In this document: positions 1-64,000 of the stretch, in pieces
Numbering within the stretch: position 1 is the first letter of the stretch
Layout: the number at the start of each line of letters is the position of its first letter
Source of the DNA: Egicoccus halophilus
GTDB taxonomy: Bacteria > Actinomycetota > Nitriliruptoria > Nitriliruptorales > Nitriliruptoraceae
DNA: 64,000 nucleotides
Direction: 5' to 3'
Assembly (NCBI RefSeq): GCF_004300825.1
Contig: NZ_CP036250.1
Location: forward strand, 496,001 to 560,000
The notes under the pieces: generated by a model
What the model was told of the DNA's origin: nothing
The model's database searches: none
The model's input: only the letters and a program-made list of their open reading frames with translations
Made by a program: the position numbers and the translations under genes

Positions 1-51
1 CCCGCCGCCCTGCAGCCCTACCTCGGTCGCGAGGTGCTGTTCGCCCGCTGA
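1..51 (+). CDS. 3' end of an unidentified gene
   Basis: The first 51 bases read in frame as the last 16 codons of a protein (…LQPYLGREVLFAR) followed by TGA. The gene begins outside the window and too little is present to name it. A strong hairpin follows 23 bases later, which supports a true gene end here. Confidence 0.55.
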   Translation, partial: PAALQPYLGREVLFAR

Positions 52-74
52 CGGTCGGTGGACGCGGTGAATGG

Positions 75-109
75 CACGAGGCCTCCCCGGCGAGCGGGGA
101 GGCCTCGTG
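75..109 (+). terminator. Intrinsic terminator-like hairpin after the left-edge gene
   Basis: A perfect 14-bp inverted repeat (75-88 with 96-109) encloses a 7-nt loop. It sits just after the stop codon at 49-51. No U tract follows, as is usual in this G+C-rich genome. Confidence 0.7.
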
Positions 110-128
110 TCGTTCGAGCGGTCCGGGG

Positions 129-224
129 TCAGTCGAGGGCGAGGCTGCGCGCGATGATCGAGGCGGCCTGGTCACGCTGCAGCGATGCGGCGGGCGCGAA
201 GGTGGTCGGCGGATGACCGTCGTC
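129..224 (-). pseudogene. SLH-module C-terminal fragment
   Basis: On the minus strand a reading frame ending in TGA at 129-131 gives …PTTFAPAASLQRDQAAS then IIARSLALD. This matches the end of an S-layer-homology-type module, in which an F-x-P stretch is followed by a (T/R)RxQ-A(S/A) helix and a final A-R-x-L-x-L. Further upstream the frame loses any SLH character and reaches the terminator of the sugar dehydrogenase gene, with no convincing start. It looks like a broken-off tail of an exported SLH protein, and I infer it is not expressed. About 80-90 bases carry the similarity, so chance resemblance cannot be excluded. Confidence 0.4.
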
Positions 225-300
225 CGCAGCGTTCGTGCGTGGTGCCCGTGTTGGACGGGCGGCCGCCCGGATCCGTGGCTTCGAACGGGCCCCGACGGCT

Positions 301-335
301 GACGCCCACCCGGTGGAGGGAACCGGGTGGGCGTC
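301..335 (-). terminator. Terminator hairpin of the sugar dehydrogenase gene
   Basis: A perfect 14-bp inverted repeat (301-314 with 322-335) with a 7-nt loop lies 18 bases beyond the stop codon of the minus-strand dehydrogenase gene. Confidence 0.7.
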
Positions 336-353
336 GGGTCGGGGCGTCGGGAG

Positions 354-3155
354 CTACGGACGGTGCGACTGGGCGGCCATGCGGATGATCGCCTGGCGCT
401 CCGGTCGCGTCAGCACCCCGTCCCGGACCAGCTGCTGCGTGACCTGGCTGACGTGCGACACGAGCGCGCCGTGGCTGGGCCACGAGCGACCGTCGTCGAT
501 CCGCTCACCCGCGCAGTCCAGACCGCCCGCGGGGCGGTCCTGCACGCCGGTCGGCCTGCCGCCGACCGTGATGGTCCCGTCGCAGACCGGCGCGGTCGGT
601 TCCCCGGCCACACCCTCGCCCTGCGCCTCGAAGTAGTTCAGGACGAACAGGTCGTCGTCCTGGCCCGCTTCGTCGTTGGTGAAGACGAGGAAGAGCTCGA
701 AGGTCCGGCCCGGATCGGTGACGTCGACGGTGACGTCGGTCCAGCTGGTGTTCGCGCCGGTCGTCTCGACCGTCGCCGCCCCCAGCAGCTCGCCGTCGAC
801 CGCGTCCCTGCGGACCTCGATCGTCCCGCCGGGCCCGGCGGCCGCGACCCGGAAGGTCAGGGCGTCGATGTTGGCGAGGTGGACCGGGTCGAACGCGATC
901 CAGTCCCCGTCGTTGATGCTGGCGACCCGCTGGCCGCCGCCCTGCTGGCTGTCCTGGGCGTTCTGCGTCGTGATGCCCGAGCTGGCGGTGAAGTGCTGGG
1001 CCTGACGACGCATCGGGTTGAGCGTCGACTGGTCCTCACCGGTCAGACTCGGCAGGTTCGCCGCACCGAGGTCGGTGTAGCGCGCCGAGAGCAGCCACCA
1101 CAGGTTCATGTCCGCGCCGTGACCGCTCTCGAGCGGGGTGACGAAGCTGCCCTCGCAGCCGGACATGACCTCCATCGGGTGCGCGTGCGCGTCGTGCCCG
1201 AGCGCGCTCGAGATCCCGACCCGGTCGCAGTCGATCCGACCGTCCTCGCGGTCGGTCACCCGCACCACGTAGTCGATCTCGTCACCCCAGTCGAAGAAGC
1301 CGCCGTCGACCGGCCAGCGGACGTCGACCTCCGGAGCGGTGTTGCCGACCACCACGGTCACGCCGGCGCGGGCCGTGCGGCCCTGCTCGTCGGTCACCCG
1401 CAGGGTCGCGACGTAGCGGCCCGGCTCGGTGTAGGTGTGGGTCGGGTCCGCCTGGTCGGAGCCCGCGCCGTCGCCGAACTCCCAGTGGTAGCTGACGATG
1501 GAGGAGCCCTCCTCCGGGTGCATGCTGCCCTGGCTGGTGAAGGACACCTCCAGCGGCTGCTGCCCGGAGATCGGCTGCGCCGAGGCCCGGGCCACCGGGG
1601 GACGGCCGTCCGGGGCCCAGATCACCTGCGAGAGCTGGGCGTTGGGGTGCTCGACGAAGAACCCACCGCCGTACTCGAGGACGTAGAGCGACCCGTCGGG
1701 ACCGAACTCCATGTCCATCGGTGCCCGGAAGTCCCCGCGGGCGAGGAAGTCGCGGATGTCGGTGAGCTCGCCGTCCTGCGTGTGGAACTGCTTGAGGTAG
1801 TTGCGGGTCCACTCGTAGAAGAACGACACCCCGTCGTAGTACTCGGGGAAGGCGTAGGACGAGTCGACGTCCGGGTCGTAGCGGTAGACCGGGCCGCCCA
1901 TCGGGCCGCCACCGCCGCTCTCGAGCTCCGGGAACTCCTCCATGACCGTGTTGTTGTGGTACCAGACGTCGGCCGGGGTCACCGGCGGCAGCTGCTCCAG
2001 GCCGGTGTTGTTGGGCGAGTCGTTGACCGGTCCGCCCGCGCAGTCGAAGGGCGCACCGGACTCGCCGGTGGCGAAGTCGTACTCGACGTAGGCGAAGTTG
2101 TTGCCGATGCAGTATGGCCAGCCGACGTTGCGGGGCGAGTCGATCAGGTGCCAGGTGACCGTCGCCCGCGGACCGCGGTCGGGGTTGGGCTGGCTGGCGT
2201 CCGGACCGTAGTCACCGAGGTGGACGTGGCCGGTCGCCGGGTCGACCGAGAACCGGAACGGGTTGCGGAAGCCCATGGCGTAGATCTCGGGCAGGGCGAG
2301 CTCGGGGTCGTAGACCCCGTCGGGGAACAGGTGGTCCCACTCGCCGTCGTTGAACAGGTTGCCTTCGGGAACGGTGTACGAGCCGTCCTCCTGCACCGTG
2401 ATCCGCAGCAGCTTGCCGCGCAGGTCGGCGGTGTTGGCGGAGGTGCGCTGGGCGTCGTAGGCCGGGTTGCGGTGCTCGCGCTCGTCGATGGGCGCGTAGC
2501 CGTTGGACGCGAACGGGTTGGAGTCGTCACCGGTCGACAGGAACAGGTTGCCCTCGGCGTCGAACCCGATGTCCCCGCCGTTGTGGCAGCAGATGCCGCG
2601 GTTGATCGGGACCTCGAGGATGACCTGCTCGGAGGCGAGGTCGATGTAGGGGTTGACCGGGTCGTCGACGAACTGGAACCGGGACAGGTTGTTGTGCCCC
2701 AGGTAGTCGTCGAAGACGCTGGTGTCGCCACCGGGCTCGACCTGTTCGGGTGCGGCGCCCGACGGGAAGCCCTCGATGACCGGCGAGTAGTAGACGTAGA
2801 CCCAGCCGTTGTCCTCGAAGTCGGGGTCGACGGCGATGCCCTGCATGCCGTCCTCCGAGAAGGAGTAGACGGGCAGGCTGGTGATGATCCGCGTGGAGGC
2901 GGTCAGCGGGTCGTAGAGCCGGAACTGGCCCTGGCGGTTGGTGTGCAGGACACGGCCGTCGGGCAGCACGGCCATCGACATCGGCTCGCCGACCTCCGAG
3001 GTCAGCGTCACTTTCGCGAAGTTGTCCCAGTTCTCTGGATCCGGGGTGCCGGCGTCCTGTCCGCTGGCGGGTGTCGACGGCAGCATGGCCAGAGCCATGA
3101 CGGCGGCGACGAACATGCTGAGCACCGCAGACCATCGGTGTCTGCTGATCGACAT
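354..3155 (-). CDS. Secreted PQQ-dependent sugar (glucose/sorbosone) dehydrogenase with PKD and CBM6-like domains
   Basis: The protein has 933 residues. A signal peptide (about 1-31, ending near PASG) shows export. Residues about 40-470 form the soluble glucose/sorbosone dehydrogenase beta-propeller (motifs GMQGIAVDPDF, NRGICCHNGGDIGFD, GFRNPFRFSVDP), the family that oxidises aldoses with PQQ. A PKD domain (about 520-605, YHWEFGDG…PTHTYTEPGRY) and a CBM6-like carbohydrate-binding domain (about 715-842) follow. I infer it oxidises sugars at or near polysaccharide. The ATG at 3155 is chosen because AGGAG lies just upstream and the signal peptide begins there; a longer frame to 3200 lacks both. 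It is a single gene with its own promoter and terminator, downstream of a ROK repressor gene. Confidence 0.88.
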   Translation of the reverse strand: MSISRHRWSAVLSMFVAAVMALAMLPSTPASGQDAGTPDPENWDNFAKVTLTSEVGEPMSMAVLPDGRVLHTNRQGQFRLYDPLTASTRIITSLPVYSFSEDGMQGIAVDPDFEDNGWVYVYYSPVIEGFPSGAAPEQVEPGGDTSVFDDYLGHNNLSRFQFVDDPVNPYIDLASEQVILEVPINRGICCHNGGDIGFDAEGNLFLSTGDDSNPFASNGYAPIDEREHRNPAYDAQRTSANTADLRGKLLRITVQEDGSYTVPEGNLFNDGEWDHLFPDGVYDPELALPEIYAMGFRNPFRFSVDPATGHVHLGDYGPDASQPNPDRGPRATVTWHLIDSPRNVGWPYCIGNNFAYVEYDFATGESGAPFDCAGGPVNDSPNNTGLEQLPPVTPADVWYHNNTVMEEFPELESGGGGPMGGPVYRYDPDVDSSYAFPEYYDGVSFFYEWTRNYLKQFHTQDGELTDIRDFLARGDFRAPMDMEFGPDGSLYVLEYGGGFFVEHPNAQLSQVIWAPDGRPPVARASAQPISGQQPLEVSFTSQGSMHPEEGSSIVSYHWEFGDGAGSDQADPTHTYTEPGRYVATLRVTDEQGRTARAGVTVVVGNTAPEVDVRWPVDGGFFDWGDEIDYVVRVTDREDGRIDCDRVGISSALGHDAHAHPMEVMSGCEGSFVTPLESGHGADMNLWWLLSARYTDLGAANLPSLTGEDQSTLNPMRRQAQHFTASSGITTQNAQDSQQGGGQRVASINDGDWIAFDPVHLANIDALTFRVAAAGPGGTIEVRRDAVDGELLGAATVETTGANTSWTDVTVDVTDPGRTFELFLVFTNDEAGQDDDLFVLNYFEAQGEGVAGEPTAPVCDGTITVGGRPTGVQDRPAGGLDCAGERIDDGRSWPSHGALVSHVSQVTQQLVRDGVLTRPERQAIIRMAAQSHRP

Positions 3156-3182
3156 GCGCGCTCCTCTCCCTGGTAGACGCGA

Positions 3183-3230
3183 ATGACCCGTCGTAGCCAT
3201 ACCGACGGAAACGGATGACCCGTTGTGACC
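3183..3230. repeat. Imperfect direct repeat in the dehydrogenase 5' leader
   Basis: The octamer ATGACCCG occurs at 3183-3190 and again at 3215-3222, 32 bases apart (three helical turns). The following eight bases of each copy are also similar. Between them lies TTCCGTCGGT on the minus strand (3210-3201). The repeat lies between the predicted start site and the start codon and could bind a regulator. Confidence 0.35.
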
Positions 3231-3232
3231 AG

Positions 3233-3261
3233 ACGCTAGAGCGGCTTGTGTCGAAGAGCAA
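3233..3261 (-). promoter_or_regulatory. Predicted promoter of the sugar dehydrogenase gene
   Basis: On the minus strand TTGCTC (3261-3256) and TAGCGT (3238-3233) are separated by 17 bases. TAGCGT is the -10 hexamer seen before several other genes here. The element CTTTTGTT (3268-3261) overlaps the -35 and recurs before the ROK gene at 13251. Confidence 0.5.
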
Positions 3262-3400
3262 ACAAAAGTGCTGCGATCAATCGCGAAAGCGCACGATCAT
3301 GTGTCTTCGGCGCGCGCACAAGTGGGGGCGGCGGGCAGGGCCGGAGTTTCACCCCGACCACACGCCCGCGGCGATGGGCGGCTCGTCAGCCGACGGCCCG

Positions 3401-4615
3401 TCAGCCGACGGCGACCGTGCGGCCCGCGGCCAGCTGCGCGTCCACCGCGGCGGGCGTGAGCAGGTGGTCGAGCACCAGGTTGGTCGCGCCGGTGATGCCC
3501 GCGTCCTCACCGAGCTGGCTGCGCACGATCTGCAGGCTGCGCGTCGCCAGCGGCAGGGAGCGGGAGTAGATCGACTCCCGCACGCCGGCGAGCAGCTGCT
3601 CGTCGACGGTCGCCATCCGGCCGCCGACCACGATCACGGCCGGGTTGAGCAGGTTGACCAGCCCGGCGAGGACGACGCCGAGCTGGCGGCCGGCGTCCCG
3701 CACGAGCGAGACGGCGTCCGCGTCGCCCTGGCGCACCAGCTCCACGACGTCGGCCGGGCGCTGTGCGGGGCGTCCGAGTGCGCGCAGCTCGCGGGCCAGC
3801 GCGCCACCCCCGGCGACCGCCTCGAGGCAGCCGACGTTGGAGCACGGGCACAGGACCTCCTCGGCGCCGGCCACGCGGATGTGGCCGATGTCACCGGCCG
3901 CGCCCTGCGCGCCGCGCCGGATGTGTCCGTCGACCACGATCCCGGCACCGATGCCGGTGCCCACCTTGACGAACAGCAGGTCGCGGACCCGGTCGCCCCA
4001 GATCTGTCCGTACTCGCCCAGGGCCATGATGTTGACGTCGTTGTCGACCAGCACCGGGACGTCGTACCGGCGGGCCAGGTGGTCACGGATCGGGAACTCG
4101 TTCCAGCCGGGCATGATCGGGGGGCTGACGGCCACGCCGCGCGCGAACTCCACGGGTCCGGGGACACCGAGGCCGATCCCGCGGACGTCGGCGTCCGGGC
4201 GCCCGACCTCCTCGAGCAGGGCGTCGAAGCACGCCAGCACCTCGCCGAGCACCGGCTCGGGGCCGTCGGCGACGTCGAGGTCGTGCACCCGCCGGGCGAG
4301 CACGCCACCGGCCAGGTCGGTCACCGCGGCGCGCACCAGCGTCGCGCCGACGTCGGCGACCAGCAGCATGCCGGCCTCGTGGTTGAAGCGCAGCGCCATC
4401 GGCGGCCGGCCCCCCGTCGACACGCCGGTCTCGACCTCGCGCACCAGCCCGCCGGCCATCAGCGGTTCCAGGCGCTGCGCGATCGTCGAGCGGGACAGAC
4501 CGGTGGCCTCGGCCAGGGCGGTGCGGGTGGAGGCGCGCCCGTCGACGATCAGCGAGAGCAGCTCGCCCGGCGAGCCCGGTGTGCGTCGTCCAGCCCGATC
4601 CCTGCCGACCGCCAT
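3401..4615 (-). CDS. ROK-family transcriptional repressor
   Basis: The protein has 404 residues. An N-terminal winged helix (about 14-60, …RTALAEATGLSRSTIAQRLEPL) is followed by a ROK domain with ATP-binding sugar-kinase-like motifs and the zinc-binding signature CPCSNVGCLEAVAGG near residue 255. ROK repressors (NagC, Mlc, XylR) bind sugar ligands and control sugar genes. The ATG at 4615 is the first start before the HTH; a frame to 4777 adds only low-complexity residues. It lies 183 bases after the last ebo-cluster gene and 245 bases before the dehydrogenase gene, all on one strand, so it may control either. It is similar throughout to the second ROK protein at 13251. A 13-bp direct duplication (GTCAGCCGACGGC) spans its stop codon. 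Confidence 0.88.
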   Translation of the reverse strand: MAVGRDRAGRRTPGSPGELLSLIVDGRASTRTALAEATGLSRSTIAQRLEPLMAGGLVREVETGVSTGGRPPMALRFNHEAGMLLVADVGATLVRAAVTDLAGGVLARRVHDLDVADGPEPVLGEVLACFDALLEEVGRPDADVRGIGLGVPGPVEFARGVAVSPPIMPGWNEFPIRDHLARRYDVPVLVDNDVNIMALGEYGQIWGDRVRDLLFVKVGTGIGAGIVVDGHIRRGAQGAAGDIGHIRVAGAEEVLCPCSNVGCLEAVAGGGALARELRALGRPAQRPADVVELVRQGDADAVSLVRDAGRQLGVVLAGLVNLLNPAVIVVGGRMATVDEQLLAGVRESIYSRSLPLATRSLQIVRSQLGEDAGITGATNLVLDHLLTPAAVDAQLAAGRTVAVG

Positions 4616-4798
4616 GCCTCGCCCGTCCTCCGGCGGGCGACCGTCCCCTGGCCGCCCCGCGCGAGCGTAAGCCAGGTGACCGGCCCACCCGTCGGGAACG
4701 TTGCCGGAGTCCGACCAGATGCCGACAGGCCGCACGCTTCGGCGTGAAAACCACGAGAAGTCGACGGTCTTTCGCAACTCGGTCGGCAGAAGCCGGGT

Positions 4799-6184
4799 TC
4801 AGGGCGTCGGCGCCGGGCCTCCTGAGATCTCCAGCAGCAGGTCGGCCACGTCGGTGGCGGCGAAGCGGTCACGACCGAACCGTGCATCGCTGCACAGCAG
4901 GACCGGACCGTCGTCGTCGATGTCGGGCAGACGCCCGTGGGAGCCGCGTACGTGCGAGGGATCGAGCGGGACGACGTCGAGTACCCCGCGGAAGCCGAGC
5001 TTGCGTCGGGCGAGCGTCAGGGCGGCGCGCGGCCTGGCCAGGCGGTCGTCAGGGTCGAAGAACAGCTCTGCGGGGTCGTAGCCGGGCTTGCGGTGGATCT
5101 CGACCGTCGCGGCGAAGTCGGGGGCGCGCTCCTCGTCGAGCCAGTAGCGGTAGGTGAACCACGCCCCCGGCTCGGCCACGACGACCAGGTCTCCCGCGCG
5201 GGGATGATCGAGCCCGGCCGCCCGCTTGCCGTCGGCGTCGAGCACCTCGTCGACCCCGTCGATGCCGCGCAGCAGGCCGGCGACCCGGGCGACGTCGTCG
5301 GGGCGGTCGACGTAGACGTGGGCCACCTGGTGGTCGGCGACCGCGAACGCCCGCGACGTCCACGGGTCGAGGTACTCCATGCCCTGCTGCTCGTGGACGT
5401 GGAGGAGTCCCGCCCGGCGCAGGTGCTGGTTGAGGTCGACCGGGCGGTCGACGGCGGTGATGCCGTACTCGGAGACCACGACCACCGTCGCGCCGCCCTC
5501 CCGGGCCTCCTCGGCGAGCCGGCCGGCGACCTCGTCGATGTCGCTGGCGGCGCGCAGCACCCGCGGGTCGTCGGGGCCGTAGCGCTGCAGGTCGTAGTCG
5601 AGGTGGGGCAGGTACACCAGCAGCAGGTCGAGGGCCTCCGTGCGCAGCACGTGCCGGGCGGCGTCGGCGATCCACCGGGAGGAGGTCAGGTCCGCCGTCG
5701 GGCCCCAGTACTGGAACAGCGGGAACGGCCCCAGCTCGCGGGTCAGGTCCCGGCGCAGCTCCGGGGGCCAGGTGTAGCAGTCGGGCGACTTGCGGCCGTC
5801 GGCGTGGTAGACCGGCCGCGGCGTCAACGTCAGGTCGGTGCTGGCACCCATCGCGTACCACCAGCCGAGGTTGGCGGAGCGGTGGTCGGGCCGGGCGCGT
5901 CGGGCCCGCTCCCAGACCTTCTCGCCCTGGACCAGGGCGTTGTGCTGCCGCCAGAACAGCACCTCGCCGAGGTCGCGGAAGTACCAGCCGTTGCCGACCG
6001 CCCCGTGATCGCGTGGCAGACGGCCGGTGAGGAAGGTCGACTGCACGGTGCAGGTCACGGCCGGGAGCACCGTGTCGAGCGGCGCCGCGAAGCCGTCGCG
6101 GGCCAGGGCCCGCAGCCGCGGCATGGACTGCAGCAGGGTCGGGGTCAGTCCGACGACGTCGAGTACGACGACGGGCGTGGTCAT
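4799..6184 (-). CDS. Alkaline-phosphatase-superfamily phosphodiesterase, EboF-like
   Basis: The 461-residue cytosolic protein belongs to the nucleotide pyrophosphatase/phosphodiesterase branch of the alkaline phosphatase superfamily. It opens with the metal-binding VVVLDVVGL and the nucleophile region PAVTCTVQSTFLTG, and has later metal ligands in VVVVSEYG and DHPRAGDLV. This type of enzyme is the last member of ebo clusters in many bacteria (EboF). Its natural substrate is unknown. ATG 6184 overlaps the stop of the preceding gene (ATGA), so it is translationally coupled; starting at 6202 would break this arrangement. It is the distal gene of a seven-gene operon. Confidence 0.82.
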   Translation of the reverse strand: MTTPVVVLDVVGLTPTLLQSMPRLRALARDGFAAPLDTVLPAVTCTVQSTFLTGRLPRDHGAVGNGWYFRDLGEVLFWRQHNALVQGEKVWERARRARPDHRSANLGWWYAMGASTDLTLTPRPVYHADGRKSPDCYTWPPELRRDLTRELGPFPLFQYWGPTADLTSSRWIADAARHVLRTEALDLLLVYLPHLDYDLQRYGPDDPRVLRAASDIDEVAGRLAEEAREGGATVVVVSEYGITAVDRPVDLNQHLRRAGLLHVHEQQGMEYLDPWTSRAFAVADHQVAHVYVDRPDDVARVAGLLRGIDGVDEVLDADGKRAAGLDHPRAGDLVVVAEPGAWFTYRYWLDEERAPDFAATVEIHRKPGYDPAELFFDPDDRLARPRAALTLARRKLGFRGVLDVVPLDPSHVRGSHGRLPDIDDDGPVLLCSDARFGRDRFAATDVADLLLEISGGPAPTP

Positions 6185-7341
6185 GGGGCCTCCGAGGTGC
6201 ATCCCCGCGCGAGCAGGGCGTCGCGGGTCCAGGCCAGCTCCCGCGCGAGCGCGTCGGCGAGCTGGACGTCGGTCGTGGGGCGCTCGCCGGGCGGGAGCAC
6301 CGTCCAGGTGTAGGTCTCGACCTCGAGGTGGGAGGTCAGCGGTGCCGCGCCGCCGACCACCTCGTCGAGGACCGCCTCGAGCACGTCACGGGTGGTGCCC
6401 TCGGCGCGGTGGACCGGGACGTGGACGTGCGAGCGCCACTGCGGCCCCGTCGGCAGGCCACCGCGCAGGGCTTCCGGCAGGTCGTCGGTTCCCAGCACCG
6501 TGCCGGTGGCGTCGACGGCGCGCGTCTGGTGCAGGAAGCGCGGCTCGGCGTAGCGGGCCAGGCGGTCGTGGTGCTCGTCGGCGGAGCCGCCCGGGGAGCG
6601 CAGCGCGTTGGCGACCTGGAGCTTGACCACCGGGCAGCCGGCCTCGCGCAGCCGTCGCGCCACCGTGGCCGGGTCCTCGAACTCCACGGCGAGGTGACAG
6701 GCGTCGAGCGAGACCCCGATGGCCTGGTGACCGAGCTCGGCGACCCACTCGGTGACCGCGAGCGCGGTGTCGAGCGTGCAACCGGGCTCGGGTTCCAGGC
6801 CGAGGCGGATGCGGCGGCCGGTGCGCTCGGCGAGCTCGTCGAGCCGTTGGCCGACCTCCCGCAACGCGCGGGCCGCGGCGGCCCGCCCGTCGGCGTCGAG
6901 CCAGGCCCGCCACCCGAGCGGCAGCGTGGAGATCGACCCCTCGGCCACGTCGCCGGGCAGCAGGTCGGCGAGCACGGTGGCGACGTCGAGGGTGTAGGCG
7001 AGGCGGCGCGGGTCCGCCCAGTCGGGTCGGTACACCTCGCGCTTGACGACCGGCGCGTGGAAGGCGGCGTACGGGAACGCGTTGCACGTGACGATCTCGA
7101 CGCCGGCGTCCGTGAGGCGTCGGGCGAAGGCGGCGCGAGCGGTGTCGTCGCGGCACAGCGCGGCGGCGGCCGGTGCGGCCAACCACAACCCGACGCCGAT
7201 CGAGGGCACCGCGAGGTGCGTCCGCAGTCGGGCCGCGATGCCCTCGAGCCGGTCCGCGACCGCGGTCGCGGACTCCTCGGCGTGCACGTTGCTGCAGTAG
7301 GCCAGGTGCAGGGTCGAACCGTCGCGGGCACGCAGCCGCAT
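6181..7341 (-). CDS. eboE: EboE-like TIM-barrel protein (metabolite traffic protein EboE)
   Basis: The 386-residue protein is a xylose-isomerase-like TIM barrel. The N-terminal HLAYCSNVHAEES is characteristic of EboE, with further barrel motifs NAFPYAAFH, LGLEPEPGC (metal-ligand glutamates) and VSLDACHLAVEFED. In cyanobacteria the ebo genes are needed to move a scytonemin precursor to the periplasm; the biochemical activity of EboE is unknown. ATG 7341 shares one base with the TGA of the TatD gene (TGATG), so the genes are coupled. Earlier in-frame starts fall inside the TatD gene and are rejected. Confidence 0.82.
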   Translation of the reverse strand: MRLRARDGSTLHLAYCSNVHAEESATAVADRLEGIAARLRTHLAVPSIGVGLWLAAPAAAALCRDDTARAAFARRLTDAGVEIVTCNAFPYAAFHAPVVKREVYRPDWADPRRLAYTLDVATVLADLLPGDVAEGSISTLPLGWRAWLDADGRAAAARALREVGQRLDELAERTGRRIRLGLEPEPGCTLDTALAVTEWVAELGHQAIGVSLDACHLAVEFEDPATVARRLREAGCPVVKLQVANALRSPGGSADEHHDRLARYAEPRFLHQTRAVDATGTVLGTDDLPEALRGGLPTGPQWRSHVHVPVHRAEGTTRDVLEAVLDEVVGGAAPLTSHLEVETYTWTVLPPGERPTTDVQLADALARELAWTRDALLARGCTSEAP

Positions 7342-8204
7342 CAGGCCGGCCGCTCGCCACGCAGCACCGAGTTGCCCGCGAAGGTCGCCGTGCGGTCGGT
7401 CGCGACCGCGTCGAGTTCGAGTCGGCCGGAGCGTGCGTACACCTCGACCGGGTTGGTCCACACGACCTGCTCGATCGCGGCCGCGTCGAAGCCCGCCTCG
7501 CGCATCGCCGCCGCCGTCTTGGGCACCTTCAGCGGGTCACTGCGGCCCCAGTCGGCGGCCGAGTTGACCAGCATGCGTTCGGTGCCGTGCTCCTGCAGCA
7601 GCCGCACCATCCGCGCCTCGTCCATCTTGGTGTCGGGGTAGATGGAGAAGGCCGCCCAGCAGCCGGCGTCGCGCACCAGGTCGACGGTGAGCTCGTTGTT
7701 GTGGTCGACGATCACGTCGGCCGGGTCGATCCCGGCCTCGCGCACCACGTCGAGGGTCCGGCGCGTCCCGGCCAGCTTGTCGCGGTGCGGGGTGTGCACC
7801 ATCACCGGCAGCCCGTGCGCACGGGCGAGCTCGAGCTGGGCAGCGAGCGCCTCGTCCTCGCCCGGGGTGACGCTGTCGTAGCCGACCTCGCCGACGGCCA
7901 CGACGCCGTCCTTGGCGAGGTAGCGCGGCAGGACCTCCAGCACGTCACGGCGCAACCCCGGGTCGTTGGCCTCCTTGGGGTTGAGCGCGATGGTGCAGTG
8001 GTGCACGATCCCGAACTGCGAGGCCCGGAACGGCTCCCAGCCGAGCAGGCCGTCGAAGTAGTCCAGGAAGCTGCCGACGTTGGTGCGTGGTTGCCCGAGC
8101 CAGAACGCCGGCTCGACCAGCGCGGCGACACCGGCGGCGGCCATGGCCTCGTAGTCGTCGGTGGTGCGGGAGGTCATGTGGATGTGGGGGTCGAACAGGC
8201 GCAT
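7341..8204 (-). CDS. eboB: TatD-family metal-dependent hydrolase, EboB-like
   Basis: The 287-residue protein has the amidohydrolase-fold metal motif DPHIHM at residues 5-10, a central VAVGEVGYD, MVHTPHRDK (metal histidine) and VDHNNE. TatD relatives are nucleases or hydrolases; the ebo-cluster member EboB has no assigned reaction. AGGAGG lies 7 bases before ATG 8204. It starts 13 bases after the EboA stop, the only real gap in the operon. Confidence 0.85.
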   Translation of the reverse strand: MRLFDPHIHMTSRTTDDYEAMAAAGVAALVEPAFWLGQPRTNVGSFLDYFDGLLGWEPFRASQFGIVHHCTIALNPKEANDPGLRRDVLEVLPRYLAKDGVVAVGEVGYDSVTPGEDEALAAQLELARAHGLPVMVHTPHRDKLAGTRRTLDVVREAGIDPADVIVDHNNELTVDLVRDAGCWAAFSIYPDTKMDEARMVRLLQEHGTERMLVNSAADWGRSDPLKVPKTAAAMREAGFDAAAIEQVVWTNPVEVYARSGRLELDAVATDRTATFAGNSVLRGERPA

Positions 8205-8217
8205 GGCGGCCTCCTGA

Positions 8218-8979
8218 TCAGCGGTCGAGCGTGCGGTGGCGCAGGGCGGCGCGGGCCGCCTGTCGGCGGTCGGGCACCGGGTGGTCGAGTTCCGCGGTGA
8301 TGGCGGCCAGCTGCTGCGCGGGCGGATGGCGGTCGATCAGCGACCAGATCCCTGCGGGCACGTCGCGTCCCGCGGCCACCCGCTCGTGCACGTAGCCGGC
8401 GAGCATCCGGGACAGTTCCGGGTCGGTGCGCTCGTCGAGGCCGGCGACCCCGTCGAGTGGCAGTCCGACGAACACGGCCTTGAGCACCGCCTGGCGATAG
8501 GCGTGGTCGTCGAGGCGTGCCGCGGCGACGGGTCCGAGTGCGGCGGCGACCAGCCGCAGGTCGTTGGTCCGCAGGGCGTCGTCGACCAGTGCCAGCCCCG
8601 CGTCGGCCAGCGGCAGGTACGGCAGGGCCCGCAGGACCCCGCGACGCTCGGGCGCGTCCCCGAAGCGGTACAGCGACGCGAGCTCGTCCTCGACCGCGGG
8701 ACCGAGGGCGACCAGCAGTGCGGTCCGGCCGGCGTCCTCGACCTGCCAGGCGAAGGGATCGTGTGGGTCACCCGTCGGGTCGAGCGGGCCACGACCGAGC
8801 TCCCGGCCCACGGCCGGGAAGCGGGTGCGGACGGCCGTCGGGTCGGTACGCATCGCGCTCACGGCCGCCTCGAGGCGCGCCAGGGCGTCGGGCGCGAGAC
8901 GGTGACGCAGGGTCGCGAGCCGTTCGGCCGGGTCGAGCAGCGGCGCAGGTGGCGTGGCGGCGGACGCTGGTTCGTTCAT
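8218..8979 (-). CDS. eboA: EboA-domain protein
   Basis: The 253-residue protein is rich in helix, with an EboA-like core: RFPAVGRELGRGP, TALLVALG, LYRFGDAPERRGVLRALPYLPL, LRTNDLRLVAAALGP and the end HPVPDRRQAARAALRH. The function of EboA is unknown; it may be an adaptor of the ebo pathway. ATG 8979 overlaps the stop of the upstream isomerase gene (ATGA). No membrane segment or signal peptide is visible. The assignment rests on these motifs together with five recognisable ebo neighbours. Confidence 0.82.
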   Translation of the reverse strand: MNEPASAATPPAPLLDPAERLATLRHRLAPDALARLEAAVSAMRTDPTAVRTRFPAVGRELGRGPLDPTGDPHDPFAWQVEDAGRTALLVALGPAVEDELASLYRFGDAPERRGVLRALPYLPLADAGLALVDDALRTNDLRLVAAALGPVAAARLDDHAYRQAVLKAVFVGLPLDGVAGLDERTDPELSRMLAGYVHERVAAGRDVPAGIWSLIDRHPPAQQLAAITAELDHPVPDRRQAARAALRHRTLDR

Positions 8980-9830
8980 CTCCGTGCGACCTCCCGGTCG
9001 GCCGCTCGCAACGCGGCGATCGCCTGCGGGACCATCGTGTGGGCGGTGTGGCCGTGGCGTGGCAGTTCGACGGCGACCAGCCCGCGGTAGTCGATGTCGT
9101 GCAGGGCGGACAGCGCCGCGGGGAGGTCGAGCTCGCCCTCCCCGAAGGGCAGGTGCTCGTGCACGCCGCGACGCATGTCCTCGATCTGCACGTGCCGCAG
9201 CACGTCGGCCATGGCGAGGATCCCGTCGGCGACGGGTGCGTCCTCGAGGCACACCCCGTGGCCGAGGTCGTAGGTGAGACCGAGCCGCGGGTGCTCGCCG
9301 AGCTCCTGGCGCAGACGTCGGAAGCCCGCAAGCCGGTCGAGCAGCATGCCGGGTTCGGGCTCGACGGCCAGCGTCACCCCGCTGCGCTCGGCGTGCGTGA
9401 GCAGGTCGGCGACGCCGGCGACCAGTCGGGACCAGGCGAGCGCGGAGGGGGTGCCGGCCGGGGTCCGTCCCGACCACAGGTGCACGACGTCGCTGCCGAG
9501 CTCGGCGGCCACGTCGATCGCGGTGTGCAGCAGCGCGAGTCGCCGGTCGCGTCCGGCGGCGTCGTGCAGCAGGGTCGGCTCGTGCTTGCGGGCAGGGTCG
9601 AGCACGAAGCGTCCACCCGTCTCGACCGCCACGGCCAGTCCGTGTGCCTCGAGCTCGCGGCGCACGGCCCGCACCCGGACGGCGAGGTCGTCGGCGAGCG
9701 GGTCGAGGTGGGCATGGTCGAGGGTGAGTGCCACGCCCGTGTAGCCGTGCTCGGCGAGCAGGTGCAGTGCCTCGCCCAGCCGGTGGTCGCTCAGACCGTT
9801 GGTGCCGTAGGCGAACGTCAGCCCGCTCAC
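8976..9830 (-). CDS. Sugar phosphate isomerase/epimerase (xylose isomerase-like TIM barrel)
   Basis: The 284-residue TIM-barrel protein is of the AP-endonuclease-2/IolE-IolI family. The metal-site glutamate lies in TLAVEPEPGMLLDR, with LTYDLGHGVCLED, HVQIEDMRRGVHEHLPFGEGELD and LVAVELPRHGH following. These motifs fit a divalent-metal isomerase or epimerase acting on a sugar or cyclitol. GTG 9830 overlaps the stop of the prenyltransferase gene (GTGA). It is a second TIM-barrel gene in the operon besides EboE, and its place beside an inositol-phosphate synthase suggests it acts on the cyclitol or a derivative (inference). Confidence 0.82.
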   Translation of the reverse strand: MSGLTFAYGTNGLSDHRLGEALHLLAEHGYTGVALTLDHAHLDPLADDLAVRVRAVRRELEAHGLAVAVETGGRFVLDPARKHEPTLLHDAAGRDRRLALLHTAIDVAAELGSDVVHLWSGRTPAGTPSALAWSRLVAGVADLLTHAERSGVTLAVEPEPGMLLDRLAGFRRLRQELGEHPRLGLTYDLGHGVCLEDAPVADGILAMADVLRHVQIEDMRRGVHEHLPFGEGELDLPAALSALHDIDYRGLVAVELPRHGHTAHTMVPQAIAALRAADREVARR

Positions 9831-10708
9831 GTCACCGACCGCCGTCGGGCCAGTCGGTGCGCCAACGGCCACAGCGCGGTCAACGCCGCGCCGGCCAGGC
9901 GCGGACCGCGTGCGAGCGTCAGGGCGCCCTGCAGCGGAACGAAGCCGAGCACGCTGGTACCGACCAGGCGCTGGGCGGTCGCGGGCGTGGGCTCGCGCAC
10001 GGCGGCGCCGGCGGCACGCACCTGCACGGCGGCGTGGGCGACCAACGGCAGCAGGCCGAGCGCGCGGCGTCCGGGGCGGGCCCGCCAGAACGCGAGATGG
10101 GCGGTCGCGGCGGTCGCGAGCAGTCCGGCCAGCGCGGCGCCACGCACGACGTCGGGCCGCCCACCGGTCGTCTCGTGGCGGCTGACCGTGGTCAACGCGT
10201 AGGTGTGCAGGCCGATCGCGGCGGCGGCGGGCGCCGCCCGGCGCGGCGACCCGAGGGAGGCGCCGAGCAGCACGTCGAGCGTGCGGCAGGCACTCATCGC
10301 CAACGGGCCGGCGGCGGTGTTCTTCAGCCCGAGGTCGTAGGCCGCGACGGCGCCGGCCAGCGGCAGGGCGACGGCCACGGACCGACGCCCGCCGGCCGCG
10401 GCCAGGCCGACACCGGCGCCGAGCAGGCCCAGCGCGAGACGGCGCGCCAGCGGCAGCGGGACGCGTCCGGACGGGATCGGACGGTGCGGCCGCTCGTCGC
10501 GGTCGACGTCCACGTCGGCGACGTCGTTGAGGGCCATGCCGCCGAGGTAGAGCAGGCAGGAGGCGCCGGCGAGCGCCGCGGTGCGGGCCGCAGGCGGCCG
10601 GTCGGTGGCGAGACTGGCGCCCGCCAGGACGTCGCCGGGGACGCTGAGCACCGCGGGGAGTCGGACGAGGTCGGCCAGGTCGGCGGCCGTGGCCCGGGTC
10701 GGGCTCAC
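9827..10708 (-). CDS. eboC: UbiA-family prenyltransferase, EboC-like
   Basis: The 293-residue integral membrane protein has the UbiA aspartate-rich motif NDVADVDVDRDERPHRPIPSG near residue 59, and a second Asp motif region at YDLGLKNTAAGP…CRTLDVLLG. About eight hydrophobic helices follow. Enzymes of this family join a prenyl chain to an acceptor; actinobacterial relatives are sometimes called SCO3242-like. In the ebo cluster EboC is thought to anchor a cyclitol or sugar-derived group to a lipid. GTG 10708 overlaps the stop of the inositol-phosphate synthase gene (GTGA). Confidence 0.82.
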   Translation of the reverse strand: MSPTRATAADLADLVRLPAVLSVPGDVLAGASLATDRPPAARTAALAGASCLLYLGGMALNDVADVDVDRDERPHRPIPSGRVPLPLARRLALGLLGAGVGLAAAGGRRSVAVALPLAGAVAAYDLGLKNTAAGPLAMSACRTLDVLLGASLGSPRRAAPAAAAIGLHTYALTTVSRHETTGGRPDVVRGAALAGLLATAATAHLAFWRARPGRRALGLLPLVAHAAVQVRAAGAAVREPTPATAQRLVGTSVLGFVPLQGALTLARGPRLAGAALTALWPLAHRLARRRSVT

Positions 10709-11838
10709 GCCGCGGCCCACCGCTCGAGCGCGAGCAGTTGGGTCGCGAAGGCATGGTCGTCGCTGCCGACCGGGTCCTTGAAGAAGTAGGCCAGTGGGGT
10801 CAGCGCACCCGACTCGCCGCGCGAGAGCGCCAGCGAGGTCAGCCGGGCGAGATCGAGCACCAGCGGTGCCGCCAGCGTGGAGTCGCAGCCCTGCCAGGTC
10901 AGCTGCAGCGACATCGCGGTGCCGAGGAAGCCGGCGAAGGAGATGTGGTTCCAGGCCGTCTTCCACTCCCCGAGGTCAGGGACGCAGTCGATGTGGACGG
11001 TCTGGTGCACGTCCTCGCCGAGGAGGTTGGCGACGGTGCGCCCCTTGCTCGCCAGCTTGCTGGCGGCGTGCTCCGGGTCGGCGAGCCGGGCGCCGTCACC
11101 GCCACCGAGGAGGTTGGTGCCCGACCACGAGCGCACCGTCAGGTTGCGGTGGGCGAACATCGGCGCGAGCACCGACTTGAGCAGCGTCTCACCGGTCTTG
11201 CCGTCGCGGCCGGCGACCGGCAGTCCGGTGGCGCGGGCCCGGGCGAGCACCGCGGGAGCGGTGAGCGCCGCACCCGGGGTGAAGTCGACGTAGGCCGCGC
11301 CGGCATGCAGGGCCGCCAGGGTGGCGACCAGGCTCGGCGGGCAGCTCGACCAGTCGTCGAGCGCGACCTCGAGGGCGTCGTCGTCCACCGGCGGGATCGT
11401 CCAGGCGGGCGGCGCCTCGGTCGAGGCGAGGTTGATCACGATCAGTTGCGCCAGCGCGTGCTCGCGCCGGAATCGCTCGAGGTCGCGCACCATGGCCTCG
11501 ATCGCGGTGCGGGGCGGCACCTCGCCCGGGGCGGCACAGCGGTGGATGCGGGCCTCGATCTCGATCAGCCGGTCGACCACCACGCCCGGGAGGACGCTCG
11601 GGAGCACGCCGGCTCCGGCGAGCCGTTCGGCCTGCTTGACCAGCGGGAGCTCGCCCACGTCCTGCCCACCGAAGACGAAGCGGTCGACGTCGGGCAGGTG
11701 GTCGGCCGGGAACCCCGGCGTCGCGGTGACCATGCCTTGCGCCGTCGCGGCCCCGGCGCCGAGTGCCGCCGCGCCCACCATCGCGGTCGTGGCGACCGAG
11801 CCGCGACCGCCGACGAGCCAGATCCCGATGTCTCCCAC
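10705..11838 (-). CDS. Inositol-3-phosphate synthase
   Basis: The 377-residue enzyme converts glucose 6-phosphate to myo-inositol 3-phosphate with bound NAD. Visible features are the NAD-binding GGRGSVAT (residues 10-17), INLASTEAPP, VDFTPGAAL, the active-site region GRDGKTGETLLKS with APMFAHRNL and SWSGTNLLGG, and late HISFAGFLGTAMSLQLTW. It is the first gene of the ebo-type operon, where other clusters often carry EboD, a different kind of sugar phosphate cyclase. GTG 11838 is preceded by GGAGAG about 8 bases upstream. It could instead supply general inositol, but its overlap with the prenyltransferase gene argues for a dedicated role. Confidence 0.87.
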   Translation of the reverse strand: MGDIGIWLVGGRGSVATTAMVGAAALGAGAATAQGMVTATPGFPADHLPDVDRFVFGGQDVGELPLVKQAERLAGAGVLPSVLPGVVVDRLIEIEARIHRCAAPGEVPPRTAIEAMVRDLERFRREHALAQLIVINLASTEAPPAWTIPPVDDDALEVALDDWSSCPPSLVATLAALHAGAAYVDFTPGAALTAPAVLARARATGLPVAGRDGKTGETLLKSVLAPMFAHRNLTVRSWSGTNLLGGGDGARLADPEHAASKLASKGRTVANLLGEDVHQTVHIDCVPDLGEWKTAWNHISFAGFLGTAMSLQLTWQGCDSTLAAPLVLDLARLTSLALSRGESGALTPLAYFFKDPVGSDDHAFATQLLALERWAAA

Positions 11839-11933
11839 GTTTCCGCTCTCCAGTGCGCTCGGGGCCGGCGTACGGCCCGGTCCGCATTGCGGGGCGTCGT
11901 GCGTCGACGACCCGGCGCAACGCGATCCGACGG

Positions 11934-11972
11934 CGACGGCCCCGCCCCCGTCGATCGGAGGCGGGGCCGTCG
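11934..11972 (-). terminator. Terminator hairpin of the secreted epimerase gene
   Basis: A perfect 13-bp inverted repeat (11934-11946 with 11960-11972) with a 13-nt loop ends 7 bases beyond the stop codon of the minus-strand epimerase gene. It separates that gene from the ebo-type operon, whose promoter must lie in the remaining ~95 bases; I cannot pick out that promoter. Confidence 0.68.
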
Positions 11973-11978
11973 TGGTGC

Positions 11979-12920
11979 TCAGTAGTTCAGGCAGCTCAGG
12001 TAGTCGATGCTGCGCTGTGCGGTCTCGAACGCGTCGGCAGGGAAGTCCTGCTCGACGACGTAGAGCCGCACGTTGCCCTGGGCGGCCTGGAAGACGGCCG
12101 TCCAGTCGACGACACCGTCACCGACGGGCACCCACGAGTGGCTGCCGTTGGCGTTCCAGACCAGGTCCTTGACGTGCAGCAGTTCGATGCGGTCGCCGAA
12201 CCGCTCGAGCAGCTCGACGCTGTCCTCGCCGGCGGCCTCGGCCCAACCGACGTCGAGCTGGAAGGTGACCCAGCGCGGGTCGGTGTTCTCGACCAGCAGC
12301 TGCCAGGCGCTCTTGAGCGTGCCGTCGCCCTGGGCGTCGACGTACATGGTCGTGAACTCGTTGGCGTGGTTGTGGCCGAAGACCTTGCCGGTGCCGTTGC
12401 GCACGGAGCGCTGCCCGAGCCGGTTGAGGGTCTCGGCGGTGGCCAGCACGTTCTCGTAGCTACCGATGCCCGGTGAGGCGAAGCCGCCCGAACCGGTCCA
12501 GCGCTGGTTGAACATCCGGGCCTGGGCCAGCTGCGTGTCCCAGTTCGCCTCGTTGGTGCTGCCGTGGCGGCTGCGGATGCGCAGGTGCAGGCTGTCGGCG
12601 AGCTCCTTGAACTCGGTGGCCGACAGGCCGTGGTAGTTGTAGGGCTCGATGTTGCGGTAGCCCATCCGCGACAGCTCGGTCAGCACGTGTTCGATGCCGT
12701 GCTGGTTGATCGCGCTGTTGAACGTCCACAGCTGGATCGACACGTGGTTGAGCGGCACGCCCCGGCCGCAGGAAGCGGCATGGGCGGGCCGGTTGCCGTT
12801 GGCGCGCTCGGGGGCGGCGGCCTCGGCGGAAGCGGTGGTGCTCAGCGTCATCGCCAGAGCGAGACCCAGGGCGAACAGGCCCAGCCAGGCCCGTCGCAGG
12901 GCCGATGTCGCGGTCGTCAT
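11979..12920 (-). CDS. Secreted sugar phosphate isomerase/epimerase-like TIM-barrel protein
   Basis: The 313-residue protein starts with a signal peptide (about 1-33; RRAW, a hydrophobic run, then ASAEA). The mature part is a xylose-isomerase-like barrel: VSIQLWTFNS, GYRNIEPYNYHGLS, YVDAQGDGTL, QLDVGWAEAAG (metal ligand), LLHVKDLVW and WVPVGDGVVDW. Exported members of this family are common beside sugar dehydrogenases and importers; the substrate is unknown. ATG 12920 has GGGAGGA 8 bases upstream; the frame continues to 13055 but crosses the leader. It is divergent from a ROK regulator gene and probably controlled by it. Confidence 0.83.
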   Translation of the reverse strand: MTTATSALRRAWLGLFALGLALAMTLSTTASAEAAAPERANGNRPAHAASCGRGVPLNHVSIQLWTFNSAINQHGIEHVLTELSRMGYRNIEPYNYHGLSATEFKELADSLHLRIRSRHGSTNEANWDTQLAQARMFNQRWTGSGGFASPGIGSYENVLATAETLNRLGQRSVRNGTGKVFGHNHANEFTTMYVDAQGDGTLKSAWQLLVENTDPRWVTFQLDVGWAEAAGEDSVELLERFGDRIELLHVKDLVWNANGSHSWVPVGDGVVDWTAVFQAAQGNVRLYVVEQDFPADAFETAQRSIDYLSCLNY

Positions 12921-13019
12921 CGTGTGTTCCTCCCAGAGACGTGCAGGTGCATCGAAGGTCCTCTCCATGCACGTGACGGCGGGTCTCCCACCCGTGCCGA
13001 TCCGACTCGCCGTCACGTG

Positions 13020-13046
13020 AACTTCGGTCAGTTGACGGCCGAAGTT
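13020..13046. promoter_or_regulatory. Inverted-repeat operator at the epimerase promoter
   Basis: AACTTCGG (13020-13027) and CCGAAGTT (13039-13046) form a perfect 8-bp inverted repeat with an 11-base spacer. It overlaps the -10 box and start site of the predicted epimerase promoter, as a repressor site would. Within it TTCGGTCAGTTGAC (13023-13036) matches 12 of 14 bases of 13228-13241 in the promoter of the divergent ROK gene. Confidence 0.5.
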
Positions 13047-13072
13047 ATGCCACATTGAAAGCGCAAGGTCAA
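13044..13072 (-). promoter_or_regulatory. Predicted promoter of the secreted epimerase gene
   Basis: On the minus strand TTGACC (13072-13067) and CATAAC (13049-13044) are separated by 17 bases. The local sequence is AT-richer than its surroundings. It would give a leader of roughly 120 bases before ATG 12920. Confidence 0.5.
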
Positions 13073-13204
13073 CGCCAGATGGTCACAATGAGGCAGGGCC
13101 AGCAGGGGAGAGGGGGGTCCTTCGGGCGGCCTGCCCGGTTCTACCTGCCCAGATCGTCGAGTCGGCGGTCGTGTCGAAGGGACTTGCAATCCCGACCAGC
13201 GCAT

Positions 13205-13250
13205 CTTTTGTTCTTGACAGACGGAAGTTCGGTCGGTTAACACTACGCCC
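13205..13250 (+). promoter_or_regulatory. Predicted promoter of the ROK gene, probably leaderless
   Basis: TTGACA (13214-13219) and TTAACA (13237-13242) are 17 bases apart. The -10 box ends 8 bases before the ATG at 13251, so transcription would begin at or next to the start codon; no ribosome site is present. CTTTTGTT-CTT-GACA (13205-13219) is shared with the dehydrogenase promoter. TTCGGTCGGTTAAC (13228-13241) is shared with the epimerase operator. Confidence 0.55.
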
Positions 13251-14453
13251 ATGAGCGACGCCACCACGACCGTGCGACCGCCGATGCCCGCACCGGGTTC
13301 GGCAGGTCACCTGCTGCAGTTGCTGCGCGACAGCGACGCCTGCACGCGGCCGCAGTTGGTCGAGCTCAGCGGCATCTCGCGGTCAGCCGTCAGCCAGCGG
13401 ATCGAGGCGCTGCTCGCTGCCGGCCTGGTGGTCCAGGACGGGGCAGGTGCCTCGACCGGTGGACGCCCCGCGGTCCGCCTCCGGTTCCACCACGAGAACG
13501 GGCTCGTGCTGGTCGCCGACCTCGGTGCCACCCATGCGCAACTGGCCGTCACCGACCTCGCCGGGACGGTGCTGGCCGAGCAGGCCGAGAACTGGGCCGT
13601 GGCCGACGGGCCGGAACCCGTGCTCGACGCCGTCCGGGCGTGCTTCGACGCCCTGCTCACCCGGATCGGCCGGAGCCGCGACGAGGTCCGGGGCATCGGT
13701 ATCGGTCTGCCCGGACCGGTCGAACACGGCTCGGGGCGGGCGGTCTCCCCGCCGATCATGCCGGGCTGGGACGGCTTCCCCGTGCCCCGGCACTTCGCCG
13801 ACTTCGACGTGCCGGTCCTGGTCGACAACGACGTCAACATCATGGCGCTCGGGGAGTACTGGACCGCCTGGCGCGCACAGGTCGACGACCTGCTGTTCAT
13901 CAAGGTCGGCACCGGCATCGGCTGCGGCGTGATCGCGTCCGGTCGGGTGCATCGTGGCGCGCAGGGGGCGGCCGGCGACATCGGCCACGTCCGGGTCCCC
14001 GACGCCGACCACGCACTGTGCCGGTGCGGCAACACCGGCTGCGTCGAGGCGGTCGCCGGTGGGCAGGCCATCGCCGACCGGTTGCGCGCGCTGGGCCGCG
14101 ACGCGCACGACGCCCGTGACGTGGTGGCGCTGGTCAAGGCCGGTGACCGCGAGGCGACCCGGGCCGTGCGCGAAGCCGGCCGGGAGCTCGGTCGGGTGCT
14201 GGCCGCGGCCGTCAACTTCTTCAATCCCGCCGTCATCGTCATCGGCGGGGACCTGGCGAACGCCCACGAGCAACTGCTCGCGGGCGTCCGCGAGGTCGTC
14301 TACCGACGTTCCCTGCCACTCGCGACGCGCCACCTCCGGGTGGTGCCCGCGCAGGAAGGGGAACGGGCCGGGATCACCGGGGCGAGCGCCATGGTGCTCG
14401 CCGAGGTGCTCGCGCCCTCGGCGGTCGACCGCCTCGTCAACGGGGTGACCTGA
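13251..14453 (+). CDS. ROK-family transcriptional repressor
   Basis: The 400-residue protein has an N-terminal winged helix (about 17-62, …PQLVELSGISRSAVSQRIEAL), then a ROK domain with VLVADLGAT, GIGIGLPGPV, VDNDVNIMALGE, FIKVGTGIGCGV and the zinc motif CRCGNTGCVEAVAGG near residue 257. It is close to the ROK protein at 3401-4615, including PPIMPGW and VDNDVNIMALGEY, so the two are paralogues. It precedes a sugar-type ABC importer and is divergent from a secreted epimerase gene. The natural inference is that it represses these genes and is relieved by the imported sugar or its phosphate. Confidence 0.9.
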   Translation: MSDATTTVRPPMPAPGSAGHLLQLLRDSDACTRPQLVELSGISRSAVSQRIEALLAAGLVVQDGAGASTGGRPAVRLRFHHENGLVLVADLGATHAQLAVTDLAGTVLAEQAENWAVADGPEPVLDAVRACFDALLTRIGRSRDEVRGIGIGLPGPVEHGSGRAVSPPIMPGWDGFPVPRHFADFDVPVLVDNDVNIMALGEYWTAWRAQVDDLLFIKVGTGIGCGVIASGRVHRGAQGAAGDIGHVRVPDADHALCRCGNTGCVEAVAGGQAIADRLRALGRDAHDARDVVALVKAGDREATRAVREAGRELGRVLAAAVNFFNPAVIVIGGDLANAHEQLLAGVREVVYRRSLPLATRHLRVVPAQEGERAGITGASAMVLAEVLAPSAVDRLVNGVT

Positions 14454-14459
14454 CGACTG

Positions 14460-14492
14460 CAGGACCCGGAGCCTCGAGCGCTGCGGGTCCTG
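14460..14492 (+). terminator. Hairpin after the ROK gene
   Basis: A 9-bp inverted repeat, CAGGACCCG (14460-14468) with CGGGTCCTG (14484-14492), lies just after the ROK stop codon. It may end the ROK transcript or attenuate read-through to the importer genes. Confidence 0.5.
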
Positions 14493-14534
14493 GCCGAACC
14501 ATCCGCACCGGCGGAACCAACAGGGAGATACGGG

Positions 14535-15641
14535 ATGCGCAGGACACGAGTGAGGGGTCGACTGTTCGCCATGGGCGCCGCGACCACGTTGGCGCTCGCC
14601 GCGTGCGGCGGCAACGGCGGCGACGGCGGGAACGGCGGCGACGGCCAGGACACCGCCGGAACCGGTGGCGAGGAGGGCGGGGAGGCTGCGGCCGGTCCGT
14701 TCACCATCGGCGTCAGCAACGGGTTCACCGGCAGTGAGTGGCGGACCCAGATGATCGCCAACATCGAGGAGGTCTTCGCCGAGTACGAGGAGCAGGGACT
14801 CGTCGACGAGCTCATCATCGAGAGCGACGACGTCGACGAGGCGGGGCAGATCGAACAGATCCGCAACCTCGTCAACCAGGGCGTCGACGCGATCATCATC
14901 AACCCGAACTCGCCCGACGCGCTCAACGCGGCGTTCGAGGAGGCCGCGGCGGAGGGCGTGAACATCTACGCCGTGGACCAGGCCGTGACCAGCGAGGCCG
15001 TCCGCAACATCGTCATCGACCAGTCGGAATGGGCGCAGATCAGCGCCGAGTGGCTCGCCGAGGAACTCGGTGAGGGTGCCCAGATCGTCGGCGTCAACGG
15101 CATCGCCGGCCACCCTGCCAACGAGGCCCGCTGGGGCGGCGCGCAGGAGGTCTTCGAGGAGCACGGCATCGAGGTCGTGGCCCAGGGCAACGCCAACTGG
15201 AGCCAGGCCGAGGGCCAGACCGTCATGCAGGAGCTGCTCGGCCAGTACGGCGACACGATCGACGGGGTGTGGGCGCAGGACGGCGTCGCCGAGGGCGTGC
15301 TGCGGGCCCTGATCGACGAGGACCGCCTCGACATCACCACCACCGGTGAGGCCCGCGCCGGGTACCTGCGGCTGTGGGACGAGGCCGGGATCGACACCAT
15401 CGGCGTGGTGAACCCGCCGGGTGTCGGCGCCACGGCGCTGCGCTTCGCGCTGCTCGAGCTCCAGGGCGAGTCGATCGACGAGTCGCAGCTCGAGAACGGC
15501 AACACGGTCTTCCTGCCGCTGCCCGACTCGGTCACCAGCAGCGAGCTCGACGCGTGGCTCGCCGACGTCGAGGGGCAGCCCGACGGCTACTCCGTCGACG
15601 TGATCCTCTCCGAGGACGAGGTCCGCGACTACCTGCAGTAG
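14535..15641 (+). CDS. Sugar ABC transporter substrate-binding lipoprotein (RbsB-like)
   Basis: The 368-residue lipoprotein has a signal peptide ending in the lipobox LAAC (Cys about residue 24). A Gly/Asn/Asp-rich linker follows, then a type 1 periplasmic-binding fold (IGVSNGFTGSEWRTQM, QGVDAIIINPNSPDALN, VDQAVTSEAV). It binds the sugar outside the membrane and delivers it to the permeases encoded downstream. Acidic residues dominate (many E/D), as is common for extracellular proteins of salt- or alkali-tolerant bacteria. GGGAG precedes ATG 14535. The ligand cannot be told from sequence; a ribose, inositol or similar monosaccharide type is typical of the family. Confidence 0.88.
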   Translation: MRRTRVRGRLFAMGAATTLALAACGGNGGDGGNGGDGQDTAGTGGEEGGEAAAGPFTIGVSNGFTGSEWRTQMIANIEEVFAEYEEQGLVDELIIESDDVDEAGQIEQIRNLVNQGVDAIIINPNSPDALNAAFEEAAAEGVNIYAVDQAVTSEAVRNIVIDQSEWAQISAEWLAEELGEGAQIVGVNGIAGHPANEARWGGAQEVFEEHGIEVVAQGNANWSQAEGQTVMQELLGQYGDTIDGVWAQDGVAEGVLRALIDEDRLDITTTGEARAGYLRLWDEAGIDTIGVVNPPGVGATALRFALLELQGESIDESQLENGNTVFLPLPDSVTSSELDAWLADVEGQPDGYSVDVILSEDEVRDYLQ

Positions 15642-15650
15642 TCGCACGAC

Positions 15651-15694
15651 GGGGCACCGGTGCCGCATCCCACCCACCGCGCCACCGGTGCCCC
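15651..15694 (+). terminator. Attenuator hairpin between binding protein and ATPase genes
   Basis: A perfect 12-bp inverted repeat (15651-15662 with 15683-15694) with a 20-nt loop lies between the binding-protein gene and the ATPase gene. Such intra-operon hairpins commonly stabilise or partly terminate the message so that the binding protein is made in excess. Confidence 0.6.
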
Positions 15695-15759
15695 GCCATC
15701 CTCCTCCTGCCCGGCAGCCGCCGTCGTCGACGACGACGGCGTGAGCGACGGAGCCCCTG

Positions 15760-17273
<1,514 letters not shown>

Positions 17274-17277
<4 letters not shown>

Positions 17278-18305
17278 GCGGCACCCAGGTGCGACCACCG
17301 CAGCCCGACGCGACCGGCAGCTCCGACGCCGGCGACCGGGCCCGCGACGCCATGGCCTGGCTGATGGCCGGCCGGCTGCCGACGGCGACCGCGTTCGTCC
17401 TGTTGGCCATCGCCTTCGCCATCAACGTCGTGGTCAACGACAACTTCCTGACCGCGTTCAACATCCGTTCGATCATGGCCAACGCCCTGCCGCTCGCGGC
17501 CGTCGCCGTCGGGCAGACGATCATCGTGATCGGCCGGGGCATCGACCTCTCCATCGGCGTCACCGCCGCGCTGGCCAGCGTCGTCACGGTCACCCTCGTC
17601 GAACCGCTGGGGCTGCTGCCCGCCATGGCGGTCGGCCTCGCCACCGGCGCGGCCTGTGGGTTGGTCAACGGGGTGCTGGTGGGCATCGTGCGACTCCAGC
17701 CGATCGTGGCCACCTTCGCCACCAGCTTCGTGTGGGCCGGGCTCGCGCTGTGGGTCCTGCCGCCGGCCGGGTCCGGCGAGGCCGCCCCGCGCATGCCGCA
17801 GGGCTTCACCCAGGGCTTCCGCGACACCACGCTCGGCATCCCCAACGGCGCGTGGCTGCTGCTCGGCCTGGTCGGCCTGTGGCTGCTGCTCAAGCGCACC
17901 CGCTTCCTGCGCCACGTCTACGCGGTCGGCGGGGACGAGCTGGCTGCCTACGCCACCGGCGTGCGGGTGGTCGGCGTGCAGGTGCTCACCTACGTCGTCG
18001 GTGGCGCGTTCGCCGGCCTGGCCGCGTTCGCGATGCTCGCCAACAGCGGCTCGGGCGACGCGCTCTCGGGCGGCGGGCTGACCCTGATCTCCATCGCGGC
18101 GCTGGTCATCGGCGGCACGCGCCTGTCGGGTGGCGCCGGTGGCGCCGGGGGCACCGTGGTCGGCGTGCTGGTGCTGCAGTTGCTCAGCAACATCGTGGTG
18201 GCCCTGCGGCCACCCACCGAGATGCGCCAGCTGATCGACGGCCTGCTCGTGATCGCGGCGCTGGCGTTGGCCGGGCTGTGGTCGAACCGGAGGGGCGGAC
18301 GATGA
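17274..18305 (+). CDS. Sugar ABC transporter permease 1 (RbsC-like)
   Basis: The 343-residue membrane protein has about nine to ten hydrophobic helices and the family motifs VGQTIIVIGRGIDLSIG, NGVLVGIVRLQPIVATF, YAVGGDELAAYATGVRV and LISIAALVIGGTRLSGGAGG. It forms part of the channel of the importer. It overlaps both neighbours by ATGA, so the four genes from the ATPase on are translationally coupled. The second permease is clearly different in sequence, suggesting a heterodimeric channel. Confidence 0.88.
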
Positions 18306-19297
18306 GCGCCACCGAGACACGCGTGACCGACTCGGGCGGACGACCCGACGTCCGGGACCTGCTGCGCAACCCCGTGGTCCTGGCGGGGATCGTGGCCGTG
18401 CTCCTGTTCGTGGTCGGCAACCTGCTCGTGCCGGGCTTCGGCTCCTACGGCACGGTCATGAACGTGCTGCGCGTCGCGGCCTTCCTCGGCGTGATCGCCG
18501 CGGGACAGACCATCGTCATCCTCGCCGGCGGCGAGGGCATCGACCTGTCGGTCGGCAAGATCGCGACCTTCTCGGCCATCGTCGTGGCGCAGGTGAGCGG
18601 CGGCGAGGACGGCCGGTTGCTGCTCGCCGTCGCCACCGCCCTGTTGTTCTGCGGGCTGGTCGGGGTGGTCAACGGCGTCGGCGTGGCCTACCTGCGCATC
18701 CCGCCGCTGGTGATGACGCTGGGCATGGTGGCCGTCGTGCAGGGCATCATCCGGGTGTACTCCGGCGGGCAGCCCGAGGGTCGCGCGCCCGCAGCGCTGT
18801 CACAGCTGGTCAACGCCCGCACGGTCCTCGGCATCCGCGGATCGGTGTGGATCTGGCTGATCATCGCGGTCGGCGTCGTCGCGCTGCTGCGTCGCACGAC
18901 GTTCGGGCGCCGCGTCTACGCGCTGGGTGCCAACCGGGAGACGGCCTACCTGTCGGGCATCAACGTGCAGCGCAACCTGGTGTTGGTCTACGTGGCCTCC
19001 AGCCTGTTCGCGGCACTGGGCGGCGTCATGCTGATCGGTTACAGCGGCGCGGCCTCGATCAGCCTCGCCGACCAGTACCAGCTGATCTCCATCGCCGCGG
19101 TCGTCATCGGGGGCACGACGCTGGCGGGCGGCGTCGGCGGCTACCTGGGCACGGTCATCGGCGCCGTCGTGCTGCAGGCGCTGACGAGCCTGCTCGTGGC
19201 GCTCAACATCGGGGCCGCCGGACGCCAGATCGTCAACGGCCTGATCCTCATCGTCCTGCTGTCCGCCTACGGCCGTCAACGGCGGCTCAGGCAATGA
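18302..19297 (+). CDS. Sugar ABC transporter permease 2 (RbsC-like)
   Basis: The 331-residue membrane protein is of the same family: AAGQTIVILAGGEGIDLSVGK, VAYLRIPPLVMTLGMVAVVQ, YALGANRETAYLSGINV, ISIAAVVIGGTTLAGGVGG. ATG 18302 overlaps the stop of permease 1. The frame is open upstream as far as 17219, but that part lies inside the previous genes. Together with permease 1 it probably forms the transmembrane channel. Confidence 0.88.
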   Translation: MSATETRVTDSGGRPDVRDLLRNPVVLAGIVAVLLFVVGNLLVPGFGSYGTVMNVLRVAAFLGVIAAGQTIVILAGGEGIDLSVGKIATFSAIVVAQVSGGEDGRLLLAVATALLFCGLVGVVNGVGVAYLRIPPLVMTLGMVAVVQGIIRVYSGGQPEGRAPAALSQLVNARTVLGIRGSVWIWLIIAVGVVALLRRTTFGRRVYALGANRETAYLSGINVQRNLVLVYVASSLFAALGGVMLIGYSGAASISLADQYQLISIAAVVIGGTTLAGGVGGYLGTVIGAVVLQALTSLLVALNIGAAGRQIVNGLILIVLLSAYGRQRRLRQ

Positions 19298-19320
19298 AAC
19301 GCGAGGGAACGGAGACTGGT

Positions 19321-20586
19321 GTGAACCAACCGCTCGGAGTCGGGATCGTCGGGAGCGGCTTCATCGGCAACTTCCACGTGCAGAGCTGGGTCGGGGTCCG
19401 CGGGGCGGACATCGTCGCGGTGCAGAGCCGCAACGAGGCGACCGCGAAGCAGTTGGCGGAGCGCTGCCGGCAGCTCGGCGTCGGCGACCCGACCACGACC
19501 GACGACCTGGTCGAGCTGGTCCGCGACCCGCGGGTGCAGGCGATCTGGGTCACCGCGCCCAACCACGTGCGCGTGGAGATGATCGAGCGGATCTGCGAGG
19601 AGGTGGCCTCCGGGCGCGCCGAGTTGGTCGGCATCGCGATCGAGAAGCCGCTGGCGCGCACGCTGGCCGAGGCCCGGCGGGTCGTCGACGCGATCGAGGG
19701 CGCCGGGATCCTGGGCGGGTACCTCGAGAACCAGGTGTTCGCCCCCGGGCTGACCCGGTCCAAGGAGATCGTCTGGACGCGCGGTGCCGCGCTGGCGGGG
19801 TCGCCCTACCTCGCGCGTGCCAGCGAGGAGCATGCCGGCCCGCACCGCTCGTGGTTCTGGAACGGCACCGAGCAGGGCGGTGGCGTGCTCAGCGACATGA
19901 TGTGCCACTCGGTCGAGGCCGGCCGGTTCCTGCTCACCCCGCCCGGCGAGGACGCCAACACGTGGCTCACGCCGATCTCGGTCAGCGCCTCGATCGCCGG
20001 GCTGAAGTGGACGCGCCCCGCCTACGCCGACCGGCTCGCGGCCGAGTACGACCAGCAGGTCGACTACCGCAACCACCCCTCGGAGGACTACGCCCACGCG
20101 GTCGTGCACCTCGAGAACGGCGACGGTGAGCTGGTCGTGATCGAGGCCACCACGTCGTGGAGCTACGTCGGCGCCGGCCTGCGGCTGTCGTTCGAGCTGC
20201 TCGGTCCGGAGTACTCCATGCAGGTCAACACGCTCGACACCCCGGCGAAGTTGTTCCTCAGCCGGGAGCTGCAGGGTGAGCAGGGCGAGGACCTCGTCGA
20301 GAAGCAGAACGCCGAGCAGGGCCTGATGCCGCTGCTCGAGGACGAGGCCGTCACCTACGGCTACACCGACGAGAACCGGCACATGGTCACGTCGTTCCGC
20401 GCCGGCACGACGCCGCGCGAGAACGTGCGCGACGGCCTGGTGATCACCGAGCTGATGATGGCCGCCTACCTCTCCGCCGAGAGCGGCGAGACGATCGAGC
20501 TCGACGGCGTCGACCTGTCCGACTTCGTGCCCCAGGTCGCCCAGGGCACCTGGGACCCGCGCACGGCCGGCCGCCGGCGCCGCTGA
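19321..20586 (+). CDS. Gfo/Idh/MocA-family NAD(P)-dependent oxidoreductase
   Basis: The 421-residue dehydrogenase has an N-terminal Rossmann fold (VGIVGSGFIGNFHVQSW, GxGxxG near residues 9-14), the catalytic-lysine motif IAIEKPLART near residue 107, and a C-terminal substrate domain (EEHAGPHRSWFWNGTEQGGGVLSDMMCHSVEA, with a histidine often catalytic in the family). Members oxidise or epimerise sugars and inositols. It ends the importer operon and probably acts on the imported compound. Two starts are possible: GTG 19321, preferred because GGAG lies 6 bases upstream, and ATG 19294, which overlaps the permease stop (ATGA) but has a weak ribosome site. Confidence 0.85.
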   Translation: MNQPLGVGIVGSGFIGNFHVQSWVGVRGADIVAVQSRNEATAKQLAERCRQLGVGDPTTTDDLVELVRDPRVQAIWVTAPNHVRVEMIERICEEVASGRAELVGIAIEKPLARTLAEARRVVDAIEGAGILGGYLENQVFAPGLTRSKEIVWTRGAALAGSPYLARASEEHAGPHRSWFWNGTEQGGGVLSDMMCHSVEAGRFLLTPPGEDANTWLTPISVSASIAGLKWTRPAYADRLAAEYDQQVDYRNHPSEDYAHAVVHLENGDGELVVIEATTSWSYVGAGLRLSFELLGPEYSMQVNTLDTPAKLFLSRELQGEQGEDLVEKQNAEQGLMPLLEDEAVTYGYTDENRHMVTSFRAGTTPRENVRDGLVITELMMAAYLSAESGETIELDGVDLSDFVPQVAQGTWDPRTAGRRRR

Positions 20587-20599
20587 CCTCCCGCTCCCG

Positions 20600-20633
20600 C
20601 CCGACCGGCCGTCCGACGCAGCGGCCGGTCGGG
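20600..20633 (+). terminator. Terminator hairpin of the importer operon
   Basis: A perfect 11-bp inverted repeat (20600-20610 with 20623-20633) lies 14 bases after the oxidoreductase stop. Confidence 0.7.
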
Positions 20634-20641
20634 TCCGCCGG

Positions 20642-20696
20642 CCGGCGCTCCCGTTCGGGGCGCAGCGCCGGTGCCCGTCTCGGAGGCGCCGGCGCT
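20642..20696 (-). terminator. Palindromic cluster downstream of the FtsX-type permease gene
   Basis: The octamer CCGGCGCT (20642-20649), its complement AGCGCCGG (20664-20671) and a further CCGGCGCT near 20689-20696 allow two alternative hairpins. They sit between two convergent operons and could end transcription of the minus-strand ABC exporter operon. Confidence 0.5.
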
Positions 20697-20716
20697 GGGC
20701 GTCCGTCGCTGTCCCG

Positions 20717-23572
20717 TCAGTCGCTGGCACGCAGCGCCACGGCCGGGGCGATGCGCGCCGCGCGGATCGCCGGCCATGCGGTCGCGAGCAGCGCGGCGAG
20801 CAGCGGCAGCGTCCCGATCACCAGCAGGCCCGCCCACGGCATGGTGAACGGCACCGTCCCGCCACCGAACGCCTCGGAGCTGGTCAGCACCTGCCGGACG
20901 GTCACCAACCCGAGTGCGCCCCCGATCGCGGTGCCCTGGGCGGCGATCAGACCGGCCTCGGTGAGGAACGCGCGGCGGACCAGCGCCGTGCCGAAGCCCA
21001 TCGCGCGCAGCATGCCGATCTGTTGGCGTCGCTCGCGCACGGCACGGATCATCACCACACCGAGACCGGCGATGCCGACCAGCAGACCCAGTCCGAGGAA
21101 GCCCTGCAGCAACTGCAGGAACGCGTTCTCCTGCCGCATCCCCGCGTCGACCAGCGCGGTGAAGCTCTGCGCCTCGACGCCGTTGGCGAGATGGGCGGCG
21201 CTCAGCCGGTCGGCGAGGACGTCGGGCGTCACCCCGTCCACGGCGAGGTAGTGGCGTGAGACGACGTCCTGCGCCCCCAGCAGGTCCGCCGTCAACGTCG
21301 AGGAGACGAACGCGCCGTTCCACGGGAAGTCGACCGGGCCGACGGCGACGGCGGTCAACGTGCGCGACGGTCCGCCGTGCGGGTCGAGCACCTCGAACCG
21401 GTCGCCGACGCCGACGGCCGTGGGCTGTGGCCCTCCGTCCCCCAGGAAGCCGTCGGGAACGATCGCCAGCGTCGGGTCGGCCGCGACGGCCAGCCAGGCG
21501 GCCGCGTCGTCGGCGTACGCCGCGTCCCGCTCGGTCAGCTCCGGTCCACCGAACGCGGCCAGGTCGGCGTCCACGCCCGTGACCGTCCATCCCCGGGCCT
21601 CGTCGGCGCCGGCCGTCAGGAACTCGGCGTACCCCCGGCGCAGCCCGGCTGCCGCCGTCACCTCCTGGCGCGCGAGCAGGGTGCTGCCGGCGAGCGGGTT
21701 GGCGACGTTGGAGTCCAGCAGGACGTCGAAGCCGCCGCCGGCCGCCACCGCGATCTCGCTGCGCTGGGCGTCGAACGCGGCCGTCAGCGAGGCGATGAAC
21801 GTCATGGTGAAGATCACGAGCGAGAACATCCCGAGCAGGAGCGACGTGCGCACCCGTCGGGCCAGCGGGTAGGCCAGGCCGAGCCGCACCGCCAGTCCGG
21901 CGTCGCCCGGTACCAGCCGCGACAACAGCCGCGACCAGACCGTGTCGAGCGTGGCGACCAGCGACACGGCCGCGGTGGTCAGCACGACCCCCTGGACGAC
22001 GAACACCGGCAGCTCGGCCTGGCGCAGCACGTCGCCGAACAGTGGGAAGACGGCCACCGCCCAGGCCAGGGCGGTCCCGGCGCTCAGCATGCGGGCCGAG
22101 CGTTCGGAGAGCAGCCGTCGCAGCAGCGGACCGGCGGCGAACGCCGCGACCGGCACGCCGACGAGCAGCGGGATCGGCTGCTCGCCGACCAGACCCAGCA
22201 GGCTGACCGCCCCACCGGCGACGACGCCGACGGCGCCGGCGACGACGCGGCGCACGCCGACCCCGTCGCGTCGCGGCTCGGGCAGGTCCCGGATGGCACG
22301 GATGACGTTGAGCCGGCCGATGCGGACGCTGGTGACCCAGATCGTCACCAGCGAGATCGTCAGCCCCAGCAGGCCGCCCAGCGCGAGACTCGACGGCTCG
22401 AGCACCAGTCGGAACGCGATGCCCTGGTCGGCGAGGCCGAAGATGCTGCCGGCGAGACGGGCGACGAGCCAGCCGACGCCGACGCCGACCACGGTGCCGG
22501 TGAGGGCCGCGGTGATCGCGTACAGCGCCCCTTCGAAGGTGAACGCCTGGCTCAGCCGGCGACGGCTGAACCCGAGTGCCCGCAGCATGCCCAGTTCGGT
22601 CTTGCGTTCCTCGGCGAGCATCACGAACAGGTTCACCAGCAGCAGGATGCCGGCCAGCACGCTGAACGAACCGATGGTGGTGAACAGCTCCGCCAGCGAC
22701 GCGCCCTGGCGCTCGGCGTCGTCGAGCAGGGTGGCCTTGACGCCGTCGACCTCCACGCCGCCGAGGTCCGTGGTCGCCGCGCGCAGCGCGGCCACGGCGC
22801 CCGGGGAGCGGTCGCGGGTGTCGAACACCCCGCCGTCGAGGGACACCAGCAGGTGCGGGCGCGGCGGCGCGGCGTCGTCGTCCGCGCCGGCGGCCAGCTC
22901 GGTGAGCAGGGCCGGGGCGACGAGCGCGTTGCCGTAGCCGGCCAATCCCACCTCCGGCACGACCTGCGAGACGGTCAGCTCGCGCGTGCCGCCGTAGGCG
23001 TGCAGTCGCAGGCGCGCTCCGGCGGCGACCGCGAGGCGGTCGGCGGTGCGTTCGTGCAGCACCACCTCGTTGCGTCCGAGCTCGCCGGCGACGAGGTCGA
23101 GTCCGGTGATCGCGGCGTCGCCGCCGAACGACCTGGCGTCGGCGAGCTCGAGTGCCACCAGGTCCGCTCGCGGCAGGGCGCGCGCCTCGACGTCGTCGGT
23201 GGCGGGCACCTCGAGGGTGGCGGTCGCCCGGGTGACCGCGAGCAGGCCGTCGATGCCGTCGACGTCGGCGGCCCGGACGGCCGTCGTGACCGCGTCGAGG
23301 TCGCCGTCGGCCGGGGTGAGGGTGACGTCGACCGGCCCCAGCTGGGTGCGGGCGACGTCGGCGATGGCGCCGTCGACGACGTCGCCGACGACGAACGACG
23401 AGGTGAGCATGGCGGTGCCGAGCAGGGAGCCGGCGACCACGAGCGTGGCCTCGGCGCGACGACGCGCGAGGTTGCGTGCGGCCAGGCGCGGTATCTCGCG
23501 GTGGCGTACCGCCGCGACCACCAGCGGCGCGAGCAGGACCAGGACGAGACCGGTGAGGATCGCGAGTGTCAT
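20717..23572 (-). CDS. FtsX/MacB-type ABC transporter permease with two FtsX domains
   Basis: The 951-residue membrane protein has an N-terminal helix, a large extracytoplasmic domain, and a first FtsX domain (SFSVLAGILLLVNLFVMLAEERKTELGMLRALGFSRRRL). Central hydrophobic helices, a second extracytoplasmic domain and a last FtsX domain follow (GIAGLGVVMIRAVRERRQQIGMLRAMGFG). It is of the LolCDE/MacB mechanotransmission class, which moves lipids, peptides or lipoproteins rather than importing nutrients. ATG 23572 overlaps the stop of the ATPase gene (ATGA); the frame continues upstream into that gene. Cargo is unknown. Confidence 0.87.
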   Translation of the reverse strand: MTLAILTGLVLVLLAPLVVAAVRHREIPRLAARNLARRRAEATLVVAGSLLGTAMLTSSFVVGDVVDGAIADVARTQLGPVDVTLTPADGDLDAVTTAVRAADVDGIDGLLAVTRATATLEVPATDDVEARALPRADLVALELADARSFGGDAAITGLDLVAGELGRNEVVLHERTADRLAVAAGARLRLHAYGGTRELTVSQVVPEVGLAGYGNALVAPALLTELAAGADDDAAPPRPHLLVSLDGGVFDTRDRSPGAVAALRAATTDLGGVEVDGVKATLLDDAERQGASLAELFTTIGSFSVLAGILLLVNLFVMLAEERKTELGMLRALGFSRRRLSQAFTFEGALYAITAALTGTVVGVGVGWLVARLAGSIFGLADQGIAFRLVLEPSSLALGGLLGLTISLVTIWVTSVRIGRLNVIRAIRDLPEPRRDGVGVRRVVAGAVGVVAGGAVSLLGLVGEQPIPLLVGVPVAAFAAGPLLRRLLSERSARMLSAGTALAWAVAVFPLFGDVLRQAELPVFVVQGVVLTTAAVSLVATLDTVWSRLLSRLVPGDAGLAVRLGLAYPLARRVRTSLLLGMFSLVIFTMTFIASLTAAFDAQRSEIAVAAGGGFDVLLDSNVANPLAGSTLLARQEVTAAAGLRRGYAEFLTAGADEARGWTVTGVDADLAAFGGPELTERDAAYADDAAAWLAVAADPTLAIVPDGFLGDGGPQPTAVGVGDRFEVLDPHGGPSRTLTAVAVGPVDFPWNGAFVSSTLTADLLGAQDVVSRHYLAVDGVTPDVLADRLSAAHLANGVEAQSFTALVDAGMRQENAFLQLLQGFLGLGLLVGIAGLGVVMIRAVRERRQQIGMLRAMGFGTALVRRAFLTEAGLIAAQGTAIGGALGLVTVRQVLTSSEAFGGGTVPFTMPWAGLLVIGTLPLLAALLATAWPAIRAARIAPAVALRASD

Positions 23573-24360
23573 CGGGCCGTCTCCGCGGTGACCGCGGCGA
23601 GCACGGCCCGCCGGTCGGCGGCGGGGTCGTCGGTGACGGGGGCGTCGGTGGCGGGGGCGTCGCTCGACGGTGGGCCGTCGGCGACGACCCGGCCGTCGCG
23701 CACCTGCACCAGCCGCTGCCCGGACCGACCCAGCCGGTCGTCGTGGGTGACCACGACGAGGGTCTGGCCGGCGGCGTGGACCTCCCGCAGCAGCTCGATC
23801 ACCTCGCCGGCGGTGGTGCTGTCGAGCGCCCCGGTCGGTTCGTCGGCCCACACGATCGCCGGCTCGGCCACCAGCGCCCGCGCGATGGTGACCCGCTGCT
23901 GCTCGCCGCCGGAGAGCTCGCCGGGACGGTGGTCGGCCCGCGCGTCGAGACCGACCCGCGCCAACCGTGCCCGGGCCCGTTCGCGGGCGAGTCGGGCAGG
24001 GGTGCCCGTCACCAGCAGCGGCAGCTCGACGTTCTCGACCGCCGAGAGCACCGGGATGAGGTTGAACGACTGGAACACGAAGCCCATCGAGCGGGCGCGG
24101 TGGGCGGTGCGTGCGGCGTCGGACATCGCGAACAGGTCGGCGCCGTCGACGTGGACGGTGCCCGCGTCGATGTCGTCGAGCCCGGACAGGCAGTTGAGCA
24201 GCGTGGTCTTGCCGTTGCCGGACGGGCCCATGACCATCACGAGCTCCCCGGCGTGGACGTCGAGGTCGACGCCGCGCAGGGCGGCGACCTCGTGGCTGCC
24301 GGTCCGGTAGGTCTTGGTGACGCCCGCGGCCGACAGCAGCGGGGTTGGTGAGGCGTGCAT
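23569..24360 (-). CDS. MacB/LolD-type ABC transporter ATPase
   Basis: The 263-residue ATPase has Walker A GPSGNGKTT, the Q-loop FVFQSFNLIPVLSAVENVELPL typical of MacB/LolD, signature LSGGEQQRV and Walker B VWADEPTGALD, and a switch histidine in VVVTHDDR. It drives the FtsX-type permease encoded next to it. AAGGA precedes ATG 24360. A low-complexity tail of S/D/A/T-P residues follows the catalytic domain. The frame also continues upstream through the tRNA gene to 24648, which is rejected. Confidence 0.9.
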   Translation of the reverse strand: MHASPTPLLSAAGVTKTYRTGSHEVAALRGVDLDVHAGELVMVMGPSGNGKTTLLNCLSGLDDIDAGTVHVDGADLFAMSDAARTAHRARSMGFVFQSFNLIPVLSAVENVELPLLVTGTPARLARERARARLARVGLDARADHRPGELSGGEQQRVTIARALVAEPAIVWADEPTGALDSTTAGEVIELLREVHAAGQTLVVVTHDDRLGRSGQRLVQVRDGRVVADGPPSSDAPATDAPVTDDPAADRRAVLAAVTAETAR

Positions 24361-24537
24361 GACGAAGTCCTTCGCGTCGGTGGAGACATCGCTCCGGACG
24401 CTAAGGACGCGGCGTACCGCTGCCGTCGGGGAGGTCCCCGGACCGCACCCCGGTCGGACCCCGAGACCGGTCTCCGGGCCGACCCTGACCACGAGGGCCC
24501 TGTGGCCGTCCACCGTGCCCGTCGCCGCGGCGGGCGG

Positions 24538-24543
24538 TAGCGT
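24538..24543 (+). promoter_or_regulatory. -10 box of tRNA-Ser(UGA)
   Basis: TAGCGT ends 10 bases before the mature 5' end of the tRNA gene. The same hexamer stands before several protein genes in the window. A matching -35 is not evident. Confidence 0.45.
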
Positions 24544-24553
24544 GCCCGGACCT

Positions 24554-24641
24554 GGAGGGTTGGCAGAGCGGACGAATGCACCGGTCTTGAAAACCGGCGG
24601 GCGCCTCGCGCGTCCCGAGGGTTCGAATCCCTCACCCTCCG
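24554..24641 (+). tRNA. tRNA-Ser(UGA)
   Basis: The 88-nt class II tRNA has acceptor stem GGAGGGT/ACCCTCC. The anticodon stem CCGGT/ACCGG has a 7-nt loop with TGA at 24588-24590. It has a long variable arm and the T loop GGTTCGAATCC. CCA is not encoded. It lies between the divergent MacB ATPase and sensor genes. Confidence 0.95.
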
Positions 24642-24691
24642 CCGACACGGGAGCTCGGGCCGGCGGCCCGGCGCCACGTCAGGGGAACGAC

Positions 24692-25873
24692 GTGCTGACG
24701 GCAGTCCTGCTGGCCGCCGCGGTGGCCATCGTGGTCCTGGTTCCGCCGCTCGAGCGGCGGCGTCGCACGGCGCTGCGTGGACGTCGTGCCGCCGAACGGC
24801 GCGTCGAGCTGCTCGAGACGGCCCGCACCCTGCCGGGCCGTGACCTCGCCGATGCAGCGCGGGTGGCCTGCCGGGGGCTGCGCTCGCTCGGGTTCGACGC
24901 CGCGGCGGTCGTCGAGCGCCGCGGGGAGACGATCGTGCCGCTGCACCTCGACGGGTTGCCCGGTGAGGGGACCACGATCCCGGCGGCCGGGAGTCTCGCC
25001 GGCCGCTGCATCGCCGAACGCCGCACCCTGGTGGTCGCCGACTACACCAACCAGCCGTTGCGCCGCCCCGAACGGCCCGACGTCGGCTCGGTGGTGCTCA
25101 CCCCGATCCCCGAAGACGACCGCGCCGCCTGCCTGCTCGCCGTGCGCCGCACCGTCGGTGCCGCCGACGACGAGGACGTCGAGGTGGTCGAGGCGGTCGC
25201 CGCCCACCTCGGACACGTGTTCGCGACCGAGGCCACCGTACGGACCCAGCAGCAGCTGCTCGACCGGATGCGGCGCCTGGAGGACATGCGTTCGGGATTC
25301 GTGGCCGAGGTGTCCGAGGAGTTGCGCGACCCGCTGACGGTGGTACGCGGCATCGCCCAGACCCTGGCCAGCCGTGGGGAGGACCTGCCCGGCGACCAGC
25401 GGGTCGCCCTGCTCGCCGGGCTCGGGCGGCAGGCCACCCAGCTCGGGGACACGATCGACGCCCTGCTCGACTTCTCGCGCTTCCAGGCGGCCCGGCGCGA
25501 GCCGGTCCTCGCGCCGGTGCGGTTGCACGAACTGTTGACGCCGCTCGCGGGCGAGCGGTTGGCCTGGGCCCATCCGACCCTGCCGGGCCGTGCCGTACGG
25601 GTGGACGCCGAACTGGTCCGCCACGCCCTCGACCTGTTGTTGTCGACCGCACCCGAGCGGGCGCTCGAGGTCACGACGGTCGGACCGGCTGCCGTCGCCG
25701 TGGCGGTGTCGGGCCGGCCGCCGAGCCGCGGGGCTCCCGAGGCCCGGGGCATCCCCGAGGGGCTGGCCACGTCGCTGGCTGGTCAGCTCGTCCTGGCCGC
25801 CGGGGGACGCCTGCGCTCCGCGGTCGCCCGGTCGGTCGAGCTGCCGCTCGACGGGCAGGACGGTGCGCGGTGA
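24692..25873 (+). CDS. GAF-domain sensor pseudokinase (histidine-less histidine kinase)
   Basis: The 393-residue protein has one N-terminal membrane helix, a GAF domain (about 45-170) and a HisKA-like dimerisation segment (about 200-260). The phospho-acceptor histidine expected in S-H-E-L-R is replaced by Glu209 (VSEELRDPLTVV). The C-terminal part, where an ATPase domain would be, lacks the N, G1 and G2 boxes. It therefore should not phosphorylate. It overlaps an intact kinase of the same architecture (GTGA at 25870), so it probably acts as a sensory partner. GTG 24692 has AGGGGAA upstream; the frame extends back through the tRNA gene, which is rejected. Start and family are well supported; the role is inferred. 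Confidence 0.8.
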   Translation: MLTAVLLAAAVAIVVLVPPLERRRRTALRGRRAAERRVELLETARTLPGRDLADAARVACRGLRSLGFDAAAVVERRGETIVPLHLDGLPGEGTTIPAAGSLAGRCIAERRTLVVADYTNQPLRRPERPDVGSVVLTPIPEDDRAACLLAVRRTVGAADDEDVEVVEAVAAHLGHVFATEATVRTQQQLLDRMRRLEDMRSGFVAEVSEELRDPLTVVRGIAQTLASRGEDLPGDQRVALLAGLGRQATQLGDTIDALLDFSRFQAARREPVLAPVRLHELLTPLAGERLAWAHPTLPGRAVRVDAELVRHALDLLLSTAPERALEVTTVGPAAVAVAVSGRPPSRGAPEARGIPEGLATSLAGQLVLAAGGRLRSAVARSVELPLDGQDGAR

Positions 25874-27189
25874 TCGAGGAGCTGCTCGCGTACGGAGTCG
25901 CGGTGGGCGTCGCAGCGGGACTGGTGACGCTGGCCACGGCACGGTGGGGGCACGAGCGGGCCCGGGTTGCCGCCGAGCGTCGCGCCCAGCTGCTCGTCAG
26001 TGTCCTGCGCACCGATCGGCTCGCCACCCAGGACGTGCTGGCCGCGGTCGTCGACGGGCTCAGCGAGGCCGGCTTCGATGCCGTCTCGATCCGCCTGATC
26101 GACCATGCGGCCGGGCACCTGCGCTACGTCGCCGGGCGCGGTGTCGCCGGGGAGGTGATCGTCGCCGACATCCCGCTGGGGACGGGCTTCGCCGGCCAGG
26201 TGCTGCGGGCAGGACGCCCGCTGGTGCTCGACGACTACGGCTCGACCCCGGGCGTGCTGACGCCGGCGCTCGGGTTCGCCGGGACGATCGGTGTGCCGCT
26301 CGGGCCGGCGGCGGCACCCGTGGCGGTCATGCTGGCCGCCCGGTTGGAGGGGACGGTCACCCGGGCGCAGCACCAGGCCGCGCTGTTGTTGGCCGAGCAG
26401 GCCGGACGGGCGCTGGACCGGGCGCTGCGCTTCGAGCAGGCCGCGCAGACCGTCGCGCAACTGCGGGTGCTCGACGCCCGCACGCAGGACTTCGTGTCGA
26501 TCGTCTCCCACGAGCTGCGCACGCCGTTGACGGTCATCCAGGGGCTGGGGCAGACGCTGGCCCAGCGGTGGGACGATCTCGGCGCCGAGCGGCGCGCCGA
26601 CCTGTCGGGGCGCATCGACGCCAACGGCGAACGCCTGGCCGGCATGGTGCGTTCGCTGCTGGAGAGCTCCGCGCTGGAGGAGGGTCGGCTGGACCTGCGG
26701 GTCGAGACGGTGGTGCTCGCGCCGCTGGTCGAGGCGGTGTTGCACCGACTGACCACCGTGACGACGATCCATCCGGTGACGGTGTCGGTGCCGGATCACC
26801 TGTCGGTGCGTGCCGACGCCGGACTGCTGGCCCACGTGCTGGAGAACCTGTTCACCAACGTCGCCAAGCACACCCCACCGGGCACCCCGGTCGCACTCGA
26901 CGCGGTCGAGGAGGGCGAGATGGTCCGGGTCCGGGTCGCCGACCAGGGACCGGGGATCCTTCCCGAGGACCTGCCGCACGTGCTCGAGCGCTTCCACCGG
27001 GGTGGCGCCCCCACCCGCCGCACCACCGGCGGACTCGGGTTGGGCCTCGCGCTCGCGAACCAGATCGTCGCGGCCCACGGCGGACGGCTCGAGGCGAGCT
27101 CCGTGCCCGGGGAGGGGACGACGTTCACGTTTCGTCTTCCGACCGGCTCTCACCCCCGGGCGGCCACTGGTGTTCGATCTGGGCATTGA
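25870..27189 (+). CDS. GAF-domain sensor histidine kinase
   Basis: The 439-residue kinase has an N-terminal hydrophobic segment, a GAF domain (about 45-185), and HisKA with His214 in FVSIVSHELRTPLTVIQGLGQ. The HATPase domain is complete: N box HVLENLFTNVAKHT, G1 VADQGPGI, F box FHRGG, G2 GGLGLGLAL. Its start overlaps the pseudokinase stop (GTGA). No response regulator gene is nearby, so the partner is encoded elsewhere. Its last 65 bases overlap the end of the convergent YihY-type gene. Confidence 0.88.
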   Translation: MIEELLAYGVAVGVAAGLVTLATARWGHERARVAAERRAQLLVSVLRTDRLATQDVLAAVVDGLSEAGFDAVSIRLIDHAAGHLRYVAGRGVAGEVIVADIPLGTGFAGQVLRAGRPLVLDDYGSTPGVLTPALGFAGTIGVPLGPAAAPVAVMLAARLEGTVTRAQHQAALLLAEQAGRALDRALRFEQAAQTVAQLRVLDARTQDFVSIVSHELRTPLTVIQGLGQTLAQRWDDLGAERRADLSGRIDANGERLAGMVRSLLESSALEEGRLDLRVETVVLAPLVEAVLHRLTTVTTIHPVTVSVPDHLSVRADAGLLAHVLENLFTNVAKHTPPGTPVALDAVEEGEMVRVRVADQGPGILPEDLPHVLERFHRGGAPTRRTTGGLGLGLALANQIVAAHGGRLEASSVPGEGTTFTFRLPTGSHPRAATGVRSGH

Positions 27190-28057
27190 GGGTCGCCCCG
27201 AACAGCACCGCGAACCCGGTGACCCACAGCCACAGCAGGCCGACGATGGGGCCGGCGAGCGGCCCGTAGGCGCTGTCGCCGTCGACGACCCAGGTGCCGT
27301 AGAGCCGTAGCGCCGCACTGCCGAGCAGCCACCCGAGCGTGGCGACCACGGCCCCCGGCAGATCACGCAACCACGAGGTGTGGCCGGGCACGCCGAGGTG
27401 GTACAGCAGCGCGATCGCGAGCGCGGCGGTGACCACGGTCGCCGGCCAGTACCCGACCCGCCACACCTCGGCGAGGTTGAGCGCCCCGTCGCCGAGCCAG
27501 TCGTCGAGCTGCTCACCGAAGTTCGGGCCGGCGAGCAGCAGGGGCAGCAGCACGATGCCGGCCGCGAGGGCGCCGACGGTCAACGCGAGGCCGAGCAGGC
27601 GGGTCTTCCACGCCGGACGGGTTCCCGGACGGTTGTAGACGATGGCCAACAGGTTGAGCACGACCTTCACCGCACGCGAGGCGACCCACAGCGTGGTGAG
27701 GAAGCCGAACGACGCCAGCCCGAAGCCGCCCTCCTCGACCAGTCCCTCGAGCAGCGGACGCAGGACCGTCTGCAGCGTGTCGGCGGTGAGCGCGACGCTG
27801 GCGACCTCGACCAGCCGGTCCACGAGCGTCTGGCGCCAGTCGTCGGCGATGGCGTCGCCGACGAGCGTGCCGACGGCCAGGACGGTGAACAGCAGGGAGG
27901 GCAGCGACAGCACGGTCCAGAACGCGATCTCGGCCGCGAGCCCGGGCAGGCGCTCCCGGCCGGCGCGCTCGGCGGTCGCCACCGCGAAGTCGACCCCGGG
28001 CCGCAGACGGCGGGGCGTGGAGTCGAGCAGACGGTGTGACAGGGGATGCATCGGCAT
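27125..28057 (-). CDS. YihY/BrkB-family membrane protein
   Basis: The 310-residue protein has about six hydrophobic helices and the family motifs LAAEIAFWTVLSLPSLLF near the start, FLTTLWVASRAVKVVLNLLAIVYN in the middle and YGPLAGPIVGLLWLWVTGFAVLFGATLNAQIEHQ near the end. The function of this family is unknown; it was once misnamed ribonuclease BN. Its 3' end overlaps that of the sensor kinase by 65 bases. A second start, ATG 28051, is equally possible. Confidence 0.85.
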   Translation of the reverse strand: MPMHPLSHRLLDSTPRRLRPGVDFAVATAERAGRERLPGLAAEIAFWTVLSLPSLLFTVLAVGTLVGDAIADDWRQTLVDRLVEVASVALTADTLQTVLRPLLEGLVEEGGFGLASFGFLTTLWVASRAVKVVLNLLAIVYNRPGTRPAWKTRLLGLALTVGALAAGIVLLPLLLAGPNFGEQLDDWLGDGALNLAEVWRVGYWPATVVTAALAIALLYHLGVPGHTSWLRDLPGAVVATLGWLLGSAALRLYGTWVVDGDSAYGPLAGPIVGLLWLWVTGFAVLFGATLNAQIEHQWPPGGESRSEDET

Positions 28058-28161
28058 CCGGCCTTCGGGAGGGAACCGAGCCTACGGGCGGGCACGCGGC
28101 GTCCGGCCGGGCGACGACGGCCGTTCGATGGGCCCGGATCGCGGGATCCGGGATCCGTTGC

Positions 28162-28167
28162 TATTCT
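28162..28167 (+). promoter_or_regulatory. Possible -10 box for the tRNA-Ser(GCU)/tRNA-Arg pair
   Basis: TATTCT lies 30 bases before tRNA-Ser(GCU) in an AT-richer patch. It is the best TANNNT match there; no clear -35 is seen. Confidence 0.35.
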
Positions 28168-28197
28168 GCGCGAGCCGCACCCGGTTCGCGGGCGCCT

Positions 28198-28290
28198 GGA
28201 GGCTTCGCCTAGTCTGGTCTATGGCGCGGGATTGCTAATCCCGTTGGGTCTTTCAGGCCCTCGAGGGTTCAAATCCCTCAGCCTCCGCCA
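28198..28290 (+). tRNA. tRNA-Ser(GCU)
   Basis: The 93-nt class II tRNA has acceptor GGAGGCT/AGCCTCC. The anticodon stem CGGGA/TCCCG has a loop with GCT at 28234-28236. It has a long variable arm and the T loop GGTTCAAATCC, and a terminal CCA is encoded at 28288-28290. It lies 17 bases from tRNA-Arg and was probably made in one transcript with it. Confidence 0.95.
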
Positions 28291-28307
28291 GGAACAGTTC
28301 ACAACTT

Positions 28308-28382
28308 GCGCGGGTAGCTCAGTCCGGATAGAGCACCTGACTACGGATCAGGCGGCCGGGGGTTCGAATCCCTCCCCGCGCG
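28308..28382 (+). tRNA. tRNA-Arg(ACG)
   Basis: The 75-nt tRNA has acceptor GCGCGGG/CCCGCGC, the D loop AGTCCGGATAGAGC, and anticodon stem CCTGA/TCAGG with ACG at 28343-28345, whose first base would be deaminated to inosine. The T arm is GGGGGTTCGAATCCCTCC. CCA is not encoded, unlike its tRNA-Ser neighbour. Confidence 0.95.
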
Positions 28383-28390
28383 CGACACAC

Positions 28391-28420
28391 GACGGCCCGC
28401 CACGAACGTGGCGGGCCGTC
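28391..28420 (+). terminator. Terminator of the tRNA pair
   Basis: A perfect 13-bp hairpin (28391-28403 with 28408-28420) with a GAAC tetraloop begins 9 bases after tRNA-Arg. The rest of the stretch to 28677 holds only a TAGGGT -10-like box at 28564-28569. Confidence 0.75.
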
Positions 28421-28677
28421 GCCGTGTTGGCCGCCGGCGCCGGGACGGTCGTCCGCGAGTCGGGCGCGCCGAGACCGCCTGAACCGCAGCTCGTGAGAGC
28501 GCGGTCCGCGGACGCGTGGCCTGGCTGGAGTACGGACCCGTGGCCGGCCGGCCGAACGCCCAGTAGGGTCTAGTCAGGGCGCCTCGGGAGGAGGCGTGCC
28601 GGACCGCAGGTGGGGCCCGTCGGTGTACCGGCCGCCCTGGGAGCCCGCGGTCACCGAACTCTGGAGGGAGCACCACG

Positions 28678-30501
28678 ATGGGGAACCGTTCATCGCGCTC
28701 GAGCCGCAGGACGCGGGTCCGGCGCTTACTCGGCGTCTTCGCGTCCACGGCGTTGGTCGCCAGTCTGCTGCCGGCCGCCGCACTGGCCGACGTGCCGGGC
28801 TCCGGCGAACCGATCACCGACGACCCCCGGGTCGGCCTCGACGCCGGGTTCCTGGACGCCGAGGAGACCTCGCTCGGCATGGACCTGGTCGGACAGTTCC
28901 AGAAGCCCGACGGTGGCCTGTTCGACCCGAACAACGTCGGGTCGTTCAGCTGGGCCAACTCGGACCTCACCTTCTTCGACCACTACGCCGTGCAGGGCAA
29001 CTTCGCCGGGTTCCAGATCTTCGACCTCTCGGACCCCTCGTCGCCGGCACTGGTGACCGAGGTGCTGTGCCCGGGGGGGCAGGGTGACCCGAGCGTCCAC
29101 GGGGACCTGTTGTTCTTCTCCGTCGAGCAGACCCGCGCCCGCTACGACTGCGGCACGCAGGGGACCAGCGGCAACAACGACCCGGACATGTTCGTCGGCG
29201 TACGCATCTTCGACATCTCCGACGTCCGCAACCCGGAGCAGGTCGCGACCGTCCGTACCTGCCGTGGGTCGCACACCCACCGCGTCGTCGAGGACGTCAA
29301 CGACCCGTCGACGGTGTACGTCTACAACTCGGGCTACAACTCGCCGATGCAGACGCGCATCGGCTGCGTGGACACCGGTCCGAGCGCAGAGCCGATCTTC
29401 GAGTCCGGCCGCTACCAGATCGAGGTCATCGAGGTGCCCCTCGACGCCCCCGAGCAGGCCGAGGTCGTCAACGAGGCGCGCCTGTTCATGGACGAGGAGA
29501 CCGGCGCACTCAACGGCCTGCTCAACGAGCCGAACATGCACCCGTCGGGCACCCAGCGCAACCGCAACACCAACGGCTGCCACGACATCACCGCCTACCC
29601 GGAGCTCGGCCTGGCCGCCGGCGCCTGCATGGGCAACGGCCTGCTGATCGACATCTCGGACCCGGCGAACCCCGAGCGCATCACCTACGTGCAGGACGAC
29701 AACTTCTCGTTCTGGCACTCGGCGAACTTCAAGAACGACGGCTCGGCCGTGATGTTCACCGACGAGTGGGGTGGCGGCTCCGGCGCACGTTGCCGGGCCA
29801 CCGACCGGCTCGAGTGGGGCGCCAACGCGATCTACGACATCGTCGACACGCCGCAGGGCAAGCGACTCGAGTTCGCGAGCTACTACAAGATGCCGGCCGT
29901 GCAGACCGGCACGGAGAACTGCGTCGCCCACCAGGCCAACATCGTGCCCGTCCCGGGTCGCGACATCATGATGCAGGCGTGGTACCAGGGCGGTCTGTCG
30001 ATGTTCGACTGGACCGACACCGCCAACCCGCGGGAGATCGGCTACTTCGACCGCGGTCCGATCTTCGAGAACCAGCTCACGCTGGGCGGCTACTGGTCCG
30101 GGTACTGGTACAACGGCCAGGTCTACGGTTCGGAGATCGCCCGTGGGTTCGACGTGTTCGACCTCACCCCGACCGACGAGCTGACCGCGAACGAGATCGC
30201 CGCGGCCAACGAGGTGGTCTACGACCAGCACATGCCGATGATGCAGACCACGGTCTCGTGGCGGCCGAGCTTCAACGTGACGCGGGCCTACAACGACCAG
30301 GCGCTGCGTTCCGGAGCGCTCGACCGTTCGACCTGGGAGCGCGTCGATCGTTTCGTGGATCGCGCGGAGCAGTTCTCCTCGGGTCCGCAGCGGCGTGCCG
30401 CGGTCTCGACCCTGACCGCGCTCGCCGGTCAGCTGGAGCGGACCGAGGGTGCGGAGCAGGTCGCGAAGTCGCTGCGCGAACTGCTGGCGACGCTCGGCTG
30501 A
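28678..30501 (+). CDS. Secreted LVIVD-repeat beta-propeller protein
   Basis: The 607-residue protein has a twin-arginine-like, arginine-rich N-terminus (RRTRVRR) and signal peptide (to about residue 37, AALA). The body consists of LVIVD-type blades (GFQIFDLSDPSSPALVTEV, VRIFDISDVRNPEQVATVRT, LLIDISDPANPERITYV, LSMFDWTDTANPREIGYFDRG), a fold usually of seven blades. Conserved Cys and His suggest disulfides or a metal site. A C-terminal helical stretch (about 555-607) follows. The biological role of such proteins is unknown. GGAGGGAG lies 6 bases before ATG 28678. Confidence 0.8.
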   Translation: MGNRSSRSSRRTRVRRLLGVFASTALVASLLPAAALADVPGSGEPITDDPRVGLDAGFLDAEETSLGMDLVGQFQKPDGGLFDPNNVGSFSWANSDLTFFDHYAVQGNFAGFQIFDLSDPSSPALVTEVLCPGGQGDPSVHGDLLFFSVEQTRARYDCGTQGTSGNNDPDMFVGVRIFDISDVRNPEQVATVRTCRGSHTHRVVEDVNDPSTVYVYNSGYNSPMQTRIGCVDTGPSAEPIFESGRYQIEVIEVPLDAPEQAEVVNEARLFMDEETGALNGLLNEPNMHPSGTQRNRNTNGCHDITAYPELGLAAGACMGNGLLIDISDPANPERITYVQDDNFSFWHSANFKNDGSAVMFTDEWGGGSGARCRATDRLEWGANAIYDIVDTPQGKRLEFASYYKMPAVQTGTENCVAHQANIVPVPGRDIMMQAWYQGGLSMFDWTDTANPREIGYFDRGPIFENQLTLGGYWSGYWYNGQVYGSEIARGFDVFDLTPTDELTANEIAAANEVVYDQHMPMMQTTVSWRPSFNVTRAYNDQALRSGALDRSTWERVDRFVDRAEQFSSGPQRRAAVSTLTALAGQLERTEGAEQVAKSLRELLATLG

Positions 30502-30538
30502 CGCCGCAACGACTGCTCGCCTGACGAGCGGCACACAC

Positions 30539-30566
30539 GGAGGGGGCGCCTGCGGGCGCCCCCTCC
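30539..30566 (+). terminator. Terminator hairpin of the LVIVD gene
   Basis: A perfect 12-bp hairpin (30539-30550 with 30555-30566) has a TGCG tetraloop. From here to 30893 I see no gene; the stretch probably holds the promoter of the next gene, but no clear boxes stand out. Confidence 0.75.
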
Positions 30567-30893
30567 CGCGTGGACACCCGCCGACTTCCGGAGGGGCGGA
30601 GCGCGGGTCCGCTGACGGAGGCGACGCGGTGTGCGTCGGCTCAGCGGCGCCGCTCGACGTCCGACGTGGCGGCCAGTCCTCGAGTGCCCACACGGCGGCG
30701 TCGATCCTGCTGCGTGTCCGTAGCGTCCAGGCGAGCCACGGCGCGGGACACGAGCGTAGAGCGACGGGGTCGTCGTCACCGAGGTGTCACCCGCTGCTCA
30801 TCGGACGGCAGGGCCGCCGTCGCCTGCCCGGACGAGGCTGCGCGCCACGCCGGACGCGACCGCGTCCACCGATGCCTCGAGGAGGACGCCATC

Positions 30894-32732
30894 ATGCGTC
30901 GAGTACTCGCCGTGGCCGCGCTGTTCGCGCTGGCCACAGCACCGACCGCGGCCGCGGCCCCGGACGCCGCCGCGGCCCCCGCGACCGACCTGCGGGTCGA
31001 GCCGTACCTGCAGAACCCGTCCGGGGACGGCATGACCGTCACCTGGTTCAGCACCTCGGCCACACCGGGTGAGCTGACCGTGCGCGGACCGGGGCTCGGC
31101 CGTGGCCAGGTCCACCGCACGACCCCGCAGCGGCAACCCGCACTCGACTACACCGAGGCCGAACGTCAGCAGCAGATCGCCGGGCTGCCGCAGGGATCCT
31201 GGCTGCATCCGGGTCGCAACCACAAGCACGCCGTCGACGTCACCGGCCTGCGCCCCGACACGCGCTACGTCTACACCGTGCGCCAGGGCGGCGAGGTCTT
31301 CACCGACGTGTTCCAGACCGCCCCGTCCGTCGACGGCTGGCGGCGGATCCGCTTCGTCGCGATGGCCGATGCGGAGACCGAGCCCCTCGGTCGGGTCAAC
31401 CGTCGCGAGTGGGCACCCGGGTCGCTCGCCCCGGGCAGCCGGCCCCGCCCGTCGGCCGAGAGCAGCGACGCGAGCCCGTGGGCGGCGAGCTTCGGCACGA
31501 CCACGCTGTCGCAGGTGCCGGTGTTGCGCTACGCACTGACCGAGGACGAGGGCTACCGCCGCAACCTCGACGTCGTCGAGTCGCGCCGCCCGGACTTCGT
31601 GATGATGCCCGGTGACCTCGTGCAGGGTGGCGGCTACCAGCCCGGCTGGGACGAGTTCTTCCGCCAGAACGCGGGCGAGCTCGGCAACGTGCTCTCGAGC
31701 CGGCCGATCGTGCCGGCGATCGGCAACTGGGAGAACTTCGGTGCGCTCAACGGCGGCTACGGCACGCCGGCCGACCGCAGCCCCGTGGTCCGGGCACGGG
31801 CGAAGTACCACGCCTACTTCGACCCGCCGGCGAACGACACCCCGGCGCACGCCGGCAACTACCACCGCATCGACTACGGCCCCGTCACCCTGATCACGCT
31901 CGACAGCTCCAACGGCGAGCCCGACGAGCGCCGCACCGACGTGCCGGCCGACCAGCGGGCCACCGGCCGCGAGTACCGCGGCCCGGGCACCGACACGCAG
32001 GACAACGTCACCCGCGCCGAGTACGAGGCCGCCGGCGGCACCGACCTGGCCGACCTCAACCCGGGCAGCCCGCAGTGGCAGTGGGCGGAGCGCGAGCTCG
32101 CCGACGCCCGCGCCGCGGGCCAGATCGTGTTCGTGCAGTTCCACCACGCGCCGTTCAGCAGCGGCGAACACGGCCTGCCGATGTACCACGCGCTCAGCTC
32201 CGGCCAGGGCGGCACGCCGATGCGTCAGTACCACGAGCTGTTCGAACGCCACGGCGTCACGGCCGTGCTCTCGGGCCACAGCGAGATGTTCGAGCGCTCG
32301 TTCGTGGACACCGACGGCGATGGTGTCGGGGTGCACTACTACGACGTCGGTGTGGCGGGAGACGGGCTGCGCGGCGAGCGTCGGAACGGCCCCTCGCTGC
32401 ACGACCCGCTGCTGCGCTACAACCCGTACCGCCAGTGGACCGCCGACCAGGACGAGCCCGAGGTGTGGCAGGACGTCGACGGCGTCCGACAGCTCGTCGC
32501 CGGCGGCAAGCACTACGGGCACCTCGAGGTCGACGTCGAGCGACTCGCTCCGCACCGCGGTCGCGGCAACGGTCCCGCGAAGGGCGGTGCGGTGGCGAAG
32601 GTCACCTTCCGTCCGGTGCACGTCTTCCCCGTGCTCGACGCCGACTACGAGCTCGTGCGCGCCGAGCGTCGGGTCTACGACGACCAGGTCGTGGTGCACC
32701 TCGACGCCGACGGGCGGGTCGTCACGGGCTGA
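30894..32732 (+). CDS. Secreted purple-acid-phosphatase-like metallophosphoesterase
   Basis: The 612-residue protein has a signal peptide (1-about 22, PTAAAA). A fibronectin-III-like N-terminal domain of purple acid phosphatases follows (VEPYLQNPSGDGMTVTWFS…GLRPDTRYVYTV), then a calcineurin-like domain: MADAE, MMPGDLVQGGG, PAIGNWENF, VFVQFHHAPFSSGEHG, VLSGHSEMFERSF. Compared with the usual motifs, GNHE reads GNWE and GHxH reads GHSE, so one catalytic histidine and one metal histidine are replaced. It may therefore differ in metal or substrate, or have weak phosphatase activity. GAGGAGG precedes ATG 30894; the frame extends upstream without a signal sequence. Confidence 0.83.
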   Translation: MRRVLAVAALFALATAPTAAAAPDAAAAPATDLRVEPYLQNPSGDGMTVTWFSTSATPGELTVRGPGLGRGQVHRTTPQRQPALDYTEAERQQQIAGLPQGSWLHPGRNHKHAVDVTGLRPDTRYVYTVRQGGEVFTDVFQTAPSVDGWRRIRFVAMADAETEPLGRVNRREWAPGSLAPGSRPRPSAESSDASPWAASFGTTTLSQVPVLRYALTEDEGYRRNLDVVESRRPDFVMMPGDLVQGGGYQPGWDEFFRQNAGELGNVLSSRPIVPAIGNWENFGALNGGYGTPADRSPVVRARAKYHAYFDPPANDTPAHAGNYHRIDYGPVTLITLDSSNGEPDERRTDVPADQRATGREYRGPGTDTQDNVTRAEYEAAGGTDLADLNPGSPQWQWAERELADARAAGQIVFVQFHHAPFSSGEHGLPMYHALSSGQGGTPMRQYHELFERHGVTAVLSGHSEMFERSFVDTDGDGVGVHYYDVGVAGDGLRGERRNGPSLHDPLLRYNPYRQWTADQDEPEVWQDVDGVRQLVAGGKHYGHLEVDVERLAPHRGRGNGPAKGGAVAKVTFRPVHVFPVLDADYELVRAERRVYDDQVVVHLDADGRVVTG

Positions 32733-32783
32733 CGACGTGGCACGTACGCACGCGACGAGGCGTGCGTGACCGCGGCAGCTGCG

Positions 32784-32811
32784 CGGCGCCCCGCCGGACG
32801 GCGGGGCGCCG
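32784..32811 (+). terminator. Terminator hairpin of the phosphatase gene
   Basis: A perfect 12-bp hairpin (32784-32795 with 32800-32811) with a GGAC loop lies 51 bases after the stop codon. Confidence 0.75.
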
Positions 32812-33018
32812 TGGTCGGTCTGCCGCCGGAGCCGACGCGTCGGCGCCCGGCAGCCGGGCGGGTCGTGGTCCACAGCGACGCGACGCGCGTCGTCGTGCGT
32901 CCAGGCGCGCGGGTCGGCCCGGATCCGTCAGGTCCGGCCGGGACGTGCCGATCACGCTGGACGGCCACCTCGCGCGGTCGTCCTTCCGGACGGCGGCGCC
33001 GACCCGTCGAGGGCTGCC

Positions 33019-35343
33019 ATGTCCGGGATCCGCGCGTTCGCCCTGCTGCTGACGGTCGCGGTCGCGCTCGCCGGTGTCCCGACCGCGCCGGCCGTCGCCT
33101 CGTCGGCGCCGACGTCGGCGTGCCCGCCCGCCGCCGGTGGGGTGCTGCCGCCGCTGCCGTCCCCGTCCCCGACCGACGGCGTCGTGGTCCGCGGTCGTGG
33201 CTGGGGACACGGGGTCGGCATGAGCCAGTACGGCGCGCGCGGCGCCGCGACGCTGGGCTGCACCCACCGGGAGATCCTGGCCACCTACTACCCGGGGACG
33301 ACGCTCGACACGGTCGCGCTCCCGGCGACGGTGCGGGTGTCGTTGGCGACCGCCGCGACACGGGTGCCGGTCGCCGCCCTCGAAGCCGCGCTGACGTGGA
33401 CCGTTCGCGACGCCTCGGGCGCCCAGGTGGCCGTGGCGACCCAACCGGCAGGCCGGACCTGGACCGCCGTGGCGGCCGCCGGTGGCGGCGTGTCGCTGTT
33501 CGACGGGACCACGGTCGTCTTCGGTGGTCCTGCGGTCAGGCTCCAGGCCGACGTGACGGACCGGACCACCCGGGTCGATGCCGGAGGCCGCAACCTGCGT
33601 TACCGGCGCGGGCTGCTGGAGTTGACCGGGCGGACCGACACGACCGGCATGCACGTCGTGTTGCAACTGCCGTTCGACGACTACCTCTACGGTCTGGCCG
33701 AGATGCCGGCCTCCTGGCCGGCCGAGGCGCTCAAGGCGCAGGCGGTCGCCGGCCGGACCTACGCGCTCGAGAAGGCGTTGCAGCACCGCGGCGCCCGCGC
33801 CGGCTGCGCATGCGACGTGTACGCGACGACGGCGGACCAGAACTACACCGGCTACGAGAAGGAGTCGGAGGGCACCACCGGCCAGTGGGGGGCCCGTTGG
33901 GTCGCCGCGGTCGACGCGACCCGGGGTGCCACCGCCGGCTCGGCGCAGGTGCTGCGGCTCGGCACGGCCCCGATCTCCGCCTTCTACTCGTCGTCGACCG
34001 GCGGGACAGGCACCTCGTACCAGTTCTGGGCCGGCCGGCAGATCGGCTACCTGCCGGCCGTCGACGACTCCCGGTGGGAACAGGCGGGGGCGAACCCGTA
34101 CGCGGCCTGGGCCACGGTGATCGACCGGTCGGTGTTCGGCACCCGCTTCGGTGTCGGGACGGTGACCGCCGTGACCGTCAACGAGCCGGCCGGCCCCGGC
34201 GGGCGGGTCGGTGACCCACGCCACGGCTTCGGCGGGGTGACCGTCACCGGGACCAGCGGGCGCGTCACCGTCTCCGGTGACCGGTTCCGCTCCGTACTGG
34301 GCGATCTCGGCGTCCGCTCGACCGTCTTCGCGACTTCGGTCACGCGCGCCTCGCCGACGCCGACGCCCACGCCCACGCCGATCCCCGCGCCGACCCCGGT
34401 GCCCGCTCCCGCGCCGACGCCCGCACCGGCGCCGACCCCGACCCCGGCGCCCGCTCCCGCGCCGACGCCGGCTCCCGCGCCGGCCCCGACGCCGACGCTC
34501 GCGCCGGCCCCGACGCCCGCACCGCCCGCACCGCCGGCGCCGACGCCCGCACCGCCGGCGCCGACGCCCGCACCGCCGGCGCCGACGCCCGCACCGCCGG
34601 CGCCGACGCCCGCACCGCCGGCGCCGACGCCGGCGCCCCGGCCGACCGCCGCACAGGCCACCCCGGTCGTCGGGGACTTCAACGGCGACGGGCGCAGTCA
34701 GGTCGGCTGGTACGCCGCCGGCTGGTGGTACCTGCCGACGGGTGCGAACGGCGCCACGGTCGCGTTCGGCTTCGGGCGGGCGGGTGACGTCCCGGTCGTG
34801 GGGGACTTCGACGGCAACGGGCGTGACGGGATCGGCGTCTTCCGGGGCGGGAACTGGCAGTTGCGCCAGACCGCCACCCCGGGCGCGGCCGAGCTCACCT
34901 TCGCCTTCGGGCGCGCCGGTGACGTCCCGGTCGTGGGGGACTTCGACGGCAACGGGCGTGACGGGATCGGTGTCTTCCGGGGCGGGAGTTGGCAGTTGCG
35001 CCAGACCGCCACCCCGGGGATCGCGCAGGTGACGTTCACCTACGGCACCCGGAAGGGGGACCGGCCGGTGGTTGGCAACTGGACCGCCAGGGGGGCCGAC
35101 GGGATCGGAGTCGTCCGCGGCACCCGCTGGCTGCTGCGCGACACGCCCACGCCCGGTGCTGCCACCCGGGCGTTCAGCTACGGCGCGTCCGGTGACCGTG
35201 TCCTGGTCGGGGACTTCGACCGAGACCGCCGCGACACGCCGCTGGTGGTCCGCGGCGAACGCTGGCTGATCACCCGCCACCTGCCGGCGCGCCCGGCCGA
35301 TCTCACCATCGTCTACGGCCCGACCTCGCCGCGGCCCCGCTGA
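33019..35343 (+). CDS. Secreted SpoIID/LytB-type lytic enzyme with proline linker and FG-GAP-like repeats
   Basis: The 774-residue protein has a signal peptide (about 1-28), then GRGWGHGVGMSQYGARG (about 57-73) and a SpoIID core (about 210-330: FDDYLYGLAEMP, WPAEALKAQAVAGRTYAL, FYSSSTGG). SpoIID enzymes cleave peptidoglycan glycan strands. Residues about 445-540 are a P/A/T linker with a 7-residue PAPTPAP repeat. About 545-774 form FG-GAP/VCBS-like repeats (VVGDFDGNGRDGIGVFRGG), two of them nearly identical. The layout fits a cell-wall remodelling enzyme displayed on the surface. The GHGVGMSQ motif lies upstream of the core here, as in many actinobacterial relatives. Its stop and that of the convergent TetR gene lie in one 10-bp palindrome. 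Confidence 0.85.
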   Translation: MSGIRAFALLLTVAVALAGVPTAPAVASSAPTSACPPAAGGVLPPLPSPSPTDGVVVRGRGWGHGVGMSQYGARGAATLGCTHREILATYYPGTTLDTVALPATVRVSLATAATRVPVAALEAALTWTVRDASGAQVAVATQPAGRTWTAVAAAGGGVSLFDGTTVVFGGPAVRLQADVTDRTTRVDAGGRNLRYRRGLLELTGRTDTTGMHVVLQLPFDDYLYGLAEMPASWPAEALKAQAVAGRTYALEKALQHRGARAGCACDVYATTADQNYTGYEKESEGTTGQWGARWVAAVDATRGATAGSAQVLRLGTAPISAFYSSSTGGTGTSYQFWAGRQIGYLPAVDDSRWEQAGANPYAAWATVIDRSVFGTRFGVGTVTAVTVNEPAGPGGRVGDPRHGFGGVTVTGTSGRVTVSGDRFRSVLGDLGVRSTVFATSVTRASPTPTPTPTPIPAPTPVPAPAPTPAPAPTPTPAPAPAPTPAPAPAPTPTLAPAPTPAPPAPPAPTPAPPAPTPAPPAPTPAPPAPTPAPPAPTPAPRPTAAQATPVVGDFNGDGRSQVGWYAAGWWYLPTGANGATVAFGFGRAGDVPVVGDFDGNGRDGIGVFRGGNWQLRQTATPGAAELTFAFGRAGDVPVVGDFDGNGRDGIGVFRGGSWQLRQTATPGIAQVTFTYGTRKGDRPVVGNWTARGADGIGVVRGTRWLLRDTPTPGAATRAFSYGASGDRVLVGDFDRDRRDTPLVVRGERWLITRHLPARPADLTIVYGPTSPRPR
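34537..34634 (+). repeat. 21-bp tandem repeat in the proline linker
   Basis: About five near-identical 21-bp units encode the heptad PAPTPAP within the SpoIID/LytB gene. The array lies between the enzymatic core and the C-terminal repeats. Unit length is a multiple of three, so copy changes would alter linker length without a frameshift. Confidence 0.8.
34783..35020 (+). repeat. 135-bp duplicated FG-GAP-like coding unit
   Basis: Two consecutive copies of a 45-codon unit begin at about 34783 and 34918 and differ by only a few bases over about 100 bases. This marks a recent duplication within the surface-repeat region. Confidence 0.75.
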
Positions 35344-35347
35344 CCGG

Positions 35348-35944
35348 TCAGGTCGCCGGCCGCAGCGCCCGCAGCAACAGGCGGGTGCTGCGGGCGGCGA
35401 CCTCGTGCGGATCGAGCTGGCCGCGGGCGACCGCGACCCGGTAGCCGTTGATGGTCGCCACCACGAACTCGGCCAGCTCCGCCACCGACCCGCCACCGAA
35501 GCTGCCGTCGTCGAGCCCGTCGGACAGGATCTTCGTCAGGGCGTCGCGCATCGGGCGCAGGTGTTCGACGAGCTCGCGCTGCTTGGCCTCGTCGAGCAGC
35601 CCCATCGGGTCGTGCCCGCGCAGCGGGCCGCTGGCGAAGCCGACGAACGCCGCCGCGACGTAGGTCGTCAGCTGCTCGACCGGGGACCCGGCGGCGCTCA
35701 ACGCGGCGTCGAGGTGTCGCGCGGCCACCTCGAGGTCCCGGCGCGCATGGGCGACCAGCAGGTCCTGGCGGTCGCGTACGTAGTTGTAGACCGCGCTGCG
35801 TGCGAGGCCGGCCTGCTGGGCCACCGCGGCCAGCGTCACGTGCGCGTAGCCGTGCGCCTCGACCTGCTCTCCGAACGCGTCCAGCAGCCGGTCGAGCACC
35901 AACGACCGGTGTTCGACCAGGTTCTCGGCCCAGAGCGACGGCAT
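35348..35944 (-). CDS. TetR-family transcriptional repressor
   Basis: The 198-residue regulator has an N-terminal HTH (about 28-58: VTLAAVAQQAGLARSAVYNYVRDRQDLLVAH) and an all-helical ligand domain. It is divergent from an MMPL/RND transporter gene with only 40 bases between starts, the usual arrangement for a repressor of an efflux pump. A perfect 14-bp palindrome in the gap is its likely operator. ATG 35944 is the natural start before the HTH; the frame is open further upstream inside the transporter gene. Confidence 0.88.
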   Translation of the reverse strand: MPSLWAENLVEHRSLVLDRLLDAFGEQVEAHGYAHVTLAAVAQQAGLARSAVYNYVRDRQDLLVAHARRDLEVAARHLDAALSAAGSPVEQLTTYVAAAFVGFASGPLRGHDPMGLLDEAKQRELVEHLRPMRDALTKILSDGLDDGSFGGGSVAELAEFVVATINGYRVAVARGQLDPHEVAARSTRLLLRALRPAT

Positions 35945-35954
35945 CCGCCGATGG

Positions 35955-35983
35955 TAGCTTCTCCGAAGTACACGACGTCGTGT
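35955..35983 (+). promoter_or_regulatory. TetR operator and transporter -10 box
   Basis: ACACGACGTCGTGT (35970-35983) is a perfect 14-bp palindrome between the divergent TetR and transporter genes. A TAGCTT -10-like box (35955-35960) lies just before it, so bound repressor would cover the transcription start. Confidence 0.6.
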
Positions 35984-35984
35984 C

Positions 35985-38456
35985 GTGAAACCCGGAGGTC
36001 CTTCCATCACCGCCCTTCGCTCGGCCGTTCCTCGCCGCCCCGTCCTCGTCCTGCTGCTCACCGTGCTCGTCACCGGCGTGCTGGGTGCCTTCGCCAGCCA
36101 GTCGGTCGTCGAGGACGGCGTCGCGGTCGAGAACGAGTACAGCGAGGCCCTCGACGTCCTCGACGAGACCTTCGGCGACCCCCAGTCGGTCCTGCAGGTG
36201 GTGGTCCGCACCCGCGACGGCGACGACGTGCGCTCGGCCGACGCACTGGCGGTGACCCGGGCGCTGCGCGAGGCCGTCGAGGGATCCGACGTCGCCGACA
36301 CGCTGGCCGAGGAACCCGGACGGCCACCGATCCTGAGCTTCCTCACGCCGGCCGAACAGGCACTCGCGCAGCAGGAGCGTGACCCCGACGGCCTGGACGA
36401 CGGTGAGGTCCGTGACCTGCTCGCGCAGGCGGCCGAGCAGCTCCCCGACGAGGTCGTCGCCCTGACCGAGGAGCTGCTGGCCGAAGGGGATCCGCCCGGG
36501 GCCGGCCTGGTGCTGGTGTTCCAGGACACGCGCGACCTCGACGAGGACGAGGTCGTCGCGCGTCAGGCCGAGCTCGTCGAGGTGATCGAGCAGGTCGAGG
36601 TCCCCGCCACCCTCGAGGTGGCGCCGTTGTCGCTCGCGCTGTTGCTCGACGACAACGACATCGGCCCGGAGATCGGTCGGTTGTTCGGTACCGCGCTCGG
36701 GATCATCCTGCTGGTGCTCGCACTGGTGTACTGGAGCCGGCCCGGCCGCAGCGGCCGCGGCACGATGCTGCGACGCACGCTGGCCGACGTCGGGCTGACG
36801 CTGGTCACGATCCTGTTCGCCGTGGTCTGGATGCAGGGCCTCGGTGTGCTGCTCGGTCCCGACCACGCCGGGCTGATCGGCTACTTCGACTCGCAGACGC
36901 AGATCGTGCCGATCCTGGTCGTGGCGCTCGGCGTCGACTTCGCCATCCACCTGTTGGCCCGCTACCGCACCGAGGCCGGCGTGTCGGGTGATCCGGGGCG
37001 TGGCTACGTCGTCACGTTCGCCACCGTCGGTGTCGCGCTGCTGCTCGACAGCACCACCACCGCGATCGGGTTTCTCACCAACCTGTTCAGCCCGGTCGAC
37101 TTCCTGGCCACCCTCGGGGTGCTCGCGGCCAGCGGCATCCTCGCCGCGTTCGTGCTGACCATGACGTTCCTGCCCGCGGCCCGCATCCTGCTCGACCGGC
37201 GTGCGGTCGCGCGCGACCGGCTGCCGACCGACGCGCTGAGCGCATCGGGCAGCGCCACGATCCCGCGGCTGATGGGGCGCACCGTCTGGCTCGCCGACCG
37301 GGCGCCGGTGCCCACGCTGCTGGTCACCCTCGCCCTGACCGGGGTCGGGGTGTACGGGTTCACCCAGCTCGACAGCCGGTTCGAGCTGACCGACTTCGTC
37401 CCGCAGGACGAGCCGCAGCTGGAGGTGTTCGCCTTCGTCGAGGAGGCTTTCGGCGGCGGCTTCGGGCAGCAGACCGAGGTGCTGCTGACCGGGGAGCTGG
37501 CCACCCCGCAGGCCCTCGACGCGCTGGTCGCCTCCCTGGATCGCGCCGGCCAGGTCGACGGCGTACGGACCGTCGCCGGTGCACCCGACGCGACCTCGGT
37601 CGTCTCGGTCCTCGACGACGCGTTGGCGACCGAGGAACTCGCCGGTGCGCTCGGCGAGCTCGGCGTCACCGAGGGGCCCGAGGTCGCCGACGACGCCGAC
37701 GTCGACGCCGTCTACGAGCTGCTGCTCGAGGCGCCCGGCGGGGAGCAGGTGCTCGCCGAGGTGGCCGACGGATGGCGGTCCCGGGTCGAGCTGCGCACCT
37801 CGGTCGAGCAGGCCGAGGCGCTGACGTTGCGCAACGACCTGCTCGAGGCGTTCGACCCGGCGACCGACGCCGGCGTCGAGGTGTTCCCGACCTCGCAGGA
37901 GCTGGTGCAGGCCAGCGTCGCCGACGAGATCGAGGCGGCGCAGCTGGTCTCCATCCTGGTGGCGCTGGCGGCCGTGATGCTGCTGCTCGCGGTGTTCTAC
38001 GGCTGGCGCCGACGGCAACCGCTGATCGGCGTGCTCACCGTGCTCCCGATCGGCTTCGTGCTCGCCGCCACCTTCGGGATGATGGCCGCGACCGACATTC
38101 CGCTCAACCCGGTGACCGCCACGCTGGCCGCGCTTTCGATCGGTATCGGCGTCCCGTTCACCATCCACGTCGCCAACCGCTTCCTGGAGGAGCGCGACCG
38201 GGCCGACGGTGACGGGCGCGACGGGGGTGACGGGATCGAGGCGCTGCGGCGCGCCGTCGGGGAGACCGGCGGGGCGGTGGTCGGCTCGGCGCTGACGACC
38301 GCGATCGGGTTCGGGGTGCTGACCACCTCCACCCTGCTGCCGTTCGAACAGCTCGGGTACGTGATCGTGTACGCGATCGTGCTGTCCGGCATCGCCGCGA
38401 CGCTGGTCCTGCCCTCGTTGCTGGCCCTGTGGGACCGGCGACAGCGGGCCGGGTGA
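35985..38456 (+). CDS. MMPL/RND-family transporter
   Basis: The 823-residue membrane protein is built of two similar halves. Each has one helix, a large extracytoplasmic domain (about 40-220 and 475-650) and five further helices (IVPILVVALGVDFAIHLLARYRTE and AALSIGIGVPFTIHVANRFLEE mark the proton-relay segments). It resembles MmpL and hopanoid (HpnN) transporters, which move lipids or drugs. The divergent TetR gene probably controls it. The annotated start is GTG 35985, which lies against the operator. An excellent GGAGGT (35994-35999) lies inside the frame 6 bases before an ATC codon (36006), so the true start is uncertain. Confidence 0.85.
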   Translation: MKPGGPSITALRSAVPRRPVLVLLLTVLVTGVLGAFASQSVVEDGVAVENEYSEALDVLDETFGDPQSVLQVVVRTRDGDDVRSADALAVTRALREAVEGSDVADTLAEEPGRPPILSFLTPAEQALAQQERDPDGLDDGEVRDLLAQAAEQLPDEVVALTEELLAEGDPPGAGLVLVFQDTRDLDEDEVVARQAELVEVIEQVEVPATLEVAPLSLALLLDDNDIGPEIGRLFGTALGIILLVLALVYWSRPGRSGRGTMLRRTLADVGLTLVTILFAVVWMQGLGVLLGPDHAGLIGYFDSQTQIVPILVVALGVDFAIHLLARYRTEAGVSGDPGRGYVVTFATVGVALLLDSTTTAIGFLTNLFSPVDFLATLGVLAASGILAAFVLTMTFLPAARILLDRRAVARDRLPTDALSASGSATIPRLMGRTVWLADRAPVPTLLVTLALTGVGVYGFTQLDSRFELTDFVPQDEPQLEVFAFVEEAFGGGFGQQTEVLLTGELATPQALDALVASLDRAGQVDGVRTVAGAPDATSVVSVLDDALATEELAGALGELGVTEGPEVADDADVDAVYELLLEAPGGEQVLAEVADGWRSRVELRTSVEQAEALTLRNDLLEAFDPATDAGVEVFPTSQELVQASVADEIEAAQLVSILVALAAVMLLLAVFYGWRRRQPLIGVLTVLPIGFVLAATFGMMAATDIPLNPVTATLAALSIGIGVPFTIHVANRFLEERDRADGDGRDGGDGIEALRRAVGETGGAVVGSALTTAIGFGVLTTSTLLPFEQLGYVIVYAIVLSGIAATLVLPSLLALWDRRQRAG

Positions 38457-38472
38457 GGGTCTGCGACCATGC

Positions 38473-39903
38473 GTGGCGACCCCGTGCGAGGACCCGTCCG
38501 CCGTGACCCGTGACCCCCGACCCATGCCGCCACCGCCACCCGCCGGTGATCGCCGGCCCGCGCCGCCGGTCGGTGGGGCCCGGCCCGCGCCGCCGGTCGA
38601 CGGCGGTCGGCCCGCACCGCCACCACCGACGAGCCTGACGGACACGGCGGCGTTCGGTCCGACCACGCCCCGGGAGCGCGAGCCGGTGCTCGACGCTCTG
38701 CGGGGGTTCGCGCTGCTGGGCATCCTGCTCGTCAACGTCGAGTTGATGCGCGGCCCAGGGCTGTACGCGGCGCTCGCCGGCCAGCCCGGTCCCACGCCCA
38801 CCGGTGCTGACGGCGTGGTGGACGTCGTGGTCGGCTGGCTCGCCACCGGCAAGTTCGTCTCCAGCTTCTCGCTCATGTTCGGGCTCGGCGCCGCGCTGAT
38901 CGCCGGGCGGGTGCTCGACCGGGGCGGCTCGCCGCGCGGGCTGCTCGCCCGGCGCTACGGCTGGCTGCTCGGCTTCGGTCTCGCCCACATGCTGCTGCTG
39001 TTCCCCGGGGACATCCTGTTCGCCTACGGGCTGACCGGTCTGGTGCTGCTGGCGTTCGTGCAGTTGCCGGTGCGCGTCGTGGCCGGGTGGGGCGCCGGGA
39101 TCCTGGCGGTGCTCGGTCTGGGGTCCCTGGGCTTCGCGGCCCTCGCGCTGGCGGTGCCGGGCGCCGCGTCGGCCGGCGCGACCGGCTCGACCGGGGCGAT
39201 GGGCGGGTTCGCCGGCTTCTTCGCCGACCGTGCGGACGCGGCGCTCGCCGCCCGCACCGGCGGTGGGCCCGGCGACGTGCTGACCGTCAACGCCTGGGAG
39301 GCGCTGCTCGTCCAGGGGGGGCAGCTGTTCGTGCTGCCGTGGATCCTCGGCTTGTTCCTGCTCGGGTTCGCCGCCGGACGCAGCGGCCTGGTCCGGGACC
39401 TGGCGGCGTACCGCGGCTGGCTGCGCCGCGCCGCGGTCGTCGGCATCCTCGTCGGTCTGCCGCTCAACGTGCCGTTGGGGCTGGTCGGCACCCTCGGTGG
39501 CACCGGTGGTGGTGGGTGGGCCGAGGCGTTGGCCCTGCCGGCGCAGCTGCTGGGGGCACCGGTGCTCGCCGTCGGGTATCTGGCCACGTTGGCCCTGCTG
39601 TGCCTGCGCTTCGGCGTCCCGCGTCCACTGGCCGCCGTCGGTCGTACGGCGCTCACCGGCTACCTGTTGCAGAGCCTGCTCGCGCTGGTGGTCTTCACCG
39701 GCTTCTCGCGCTACGGGCAGTGGGGCGCGACCGCGTCGCTGGGTGTCGTGGTCGGGATCTGGGGCGTGCTGCTCGTGCTCGCTCCGTGGTGGTTGCGCCA
39801 CTTCCGCTTCGGCCCGGCGGAGTGGCTGTGGCGGTGGCTCACCTACGGCCGGCGACCGGCGTTGCGCCACGACCCGGCCGCCGCGACGGGACGCGACCAA
39901 TGA
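38473..39903 (+). CDS. DUF418-family membrane protein
   Basis: The 476-residue protein has a disordered proline-rich N-terminus (about 1-60), then EPVLDALRGFALLGILLVNVELM, which opens DUF418 proteins. About nine hydrophobic helices follow, and the C-terminal DUF418 part (GRTALTGYLLQSLLALVVFTGF…YGQWG) is present. The family has no known function but is related to acyltransferase-like membrane proteins. It follows the MMPL transporter by 16 bases and is probably co-transcribed. GTG 38503, with GAGGA upstream, and ATG 38524 are alternative starts. Confidence 0.8.
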   Translation: MATPCEDPSAVTRDPRPMPPPPPAGDRRPAPPVGGARPAPPVDGGRPAPPPPTSLTDTAAFGPTTPREREPVLDALRGFALLGILLVNVELMRGPGLYAALAGQPGPTPTGADGVVDVVVGWLATGKFVSSFSLMFGLGAALIAGRVLDRGGSPRGLLARRYGWLLGFGLAHMLLLFPGDILFAYGLTGLVLLAFVQLPVRVVAGWGAGILAVLGLGSLGFAALALAVPGAASAGATGSTGAMGGFAGFFADRADAALAARTGGGPGDVLTVNAWEALLVQGGQLFVLPWILGLFLLGFAAGRSGLVRDLAAYRGWLRRAAVVGILVGLPLNVPLGLVGTLGGTGGGGWAEALALPAQLLGAPVLAVGYLATLALLCLRFGVPRPLAAVGRTALTGYLLQSLLALVVFTGFSRYGQWGATASLGVVVGIWGVLLVLAPWWLRHFRFGPAEWLWRWLTYGRRPALRHDPAAATGRDQ

Positions 39904-40015
39904 GCCCGGTCCCGACCGCGGTCACGGGGCGGCAGCCGAGCTCGCTCCCGGCGGCCGCGTCGAGGGATGGCGACACACGCATTGGGGCCGAAGGGCCCTG
40001 ACGACCCTCCCGGGC

Positions 40016-40044
40016 GAAACGTTTACTGAACTCCTAAACGTTTC
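40016..40044. promoter_or_regulatory. Twin AAACGTTT palindromes before nirK
   Basis: GAAACGTTTA (40016-40025) and TAAACGTTTC (40035-40044) form a perfect 10-bp inverted repeat. Each arm also contains the self-palindrome AAACGTTT, and the copies are centred 19 bases apart. This AT-rich island in G+C-rich DNA lies 38 bases before the nirK start, where a regulator would act. The Rrf2 protein encoded at the end of the same locus is a candidate binder. Confidence 0.6.
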
Positions 40045-40082
40045 CGTCGGCGCCGAGGCGCTGTTCCCCGGAGGTAGGGGCC

Positions 40083-41558
40083 ATGACCACCCAGGCACCC
40101 CCACGAGCGCCGTCTCCGACGGCGCGCCCGATCGAGCCGGCACCCGTGGTGCTCTCGTCCGGTCGGGCGCTGCTGCTCGTCGCCGCTGCCGTGCTCGCCG
40201 CGATGGCGGTCGCGCTCGCCGTCGGCGGCGGGGACGCGCCGACCACCGTGGCCGCCGACCCGGCCGTCGCCGCGGCACCGGCCACCGTCGAGCCGCTCGA
40301 GCCGGGGCCCCGCACGGCCGAGGCGATCGGGCACGACGGCGTGACCGTGCCCGCACCGGTCGGCAGCCGCGGCGCCACCACCGTGCCGGTCGAGCTCACC
40401 ACCATCGAGGTCGAGGGCCAGCTCGCCGACGGGTCCACCACGACGTTCTGGACCTTCGACGGCACGGTGCCCGGACCGCTGATCCGCGTCCGCGAGGGCG
40501 ACACGGTCGAGTTCACGCTGCACAACGACGCCGGCAGCGCCAACCCCCACTCGATCGACCTGCACGCCGTGAACGGCCCCGGCGGCGGCGCCGGTGCCAC
40601 GCAGCTCGCCCCGGGCGAGTCGGGAGCGTTCAGCTTCCAGGCCCTCAACCCCGGCGTCTACGTCTACCACTGCGCCACGCCGCACATCCCCACGCACGTC
40701 GCGATGGGCATGTACGGCCTGATCGTGGTCGAGCCCGAGGGCGGCCTGACACCGGTCGACCGCGAGTTCTACGTCGTGCAGGGCGAGGTCTACACCGCCC
40801 AGGCCCGCGGCACCGAAGGGCTGCTGTCCTACGACATGGACCGGATGATGGCCGAGGACCCGACCCACGTCGTCTTCAACGGCGCCGTCGGCTCGCTCGC
40901 CGGTGACCGCGCGCTGCAGGCCGAGGTCGGCGAGACGGTGCGCATCTACGTCGGCAACGGTGGCCCCAACCTCACCTCGAGCTTCCACGTCATCGGCGAG
41001 GTGTTCGACCGCGCCAGCGTCGAGGGCGGCTCGCTGGTCAACGAGAACGTGCAGACCACCCTGGTCCCGGCCGGGGGCGCGACCTACGTCGAGTTCCTCG
41101 CCGACGTACCCGGCAACTACCTGCTCGTCGACCACGCCCTGACCCGCGCGATCGACGGCGGCGCCGTCGCGACCCTGACGGTGACCGGTGACGCCAACCC
41201 CGCGGTCTTCGACGCCCCCGAGGGCACCGGTGACGGCCACGACGACGGCCACGGCGCGCCGGACGCCTCGGCGGCCCCCGCGGTGGCCGGCGCGGCCCTC
41301 GAGGTCGAGGCGGGCGACCTGTACTTCGCCCCCGGGGACCTGCGGGCGACGGCGGGGGAGGTGACGGTCACCCTCGACAACGTCGGGGTCGCGGAGCACG
41401 ACATCGTGATCGAGGAGCTCGGGGACCTCCACGTCGCGCACGCGGCCGGCGGCGAGACCGTCACCGGCACGGTGACGCTGGAACCCGGTACCTACACCTT
41501 CTACTGCAGTATCCCGGGTCACCGCGCGATGATGGAAGGAACGCTCGAGGTCCAGTGA
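40083..41558 (+). CDS. nirK: Copper-containing nitrite reductase with extra C-terminal cupredoxin
   Basis: The 491-residue protein reduces nitrite to nitric oxide outside the membrane. An N-terminal membrane anchor (about 27-50) precedes two cupredoxin domains. NPHSIDLHAV carries the type 1 and type 2 copper histidines and the catalytic Asp; VYHCATPHIPTHVAMGM the type 1 Cys, His and Met with a type 2 His; SSFHVIGEVFD the last type 2 histidine. A third domain (about 400-491) has blue-copper ligands in EHDIVI and FYCSIPGHRAMMEG and may pass electrons to the core. GGAGG lies about 9 bases before ATG 40083. A terminator follows the gene. Confidence 0.92.
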   Translation: MTTQAPPRAPSPTARPIEPAPVVLSSGRALLLVAAAVLAAMAVALAVGGGDAPTTVAADPAVAAAPATVEPLEPGPRTAEAIGHDGVTVPAPVGSRGATTVPVELTTIEVEGQLADGSTTTFWTFDGTVPGPLIRVREGDTVEFTLHNDAGSANPHSIDLHAVNGPGGGAGATQLAPGESGAFSFQALNPGVYVYHCATPHIPTHVAMGMYGLIVVEPEGGLTPVDREFYVVQGEVYTAQARGTEGLLSYDMDRMMAEDPTHVVFNGAVGSLAGDRALQAEVGETVRIYVGNGGPNLTSSFHVIGEVFDRASVEGGSLVNENVQTTLVPAGGATYVEFLADVPGNYLLVDHALTRAIDGGAVATLTVTGDANPAVFDAPEGTGDGHDDGHGAPDASAAPAVAGAALEVEAGDLYFAPGDLRATAGEVTVTLDNVGVAEHDIVIEELGDLHVAHAAGGETVTGTVTLEPGTYTFYCSIPGHRAMMEGTLEVQ

Positions 41559-41566
41559 CCCCGGTG

Positions 41567-41600
41567 GGCGCCGGCGGCGGGGGCACCTGCCGCCGGCGCC
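41567..41600 (+). terminator. Terminator hairpin of nirK
   Basis: A perfect 12-bp inverted repeat (41567-41578 with 41589-41600) begins 8 bases after the nirK stop. It argues against reading the next frame straight through from 41555. Confidence 0.65.
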
Positions 41601-41641
41601 TCGTCGCTGCCGCCCGGCCGTACTGCGCCGGCCACCGGTCT

Positions 41642-41849
41642 TCCGCCGCTCCGCCTTACGTGCCCCTCGTGCTGCTGCACGTCTCGGTGGTCGTCCGCAT
41701 CGGCGCGGACCTCGCGGCCTCGCATCCGCTGCGCGAGCCGGCGCTGCACGGCCAACGTGGCCGCCCTCGTCCTGTTCGTCGTCCTCACCGTCCGCGCGGC
41801 GACGCGCCGCGACGCCGTCCCCGTCCCCGTCCCCGGAGTCCCGACGTGA
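41642..41849 (+). pseudogene. Remnant of a membrane protein C-terminus, frameshifted
   Basis: One frame gives YVPLVLLHVSVVVRIGADLA followed by ASHPLRE. A +1 shift near 41750 continues as NVAALVLFVVLTVRAA and ends at TGA 41847-41849, overlapping the GTG of the next gene. Together they resemble the last two helices of an oxidase/NnrS-like membrane protein. No start and no complete gene are present, so it looks like the tail of a deleted gene that once preceded the next one in an operon. The similarity is by eye only. Confidence 0.4.
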
Positions 41850-43150
41850 CGACCCTTCCCGCGTCCCTGCCGGCCTTCTCCGCCGGCCACGGCCGTCGCC
41901 GTGGCGCGTCGCCGTTCGGCGCGGCGGCACCCAGCATCGTGCTCGCGCTGGGCTACCTGCTGGCACTGCTCGTCTGGCTCGCGTTCGGCGACGCGCTGCC
42001 CGGCGGGCGCTGGTTCTCGGTGCACCTGTTCACGCTCGGCGTGCTGACCAACCTGGTGCTGACCTTCAGCGAGCACTTCGGCCGTACCGTCACCCGCACG
42101 GTCGGCGAGCGGCCGGCCTGGTGGCCGCTGATCACCAACGCCGGCATCCTGGGCGTGCTGGTCGGTCTGCCGTCGGGGCGACGCTGGCTGCTGGTGGCGG
42201 GCGCGACCACGCTGACCGTGTCCGTGTTCGTCGCCTACTGGCGCATCCGTCGCATGCGCCATGCCGCCGTCGGCGCCCGGTTCGGCTGGATCGCGCGTGT
42301 CTACGAGCGCGCGCACGGCGCCTTCATCCACGGGGCGATCCTGGGCGCCCTGCTCGGCAGCGGCGTGCTGACGGGACGCTGGTACGGCGCCGGCCGGATC
42401 GCACACCTGCACGCGAACATCCTCGGTTGGGGCGGCCTGACCCTGCTCGCCACCCTCGTCTTCTTCGGTCCGACGATGGCGCGCACCCGCATCGAGGAGG
42501 GCGCCGACGCGCGGGCCGCACGCTGGCTGCGACCCGGCGCCACGGGCCTGAGCGCCGCGGTGCTGCTCTTGCTGCTCACCGGGCTGGTCGGCTGGGGCGG
42601 CACGGCGGCGCGCCTGGCCTCTGCGGCGGCGGTCGCGGTGTACGCCCTCGCCGCCACGGTCGTCTGCGTCCCGGTCGCGCGGGCCGTCGCCCGCGCACCG
42701 CGTCGTACGGCCGCCCAGCCGCTGGTGTGGAGCGTCGCCGTCGCCTTCCCCCTGGTCGCCTGGGTCGACGCCGCGGTGCTCGCGACCGGCACCTGGCGCT
42801 GGCTGGACGCGGTCGGCGCCGCGGCCCTGACCGCCGTGCTGGCGCAGGCGGTGATCGCGACGCTGGTCTACCTCGCCCCGATGCTGCGGGGCCGCAGCAC
42901 CGGTGCACGGGAGGTCATCACGCGTCGGCTCGAGGTCGGTGCGCGCACCAGGGCGGCGGTGCTCGCCCTCGGCGCCACGGCCGTGACCGTCGCCGCCGCG
43001 CGTGTGGCCGTCGGGCTGCCGCTGGTCGCGCTGGGCTGGACGTTGCTGGCCGCCACGGTCGTGGCCACGCTCGCAACCGCGCTCTGGCCGATCCGGTCCC
43101 CCGGAGGAATCCCGCAGCCCGGCTCCGCCGTCCGTGGTGACGGGCGCTGA
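41846..43150 (+). CDS. Polytopic membrane protein, heme-copper oxidase subunit I/NnrS-like
   Basis: The 434-residue protein has about twelve hydrophobic helices with conserved histidines that could bind heme: SVHLFTLGVLTNLVLTFSEHFGRTV, AHGAFIHGAILG and AHLHANILGWGGLTLLATLVFFGPTM. Its pattern recalls NnrS and subunit-I-like proteins found beside nirK, so a part in nitric oxide handling is plausible but unproven. GTG 41846 is preferred because hydrophobic sequence starts soon after it and GGAG lies 9 bases upstream; the 97 codons before it are low-complexity and cross the nirK terminator. Confidence 0.65.
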   Translation: MTTLPASLPAFSAGHGRRRGASPFGAAAPSIVLALGYLLALLVWLAFGDALPGGRWFSVHLFTLGVLTNLVLTFSEHFGRTVTRTVGERPAWWPLITNAGILGVLVGLPSGRRWLLVAGATTLTVSVFVAYWRIRRMRHAAVGARFGWIARVYERAHGAFIHGAILGALLGSGVLTGRWYGAGRIAHLHANILGWGGLTLLATLVFFGPTMARTRIEEGADARAARWLRPGATGLSAAVLLLLLTGLVGWGGTAARLASAAAVAVYALAATVVCVPVARAVARAPRRTAAQPLVWSVAVAFPLVAWVDAAVLATGTWRWLDAVGAAALTAVLAQAVIATLVYLAPMLRGRSTGAREVITRRLEVGARTRAAVLALGATAVTVAAARVAVGLPLVALGWTLLAATVVATLATALWPIRSPGGIPQPGSAVRGDGR

Positions 43151-43156
43151 CGGCCG

Positions 43157-43162
43157 TACGCT
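43157..43162 (+). promoter_or_regulatory. Possible -10 box of the zinc-ribbon/Rrf2 genes
   Basis: TACGCT lies 26 bases before the zinc-ribbon start; the same hexamer precedes purF. It would give the two-gene unit its own promoter. Confidence 0.35.
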
Positions 43163-43188
43163 GCGGCGTGGAGACGAAGGAGGGCGAG

Positions 43189-43314
43189 GTGGGCGACCCG
43201 GCGTGCTGGCTCGACCGCGTGTGTGACCGCTGCGGCGCGCTCGTCGAGGGTCCGGCGCAGGAGCACCGGTGTCCGTCGGCCTCCGCGCCCGACGACGATC
43301 GCCCCCGGCGATGA
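43189..43314 (+). CDS. 41-residue zinc-ribbon protein
   Basis: A very small gene begins at GTG 43189, with a near-perfect AAGGAGGG 4 bases upstream, and ends at TGA 43312-43314, overlapping the ATG of the Rrf2 gene (ATGA). It encodes MGDPACWLDRVCDRCGALVE and a further CP pair. The CxxC (VCDRCG) and a later HRCP could bind zinc. The ribosome site, the overlap and the cysteine pattern support it as real. Its role is unknown; it may help or modulate the Rrf2 regulator. Confidence 0.6.
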   Translation: MGDPACWLDRVCDRCGALVEGPAQEHRCPSASAPDDDRPRR

Positions 43315-43778
43315 AGCTCACGCTCGGCCGGCGGGCGGACTACAGCGTCCGTGCCGTGCTCGACCTCGCCCGGCACCATGGCCGCGGCCGGCGCACGGCG
43401 CGGGCCATCGCGGCGGAGATGGCCGTCCCGGCGACGTACCTGCCCGCGTTGCTCGCGGAACTGGTCCGGGCCGAGCTCGTGGTCTCTGTCGCCGGCCGCA
43501 GCGGTGGCTACGAACTGGCGCGGGCGCCGGAGACCATCTCGCTGCTCGAGGTCATCGAGGCGGTCGACGAGGACCCGCCCCGTGAGTGCGTGCTGCGGGG
43601 CGGACCGTGCCGCTGGCAGGATGCCTGTGCGGTCCACGAACCACTCGGTGAGGCCCGCGAGGCGCTGCGGGCGTCCCTGGCGGGCGCCACCTTCGCGGAG
43701 CTGGTGCGACGGGACCGAGAGCTCGAGTCGGCCGAGACGGTCCCCGAGGGCGCGGGATCGGGGGGAGCGGCCGGTTGA
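43311..43778 (+). CDS. Rrf2-family iron-sulfur transcriptional regulator
   Basis: The 155-residue regulator has a winged helix at the N-terminus (LGRRADYSVRAVLDLARHHG, MAVPATYLPALLAELVRAELV). Three cysteines in ECVLRGGPCRWQDACAVH could hold an Fe-S cluster as in NsrR, IscR or RsrR. Because it follows the nirK locus, an NsrR-like response to nitric oxide is the best guess; an IscR-like role is also possible, as a cysteine-desulfurase-like gene lies convergent to it. ATG 43311 is chosen over GTG/ATG further upstream because it starts the conserved domain and overlaps the preceding small gene. Confidence 0.82.
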   Translation: MKLTLGRRADYSVRAVLDLARHHGRGRRTARAIAAEMAVPATYLPALLAELVRAELVVSVAGRSGGYELARAPETISLLEVIEAVDEDPPRECVLRGGPCRWQDACAVHEPLGEAREALRASLAGATFAELVRRDRELESAETVPEGAGSGGAAG

Positions 43779-43780
43779 CC

Positions 43781-43804
43781 CCGGGGCGCGTCCGCGCCCG
43801 GGGG
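43781..43804. terminator. Imperfect hairpin between convergent genes
   Basis: G+C-only arms (GGGCGCG 43784-43790 with CGCGCCC 43793-43799, extended by a bulge) lie just after the Rrf2 stop and before the stop of the convergent desulfurase-like gene. It could serve either direction. Confidence 0.35.
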
Positions 43805-43838
43805 CCGCAGCGCCCGCCGCCGTCGGCGCTCGTCGCTG

Positions 43839-45041
43839 TCAGCGTCGTGCGGCGGTCGCGACCCCGCGCAGCAGGCGGTCGACGTCGTCGCTGTCGTTGT
43901 AGGGGGCGATGCCGGCACGAACCGCGCCGTCGTCGCCGAGGCCGAGCCACCGCGAGGCCTCGATGGCGTAGAAGTGGCTGGCGGGGGCGTTGACCCCGAC
44001 GTCGGCGAGGTCCTGGGCGATCTCCTGCGGCGAGCGTCCGGCGACCGTGAACGCGACCGTCGGGGTCCGCTGCGGCGCCGACCCGAGCAGGCGCACGCCG
44101 TCGATGTCGCGCAGCCCGGCCTCGAGGCGCTCGGCGAGGGCGGACTCGTGCGCCTCGAGCAGTGACATCGCCGTCAGCACCCGGGTGCGGCGCGGGCCGG
44201 TGTCCCCGGTGATCGAGGCCAGGAAGTCGACCGTGGCCGTCACGCCGGCCAGCAACTCGTAGGGCAGCGTGCCCAGCTCGAAGCGTTCGGGCACCGCGTC
44301 GGTGGAGGGCAGCAGCTTGTCGGGGTGCAGCTGCTCGAGCAGGGCCGGGTCACCGGCCATCACGCCCAGGTGCGGGCCGAGGAACTTGTACGGCGAGCAG
44401 CTGTAGAGGTCGGCCCCCAGCGCGGCGACGTCGACCGGCGCGTGCGGGGTGAGATGCACCCCGTCGACGTGCACCAGCGCGCCGACCTCGTGCGCCGCGG
44501 CCGCGATGGCGGCGACGTCGGGGCGGGTCCCGAGCAGGTTCGACGCGCCGGTGACCGCCACCAGCCGGGTGCGTGGCGAGAGCAGCCGCGTCACCGCCTC
44601 GACGGGCAGGTCGCCGGTGTCCCGGTCGAAGTCGGCCCAGCGGACCTCGGCGCCGACGGCTCCGGCGGCCACCACCCAGGGACGGATGTTCGCGTCGTGG
44701 TCGAGCCGGGTGACCACCACCTCGTCGCCGGCCTGCCAGGTGCGGGCCAGCGTGCGGGCGAAGTCGAACGCGAGCGCCGTCATGGACCGACCGAAGACGA
44801 CGCCACGTGGATCCACGCCGAGCAGGTCCGCCATCGCCTGTCGGGCGTCGAGCACGATCCGTTCGGCGCGGCGCTCGGCGAGCGTGCGATGGCCGCGGTT
44901 GGCCACCGCGGCCATCAGGGTGGCGGCCACGGCGTCGGCGACGGGACGCGCCACCTGCGAGCCACCGGGGCCGTCGAAGTGGGCGGCGCCCTCGGCGAGC
45001 GCCGGGAACTGGGCACGGACAGCGGCGAGGTCGTAGTTCAT
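43839..45041 (-). CDS. Cysteine-desulfurase-like class V aminotransferase
   Basis: The 400-residue PLP enzyme has AHFDGPGGSQVARPVADAV at the start, MTALAFDFARTL, HDANIRPW, VDGVHLTPH and the PLP lysine in YSCSPYKFLGPHLGVM. It resembles the VC1184-like cysteine desulfurase family rather than IscS/SufS, and its true substrate is not known. ATG 45041 begins the conserved sequence (MNYDLAAVRAQFPAL); GTG 45065 is an alternative and neither has a strong ribosome site. It is a single gene, convergent with the Rrf2 gene. Confidence 0.82.
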   Translation of the reverse strand: MNYDLAAVRAQFPALAEGAAHFDGPGGSQVARPVADAVAATLMAAVANRGHRTLAERRAERIVLDARQAMADLLGVDPRGVVFGRSMTALAFDFARTLARTWQAGDEVVVTRLDHDANIRPWVVAAGAVGAEVRWADFDRDTGDLPVEAVTRLLSPRTRLVAVTGASNLLGTRPDVAAIAAAAHEVGALVHVDGVHLTPHAPVDVAALGADLYSCSPYKFLGPHLGVMAGDPALLEQLHPDKLLPSTDAVPERFELGTLPYELLAGVTATVDFLASITGDTGPRRTRVLTAMSLLEAHESALAERLEAGLRDIDGVRLLGSAPQRTPTVAFTVAGRSPQEIAQDLADVGVNAPASHFYAIEASRWLGLGDDGAVRAGIAPYNDSDDVDRLLRGVATAARR

Positions 45042-45109
45042 GGCGGGCAGTGAAGCAGCCGACACGGGGGGGACGGCTACCCGGACGGGCGGGCACGCGA
45101 GCGACGGCG

Positions 45110-45137
45110 ACGGCCAGCGGCGTGAGCCGCTGGCCGT
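45110..45137 (-). terminator. Terminator hairpin of the orphan sugar ATPase gene
   Basis: A perfect 11-bp hairpin (45110-45120 with 45127-45137) with a 6-nt loop lies 40 bases beyond the stop codon at 45177. Confidence 0.7.
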
Positions 45138-45176
45138 GATCCGTGATGCCGGTGGGAAGACGTGGTGCCGGTGGGT

Positions 45177-46376
45177 CTAGCGCAGGGCGAGGCCGGTCTC
45201 GGGGTCGAAGAAGTGGAGCCGTTCGGTACGGAAACCGACGTCGATACGGGTCCCGGACTTGGGCGGGTTCCCGGGCTCGAACCGGGCGGTGAAGGTCTGT
45301 CCACCCGAGGCGGCCTGCCGCTTGAGCTCCTCGAACGCCTCGTCGTCGTCGATCGCTTCCTTCATGTCATCGGTCACGATCGGCGGCGTGTCGGTCCGGA
45401 AGTGGACCAGCATCTCCGCCCCGAGCATCTCGACCAGCGTGACCTCCCGGTCCCGCCAGATCTGCTCGGGCGCGACCTCGTCCACCGGCGCGAAGTGCTC
45501 CGGACGCATCCCGATCGCGACCGGCCCACCATCCCGCTGCGCCGCACCCGGATACCGGTCCAACGCCGCATCGGGCACCAACAACCGGGTCTGACCCCGA
45601 TCGAGCTCGATCCAGACCCGACCGTCGGCCTTGACCAACGTGGCCTGCGCGATGTTCATCGACGGCGAACCGATGAACCCGGCCACGAACAGGTTCTTGG
45701 GCTCGTTGTACAACGTCTGGGGCGAGTCGGCCTGCTGGAGCTTGCCGCGCATCAACACCGCGACCCGGTCCCCCATCGTCATCGCCTCGATCTGGTCGTG
45801 GGTGACATACACCGTGGTCACCCCCAACCGGTTCTGCAACGCCGCGATCTCCGCACGCATCTGCACCCGCAACTTCGCGTCCAGGTTCGACAACGGCTCG
45901 TCCATCAAGAACGCCTGCGGCGAGCGCACGATCGCCCGGCCCATCGCGACCCGCTGCCGCTGCCCACCCGAGAGCGCCTTGGGCTTGCGGTGCAGGTACT
46001 CGGTCAACCCCAGGATGTCCGCCGCGTCGTTGACCCGCCGGTCGATCTCCTCCTTGGGCGTCTTGGCCAACTTGAGCGCGAACCCCATGTTGTCCGCGAC
46101 CGACATGTGCGGATACAGCGCATAGGACTGGAACACCATCGCGATGTCGCGCTCCTTGGGCGACAGATCGTTGACGACCTGATCACCGATGTAGAGCTTG
46201 CCGCCCGAGATCTCCTCGAGCCCCGCGACCATCCGCAACGCGGTCGACTTCCCACACCCCGACGGCCCCACCAGGATCACGAACTCGCCGTCCTCGATCT
46301 GCAACGACAGATCGAAGATCGCCTGGGTCCCGTCCGGATACACCTTCTGGACATCCTCGAACACCACGCCCGCCAT
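45177..46376 (-). CDS. UgpC/MalK/MsiK-type sugar ABC transporter ATPase
   Basis: The 399-residue ATPase has Walker A GPSGCGKST (about 37-45), Q-loop MVFQSYALYPHMSV, signature LSGGQRQRVAMGRAIV and Walker B AFLMDEPLSNLD. The C-terminal MalK-like regulatory domain (MRPEHF, VEMLGAEMLVHF) includes an insertion about 330-370. No permease or binding protein is nearby, which is typical of MsiK-like ATPases that serve several carbohydrate importers at once. GGGAGGAG precedes ATG 46376. The start region is divergent from purS. Confidence 0.9.
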   Translation of the reverse strand: MAGVVFEDVQKVYPDGTQAIFDLSLQIEDGEFVILVGPSGCGKSTALRMVAGLEEISGGKLYIGDQVVNDLSPKERDIAMVFQSYALYPHMSVADNMGFALKLAKTPKEEIDRRVNDAADILGLTEYLHRKPKALSGGQRQRVAMGRAIVRSPQAFLMDEPLSNLDAKLRVQMRAEIAALQNRLGVTTVYVTHDQIEAMTMGDRVAVLMRGKLQQADSPQTLYNEPKNLFVAGFIGSPSMNIAQATLVKADGRVWIELDRGQTRLLVPDAALDRYPGAAQRDGGPVAIGMRPEHFAPVDEVAPEQIWRDREVTLVEMLGAEMLVHFRTDTPPIVTDDMKEAIDDDEAFEELKRQAASGGQTFTARFEPGNPPKSGTRIDVGFRTERLHFFDPETGLALR

Positions 46377-46480
46377 CTGCGGCTCCTCCCTCGTCCGGTG
46401 TCGGTTGCACCGATCGTACGGAAGGAAGGGCCGGGAAGGGCGAGGTCGTCGCCGGGCGGCTCGGAGGGGAACCCGGACGG

Positions 46481-46486
46481 TAGGCT
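46481..46486 (+). promoter_or_regulatory. Predicted -10 box of purS
   Basis: TAGGCT lies 40 bases before the purS start; the same hexamer in the same context (GTAGGCTCC) precedes purL at 49941. No good -35 is evident. Confidence 0.4.
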
Positions 46487-46526
46487 CCGCGCCGTCGATC
46501 CCCGTCCTCTCCCGCCGGAGCGCCCC

Positions 46527-46790
46527 ATGCCCCGCGTCGCCGTCGACGTCCTGCTCAAGCGCGAGATCCTCGACCCCCAGGGCCGTGCGGTGGAACGGGC
46601 CCTGCCCGGGCTCGGCTACGACGGGGTCAGCGAGGTCCGTGTCGGCAAGCACCTCGAGCTCGAGGTCGACGCCGAGGGTGACGAGCTCGCGGACCGGGTG
46701 CGACGCATGTGTGCCGACTTCCTCACCAACCCGGTGATCGAGTCCTACACCTGGCGGGTCATCGGCGACGACGAGCGCGCGGACGCGTGA
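46527..46790 (+). CDS. purS: Phosphoribosylformylglycinamidine synthase subunit PurS
   Basis: The 87-residue subunit (VDVLLKREILDPQGRAVERAL, VRVGKHLELEVDA) joins PurL and PurQ in the complex that converts FGAR to FGAM in purine synthesis. Length and motifs are typical. GGAG precedes ATG 46527. It begins a purS-membrane protein-purQ unit. Confidence 0.93.
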   Translation: MPRVAVDVLLKREILDPQGRAVERALPGLGYDGVSEVRVGKHLELEVDAEGDELADRVRRMCADFLTNPVIESYTWRVIGDDERADA

Positions 46791-46809
46791 GCCCGATCGG
46801 GTCCGCCTC

Positions 46810-47574
46810 GTGAGCGACGAGCGCCGCGGCGCGTCCTCCTCGTTGCCGCCGCTGCGCGACGACGGCCTGCCCACGCTGCCGACCGGTGAGCCGGTCCTGC
46901 ACCGCTGGTTCGTGATCGCCATGCTGCTGCTGGTGCCGATCGCCATCGGCGTCACGATCTGGGCCGCCAGCACGACCTTCGGCCGCGAGGAGCTGTCCGC
47001 CGCCGAGCGGCGTCCACCCGGTGGCGCCGAGGTCACGGTCGAGCGCGGCGACGCCCAGCTCAGTCCCACCGACGAGGTGGAGCAGGGGCCGGCGTGCTTC
47101 CAGGGCGGGCAGATCATCGGTGACGCCGGATCCCGTGCCGCCGCGCGGGTCGCGATGCAGGGTGCCTGCGCGTTGCTGGCCGGCGGGGGCTACGAGCCGG
47201 CACTCGACGGGCTGCGCGCGTGGGCCCGCAGCGACGGGCGCGTGCGCATCGCGGTCTTCGAGCTCTCCGGTGTCGAGTCGAGCGCCCGGCTGGAGGGTGA
47301 CCGGCTGGTGATCGAGCTCAACGCCATCTTCCAGTTCGAGGACGCGACCGCGGCGGCGCCGGCGCTGATCCACCAGCTGGTCCTGCTCGGCACCCCCGGG
47401 TTCCCCGGCGAGCCGATCCCCGCGGCCCGGGAGCTCGAGGCCGCCCGGCTGCAGCAGCAGGCCTGCGGCGAGCTTCCCGAGGAGCTGCGCCCCCGCGGTT
47501 GTGACGACGTCGACGAACTGCTCGCCGCGCCCGACCCGCTGGCCGAGCTCGTCGAGGCCGGCTGGCCGCGCTGA
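46810..47574 (+). CDS. Conserved membrane-anchored protein between purS and purQ
   Basis: The 254-residue protein has one membrane helix (about 32-53, [21 protein letters not shown]) and an outside domain with three to four cysteines ([32 protein letters not shown]) that could pair. I do not recognise a function. GTG 46810 follows purS by 19 bases. A protein of this kind is often found in this place in actinobacteria, so a link to the pathway or simple linkage cannot be told apart. Confidence 0.75.
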
Positions 47575-47632
47575 GGAGCCCGCGGGGGCGCGCGGTACCT
47601 TTCCGACCGACCGATGGTGGCAGGAGACGCGG

Positions 47633-48310
47633 ATGCGCGTGGGTGTGGTGACCTTCCCCGGATCGTTGGACGACCAGGACGCGGTCCGGGCCGTCGAGCG
47701 GTGCGGCGGCGAGGGCGTCGCCCTGTGGCACGACGACGCCGACACCAAGGGCGTCGACGCCGTCGTCCTGCCGGGCGGGTTCAGCTACGGCGACTACCTG
47801 CGCACCGGTGCCGTCGCGCACCGGGCACCGGTGATGCGTGCCGTGGCCGACTTCGCGGCCGACGGTGGCCCGGTGCTCGGCATCTGCAACGGCTTCCAGG
47901 TCCTGTGCGAGGCCGGCCTGCTGCCCGGGGCCCTGCTGCGCAACGAGCGTCTGCGCTTCGTCTGCAAGGACGTGCCGCTGGTCGTCGAGGCCGCTGACAC
48001 CCGCTGGACCGCGGACTACGCGGCGGGGGAGGTGCTGGTGGTCCCCGCCAAGCACGGCGAGGGCCGCTACTACGCCGACGAGGTCACGCTCGACCGCCTC
48101 GAGGACGAGGGCCGGGTGGTGGTGCGCTACGCCAACGGTCGGAATCCCAACGGCTCGCTGCGTGACATCGCCGGGGTCACCAACGAGGGGCGCAACGTCG
48201 TCGGCGTGATGCCGCACCCCGAACATGCCGTCGACCCCACGCTCATCGGCGGCGCCGACGGACAGGGGTTCTTCCGCAGCGTGCTGGAAGGCCGCGCGGC
48301 ACCGGCGTGA
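47633..48310 (+). CDS. purQ: Phosphoribosylformylglycinamidine synthase subunit PurQ
   Basis: The 225-residue glutamine amidotransferase feeds ammonia to PurL. Class I features are complete: [16 protein letters not shown], the nucleophile Cys in [22 protein letters not shown], and the His-Glu pair in [15 protein letters not shown] lies about 7 bases before ATG 47633. A TACCTT box near 47597 could be a second promoter. Confidence 0.95.
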
Positions 48311-48347
48311 CGCGTCGACCGGTCCCCGCACCGCGCTGACACCTGCC

Positions 48348-48379
48348 GGCGTGGCACCTGCCGGCGTGGTACCGACGGC
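48348..48379 (+). repeat. Short tandem repeat after purQ
   Basis: CACCTGCCGGCGTGG occurs twice in direct succession, about 40 bases after the purQ stop. No function is evident. Confidence 0.5.
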
Positions 48380-48465
48380 CGCCCGCCGTGCGCGGACGCA
48401 CGGACGGTCCGCCGACCGGCGCCGCTGCAGGAGACTGACCGCGTCGTCGACCGGTAGGAACGCTC

Positions 48466-48576
48466 GTGCCCAGGTGGATCGCCGCGACCGTGGCGAGGAT
48501 CGTCGTCGCGTTCGCGAACACGGTGCTGGGGCGCCGGCTGCTGCGCGGCGTCCTCACCCGCCGACTGTCGCGCTGA
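48466..48576 (+). CDS. Candidate 36-residue basic amphipathic/membrane peptide
   Basis: A short frame starts at GTG 48466 with AGGAA 5 bases upstream and ends at TGA 48574. It encodes MPRWIAATVARIVVAFANTV followed by LGRRLLRGVLTRRLSR: a hydrophobic first half that could span or lie on the membrane, then an arginine-rich tail. It lies alone in the 400-base gap between purQ and the glutaminase gene. No known family is recognised. It may be a real small protein or chance. Confidence 0.4.
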   Translation: MPRWIAATVARIVVAFANTVLGRRLLRGVLTRRLSR

Positions 48577-48716
48577 GTCGCACGACCCGAGCTCGTCCGG
48601 GCGCCGCGACCGGGAGCCGATCCTGCCCGCCGCACTGTCCGGACGGGCGCGGTGGCCGTGCCGGCGTGTGCCAGCCTGTCGGCCCGTCAGCTCACGACAC
48701 CGGAGGAACGTCGCGC

Positions 48717-49667
48717 ATGGGTGGAGACGACGCGTCGAAGGACCTCGACGCCCTGCTCGAGGAGGTCGCCGAGATCGCCCGGCCCAAGGCCAGCGAGGGC
48801 GAGCTCGCCGACTACATCCCGGAACTGCGCGAAGAGGATCCGGACAGCTTCGGGCTCGCCGTCGTCGACCTCGACGGCACCGAGCACGTCGTCGGGGACG
48901 TCGACCGGCCGTTCGCCATCCAGTCCGTCTCGAAGGTCTTCTCCCTGGTGCTCGCCATGCAGAAGGCCGACGCCGCCGACGGGGTGCGCAAGGAGCTGTG
49001 GGGCCGCGTCGGCGTCGAGCCCTCCGGCGACCCGTTCAACTCGCTGGTCCAGCTCGAGCACGAGAAGGGCATCCCGCGCAATCCGATGATCAACGCCGGC
49101 GCCCTGGTCGTCGACGACGTGCTGCTCGACCACTGCACCGACCACCACGAGGAGATGCAGGCGCTGGTCAGCGAGCTCGCCGGTGAGGAGGTCACCGTCG
49201 ACGAGCGCATCGCCAGCTCCGAGGAGGGCACCAGCGGCCGCAACCGCGCGATGGCGTACCTCATGCAGTCGTTCGGGAACCTGCACCACCCCGTCGACGA
49301 CGTGATCAAGGCCTACGCCCACCAGTGCGCCGTGAAGATGACCGCGCGTCAGCTGGCCCGTGCCAGCCGTTTCCTCGCCAACGACGGCGTGGACCCCGCC
49401 ACCGGCCGCCAGATCCTCCGACCGCCGTTGGCCCGGCGCGTCAACGCCCTCATGCTCACCTGCGGCACCTACGACGCGGCGGGGGAGTTCGCCTTCGACG
49501 TGGGCATCCCGTGCAAGTCCGGCGTCGCCGGCGCCATCATGGGGGTGGTGCCGGACCGGTACGGCGTCACGGTGTGGTCGCCGCCGCTGGACCAGGCCGG
49601 CAACTCCCGAGCGGGCAAGGCCGCCCTCCACGAGCTCACCGACCGCCTCGACCTGTCGGTGTTCTGA
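48717..49667 (+). CDS. glsA: Glutaminase A
   Basis: The 316-residue enzyme hydrolyses glutamine to glutamate and ammonia. It has a serine-type (beta-lactamase-like) site: FAIQSVSKVFSLVLAM holds Ser and Lys of SxxK. GIPRNPMINAGAL, GTSGRNRAMAYLMQSFGN and the conserved end NALMLTCGTYDAAGEFA…GIPCKSGVAG follow. GGAGGA lies 9 bases before ATG 48717. It sits between purQ and purL, two parts of a glutamine-using enzyme. No STAS or ankyrin extension is present. Confidence 0.93.
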   Translation: MGGDDASKDLDALLEEVAEIARPKASEGELADYIPELREEDPDSFGLAVVDLDGTEHVVGDVDRPFAIQSVSKVFSLVLAMQKADAADGVRKELWGRVGVEPSGDPFNSLVQLEHEKGIPRNPMINAGALVVDDVLLDHCTDHHEEMQALVSELAGEEVTVDERIASSEEGTSGRNRAMAYLMQSFGNLHHPVDDVIKAYAHQCAVKMTARQLARASRFLANDGVDPATGRQILRPPLARRVNALMLTCGTYDAAGEFAFDVGIPCKSGVAGAIMGVVPDRYGVTVWSPPLDQAGNSRAGKAALHELTDRLDLSVF

Positions 49668-49678
49668 GCGGGGCCCCT

Positions 49679-49885
49679 TCAGGCGCGGGGGACGTCGCCG
49701 AGGCCGCCGTTGGCCGCGGCGTCGCGGCGCCTCTGCGCCCGCAGGTACCCCCACAGGCCGAAGTGGGCCAGGATGCCGGCGAACAGCACCGCCGCAGGGA
49801 CCCACTGCCCGTCGAAGGCGAGCAGCAGCGCGGCCACGAAGGCGCAGCCGACGAGGATGGCACGCAGGGTGTTGAGCGCGTCCAT
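49679..49885 (-). CDS. Small two-helix membrane protein
   Basis: The 68-residue protein has two hydrophobic helices (LRAILVGCAFVAALLLAFDG and VPAAVLFAGILAHFGLWGYL) and a charged tail. No function is recognised. ATG 49885 is the only good start. It is convergent with the glutaminase gene (11-base gap) and divergent from purL. Confidence 0.6.
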   Translation of the reverse strand: MDALNTLRAILVGCAFVAALLLAFDGQWVPAAVLFAGILAHFGLWGYLRAQRRRDAAANGGLGDVPRA

Positions 49886-49940
49886 GTGCGGTCTCGATCA
49901 CGTCCGAGGGTGGGACCGCGAGGGTATCCGCGCCCGGCAG

Positions 49941-49946
49941 TAGGCT
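49941..49946 (+). promoter_or_regulatory. Predicted -10 box of purL
   Basis: TAGGCT lies 42 bases before the purL start in the same context as the box before purS, suggesting purS and purL share control. Confidence 0.4.
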
Positions 49947-49987
49947 CCTGCGCGCCCGCCGACCGCACCTGCGACCAAGGCGCCGCC

Positions 49988-52267
49988 GTGCCCGAGACCC
50001 GCTCCTTCCCCGCGGACGAGACACTCTCGCCCGACCGTGCCCGCGAGCTCGGTCACGAACTCGGTCTGCGGGGTGACGAGTACGACCGCATCGCGGAGAC
50101 GCTCGGACGCACCCCCACCGTGTCGGAGCTCGGCATGTACTCGGTGATGTGGTCCGAGCACTGCTCCTACAAGTCGTCCAAGGTGCACCTCAGGACGCTG
50201 CCCACCGACGGGCCGCACGTGCTCGTCGGGCCGGGGGAGAACGCCGGTGTGGTCGACGTCGGCGACGGCCTGGCGGTCACCTTCAAGATCGAGTCGCACA
50301 ACCATCCGAGCTACGTCGAGCCCTATCAGGGAGCGGCCACCGGCGTCGGCGGGATCCTGCGTGACATCTTCACCATGGGCGCCCGCCCGATCGCCGTGAT
50401 GGACCCGCTGCGGTTCGGCGACCCCGGCGGCTGGACCGACGGTGCCGGGCGGCAACGCCCCGTCGACCTGTTCCAGCGCCACCTCGTCGACGGCGTGGTG
50501 CGCGGCGTGGGCGGCTACGGCAACTGCGTCGGCGTGCCCAACATCGGCGGCGAGACGGTCTTCGACGACACCTACGCCGGCAACCCGCTGGTGAACGTGC
50601 TCGCGATCGGGGTGCTGCGCCGCGACCGGCTCCAGCTCGCCCGCGCGGAACAGGCCGGCGACGTCGCGGTGCTGCTCGGGTCCGCCACCGGCCGTGACGG
50701 CATCGGTGGGGCCAGCGTGCTCGCCAGCCAGGAGTTCGACGACGCGCTCGACGACAAGCGACCCAACGTGCAGGTCGGTGACCCGTTCGCGGAGAAGCTG
50801 CTGATCGAGTGCTGCCTCGAGCTCTACGAGCGCGACCTGATCTCCGGCATCCAGGACATGGGCGCCGCCGGCATCGCCTGCTCGACCGCGGAGCTGGCCT
50901 CCAAGGCGTCGATGGGCATGGACGTCGACCTCGACGCCGTCCACCTGCGCGAGCCGTCGATGGCGTCGTGGGAGATCCTGTGCTCCGAGTCGCAGGAGCG
51001 GATGCTCGCCCTGGTCTCGCCCGAGCTGGTCGACGAGGTGCTGGCCATCGCGCAGAAGTGGGGCGTGCCCGCGTCGGTCATCGGCGAGGTGGTCGAGGGC
51101 GACGCGCTGGTGCTCACGCGCGGCGGCGAGGTGGTCGCCGACCTGCCGGCCCGCTCGCTCGCCGACGAGGGGCCGACCTACGAGCGGCCCATGGCGCGTC
51201 CCGACTGGCTCGACGACTACGCCGCGGTCGACGCCGAGTCGGTGACCCTGCCCGACGACCTCGACGCGTTCGCGCTCGCCTTCCTCGCCTCGCCCAACGT
51301 CGCCTCGAAGCGGTGGCTGTTCGAGCAGTACGACCAGCACGTGCTGTCCGGCACCGTCCTGGGGCCCGGCATGGCCGACGCCGGGGTGGTGCGCCTGCCC
51401 GGCAGCCGCAAGGCCGTCGCGTGCGCGACCGACGGCAACGGTCGCTGGTGCGAGCTCGACCCGCGCGAGGGCACCCGCCGCATCGTCGCCGAGGCGTTCC
51501 GCAACGTGGCCTGCACCGGCGCCCGGCCGCTGGGCACCACCAACTGCCTCAACTTCGGCAACCCGGAACGACCGGAGATCATGTGGCAGCTCGCCGAGGC
51601 GATCGCCGGCATGGGCGAGGCCTGTGAGGCGCTCGGCATCCCGGTCACCGGCGGCAACGTGTCGCTGTACAACGAGACCCGCGGGTCGGCCATCCACCCG
51701 ACCCCGGTCGTCGGCGTGCTCGGGGTGATCGAGGACGCCGAGGACGCGGTCGGCCTGGCCTTCGAGGACGAGGGCGACATCGTGTTCCTGCTCGGCGGAC
51801 CGATCGAGCCCGGCCTGGCCGGCAGCGAGCTGCAGCGCTACCTCGACCTGCCGTTGGGCGGCCGGCTCGCCCCGGTCGACCTCGAGCGCGAGGCCGCCAT
51901 CGGCGAGGTGCTGCAACTGGCGGCACGGGACGGGCTGCTGCAGACGGCCTCCGACGTCGCGGCCGGCGGTCTGCTGGTGACGCTGGCGGAGTCGTGCGTG
52001 GCGGGTGCGGTCGGCGTCGACGTCGCGGTCGCGTCCGACCTCGATCCGGCGCAGGTGCTGTTCAGCGAGGCGCCCGGCCGGGTGGTCGTCACCGTCGCGA
52101 GCATCAACGTGCGCGCGTTCGCCCAGCTGTGTGCCGACGCCGAGGTGCCGCTGACCGACATCGGCACCGTCGGCGGTGAGCGCCTGGCGGTCCGCGGCCT
52201 GGTCGAGCTGTCCCTCGACGACCTCGAGCACGCCTGTCTGCACGGCCTCGGGGACCTGCTCGACTGA
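49988..52267 (+). CDS. purL: Phosphoribosylformylglycinamidine synthase subunit PurL
   Basis: The 759-residue protein is the small-type PurL that works with PurS and PurQ. Motifs include SELGMYSVMWSEHCSYKSS, FKIESHNHPSYVEPYQGAAT, GVGGYGNCVGVPNIGGE, GIQDMGAAGIACSTAELA and ATDGNGRWCELDP. It uses ATP to form FGAM. GTG 49988 starts the conserved sequence and follows AAGG; the frame is open upstream inside the glutaminase gene and is rejected. Confidence 0.95.
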   Translation: MPETRSFPADETLSPDRARELGHELGLRGDEYDRIAETLGRTPTVSELGMYSVMWSEHCSYKSSKVHLRTLPTDGPHVLVGPGENAGVVDVGDGLAVTFKIESHNHPSYVEPYQGAATGVGGILRDIFTMGARPIAVMDPLRFGDPGGWTDGAGRQRPVDLFQRHLVDGVVRGVGGYGNCVGVPNIGGETVFDDTYAGNPLVNVLAIGVLRRDRLQLARAEQAGDVAVLLGSATGRDGIGGASVLASQEFDDALDDKRPNVQVGDPFAEKLLIECCLELYERDLISGIQDMGAAGIACSTAELASKASMGMDVDLDAVHLREPSMASWEILCSESQERMLALVSPELVDEVLAIAQKWGVPASVIGEVVEGDALVLTRGGEVVADLPARSLADEGPTYERPMARPDWLDDYAAVDAESVTLPDDLDAFALAFLASPNVASKRWLFEQYDQHVLSGTVLGPGMADAGVVRLPGSRKAVACATDGNGRWCELDPREGTRRIVAEAFRNVACTGARPLGTTNCLNFGNPERPEIMWQLAEAIAGMGEACEALGIPVTGGNVSLYNETRGSAIHPTPVVGVLGVIEDAEDAVGLAFEDEGDIVFLLGGPIEPGLAGSELQRYLDLPLGGRLAPVDLEREAAIGEVLQLAARDGLLQTASDVAAGGLLVTLAESCVAGAVGVDVAVASDLDPAQVLFSEAPGRVVVTVASINVRAFAQLCADAEVPLTDIGTVGGERLAVRGLVELSLDDLEHACLHGLGDLLD

Positions 52268-52344
52268 CCGTGGGACTTGGCGTCCGGACCGGCGGGTCGA
52301 CCGGCGGCTGCACGCATCCGGCCCCGCGCCGTCCCCCGGGGCCC

Positions 52345-52350
52345 TAGCAT
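52345..52350 (+). promoter_or_regulatory. Possible -10 box of the secreted exonuclease-like gene
   Basis: TAGCAT lies 50 bases before the start of the next gene, in the position and style of the other TAGNNT boxes of the window. Confidence 0.35.
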
Positions 52351-52400
52351 CCGTCGATCGGCCGGCGCGTGGAGCCGGCCGTCACCGGAGGGAGAACCGG

Positions 52401-53582
52401 ATGATGGGACGTTCGATGCGCGTGCCCGCAGGTGGCACGCACCGCCGGAGCCGAGCGGCGTCCGGCCTGGTCGCGCTGCTGGCGCTGCTGGCGCTGCTGG
52501 CCGGAGGGGTCGCCGAGGCGGCACCGGGCCGCGGGCCGGCGGCCGCAGCCGGTGGCCGCGGCGCACCGGCGCAGGCCGACCAGCCACAGGGAGGTCCGCC
52601 GGTCACCGTGATGACCCGCAACCTCTACCTCGGCGCGGAGCTGGGGCCGCTGTTCGCGGCCGCCGACCAGCAACAGCTCGTCGCGGCGGCCAGTCAGGTG
52701 TGGGCCAACGTGCTGGCCTCCGACTTCCCGGCCCGTGCGACGGTGCTGGCCGAGGAGGTGGCGCGCGAGCGTCCACTGCTGCTCGGGCTGCAGGAGGTGA
52801 GCCGCTTCACCGCCGTCGGCGCCGCCGGCACGATCGACATCGACTTCCTCGCGTTGTTCCTCGACGCGCTGGCCGACCGTGGCCTGCACTACGAGGTGGC
52901 CTCGGTCTCGCCCGCGTTCGAAGGCACGCTGCCCGCGATCGATCCGACCCTGGGGTTCGTGCAGGCGACGCTGTTCGACCGGGACGTGATCCTGGCCCGC
53001 GCCGACGTCCCGCCGGCACAGTTGACGGTGCTGCGCGAGGACCACGGCCTGTTCGACGCCGGTCTGACCCTGCCGCTGCCGGGTGCCGGCCCCGGCGCGA
53101 CGCTGCGGATCGACCGCGGTTGGCAGTACGTCGACGTGCGGGTGCGCAACCGCGAGTTCCGGTTCGTCAACACCCACTTCGAGGCGTTCGACCCGGGCGA
53201 GGTCGTCCGGGTCCAGCAGGCACGCGAGCTACTGGCCGGTCCGCTGGCGACCGACCTGCCCGTGGTGGTCGTCGGTGACGTCAACTCCGACGCCGTGACG
53301 GGTGGGCTCGCCTACCGCGTCCTGACCGGGACCGGCGGGCTGACCGACGCCTGGTCGGTGGCGCGTCCGGGCGAGCCGGGCCTGACCTGCTGCCTGCCCG
53401 GTGACCTGCGTGGTGACACCTCGACCCTGCGCAGCCGCATCGACCTGGTGCTCGTCGGTGACGGGGTGCGGGTCCGCGAGGCCGAACGGGTCGGCCTCGA
53501 CCCGGCGCTGCGCACCCCGAGCGGTCTGTGGCCGTCAGACCACGCCGGGGTCGTCGCCCGGGTCCAGATCACCGCTCGCTGA
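52401..53582 (+). CDS. Secreted endonuclease/exonuclease/phosphatase-family protein
   Basis: The 393-residue protein has a signal peptide (about 1-38, leucine/alanine repeats then AEA), an A/G/P-rich stretch and an EEP fold. VTVMTRNLYLGAEL holds the first Asn, LGLQEVSRF the metal Glu, FVNTHFEAFDP the catalytic His, VVGDVNSDA the Asp/Asn pair, and SDHAGVVARV the last Asp-His. It could cut DNA, phospholipid or phosphate esters outside the cell; which one is not clear. GGAGGGAG precedes ATG 52401. Its last 14 bases overlap the convergent amidohydrolase gene. Confidence 0.85.
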   Translation: MMGRSMRVPAGGTHRRSRAASGLVALLALLALLAGGVAEAAPGRGPAAAAGGRGAPAQADQPQGGPPVTVMTRNLYLGAELGPLFAAADQQQLVAAASQVWANVLASDFPARATVLAEEVARERPLLLGLQEVSRFTAVGAAGTIDIDFLALFLDALADRGLHYEVASVSPAFEGTLPAIDPTLGFVQATLFDRDVILARADVPPAQLTVLREDHGLFDAGLTLPLPGAGPGATLRIDRGWQYVDVRVRNREFRFVNTHFEAFDPGEVVRVQQARELLAGPLATDLPVVVVGDVNSDAVTGGLAYRVLTGTGGLTDAWSVARPGEPGLTCCLPGDLRGDTSTLRSRIDLVLVGDGVRVREAERVGLDPALRTPSGLWPSDHAGVVARVQITAR

Positions 53583-54588
53583 CCGCCGCCCCGCGGCCGG
53601 CGCCCGCCTCGGCGGTCGCGTCGGCCGCGGGCAGCCCCAGCAGCCGGGCGGCGTGGTCGTGGAACAGCCCGCGCAGGCCCGCGCGGTCGAGTCCGAGCGC
53701 GGCCAGGCCCCGGACCTGGGCCGCGTAGGGATGCGGGATGGTCGGGAAGTCCGACCCGAACAGCAGCTTGGCGCCCAGCGCCGCGTAGCGAGGCAACAGG
53801 TCCGGGTCGACCGCGTCGAGGTAGGGCGGGTCGGTCAGCATCATCGAGGTGTCGAGGTGGACGCCCGGGTGGTCCTCGGCCAGTGCGAGGAACCCGCGCG
53901 TGTCGGGGGCGCCGAGGTGGGCGATCACGAGCCGCAGGTCCGGGAAGCGGCGCAGCAGCCGGCGGACGCCGTCGGGGCCGCACCACTGGTCGCCGCCGTC
54001 GACGCCGTAGCCGGCGCCGGCGTGCACGAGCGCGGGCACGCCGGCGTCGACGAGCTGTCCCCACGCCGGGTCGAGGCGCGGGTCGTCGGGGTGGAACCGG
54101 CCGACCTGGACGTGGACCTTCGCGATCCGGCCGCCTCGCCCCAACGCGTCGCCGACGTAGGCGCCGACGCCGTCCTCGGGGAAGAAGGTGAAGGTGGGGA
54201 TCACCTGCGCGTGCGCCTCGGCGGCGGCCAGGGTGTGCTCGTTGCACCAGGCCGACACGCCGGGCCGGTGCCCGTAGGCCAGCGCCGTGTGCGCCACGAC
54301 GCCGAGATCGCGCAGCGCTCGCAGCCGCGCCTCCTCGTCGGCGCGGTAGGTGACCGGCCAGGGCGGGTCGTCGAGCCCGTCGAAGTAGCGCCAGACCGCC
54401 TGCTGCAGCGCCTCGGGGAGCAGGTGCACGTGCACGTCGAGGTAGCCCGGCAGGCCCAGCGACCGCGCGAACGCGGCCACCTCGTCGTCGGTCGACGGAA
54501 AGGCCGTCAGCGGCACCGCCTCGCGGGTGTCCGCACCCGCGTCGGCTCTCGCGTCGGCTCCGGCATCGGCTCCCGCGTCGGCTCCCAA
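53569..54588 (-). CDS. Amidohydrolase-2-family metal hydrolase/decarboxylase
   Basis: The 339-residue protein is of the ACMSD-like amidohydrolase family: metal motif YLDVHVHLLPEA (HxH), VPALVHAGAGYG, LRLVIAHLGAPDTRGF and LLFGSDFPTIPHPY (metal Asp). Members decarboxylate or hydrolyse small acids. Translation appears to begin at TTG 54588, because AAGGAG lies 7 bases upstream and no ATG or GTG fits. The first about 20 residues are a G-A-D-A repeat coded by a 12-base DNA repeat. Substrate unknown. Confidence 0.8.
   Translation of the reverse strand: MGADAGADAGADARADAGADTREAVPLTAFPSTDDEVAAFARSLGLPGYLDVHVHLLPEALQQAVWRYFDGLDDPPWPVTYRADEEARLRALRDLGVVAHTALAYGHRPGVSAWCNEHTLAAAEAHAQVIPTFTFFPEDGVGAYVGDALGRGGRIAKVHVQVGRFHPDDPRLDPAWGQLVDAGVPALVHAGAGYGVDGGDQWCGPDGVRRLLRRFPDLRLVIAHLGAPDTRGFLALAEDHPGVHLDTSMMLTDPPYLDAVDPDLLPRYAALGAKLLFGSDFPTIPHPYAAQVRGLAALGLDRAGLRGLFHDHAARLLGLPAADATAEAGAGRGAAVSER
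54535..54587 (-). repeat. 12-base tandem repeat at the amidohydrolase start
   Basis: About four to five copies of a 12-base unit containing GTCGGCTC (plus-strand reading) encode the repeat G-A-D-A just after the TTG start. Copy-number change would keep the frame. Confidence 0.65.
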
Positions 54589-54649
54589 CTGGGGCTCCTT
54601 GTCGCCGTCGGCTCCCGTTCCCGGCGGCAGCGTAGGCCGGCCCCGGTGC

Positions 54650-55474
54650 TCAGGAACGGCGGCGGACCACCGCGACGCCGTAGACGCTGGGCAGCGCGAT
54701 CCCGTCCCCGGTCGGCCGGGCGAGCGCCGTCCACCGCCGCACGATCTCCTGGCGCAGTGCGGACCAGTCGCGTCCGGCTCGCTCGACGTTGGTGCGCAGC
54801 GCCCGGACCGGGCCGGAGGTGGTCTCGAACACCTCCATCGCCTGCTCGGCGGAGGCGAACGTGAACTCGGCGGTGCGCCGCTCGAGGGACACCTCGACGT
54901 CGCAGCCGGCGAACAGTCCGGGCAGGCGGTCCGGGTCCGACCACACCCGTACGTCGGGTGCCGCCGGGTCGCGCAGGTCGGGATGGTGCTCGACGGTGAC
55001 CGCCGTCAACACGCCGATCGCCCCCTCGCCGCTCCAGCCGGTGGTGACGATCGTCCCGCCGGGCCGACACACCCGGACCAGTTCGCGGGCGCAGGCCTGC
55101 TGCTGGTCGGCGAGGAAGGCACCGAACGTGGACACCACCAGTTCGAACGTGGCGTCGTCGTACGGGATCGCCACCAGGTCGCCCTGACGGAATCGCACGC
55201 GCAGGCGCTGCTCGGCGGCCCGACGCTCGGCGATGTCGAGCAGTGTGGGCGTCAGGTCGAACGCGTCGACCTCCGCGCCGGCACGGGCGAACGCGAGCGC
55301 GGTGTTGCCCGTCCCGGTCGCCGCGTCGAGCACCCGCAGACCCGGGCCGGCCCAGTTCGCGGCGAGCTGTTCGCTGATCGGCGCGAACAGCGCCGCGATG
55401 CGCCGGTAGTCGCCGTCGCTCCACAGGCCCGTGATGGCCGCCACGCGGTCCGCGGCGGAGATCGCGCGTCCCAT
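54650..55474 (-). CDS. SAM-dependent class I methyltransferase
   Basis: The 274-residue enzyme has a Rossmann-like SAM site: LRVLDAATGTGNTALAFARAG, the acidic VDAFDLTP, FRQGDLVAIPYDDATFELVVSTF, and LVRVCRPGGTIVTTGW. It looks like a small-molecule methyltransferase of the UbiE/Methyltransf_11 type. AGGAG lies 6 bases before ATG 55474. It is divergent from purF with 92 bases between starts. Substrate unknown. Confidence 0.85.
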   Translation of the reverse strand: MGRAISAADRVAAITGLWSDGDYRRIAALFAPISEQLAANWAGPGLRVLDAATGTGNTALAFARAGAEVDAFDLTPTLLDIAERRAAEQRLRVRFRQGDLVAIPYDDATFELVVSTFGAFLADQQQACARELVRVCRPGGTIVTTGWSGEGAIGVLTAVTVEHHPDLRDPAAPDVRVWSDPDRLPGLFAGCDVEVSLERRTAEFTFASAEQAMEVFETTSGPVRALRTNVERAGRDWSALRQEIVRRWTALARPTGDGIALPSVYGVAVVRRRS

Positions 55475-55530
55475 CGGCGTGCTCCTGTTCGTGCGCTGCC
55501 ACGACGCTACTGCCCCCGGCGGCCCAGCGG

Positions 55531-55536
55531 TACGCT
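55531..55536 (+). promoter_or_regulatory. Predicted -10 box of purF
   Basis: TACGCT implies a start site near 55543-55545. That leaves room for the GGAG at 55554 and supports GTG 55567 as the purF start. Confidence 0.4.
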
Positions 55537-55566
55537 CTCGGCTCGCTGCCTGTGGAGTCTGTGGCC

Positions 55567-57249
55567 GTGCCCCTCGAAGACCGACCGTCGGCCGCCGCCC
55601 GCCCATCGACGCCTCCGGCCCGGCCCGTCCACGTCGACGGATCGTCGCCGGAACGGATCGATCTCGCCGCGCTGGCCGAGGGTCCCCGCGAGGAGTGCGG
55701 GGTGTTCGGCATCTACGCCCCCGGTGAGGACGTCGCGACCCTGACCTACTTCGGGCTGTACGCGCTGCAGCACCGGGGACAGGAGTCGGCCGGCATCGCC
55801 GTGTCCGACGGCCGCCGCATCGTGGTGCACAAGGACATGGGCCTGGTCAACCAGGTCTTCACCGACACGTCGCTGGCCGCGTTGCAGGGGCATGTCGCCG
55901 TCGGGCACTGCCGTTACTCGACCACCGGCGCCTCGTCGTGGGTCAACGCCCAGCCGCAGTACCGCGAGACCGTGCGCGGTTGCGGGCTCGCACTCGGGCA
56001 CAACGGCAACCTGGTCAACACCGCCGAGCTCGCCCGCCGGATCGACCTGCCCCCGACCAACGACTCCGAGGTGATGGCCGGGCTGCTCGGCGCCGAGGTC
56101 CGGGCCGCCGCGGCCGCGAACGGGGCACCGCCGTCGCTCGAGGAGGCCATCGCCCGGCTGGCCCCGGAGCTGCACGGCGCGTTCTCCGTGGTCGTGATGG
56201 ACGAGCAGCGCCTGCACGCCTTCCGTGACCCGCACGGGGTGCGGCCGTTGCAGATCGGCCGACTGCCCAACGGTGGCTGGGTGGTCGCCTCCGAGACCGC
56301 CGCGCTCGACATCGTCGGGGCGGTGTACGTCCGCGACGTCGCCGCCGGCGAGCTCGTCACCATCGACGCCGACGGACTGCGCAGCCGCCGCTTCGCCGCG
56401 CCCGAGTCGTCGTTCTGCCTGTTCGAGTGGGTCTACCTCGCCCGTCCCGACCACCGGCAGGACGGCGGCAGCGTGCTGTTCGCCCGGCGCAGCATGGGCC
56501 GCCAGCTCGCCCGCGAGGCACCGGTCGACGCCGACATCGTGATCCCGGTGCCCGAGGCCGGCCGGGACGCGGCCGCCGGGTACGCCGCCGAGGCGAAGCT
56601 GCCCTTCGCCGACGGGCTGGTGAAGAACCGCTACGTCGGCCGCACCTTCATCCAGCCGACCCAGACGCTGCGCCAGCTCGGGATCCGGCTCAAGCTCTCC
56701 CCGGTGCGCGAGGTCGTCGAGGGCCGCCGGCTGGTCGTGGTCGACGACTCGATCGTGCGCGGCAACACCTCGCGGCAGCTGGTCGCGATGCTGCGGGCCG
56801 CCGGGGCGCGCGAGGTCCACATGCGCATCACCTCGCCGCCGATCGCGCACCCGTGCTACTACGGCATCGACATGGCCACCCGCGCGGAGCTGGTCGGCGC
56901 CGACCTCGACGTCGACGCGATCCGGGACTTCATCGGGGCCGACTCGCTGCACTACATCTCGCTCGAGGGGCTGGTGGCCTCGACCCCGCACCAGCGCGAG
57001 CGGCTGTGCACGGCCTGCTTCACCGGCGAGTACCCGATCCCCGTGCCCGGCGAGCACGAGCAGCTGGCACAGATCAAGTTCGACTTCGACGCCGCCGACG
57101 CGTCCGGCGAGAGGGTCGGGGGAGCGGACGAGGTCGTCCTCGACGCCGGTGTGTGCGGCGTGAAGTCGCCCGTCACAGCGACCGGAGCGATGGACGAGCG
57201 GGAGCGCGAACGCCTCGCCAACGCCCACGAGGGCCGTACCGTCGAGTGA
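55567..57249 (+). CDS. purF: Amidophosphoribosyltransferase
   Basis: The 560-residue enzyme makes phosphoribosylamine from PRPP and glutamine, the first step of purine synthesis. A propeptide precedes the nucleophile Cys44 (REECGVFGIY), as in the Fe-S-type enzymes. The PRPP motif is LVVVDDSIVRGNT. Cysteines in SFCLFEWVYLARPD, HPCYYGIDM and RLCTACFTGEYPI match the four 4Fe-4S ligands. GTG 55567 is favoured by GGAG 9 bases upstream; GTG 55552 and 55561 are alternatives. It is not adjacent to purL, being separated by three unrelated genes. Confidence 0.93.
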   Translation: MPLEDRPSAAARPSTPPARPVHVDGSSPERIDLAALAEGPREECGVFGIYAPGEDVATLTYFGLYALQHRGQESAGIAVSDGRRIVVHKDMGLVNQVFTDTSLAALQGHVAVGHCRYSTTGASSWVNAQPQYRETVRGCGLALGHNGNLVNTAELARRIDLPPTNDSEVMAGLLGAEVRAAAAANGAPPSLEEAIARLAPELHGAFSVVVMDEQRLHAFRDPHGVRPLQIGRLPNGGWVVASETAALDIVGAVYVRDVAAGELVTIDADGLRSRRFAAPESSFCLFEWVYLARPDHRQDGGSVLFARRSMGRQLAREAPVDADIVIPVPEAGRDAAAGYAAEAKLPFADGLVKNRYVGRTFIQPTQTLRQLGIRLKLSPVREVVEGRRLVVVDDSIVRGNTSRQLVAMLRAAGAREVHMRITSPPIAHPCYYGIDMATRAELVGADLDVDAIRDFIGADSLHYISLEGLVASTPHQRERLCTACFTGEYPIPVPGEHEQLAQIKFDFDAADASGERVGGADEVVLDAGVCGVKSPVTATGAMDERERERLANAHEGRTVE

Positions 57250-57277
57250 CCGCCCCGCCCGGGACCGGCGCGGGCAG

Positions 57278-57283
57278 TAGCGT
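57278..57283 (+). promoter_or_regulatory. Predicted -10 box of the DUF202 pair
   Basis: TAGCGT lies 31 bases before the first DUF202 start, matching the boxes before the LysM and cpaB genes. Confidence 0.4.
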
Positions 57284-57314
57284 CGGTGCCCGCGGCACCG
57301 AGGTGAGGACGCGC

Positions 57315-57683
57315 ATGGCGCAGCGGCGGCCACGGTCGGTCTACGACGCGGGCACGGATCCCGACCCGCGCTTCAGCCTGGCCAACGAACGCACCCTGCT
57401 GGCCTGGCTGCGGACCGCGCTGGGCCTGGTCGTCGCGGGCATCGCCGTGATCGCGCTCGCCGAACTGGTCGAGCCGCTGTGGCTGGTCGACGTGGTGGCC
57501 GGGGTCGCGTTCCTGTCGGGAGGAACGACGGCGGTCCTGGGCTGGCGGCAGTGGTCCCGCGCGGAGCGGGCCATGCGGCTCGGTGAACCGTTGCCCTCCG
57601 GGCTGGGGGCCGTGGTGGTGCTGGCCGGGGTCCTGCTCCTGGCGCTGCTCGGGGTGCTGGCGCTGCTGGTCACCGGCCGGTGA
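57315..57683 (+). CDS. DUF202 (YidH-type) membrane protein
   Basis: The 122-residue protein opens with DPRFSLANERTLLAWLRTALGLVVAGIAV, the DUF202 signature, and has three hydrophobic helices. The function is unknown in bacteria; yeast relatives include vacuolar VTC components. It is paired with a second, shorter DUF202 gene 13 bases downstream. Confidence 0.85.
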   Translation: MAQRRPRSVYDAGTDPDPRFSLANERTLLAWLRTALGLVVAGIAVIALAELVEPLWLVDVVAGVAFLSGGTTAVLGWRQWSRAERAMRLGEPLPSGLGAVVVLAGVLLLALLGVLALLVTGR

Positions 57684-57696
57684 GGACACCTCGGCG

Positions 57697-58020
57697 ATGA
57701 GTGACGGACCGCCCGGGCTGCAGGCCGAGCGCACCGGCCTGGCGTGGTCGCGCACCGGCCTGGCGACGGGTGCGGGCGCGCTGACCCTGGCGCGGCTGGC
57801 GAGCCTGCGCGGCGCGCCGGTGCTGGCGGCGATCGGCCTGCTCGTCGCGGTGCTGGCGCTCGCCGTCCTGGTCGAGGGTGGCGTGCGCGGCAAGCGGCGG
57901 ACGGACTGGCTGCTGGACCAGGGCGGTGCGCGGGCCCTGCCACGTGCCGCGATCGGCCTGGTCGCCGCGGTCGTCGGGCTCGCCGGCAGCGGACTGCTGC
58001 TGGTCGTCGGGACCGGCTGA
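57697..58020 (+). CDS. DUF202 membrane protein, second of the pair
   Basis: The 107-residue protein opens with LQAERTGLAWSRTGLATGAGAL and has three hydrophobic helices. This tandem pair (YidH-like then YidG-like) is a standard arrangement; the two proteins may act as one complex. Confidence 0.82.
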   Translation: MSDGPPGLQAERTGLAWSRTGLATGAGALTLARLASLRGAPVLAAIGLLVAVLALAVLVEGGVRGKRRTDWLLDQGGARALPRAAIGLVAAVVGLAGSGLLLVVGTG

Positions 58021-58112
58021 ACGCCACCGGAGTCCCGTCCAGCGCCGCAGCACCGAGGTCGGCGTCCACAACCCGGTGGAAGTTTTCCCTGCCGGGAGTG
58101 GCCCGGACGGTC

Positions 58113-58118
58113 TAGCGT
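58113..58118 (+). promoter_or_regulatory. Predicted -10 box of the LysM gene
   Basis: TAGCGT lies 33 bases before ATG 58146, with an AT-richer patch (near 58082) further upstream. Confidence 0.4.
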
Positions 58119-58145
58119 GCTGCTGTTGTCGGACGGGGGTCGGAC

Positions 58146-59051
58146 ATGCACCGCACGGTGTCGCGTTTGGGGTTGGGAGCCTGGCTCACGTCGCTGGGCC
58201 TGGGAACGTGGGCGTTCCACGCGTTGGGCAGCGGCGGTCTGGCCGCGCCTCCATGGCGTCCCTCGGCGTTCGCCGCCTGGCTGGCGACCACGGACCCCAC
58301 CGTGGCGACGATGAGCCTGCTGCGCCTGGTGGTGCTCGCCCTGGCGTGGTACCTGGTCGGGGTCACCACGATCGGCGTCCTCGCCCGGCTGACCTCGGCG
58401 GCGCGACTCGTCCGGTTCGCCGACGCGCTGACGGTGCCGGCGGTGCGGCGACTGCTGCAGTCGGCCCTGGGTCTCTCGCTCGCGACCGGGATGGCCGCGG
58501 CGGCCACCCCGGCGCAGGCGGTGCCGCTGCCGATGGAACTGCTGGACGCGGCGACGTCCCGACTCGACGACACCGAGGGGGCCGATGCCGAGGGGGCCGA
58601 GGCCGAGGCAGCCGACCCCGACGAGATGGGTCGTGCCGACGACACCCGCGGATCGTCGCCGCCGCTGGTGCCGCTGCCCTTGTTCGACCTGCTGGCGCCC
58701 GAAGCGGCGGCCGCAACGGCGGACGACGGTGCTGCCGACGAGGCGGGGACGGGCGGGACGGGAGCCGGCGACGCCTCGACGGCGCGCGAACGTCGGGTCG
58801 CCGACACGCCGGCGACGACCGCGGCCGTCGAGCACGAGGTGTTGGTCGGTGACTCGTTCTGGTCGATCGCCGAAGCACGCGTGCGTGGGGGCGAGCACGC
58901 CACCGACGACACCGACGTGGCCCGGTACTGGCGTCGCCTGGTGGCCGAGAACCGCTCCCGGCTGGCGGATCCGCACAACCCGGACCTGCTCTTCCCGGGG
59001 CAGCGGATCGTGCTGCCGCCCTTGGAGGTGGTCGTCGGAGGCGGCCGGTGA
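58146..59051 (+). CDS. Membrane protein with extracytoplasmic LysM domain
   Basis: The 301-residue protein has an N-terminal hydrophobic segment and a membrane helix (about 60-80, LLRLVVLALAWYLVGVTTIGVL). A further hydrophobic stretch ends in ATPAQA, an acidic A/E/D-rich linker follows (about 130-215), and a C-terminal LysM domain closes it (about 235-292: HEVLVGDSFWSIAEARV…YWRRLVAENRSRL…NPDLLFPGQRIVLP). LysM binds peptidoglycan. Proteins like this often precede tad pilus genes in actinobacteria, perhaps anchoring the system to the wall. Confidence 0.82.
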   Translation: MHRTVSRLGLGAWLTSLGLGTWAFHALGSGGLAAPPWRPSAFAAWLATTDPTVATMSLLRLVVLALAWYLVGVTTIGVLARLTSAARLVRFADALTVPAVRRLLQSALGLSLATGMAAAATPAQAVPLPMELLDAATSRLDDTEGADAEGAEAEAADPDEMGRADDTRGSSPPLVPLPLFDLLAPEAAAATADDGAADEAGTGGTGAGDASTARERRVADTPATTAAVEHEVLVGDSFWSIAEARVRGGEHATDDTDVARYWRRLVAENRSRLADPHNPDLLFPGQRIVLPPLEVVVGGGR

Positions 59052-59671
59052 GCGCCGGCGACGGCCGGGCGTGGCCCCCCGCGGCGACGAGCGACTCCGG
59101 ACGCCTGCGCCGACCCGACGGTGCTGACGGCGTCGTGGCGGACGCCTACGTCGACCTGCTCGACGATGCCACGCACCTCGCGGCGGTGGAGCAGCGTGTC
59201 GCCCGTCGGGAGCGAGCCGCACGGGCCGCCGAGGCCGCGACCTGGGTCGGCACCCTGCGCGACCTGGCGGAACGCCGGTTGTCGGTCGTGGTCGGGGCTC
59301 GCGGTGAACGCACCTACGCGGGGACGCTGCACGGGCTCAGCATCGACCACCTCCATCTCGAACTGCCGGCCACCGGGCGGGTGCACCTGCGCCTGACGGC
59401 GGTACGCACCGTCCGGGCGGAACCGACCGTTGCCGTTCCCGTCGCCGCAGGCGACCGGCCCGTGCCTGCGGATGCCACGCTGGCCGACGTGGTCGACGTC
59501 CTGGTCGAGGAGGTGACCGACGTGGTGTTCGCGGTCCGCGACCTCCGCGACCCCGTGCGGGGGCGGGTGCTGGCGCTCGGTGAGGACGTCGTGACGCTGC
59601 GACTCGAGGGCCCCAGGCCGGCGACCGTCTACCTCCCCCTCGCTGCCGTGGACGCCGTGGTGATCGCGTGA
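59048..59671 (+). CDS. Hypothetical protein coupled to the LysM gene
   Basis: The 207-residue soluble protein has a helical, arginine-rich region (about 35-75) and then two small beta-rich repeats of similar pattern (LSVVVGARGERTYAGTLHGLSIDHLHLEL and VVFAVRDLRDPVRGRVLALGEDVVTLRL), each followed by a LxAVxxV element. Function not recognised; it may be an internal regulator or assembly factor. GTG 59048 overlaps the LysM stop (GTGA). Confidence 0.75.
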   Translation: MSAGDGRAWPPAATSDSGRLRRPDGADGVVADAYVDLLDDATHLAAVEQRVARRERAARAAEAATWVGTLRDLAERRLSVVVGARGERTYAGTLHGLSIDHLHLELPATGRVHLRLTAVRTVRAEPTVAVPVAAGDRPVPADATLADVVDVLVEEVTDVVFAVRDLRDPVRGRVLALGEDVVTLRLEGPRPATVYLPLAAVDAVVIA

Positions 59672-59688
59672 TCCGGGCGTCGGGAGGG

Positions 59689-59925
59689 TCACAGCTCCTC
59701 GTCGTCCGGACCGCCGTCGGCATACAGGTGCTCGAGGGCGCCGGGCCGGATACGGGCCTGCTCGACGAACGCGTCGACCTCGGCCTCCTTGAGCCGGATC
59801 ACGCGACCGAACTTGTACGCCGGCACCTGGCCGCTGTCGATCAGCCGGTACAGCGTGCGCGTGGTGATGCCGAGCTGACGAGCCGCTTCGCGCGTGCTCA
59901 GCCAGGTGACCTCTTCCCGAGCCAT
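59689..59925 (-). CDS. Excisionase-type helix-turn-helix DNA-binding protein
   Basis: The 78-residue protein has a MerR/excisionase winged helix: WLSTREAARQLGITTRTLYRLIDSGQVPAYKFGRVIRLKEAEVDAFVEQARI. No integrase or phage gene is near, so it is more likely a BldC-like small regulator than a true excisionase. It is convergent with the hypothetical gene and divergent from the tad genes. ATG 59925 gives the full domain. Confidence 0.85.
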   Translation of the reverse strand: MAREEVTWLSTREAARQLGITTRTLYRLIDSGQVPAYKFGRVIRLKEAEVDAFVEQARIRPGALEHLYADGGPDDEEL

Positions 59926-60085
59926 CTCATGCCCTCCGACGCTTGCAGCCTAGGTGCGCGGTCCCGGTGGCCGCAGCACGCCACGGGAACCTGTGGACGG
60001 CGGTCGCGTGCGCGACGCCGGCGGCCACTCGCACGACGGCGTGCGCCTGAAGCCCTTCCTGGTTCCGGGAATTGCGGAAACGGCA

Positions 60086-60091
60086 TAGCGT
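60086..60091 (+). promoter_or_regulatory. Predicted -10 box of the tad/Flp pilus operon
   Basis: TAGCGT lies about 56 bases before the cpaB start, with AT-rich sequence (GGAATTGCGGAAA) before it. The gap to the divergent HTH gene is about 220 bases and could carry its binding sites. Confidence 0.45.
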
Positions 60092-60146
60092 TGCCCGGAA
60101 GGGACGCGAACGTAGCGTCCATGCAGCAAAGGGCATGGAGGTGAGT

Positions 60147-60977
60147 ATGGTCGACCTCGCGTCGGCACCAACCGCGACGACGTCGGGCGGACGACGTCGG
60201 GTACGCCGGCAACGGGGCCTGCCCGGTGGGCGGGCGGTGATCGGCGCACTGCTCGTCGCCGCCGCTGCCGTCGGGGTCTTCGGAGCGCATCTGCGGGCGA
60301 CCGCCGAGCCGGCCACGCGCTATCTGGTCGCGAGCCGCGACGTCGACGCGGGCACGCGGGTGGACGCGTCGAACCTCGAGCTGCTGTTCGGCGCGCTCCC
60401 ACTGGAACTCGCGCCCGCCGTCGCGGATCGCAGTGTGCTGGTCGAACAGCGTGAGTCGTTGCTTGGGCAGGTGGTGACGGCACCGATCGCCCGAGGCGAC
60501 CTGCTCTCCCGCTCGGACGTGGCCGACGACGGGGGCGTGGGGGACGGCTACGCGATGTCCTTCCCCGTCGCGGCCGCGGACGCCGTCGCCGGTGACCTGC
60601 GACGCGGACAGCTCGTCGACGTCCTGGCCACCTACGGCAGTGGTGAGGGTGCGTACACCACCTACGTCGTGGTGGGCGTGCCACTGGTCGCCGTCGGAGG
60701 CGGCGGCGACACGGGATTCGGTGCCGCCGACCAACGCACGCTCACCGTCGCGCTCGCCGAACCGGGACAGGTCCAGGCGTTGGCGCACGCCGTCTCCGTC
60801 GCCGACGTCGTGGTCATCCGCTCGCCCCAGGACGGTGTCCGCGACGCGGTACCGGCGCCGTTCCGACCCGGAGGCGACGTTGCCGTGCCGGCCGGGCCCG
60901 GTGCGGCGGACGCGAGGGGCGACGCCGGCCCGGACGCGGGGTCGAGGGTGCCGTCGGACGACGGGGAGGTCGAGTGA
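60147..60977 (+). CDS. cpaB: Flp pilus assembly protein CpaB (RcpC/SAF domain)
   Basis: The 276-residue protein has one membrane helix (about 30-50), then an SAF domain (YLVASRDVDAGTRVDASNLELLFGALP…GQVVTAPIARGDLLSRSDV) and an RcpC-like domain (YAMSFPVAAADAVAGDLRRGQLVDVLATYG). In tad systems it acts at the envelope, possibly on peptidoglycan. GGAGG lies 5 bases before ATG 60147; ATG 60135 and GTG 60141 are possible. It overlaps the next gene by GTGA. Confidence 0.85.
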   Translation: MVDLASAPTATTSGGRRRVRRQRGLPGGRAVIGALLVAAAAVGVFGAHLRATAEPATRYLVASRDVDAGTRVDASNLELLFGALPLELAPAVADRSVLVEQRESLLGQVVTAPIARGDLLSRSDVADDGGVGDGYAMSFPVAAADAVAGDLRRGQLVDVLATYGSGEGAYTTYVVVGVPLVAVGGGGDTGFGAADQRTLTVALAEPGQVQALAHAVSVADVVVIRSPQDGVRDAVPAPFRPGGDVAVPAGPGAADARGDAGPDAGSRVPSDDGEVE

Positions 60978-62308
60978 TGCGGGAGCGCTACGTCCTGTTG
61001 GGCCTGGCCCGGGCACGGGTGCCCTGGTTCCGGGCCGTCGGTCAGTGGGCGGCGTCGGCCTCGCTCCCCGTCGAGTTCCTGCGGTGCGTCTCGGCCGACG
61101 AGGTCCGCGCCCGTCTCGACACGGGACGGGCGTTCTCGGCGCTGCTGGTGGACGCCGACGTCCCGGGTCTGGACCGCGATCTGGTGGCGGCGGCCCGGGC
61201 GGCCGGTTGCGCGGTCCTGGTCGTCGACTCGCTCGAGGCGTCCCGCGACTGGCGAGGCATCGGCGTCGATGCGGTCCTGGCACCGGTGTTCTCCAGGGAC
61301 GAGCTGCTCGAGGTGCTGGGCGCCTGCGCCCGTGCCGTCGACAGCGCCGAACCCGACCTGCGTCCGGACCGGACGCCGTCCGTCGACCAGCCGTCGGGAC
61401 GACTGGTCGCGGTGACCGGTCCCGGCGGGACCGGGGCCTCGACCACGGCCATCGCCCTCGCACAGGGCGCCGCCGCGGGGCACGGGATCCCTCGGCGCAA
61501 CGGGTCGGCCGACCCGGTCCCCGACGTCCTGCTCGCCGACCTGTGCCGGCGGGCCGACCAGGCGATGCTCCACGACGCCCGGTCGCTCGTCCCCGGCATC
61601 CAGGAGGTCGTCGAAGCCCACCGGAGCGGGACGCCGTCCGCCGCGGAGCTGCGGGAGCAGACCTTCGAGGTCCCCGAACGGGGGTACCGGCTGCTGCTGG
61701 GGTTGCGGCGTCCGCGGCACTGGAGTGCGCTGCGCCCACGCGCGGTCGAGGCCGCCCTCGGCGGACTCACGCGCCTCGCCGATCTGCTGGTCGTCGACGT
61801 CGAGGCGGACGTGGAAGGCGAACTCGAGACGGGTTCGGTCGACGTCGAGGACCGGCACGCGCTGTCCCGTACGGCCTTCCGACGGGCCGACGTCGTGGTG
61901 GTCGTCGGTGAACCGTCCATGAAGGGGTGCTTCGCGCTCGTCCGTACGCTGGGGGAGCTGTTGGAGTTCGGTGTCGACGCGACCCGCGTGCTCCCGGTGG
62001 TGAACCGCGCGCCGCGCACACCCCGACAGCGGGCGGAGCTGACCACGTCGATCGCGACTCTGCTCGCGGCGTCCGCGGACGCTGGTGGCGACCGACTGGC
62101 CAACCCGCTGTACCTGCCGAGCCGCAAGGTCGACGAGGCGCTGCGTGACGGGGTCGGGCTTCCCGCACCACTGCCGGCACTGGTCGCGCGAGCCGTGCAG
62201 GCGGTGCTCGACCGCGCCGCCGCTCCTGCGGAGCCGGTCGAACCGGAACCCGTGCCGATCGCGCCCGGCAGCCTGTCGGCGTTCTCCGGGCCGGAGCCGA
62301 CCCCGTGA
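60974..62308 (+). CDS. cpaE: CpaE/TadZ-like pilus localisation ATPase
   Basis: The 444-residue protein has an N-terminal receiver-like part (about 1-115, ALLVDADVPGLDRD) and a MinD/ParA-like domain starting at VAVTGPGGTGASTTAIALAQG. The P loop has Ala where a catalytic Lys usually stands, as in many CpaE/TadZ proteins, so ATP hydrolysis may be weak or absent. VLLADLCRRADQAM and VVVVGEPSMKG are further family features. It positions the pilus machine. GTG 60974 overlaps the cpaB stop; ATG 60977 is an alternative. Confidence 0.8.
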   Translation: MMRERYVLLGLARARVPWFRAVGQWAASASLPVEFLRCVSADEVRARLDTGRAFSALLVDADVPGLDRDLVAAARAAGCAVLVVDSLEASRDWRGIGVDAVLAPVFSRDELLEVLGACARAVDSAEPDLRPDRTPSVDQPSGRLVAVTGPGGTGASTTAIALAQGAAAGHGIPRRNGSADPVPDVLLADLCRRADQAMLHDARSLVPGIQEVVEAHRSGTPSAAELREQTFEVPERGYRLLLGLRRPRHWSALRPRAVEAALGGLTRLADLLVVDVEADVEGELETGSVDVEDRHALSRTAFRRADVVVVVGEPSMKGCFALVRTLGELLEFGVDATRVLPVVNRAPRTPRQRAELTTSIATLLAASADAGGDRLANPLYLPSRKVDEALRDGVGLPAPLPALVARAVQAVLDRAAAPAEPVEPEPVPIAPGSLSAFSGPEPTP

Positions 62309-63648
62309 GCCGCACAGAGGTGGCGTCCCGGCCGGCCTTCGACTCGCCCCTGATCGAGATCGAGCGGCAGGTCCTGCGACGCGCGAAGGACGAGACCCTC
62401 GACCTCGAGGGTGCCGACGCGACCGGCCGGGTGCGCGCCCTGGTCGCCGACGAGGTGTCTCGCTGGCGGTCGGACTACCAGCACGGGCTGCGGGACTTCG
62501 ACCTGCCCGATCCCGACCTGGTGGCACAGCGGGTCGAACGCAACCTGCTCGGGTACGGCCCGCTCGAGTCGCTCCTGGACGACGACGACGTCTGGGAGAT
62601 CATGATCAACGCCCCCGACGAGATCTTCGTCAAGCGGCACCTCGGCGTGTCCGGCTACCACGACGACGCGTTCCACGACGACGAGCACGTCACCCGGACC
62701 CTCACCAAGCTGCTCGACGACGCCTCGCAGTCGCACCGCAAGCTGGACGCCTCCGAGGGGCTGCAGGACGCGCAACTCGACTCGGGTGCCCGACTGCACA
62801 TCGTCCACCGCGACGTCGGTCGTGGTGGCCACCTGTTGGTCAACATCCGCAAGTTCACCGGGGTCGCCATCCGCTCGCTCGACGAGCTCGTCGAGCGGGG
62901 TTCGCTGACGCCGGCGGTCGCGGCGTTCCTGCGGGCTGCCGCTCGGGCCACGCTCTCGATGGTGTTCGCGGGCCCACCGGGCTCGGGCAAGACGACGCTG
63001 TTGTCGTGCTGCACGGCCGAGCTCGACCCCCGCCTGCGGGTGGTGACGGCCGAGGAAGTGTTCGAGGTCGACGTTCCGTTGCCCAACGTCGCCTCGATGC
63101 AGACCCGGGCCGCACGACCCGATCGCCCCGCGGTGGACCTGCGCCGGCTCGTCGCCGGCTTCCTGCGCATGGCGCCGGACGTGGCGATCGTCGGGGAGGT
63201 GCGCGACCGCGAGGCGTTGCCGCTGCTGCTCACCCTGTCCTCGGGGGTCAAGGGCTACACCACCATCCACGCCGGCTCGGCACGACAGGCACTCTCGCGG
63301 CTGCGCTTCATCAGCCAGCTGGCCGACACGCGCTCAGAGCTGCCGATGCTCGCGTTGACCTCGCTGGTCACCGAGGCGGTCGACGTGGTCGTGCACTGCG
63401 CCCGCGTCGACGGCCGACCGCGGGTGGAGGAGATCGTCGCCGTCGAGGAGCTGCAGACCGGCGACGCGGCCGGTCGGTTCACCGTCACGGAGCTCTTCCG
63501 CCGCAGCGGGCCGGACGGGACGCTGACGTGGTCGGGGAACCTGCCGGTGCGGTGCGCGCTGGCCCTGGACGCGGCCGGCTACGACGTGCGCACCCTGCTC
63601 GAGGACGGTGCCGGCTGCGCGACCGAGGGGCCGGGAGGCGCGACGTGA
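62305..63648 (+). CDS. cpaF: Flp pilus assembly ATPase CpaF/TadA
   Basis: The 447-residue ATPase is a type II/IV secretion motor: LLGYGPLESLLDDDDVWEIMINAPDEIFV, Walker A FAGPPGSGKTTLL (about 221-233), Asp box RLRVVTAEEVFEVDV, Walker B APDVAIVGEVRDREAL and His box VKGYTTIHAGSARQAL. It drives pilin assembly. GTG 62305 overlaps the cpaE stop (GTGA). Confidence 0.93.
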   Translation: MSRTEVASRPAFDSPLIEIERQVLRRAKDETLDLEGADATGRVRALVADEVSRWRSDYQHGLRDFDLPDPDLVAQRVERNLLGYGPLESLLDDDDVWEIMINAPDEIFVKRHLGVSGYHDDAFHDDEHVTRTLTKLLDDASQSHRKLDASEGLQDAQLDSGARLHIVHRDVGRGGHLLVNIRKFTGVAIRSLDELVERGSLTPAVAAFLRAAARATLSMVFAGPPGSGKTTLLSCCTAELDPRLRVVTAEEVFEVDVPLPNVASMQTRAARPDRPAVDLRRLVAGFLRMAPDVAIVGEVRDREALPLLLTLSSGVKGYTTIHAGSARQALSRLRFISQLADTRSELPMLALTSLVTEAVDVVVHCARVDGRPRVEEIVAVEELQTGDAAGRFTVTELFRRSGPDGTLTWSGNLPVRCALALDAAGYDVRTLLEDGAGCATEGPGGAT

Positions 63649-64000
63649 GTGAGGGCACCGTGGCGCTGGTGCTCGCGGTCGTGGCTGGCTACGGGGCCTT
63701 CCTGCTCTACACGGCGCTCGCGCTCGGCTGGCGCGGGCTCGGACTCGGTCCCTCACCCCTGGGGCGACGGCGACGCACCGGCCGCCTCCGGGAGTTCCTC
63801 GTGCAGGCCGGCCTCGAACGCCTCCGGCCCGTCGAACTGGCCGCCGTCATGGTCGTGCTGTTCGGCGTCGCCGCCGCGCTGGGCTGGGCGGTCTACGGCG
63901 GGCGGCTCGTGCCGGTGGCCGTCGGTGCCATCGCGGCGTCGGTTCCCGTCTGGTCGGCCCGTGCCCGCCGCCAGGCGCGCCGGGAACTCGCGCGTGAGGC
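63645..64000 (+). CDS. tadB: Flp pilus membrane platform protein TadB (5' part)
   Basis: The window ends inside this gene. The 118 visible residues have a first membrane helix (about 5-30), RTGRLREFLVQAGLERLRPVELAAV and two further helices, a typical start of the T2SSF-type platform protein TadB. GTG 63645 overlaps the cpaF stop (GTGA). Its place after cpaF supports the call. Confidence 0.82.
   Translation, partial: MSEGTVALVLAVVAGYGAFLLYTALALGWRGLGLGPSPLGRRRRTGRLREFLVQAGLERLRPVELAAVMVVLFGVAAALGWAVYGGRLVPVAVGAIAASVPVWSARARRQARRELARE

Follow-up and report, generated by a model that had tools for sequence, protein, structure and literature searches.

Within the window analysed here, a stretch of 64,000 nucleotides from the genome of Egicoccus halophilus, seven genes on the minus strand form an operon that runs from position 11838 to position 4799 in the order MIPS (inositol-3-phosphate synthase), EboC, TIM-barrel isomerase, EboA, EboB, EboE, EboF (Table 1). 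A preliminary description of this DNA had listed seven minus-strand genes with these identities, which are borne out by domain and family profile matches. The genes are tightly packed, as that description also held, although its count of six overlapping junctions out of seven does not stand, since seven genes have six junctions, of which five overlap by 1 to 4 bases (GTGA, GTGA, ATGA, TGATG, and ATGA; the MIPS and EboC genes share 4 bases) and one, between EboA and EboB, is a 13-base gap. For EboF, a start at 6184 is more likely than one at 6202.

TABLE 1 Positions in the window and profile matches of the operon genes and of a conserved neighboring gene
Gene product	Position	Strand	Profile match or remark
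MIPS (inositol-3-phosphate synthase)	10705..11838	-	GTG start; PF07994/PF01658
EboC-type UbiA prenyltransferase (SCO3242 family)	9827..10708	-	NF045897, PF01040
TIM-barrel sugar isomerase/epimerase-like enzyme	8976..9830	-	PF01261 (xylose-isomerase-like), 146 bits
EboA, all-helical protein	8218..8979	-	NF035938, 157 bits (cut-off 50)
EboB, TatD-like metal-dependent hydrolase	7341..8204	-	PF01026
EboE, TIM barrel	6181..7341	-	NF035939, 370 bits (cut-off 250)
EboF, alkaline-phosphatase-superfamily protein	4799..6184	-	PF01663, 229 bits
GSDH-type sugar dehydrogenase beta-propeller, probably secreted, with PKD and CBM6	354..3200	-	PF07995, PKD, CBM_6

The ebo cluster (EboA to EboF) has been described in cyanobacteria, Bacteroidota, and eustigmatophyte plastids (PMC5133447, PMC6282210). 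In Nostoc, the scytonemin monomer remained trapped in the cytoplasm in every ebo deletion tested, and it is for Nostoc only that a need of the cluster for metabolite export to the periplasm has been shown (PMC6282210); the cluster is widespread and required for scytonemin export in that organism, yet little understood. The Egicoccus operon resembles the described clusters in combining EboA, EboB, EboE, EboF, and a UbiA-type EboC, and its EboE and EboA domain exceed the cut-offs of the respective NCBI families. It differs from them in that EboD is missing genome-wide while MIPS and an additional TIM-barrel isomerase are present instead, and in that its EboC falls in the SCO3242 subfamily. Since EboD is also missing from some described ebo clusters (PMC5133447), its lack makes the Egicoccus operon a variant rather than a canonical member. 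In the CDA cluster of Streptomyces coelicolor, SCO3243 and SCO3242 are annotated as a myo-inositol phosphate synthase and a putative transferase, respectively (PMC3610822). The two have consecutive gene numbers and SCO3242 gives its name to the NCBI family of the Egicoccus EboC, but they are listed among the CDA cluster genes with no ebo-linked function given (PMC3610822). No ebo cluster containing an inositol synthase is mentioned in the open-access papers that we searched.

A dedicated inositol-3-phosphate synthase in place of EboD

The predicted structure of the operon MIPS has the MIPS fold (TM 0.90 to the inositol-1-phosphate synthase of Archaeoglobus fulgidus, 1u1i), and its sequence matches the Archaeoglobus enzyme with an E value of 8e-54 and 31% identity. 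N242, K261, K265, K293, D319, and K354 correspond to N255, K274, K278, K306, D332, and K367 of A. fulgidus, and all six positions are invariant in 16 homologues. N255, K278, and K367 are active-site residues according to solved mutants, whereas we place K274, K306, and D332 in the active site by the alignment and by what is generally known of this family. Unlike its Archaeoglobus counterpart, the Egicoccus enzyme is dedicated to the ebo operon, and a second, general MIPS is encoded at 812 kb of the same genome, which rules out the operon MIPS as the sole source of inositol. The operon enzyme scores 37 bits against the mycothiol-type INO1 model TIGR03450, far under the cut-off of 638, and in the MIPS tree the ebo-type sequences are split from the remaining ones by a long, fully supported branch.

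According to the preliminary description, a cyclase of a different fold takes the place of EboD, and co-occurrence of EboA and MIPS in many genomes with mutual exclusion of EboD would support replacement. In our sample of 396 actinobacterial genomes, 17 encode a full-score (intact) EboE, and in 16 of them a member of the ebo-type MIPS clade adjoins it with the genes in identical order, which rules out chance adjacency of the seven genes; the 17th carries EboD instead. The clade scores 544 to 595 bits, compared with 312 for the next best MIPS, and no member of it was found outside ebo loci among the 396 genomes (Fisher p 1.3e-27). None of the loci inspected holds both MIPS and EboD. In E. halophilus itself, EboD was not found, and its presence elsewhere in the genome is ruled out, the single DHQS being the AroB encoded beside shikimate kinase. 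The extra isomerase is real and strictly tied to MIPS in the loci scored, accompanying MIPS in 45 of 45 and EboD in none of 10. Second ebo copies without MIPS in Streptomyces genomes count against a MIPS-based model of the cluster. Mutual exclusion, the absence of EboD, the separate general MIPS, and recurrence in Actinomycetota, Gemmatimonadota, and haloarchaea all agree with the earlier proposal, and a non-orthologous replacement of EboD by MIPS is strongly supported.

The seven-gene operon is conserved in many actinobacteria, with related forms on a Gemmatimonadota plasmid and in haloarchaea. The set of MIPS and TIM-barrel isomerase is present in Gemmatirosa and also on haloarchaeal plasmids, there without EboA or a true EboE. 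The MIPS, EboC, and isomerase genes are contiguous both in actinobacteria and in Gemmatirosa. The trees require one change of cyclase type for EboC, three for EboB, and two each for EboF and EboE; a single clade of the bacterial MIPS-type sequences is rejected by EboB (p 7e-71) and by EboF (p 0.015) and is not rejected by EboE (p 0.18). In the EboC tree, the single split by cyclase has a support of 70/73 with the haloarchaea and of 93 without them. Because the Gemmatirosa EboC is placed between both cyclase groups when the haloarchaea are omitted, the idea that EboC alone may track cyclase type is only moderately supported.

Accompanying enzymes and neighboring genes

EboC matches NF045897 (SCO3242 family) with 283.8 bits (cut-off 260) and scores 137.6 bits, under the cut-off of 250, against the related EboC equivalog NF035940. 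It contains the NDxxDxxxD motif, and its closest solved relative is digeranylgeranylglyceryl phosphate (DGGGP) synthase (6m31; 5e-21), which joins a prenyl chain to a polyol phosphate by an ether bond and from which EboC differs in that its gene sits with cyclase and isomerase genes. In the TIM-barrel isomerase, E157, E159, D188, H191, and E255 are invariant, and the closest solved structures are MJ1311, UlaE, and IolI; EboE also has IolI as closest solved structure, by a weak match. Both barrels resemble this inosose isomerase. The model of EboA is helical (pLDDT 88.6), and a fold search with it gave no significant match. EboB is closest to AF_1765 among solved structures and scores 36 bits against the TatD nuclease model TIGR00010, under its cut-off of 206. 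In EboF, T44 is invariant, whereas the D-H pair of the SDHG motif, present in NPP7, reads E239-Y240 in 17 of 17 EboF proteins compared, all of which thus lack the canonical D-H metal ligands of a two-metal phosphodiesterase.

Among 116 loci searched, 42 have a homologue of the GSDH-type protein close to the ebo genes, and in 9 of 12 genomes checked it lies at most about 3 kb from them. A probably secreted beta-propeller near MIPS-ebo genes recalls ScyE, a periplasmic protein of the scytonemin pathway, which is itself linked to ebo. The Natronococcus GSDH-type protein carries a plastocyanin/azurin-like copper domain. In the window, the operon is flanked by ROK regulators, by a gene for a sugar-binding ABC protein, and by one more TIM barrel; elsewhere, sugar ABC genes occur near the ebo loci of Azospirillum and Salipiger, as does an ABC transporter near that of Halocatena.

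A candidate prenyl-cyclitol lipid and alternative readings

The mutual exclusion of two unrelated cyclases speaks for a cyclitol core in the ebo product, and the replacement of EboD by MIPS plus isomerase suggests a prenylated, sugar-like ring as its basis. We infer a pathway in which, in place of EboD, of dehydroquinate-synthase fold and thought to use sedoheptulose 7-phosphate, a dedicated MIPS would cyclize glucose 6-phosphate and the isomerase would adjust the ring. EboC would then attach a prenyl group to the cyclitol, most likely through an ether bond to one of its hydroxyls as DGGGP synthase does, and the resulting membrane lipid would be processed by EboB, EboE, and EboF, with EboA as a possible scaffold. 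Such a lipid could serve as carrier or cofactor in moving a metabolite from the cytoplasm to secreted enzymes, for example the neighboring GSDH-type protein. For this model as a whole, an export cluster with MIPS in place of EboD and a prenyl-cyclitol carrier or cofactor, we put the chances at about even. A prenyl-linked inositol for envelope transport, as envisaged in the preliminary description, is plausible because EboC is closest to DGGGP synthase and the published role of ebo is export; signalling, the other role named there, finds no support. More tentatively, Actinobacteria, some Gemmatimonadota, and haloarchaea might make an undescribed lipid in which inositol, or a derivative of it, bears an ether-linked prenyl chain and which acts as transmembrane metabolite carrier, and EboD clusters would make a counterpart lipid whose ring comes from a seven-carbon sugar. 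The ring made by MIPS is phosphorylated and that of EboD-type cyclases is expected to be unphosphorylated, so later steps may differ between the two pathways. An inositol version of the cluster brings the product question within experimental reach, including in well-studied Streptomyces hosts.

The operon MIPS could also act on another sugar phosphate, giving a ring other than inositol, which would leave the replacement of EboD untouched. Ari2 (6k96), which makes a five-membered cyclitol phosphate in aristeromycin synthesis, belongs to the MIPS fold family, and the long branch of the ebo-type clade fits such a change, but the Archaeoglobus enzyme is far nearer than Ari2 (E 8e-11, TM 0.66) and the six compared active-site positions are retained, so that we regard another substrate as unlikely.

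Somewhat less probable still is that the TIM barrels and EboB dehydrate the cyclitol to an aromatic or quinone-like ring, which EboC would C-prenylate to a redox lipid, possibly for use by the neighboring secreted dehydrogenases. The aromatic quinoline 8-hydroxyquinaldic acid was farnesylated in vitro by the EboC homologue of a flavobacterial ebo cluster, the acceptors assayed being aromatic and including no cyclitols (PMC9235831); this result argues for an aromatic acceptor and against the cyclitol model. The kinship of both TIM barrels with inositol-catabolism enzymes and the adjacent GSDH-type proteins, one with its copper domain, point the same way. Against it, the MIPS product lacks the ketone needed for such dehydrations and the conserved operon contains no dehydrogenase, the Gfo/Idh-like gene of the window (near 19.3 to 20.6 kb) having no homologue in any of 98 loci searched.

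That MIPS is a mere extra source of inositol in an operon for sugar uptake and catabolism, as its ROK and sugar-ABC neighbors in the window would have it, is improbable, since these neighbors differ between loci while the seven-gene core is constant, a prenyltransferase has no evident part in sugar catabolism, and some MIPS-ebo loci adjoin NRPS genes or a ScyD/ScyE-like gene.

Operon layout and spread among actinobacteria

The operon in the Egicoccus halophilus window, taken from an actinobacterial genome of 3.98 Mb in one contig, is headed by an inositol-3-phosphate synthase (MIPS) and includes a TIM-barrel sugar isomerase/epimerase-like protein (TIM). The seven minus-strand genes of the preliminary description were retained, but its "six of seven" overlapping junctions was a miscount, since five of six overlap: MIPS/EboC, EboC/TIM, TIM/EboA, and EboE/EboF by 4 bases each, as read in the sequence, and EboB/EboE by 1 base, with a 13-base gap between EboA and EboB.

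EboE exceeded the cut-off in 17 of 396 actinobacterial genomes, 16 of which show the order MIPS-EboC-TIM-EboA-EboB-EboE-EboF. The locus of the seventeenth (G381, L028) carries EboD, the usual ebo sugar phosphate cyclase of dehydroquinate synthase (DHQS) fold, and lacks both MIPS and TIM. A profile of the operon MIPS gave 16 matches in the same genomes at 544 to 595 bits, all within MIPS-type ebo loci, and none beyond these above 312 bits; for its association with EboE in the 396 genomes, Fisher's exact test, which ignores relatedness, gave a p value of 1.3e-27. Both versions alternate inside one family, since a class-wide search around G381 found one further ebo genome (G526), of the same family and MIPS-type. 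In G269, the sole ebo locus is degenerate: EboC is split, EboE is truncated, and both MIPS and TIM are missing.

Scanning named genomes yielded 80 loci, every one actinobacterial, with Streptomyces, Amycolatopsis, Saccharothrix, Kribbella, Microbacterium, Arthrobacter, Agromyces, Nocardiopsis, and Actinomadura among the genera. The complete seven-gene order is present in 66 of 99 loci (these 80, 18 earlier ebo loci, and the window), the remainder being mostly broken by contig ends or MIPS-less Streptomyces copies. An operon-type MIPS occurs elsewhere in 13 of 14 genomes having a MIPS-less ebo locus, inside a second ebo cluster in six of the eight regions opened in those 13. MIPS-less second copies were seen in Streptomyces and Lentzea (L025, L103, L058, L067, and L070), and a conserved FAD-dependent oxidoreductase-like gene lies upstream of eight MIPS-less Streptomyces copies.

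Coordinates of features, in the window unless a locus (L) is named
Feature	Coordinates	Strand or replicon
Seven-gene operon	11838-4799	minus
EboC-type UbiA	9827-10708	minus
TIM-barrel isomerase	8976-9830	minus
EboE	6181-7341	minus
EboF	probably 4799-6184	minus
GSDH-type (sugar-dehydrogenase beta-propeller) protein, PKD and CBM6 domains, apparent signal peptide	354-3200	minus
Second ROK gene	3401-4777	
Upstream of operon: TIM-barrel protein with apparent signal peptide, ROK regulator, sugar-binding ABC protein, transporter genes	11979-20586	
Haloarchaeal MIPS-type ebo-like clusters	L138:5109-11659; L139:5244-11545; L147:3936-10609	plasmids
Non-ebo MIPS and TIM clusters	L149:7650-16816; L151:7575-16276; L148:7752-14804; L160:6082-7273	
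ScyD/ScyE-family gene, Streptomyces camelliae	L168:10680-11882	
Degenerate ebo locus of G269	L041:5600-10640	

Probable replacement of EboD by MIPS and TIM

The work that named ebo defined EboD as a sugar phosphate cyclase, noted a few genomes without it, and reported EboA fused to a xylose-isomerase-like protein in actinobacteria; inositol is not mentioned (PMC5133447). EboC was examined, Saccharomonospora included, in a study where marine Bacteroidota enzymes farnesylate quinolines (PMC9235831). In S. coelicolor, SCO3243 (myo-inositol phosphate synthase) and SCO3242 (putative transferase) are listed among the CDA cluster genes (PMC3610822). Our search of a set of open papers found no description of a MIPS-bearing ebo cluster; the MIPS-type variant is new relative to the papers searched, and the ebo cluster as such is already known.

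Most likely, MIPS and TIM stand in EboD's place and would supply a cyclitol that EboC would prenylate. We hold the replacement itself to be highly probable. The full pathway, in which EboB, EboE, and EboF would process the resulting prenyl-cyclitol lipid and this lipid would serve in metabolite export, has about an even chance of being correct.

The mutual exclusion of MIPS and EboD was borne out: among the 17 EboE genomes 16 have MIPS and one EboD, and no scored locus holds both. The extra isomerase noted earlier also proved characteristic, as TIM accompanies MIPS in 45/45 scored loci and EboD in 0/10, counts which show a pattern rather than a rate, the sample being non-random with many related loci. 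EboD-type clusters of Deinococcus, Aureibacter, Azospirillum, Salipiger, Roseivivax, Ketogulonicigenium, and Mycetohabitans contain no MIPS and no TIM-profile match above 150 bits. Among annotated plasmids, one of Gemmatirosa kalamazoonensis carries EboB-EboF-EboC-MIPS-TIM with EboE facing away, without EboA or EboD, and haloarchaeal plasmids (Halobaculum, Halocatena, and Natronococcus) carry EboB, TIM, EboC, TIM, MIPS, and EboF; the haloarchaeal clusters thus have a pair of TIM genes and lack EboA, EboD, and a true EboE. The pairing of MIPS and TIM is not confined to ebo, as separate clusters devoid of ebo genes hold MIPS and a close TIM homologue (326 to 373 bits); those of Roseomonas and Hymenobacter add YcaO, Gfo/Idh, and PIG-L deacetylase genes.

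Two findings that, according to the preliminary description, would refute the idea were sought in the Egicoccus genome. An EboD with its own ebo set was not found, the only DHQS-family gene, located after the shikimate kinase gene, being AroB. Nor is the operon MIPS the sole inositol source, since the genome encodes another MIPS at 812 kb.

The EboC tree requires one change of cyclase type, with moderate support (70/73, or 93 without haloarchaea). The EboB, EboF, and EboE trees require three, two, and two changes, because the Gemmatirosa proteins cluster with those of EboD-type loci. A test framed once the first trees had been seen asked whether the bacterial MIPS-type sequences could form one clade; it rejected this for EboB (p 7e-71) and for EboF (p 0.015) but not for EboE (p 0.18). 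These phylogenies fit a cyclase-isomerase-prenyltransferase module swapped as one unit, which would link the cyclase product to EboC, the EboC tree support being moderate.

Predicted functions of the encoded proteins

The operon MIPS is very likely catalytically competent, as judged from its domains, active-site residues, and predicted fold. Both MIPS domains are present. Among solved structures, the protein is most closely related to Archaeoglobus MIPS and to the N255A, K278A, and K367A mutants of that enzyme, whose mutated residues align to N242, K265, and K354; K261, K293, and D319 align to Archaeoglobus K274, K306, and D332. All six are invariant among 16 operon MIPS. The predicted structure (pLDDT 86.6) has a TM score of 0.90 against Archaeoglobus MIPS. 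A 100/100 branch separates ebo-type MIPS (actinobacteria, Gemmatirosa, and haloarchaea) from general and other MIPS. Mycothiol-type INO1 was ruled out as its identity. Two Halomarina MIPS with no ebo gene nearby fall on the ebo-type side.

EboC keeps the NDxxDxxxD motif and, among solved structures, is closest to DGGGP synthase, an enzyme that attaches a prenyl group to a polyol phosphate through an ether bond. TIM retains the E/D/H/E residues typical of its isomerase family and resembles the solved structures of MJ1311, UlaE, and IolI; IolI is also the best, though weak, solved match of EboE. EboB is TatD-like, far under the nuclease cut-off. EboA is predicted to be all helical, and a fold search of the PDB gave no significant match. 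EboF keeps T44, the presumed nucleophile, but has E-Y in 17/17 proteins compared, from both cluster types, where NPP7 has the D-H metal pair; the phosphodiesterase annotation is therefore doubtful, and EboF may not be an ordinary two-metal enzyme of this kind.

Neighboring genes and a possible role in export

Homologues of the GSDH-type neighbor occur near ebo genes in 42/116 loci. In 12 genomes totalling about 76 Mb, 31 matches occur; nine of these genomes have one no more than about 3 kb from the cluster, as calculated from coordinates, where random placement predicts well under one. In Streptomyces camelliae, a ScyD/ScyE-family (NHL repeat) gene is directly upstream of MIPS in a MIPS-type cluster. 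By analogy, the parallel with the ebo-linked scytonemin pathway, of which ScyE is a periplasmic protein, supports a putative role in export. The S. camelliae gene is also an occurrence of this family outside cyanobacteria. On two Streptomyces plasmids, the ebo cluster adjoins NRPS genes.
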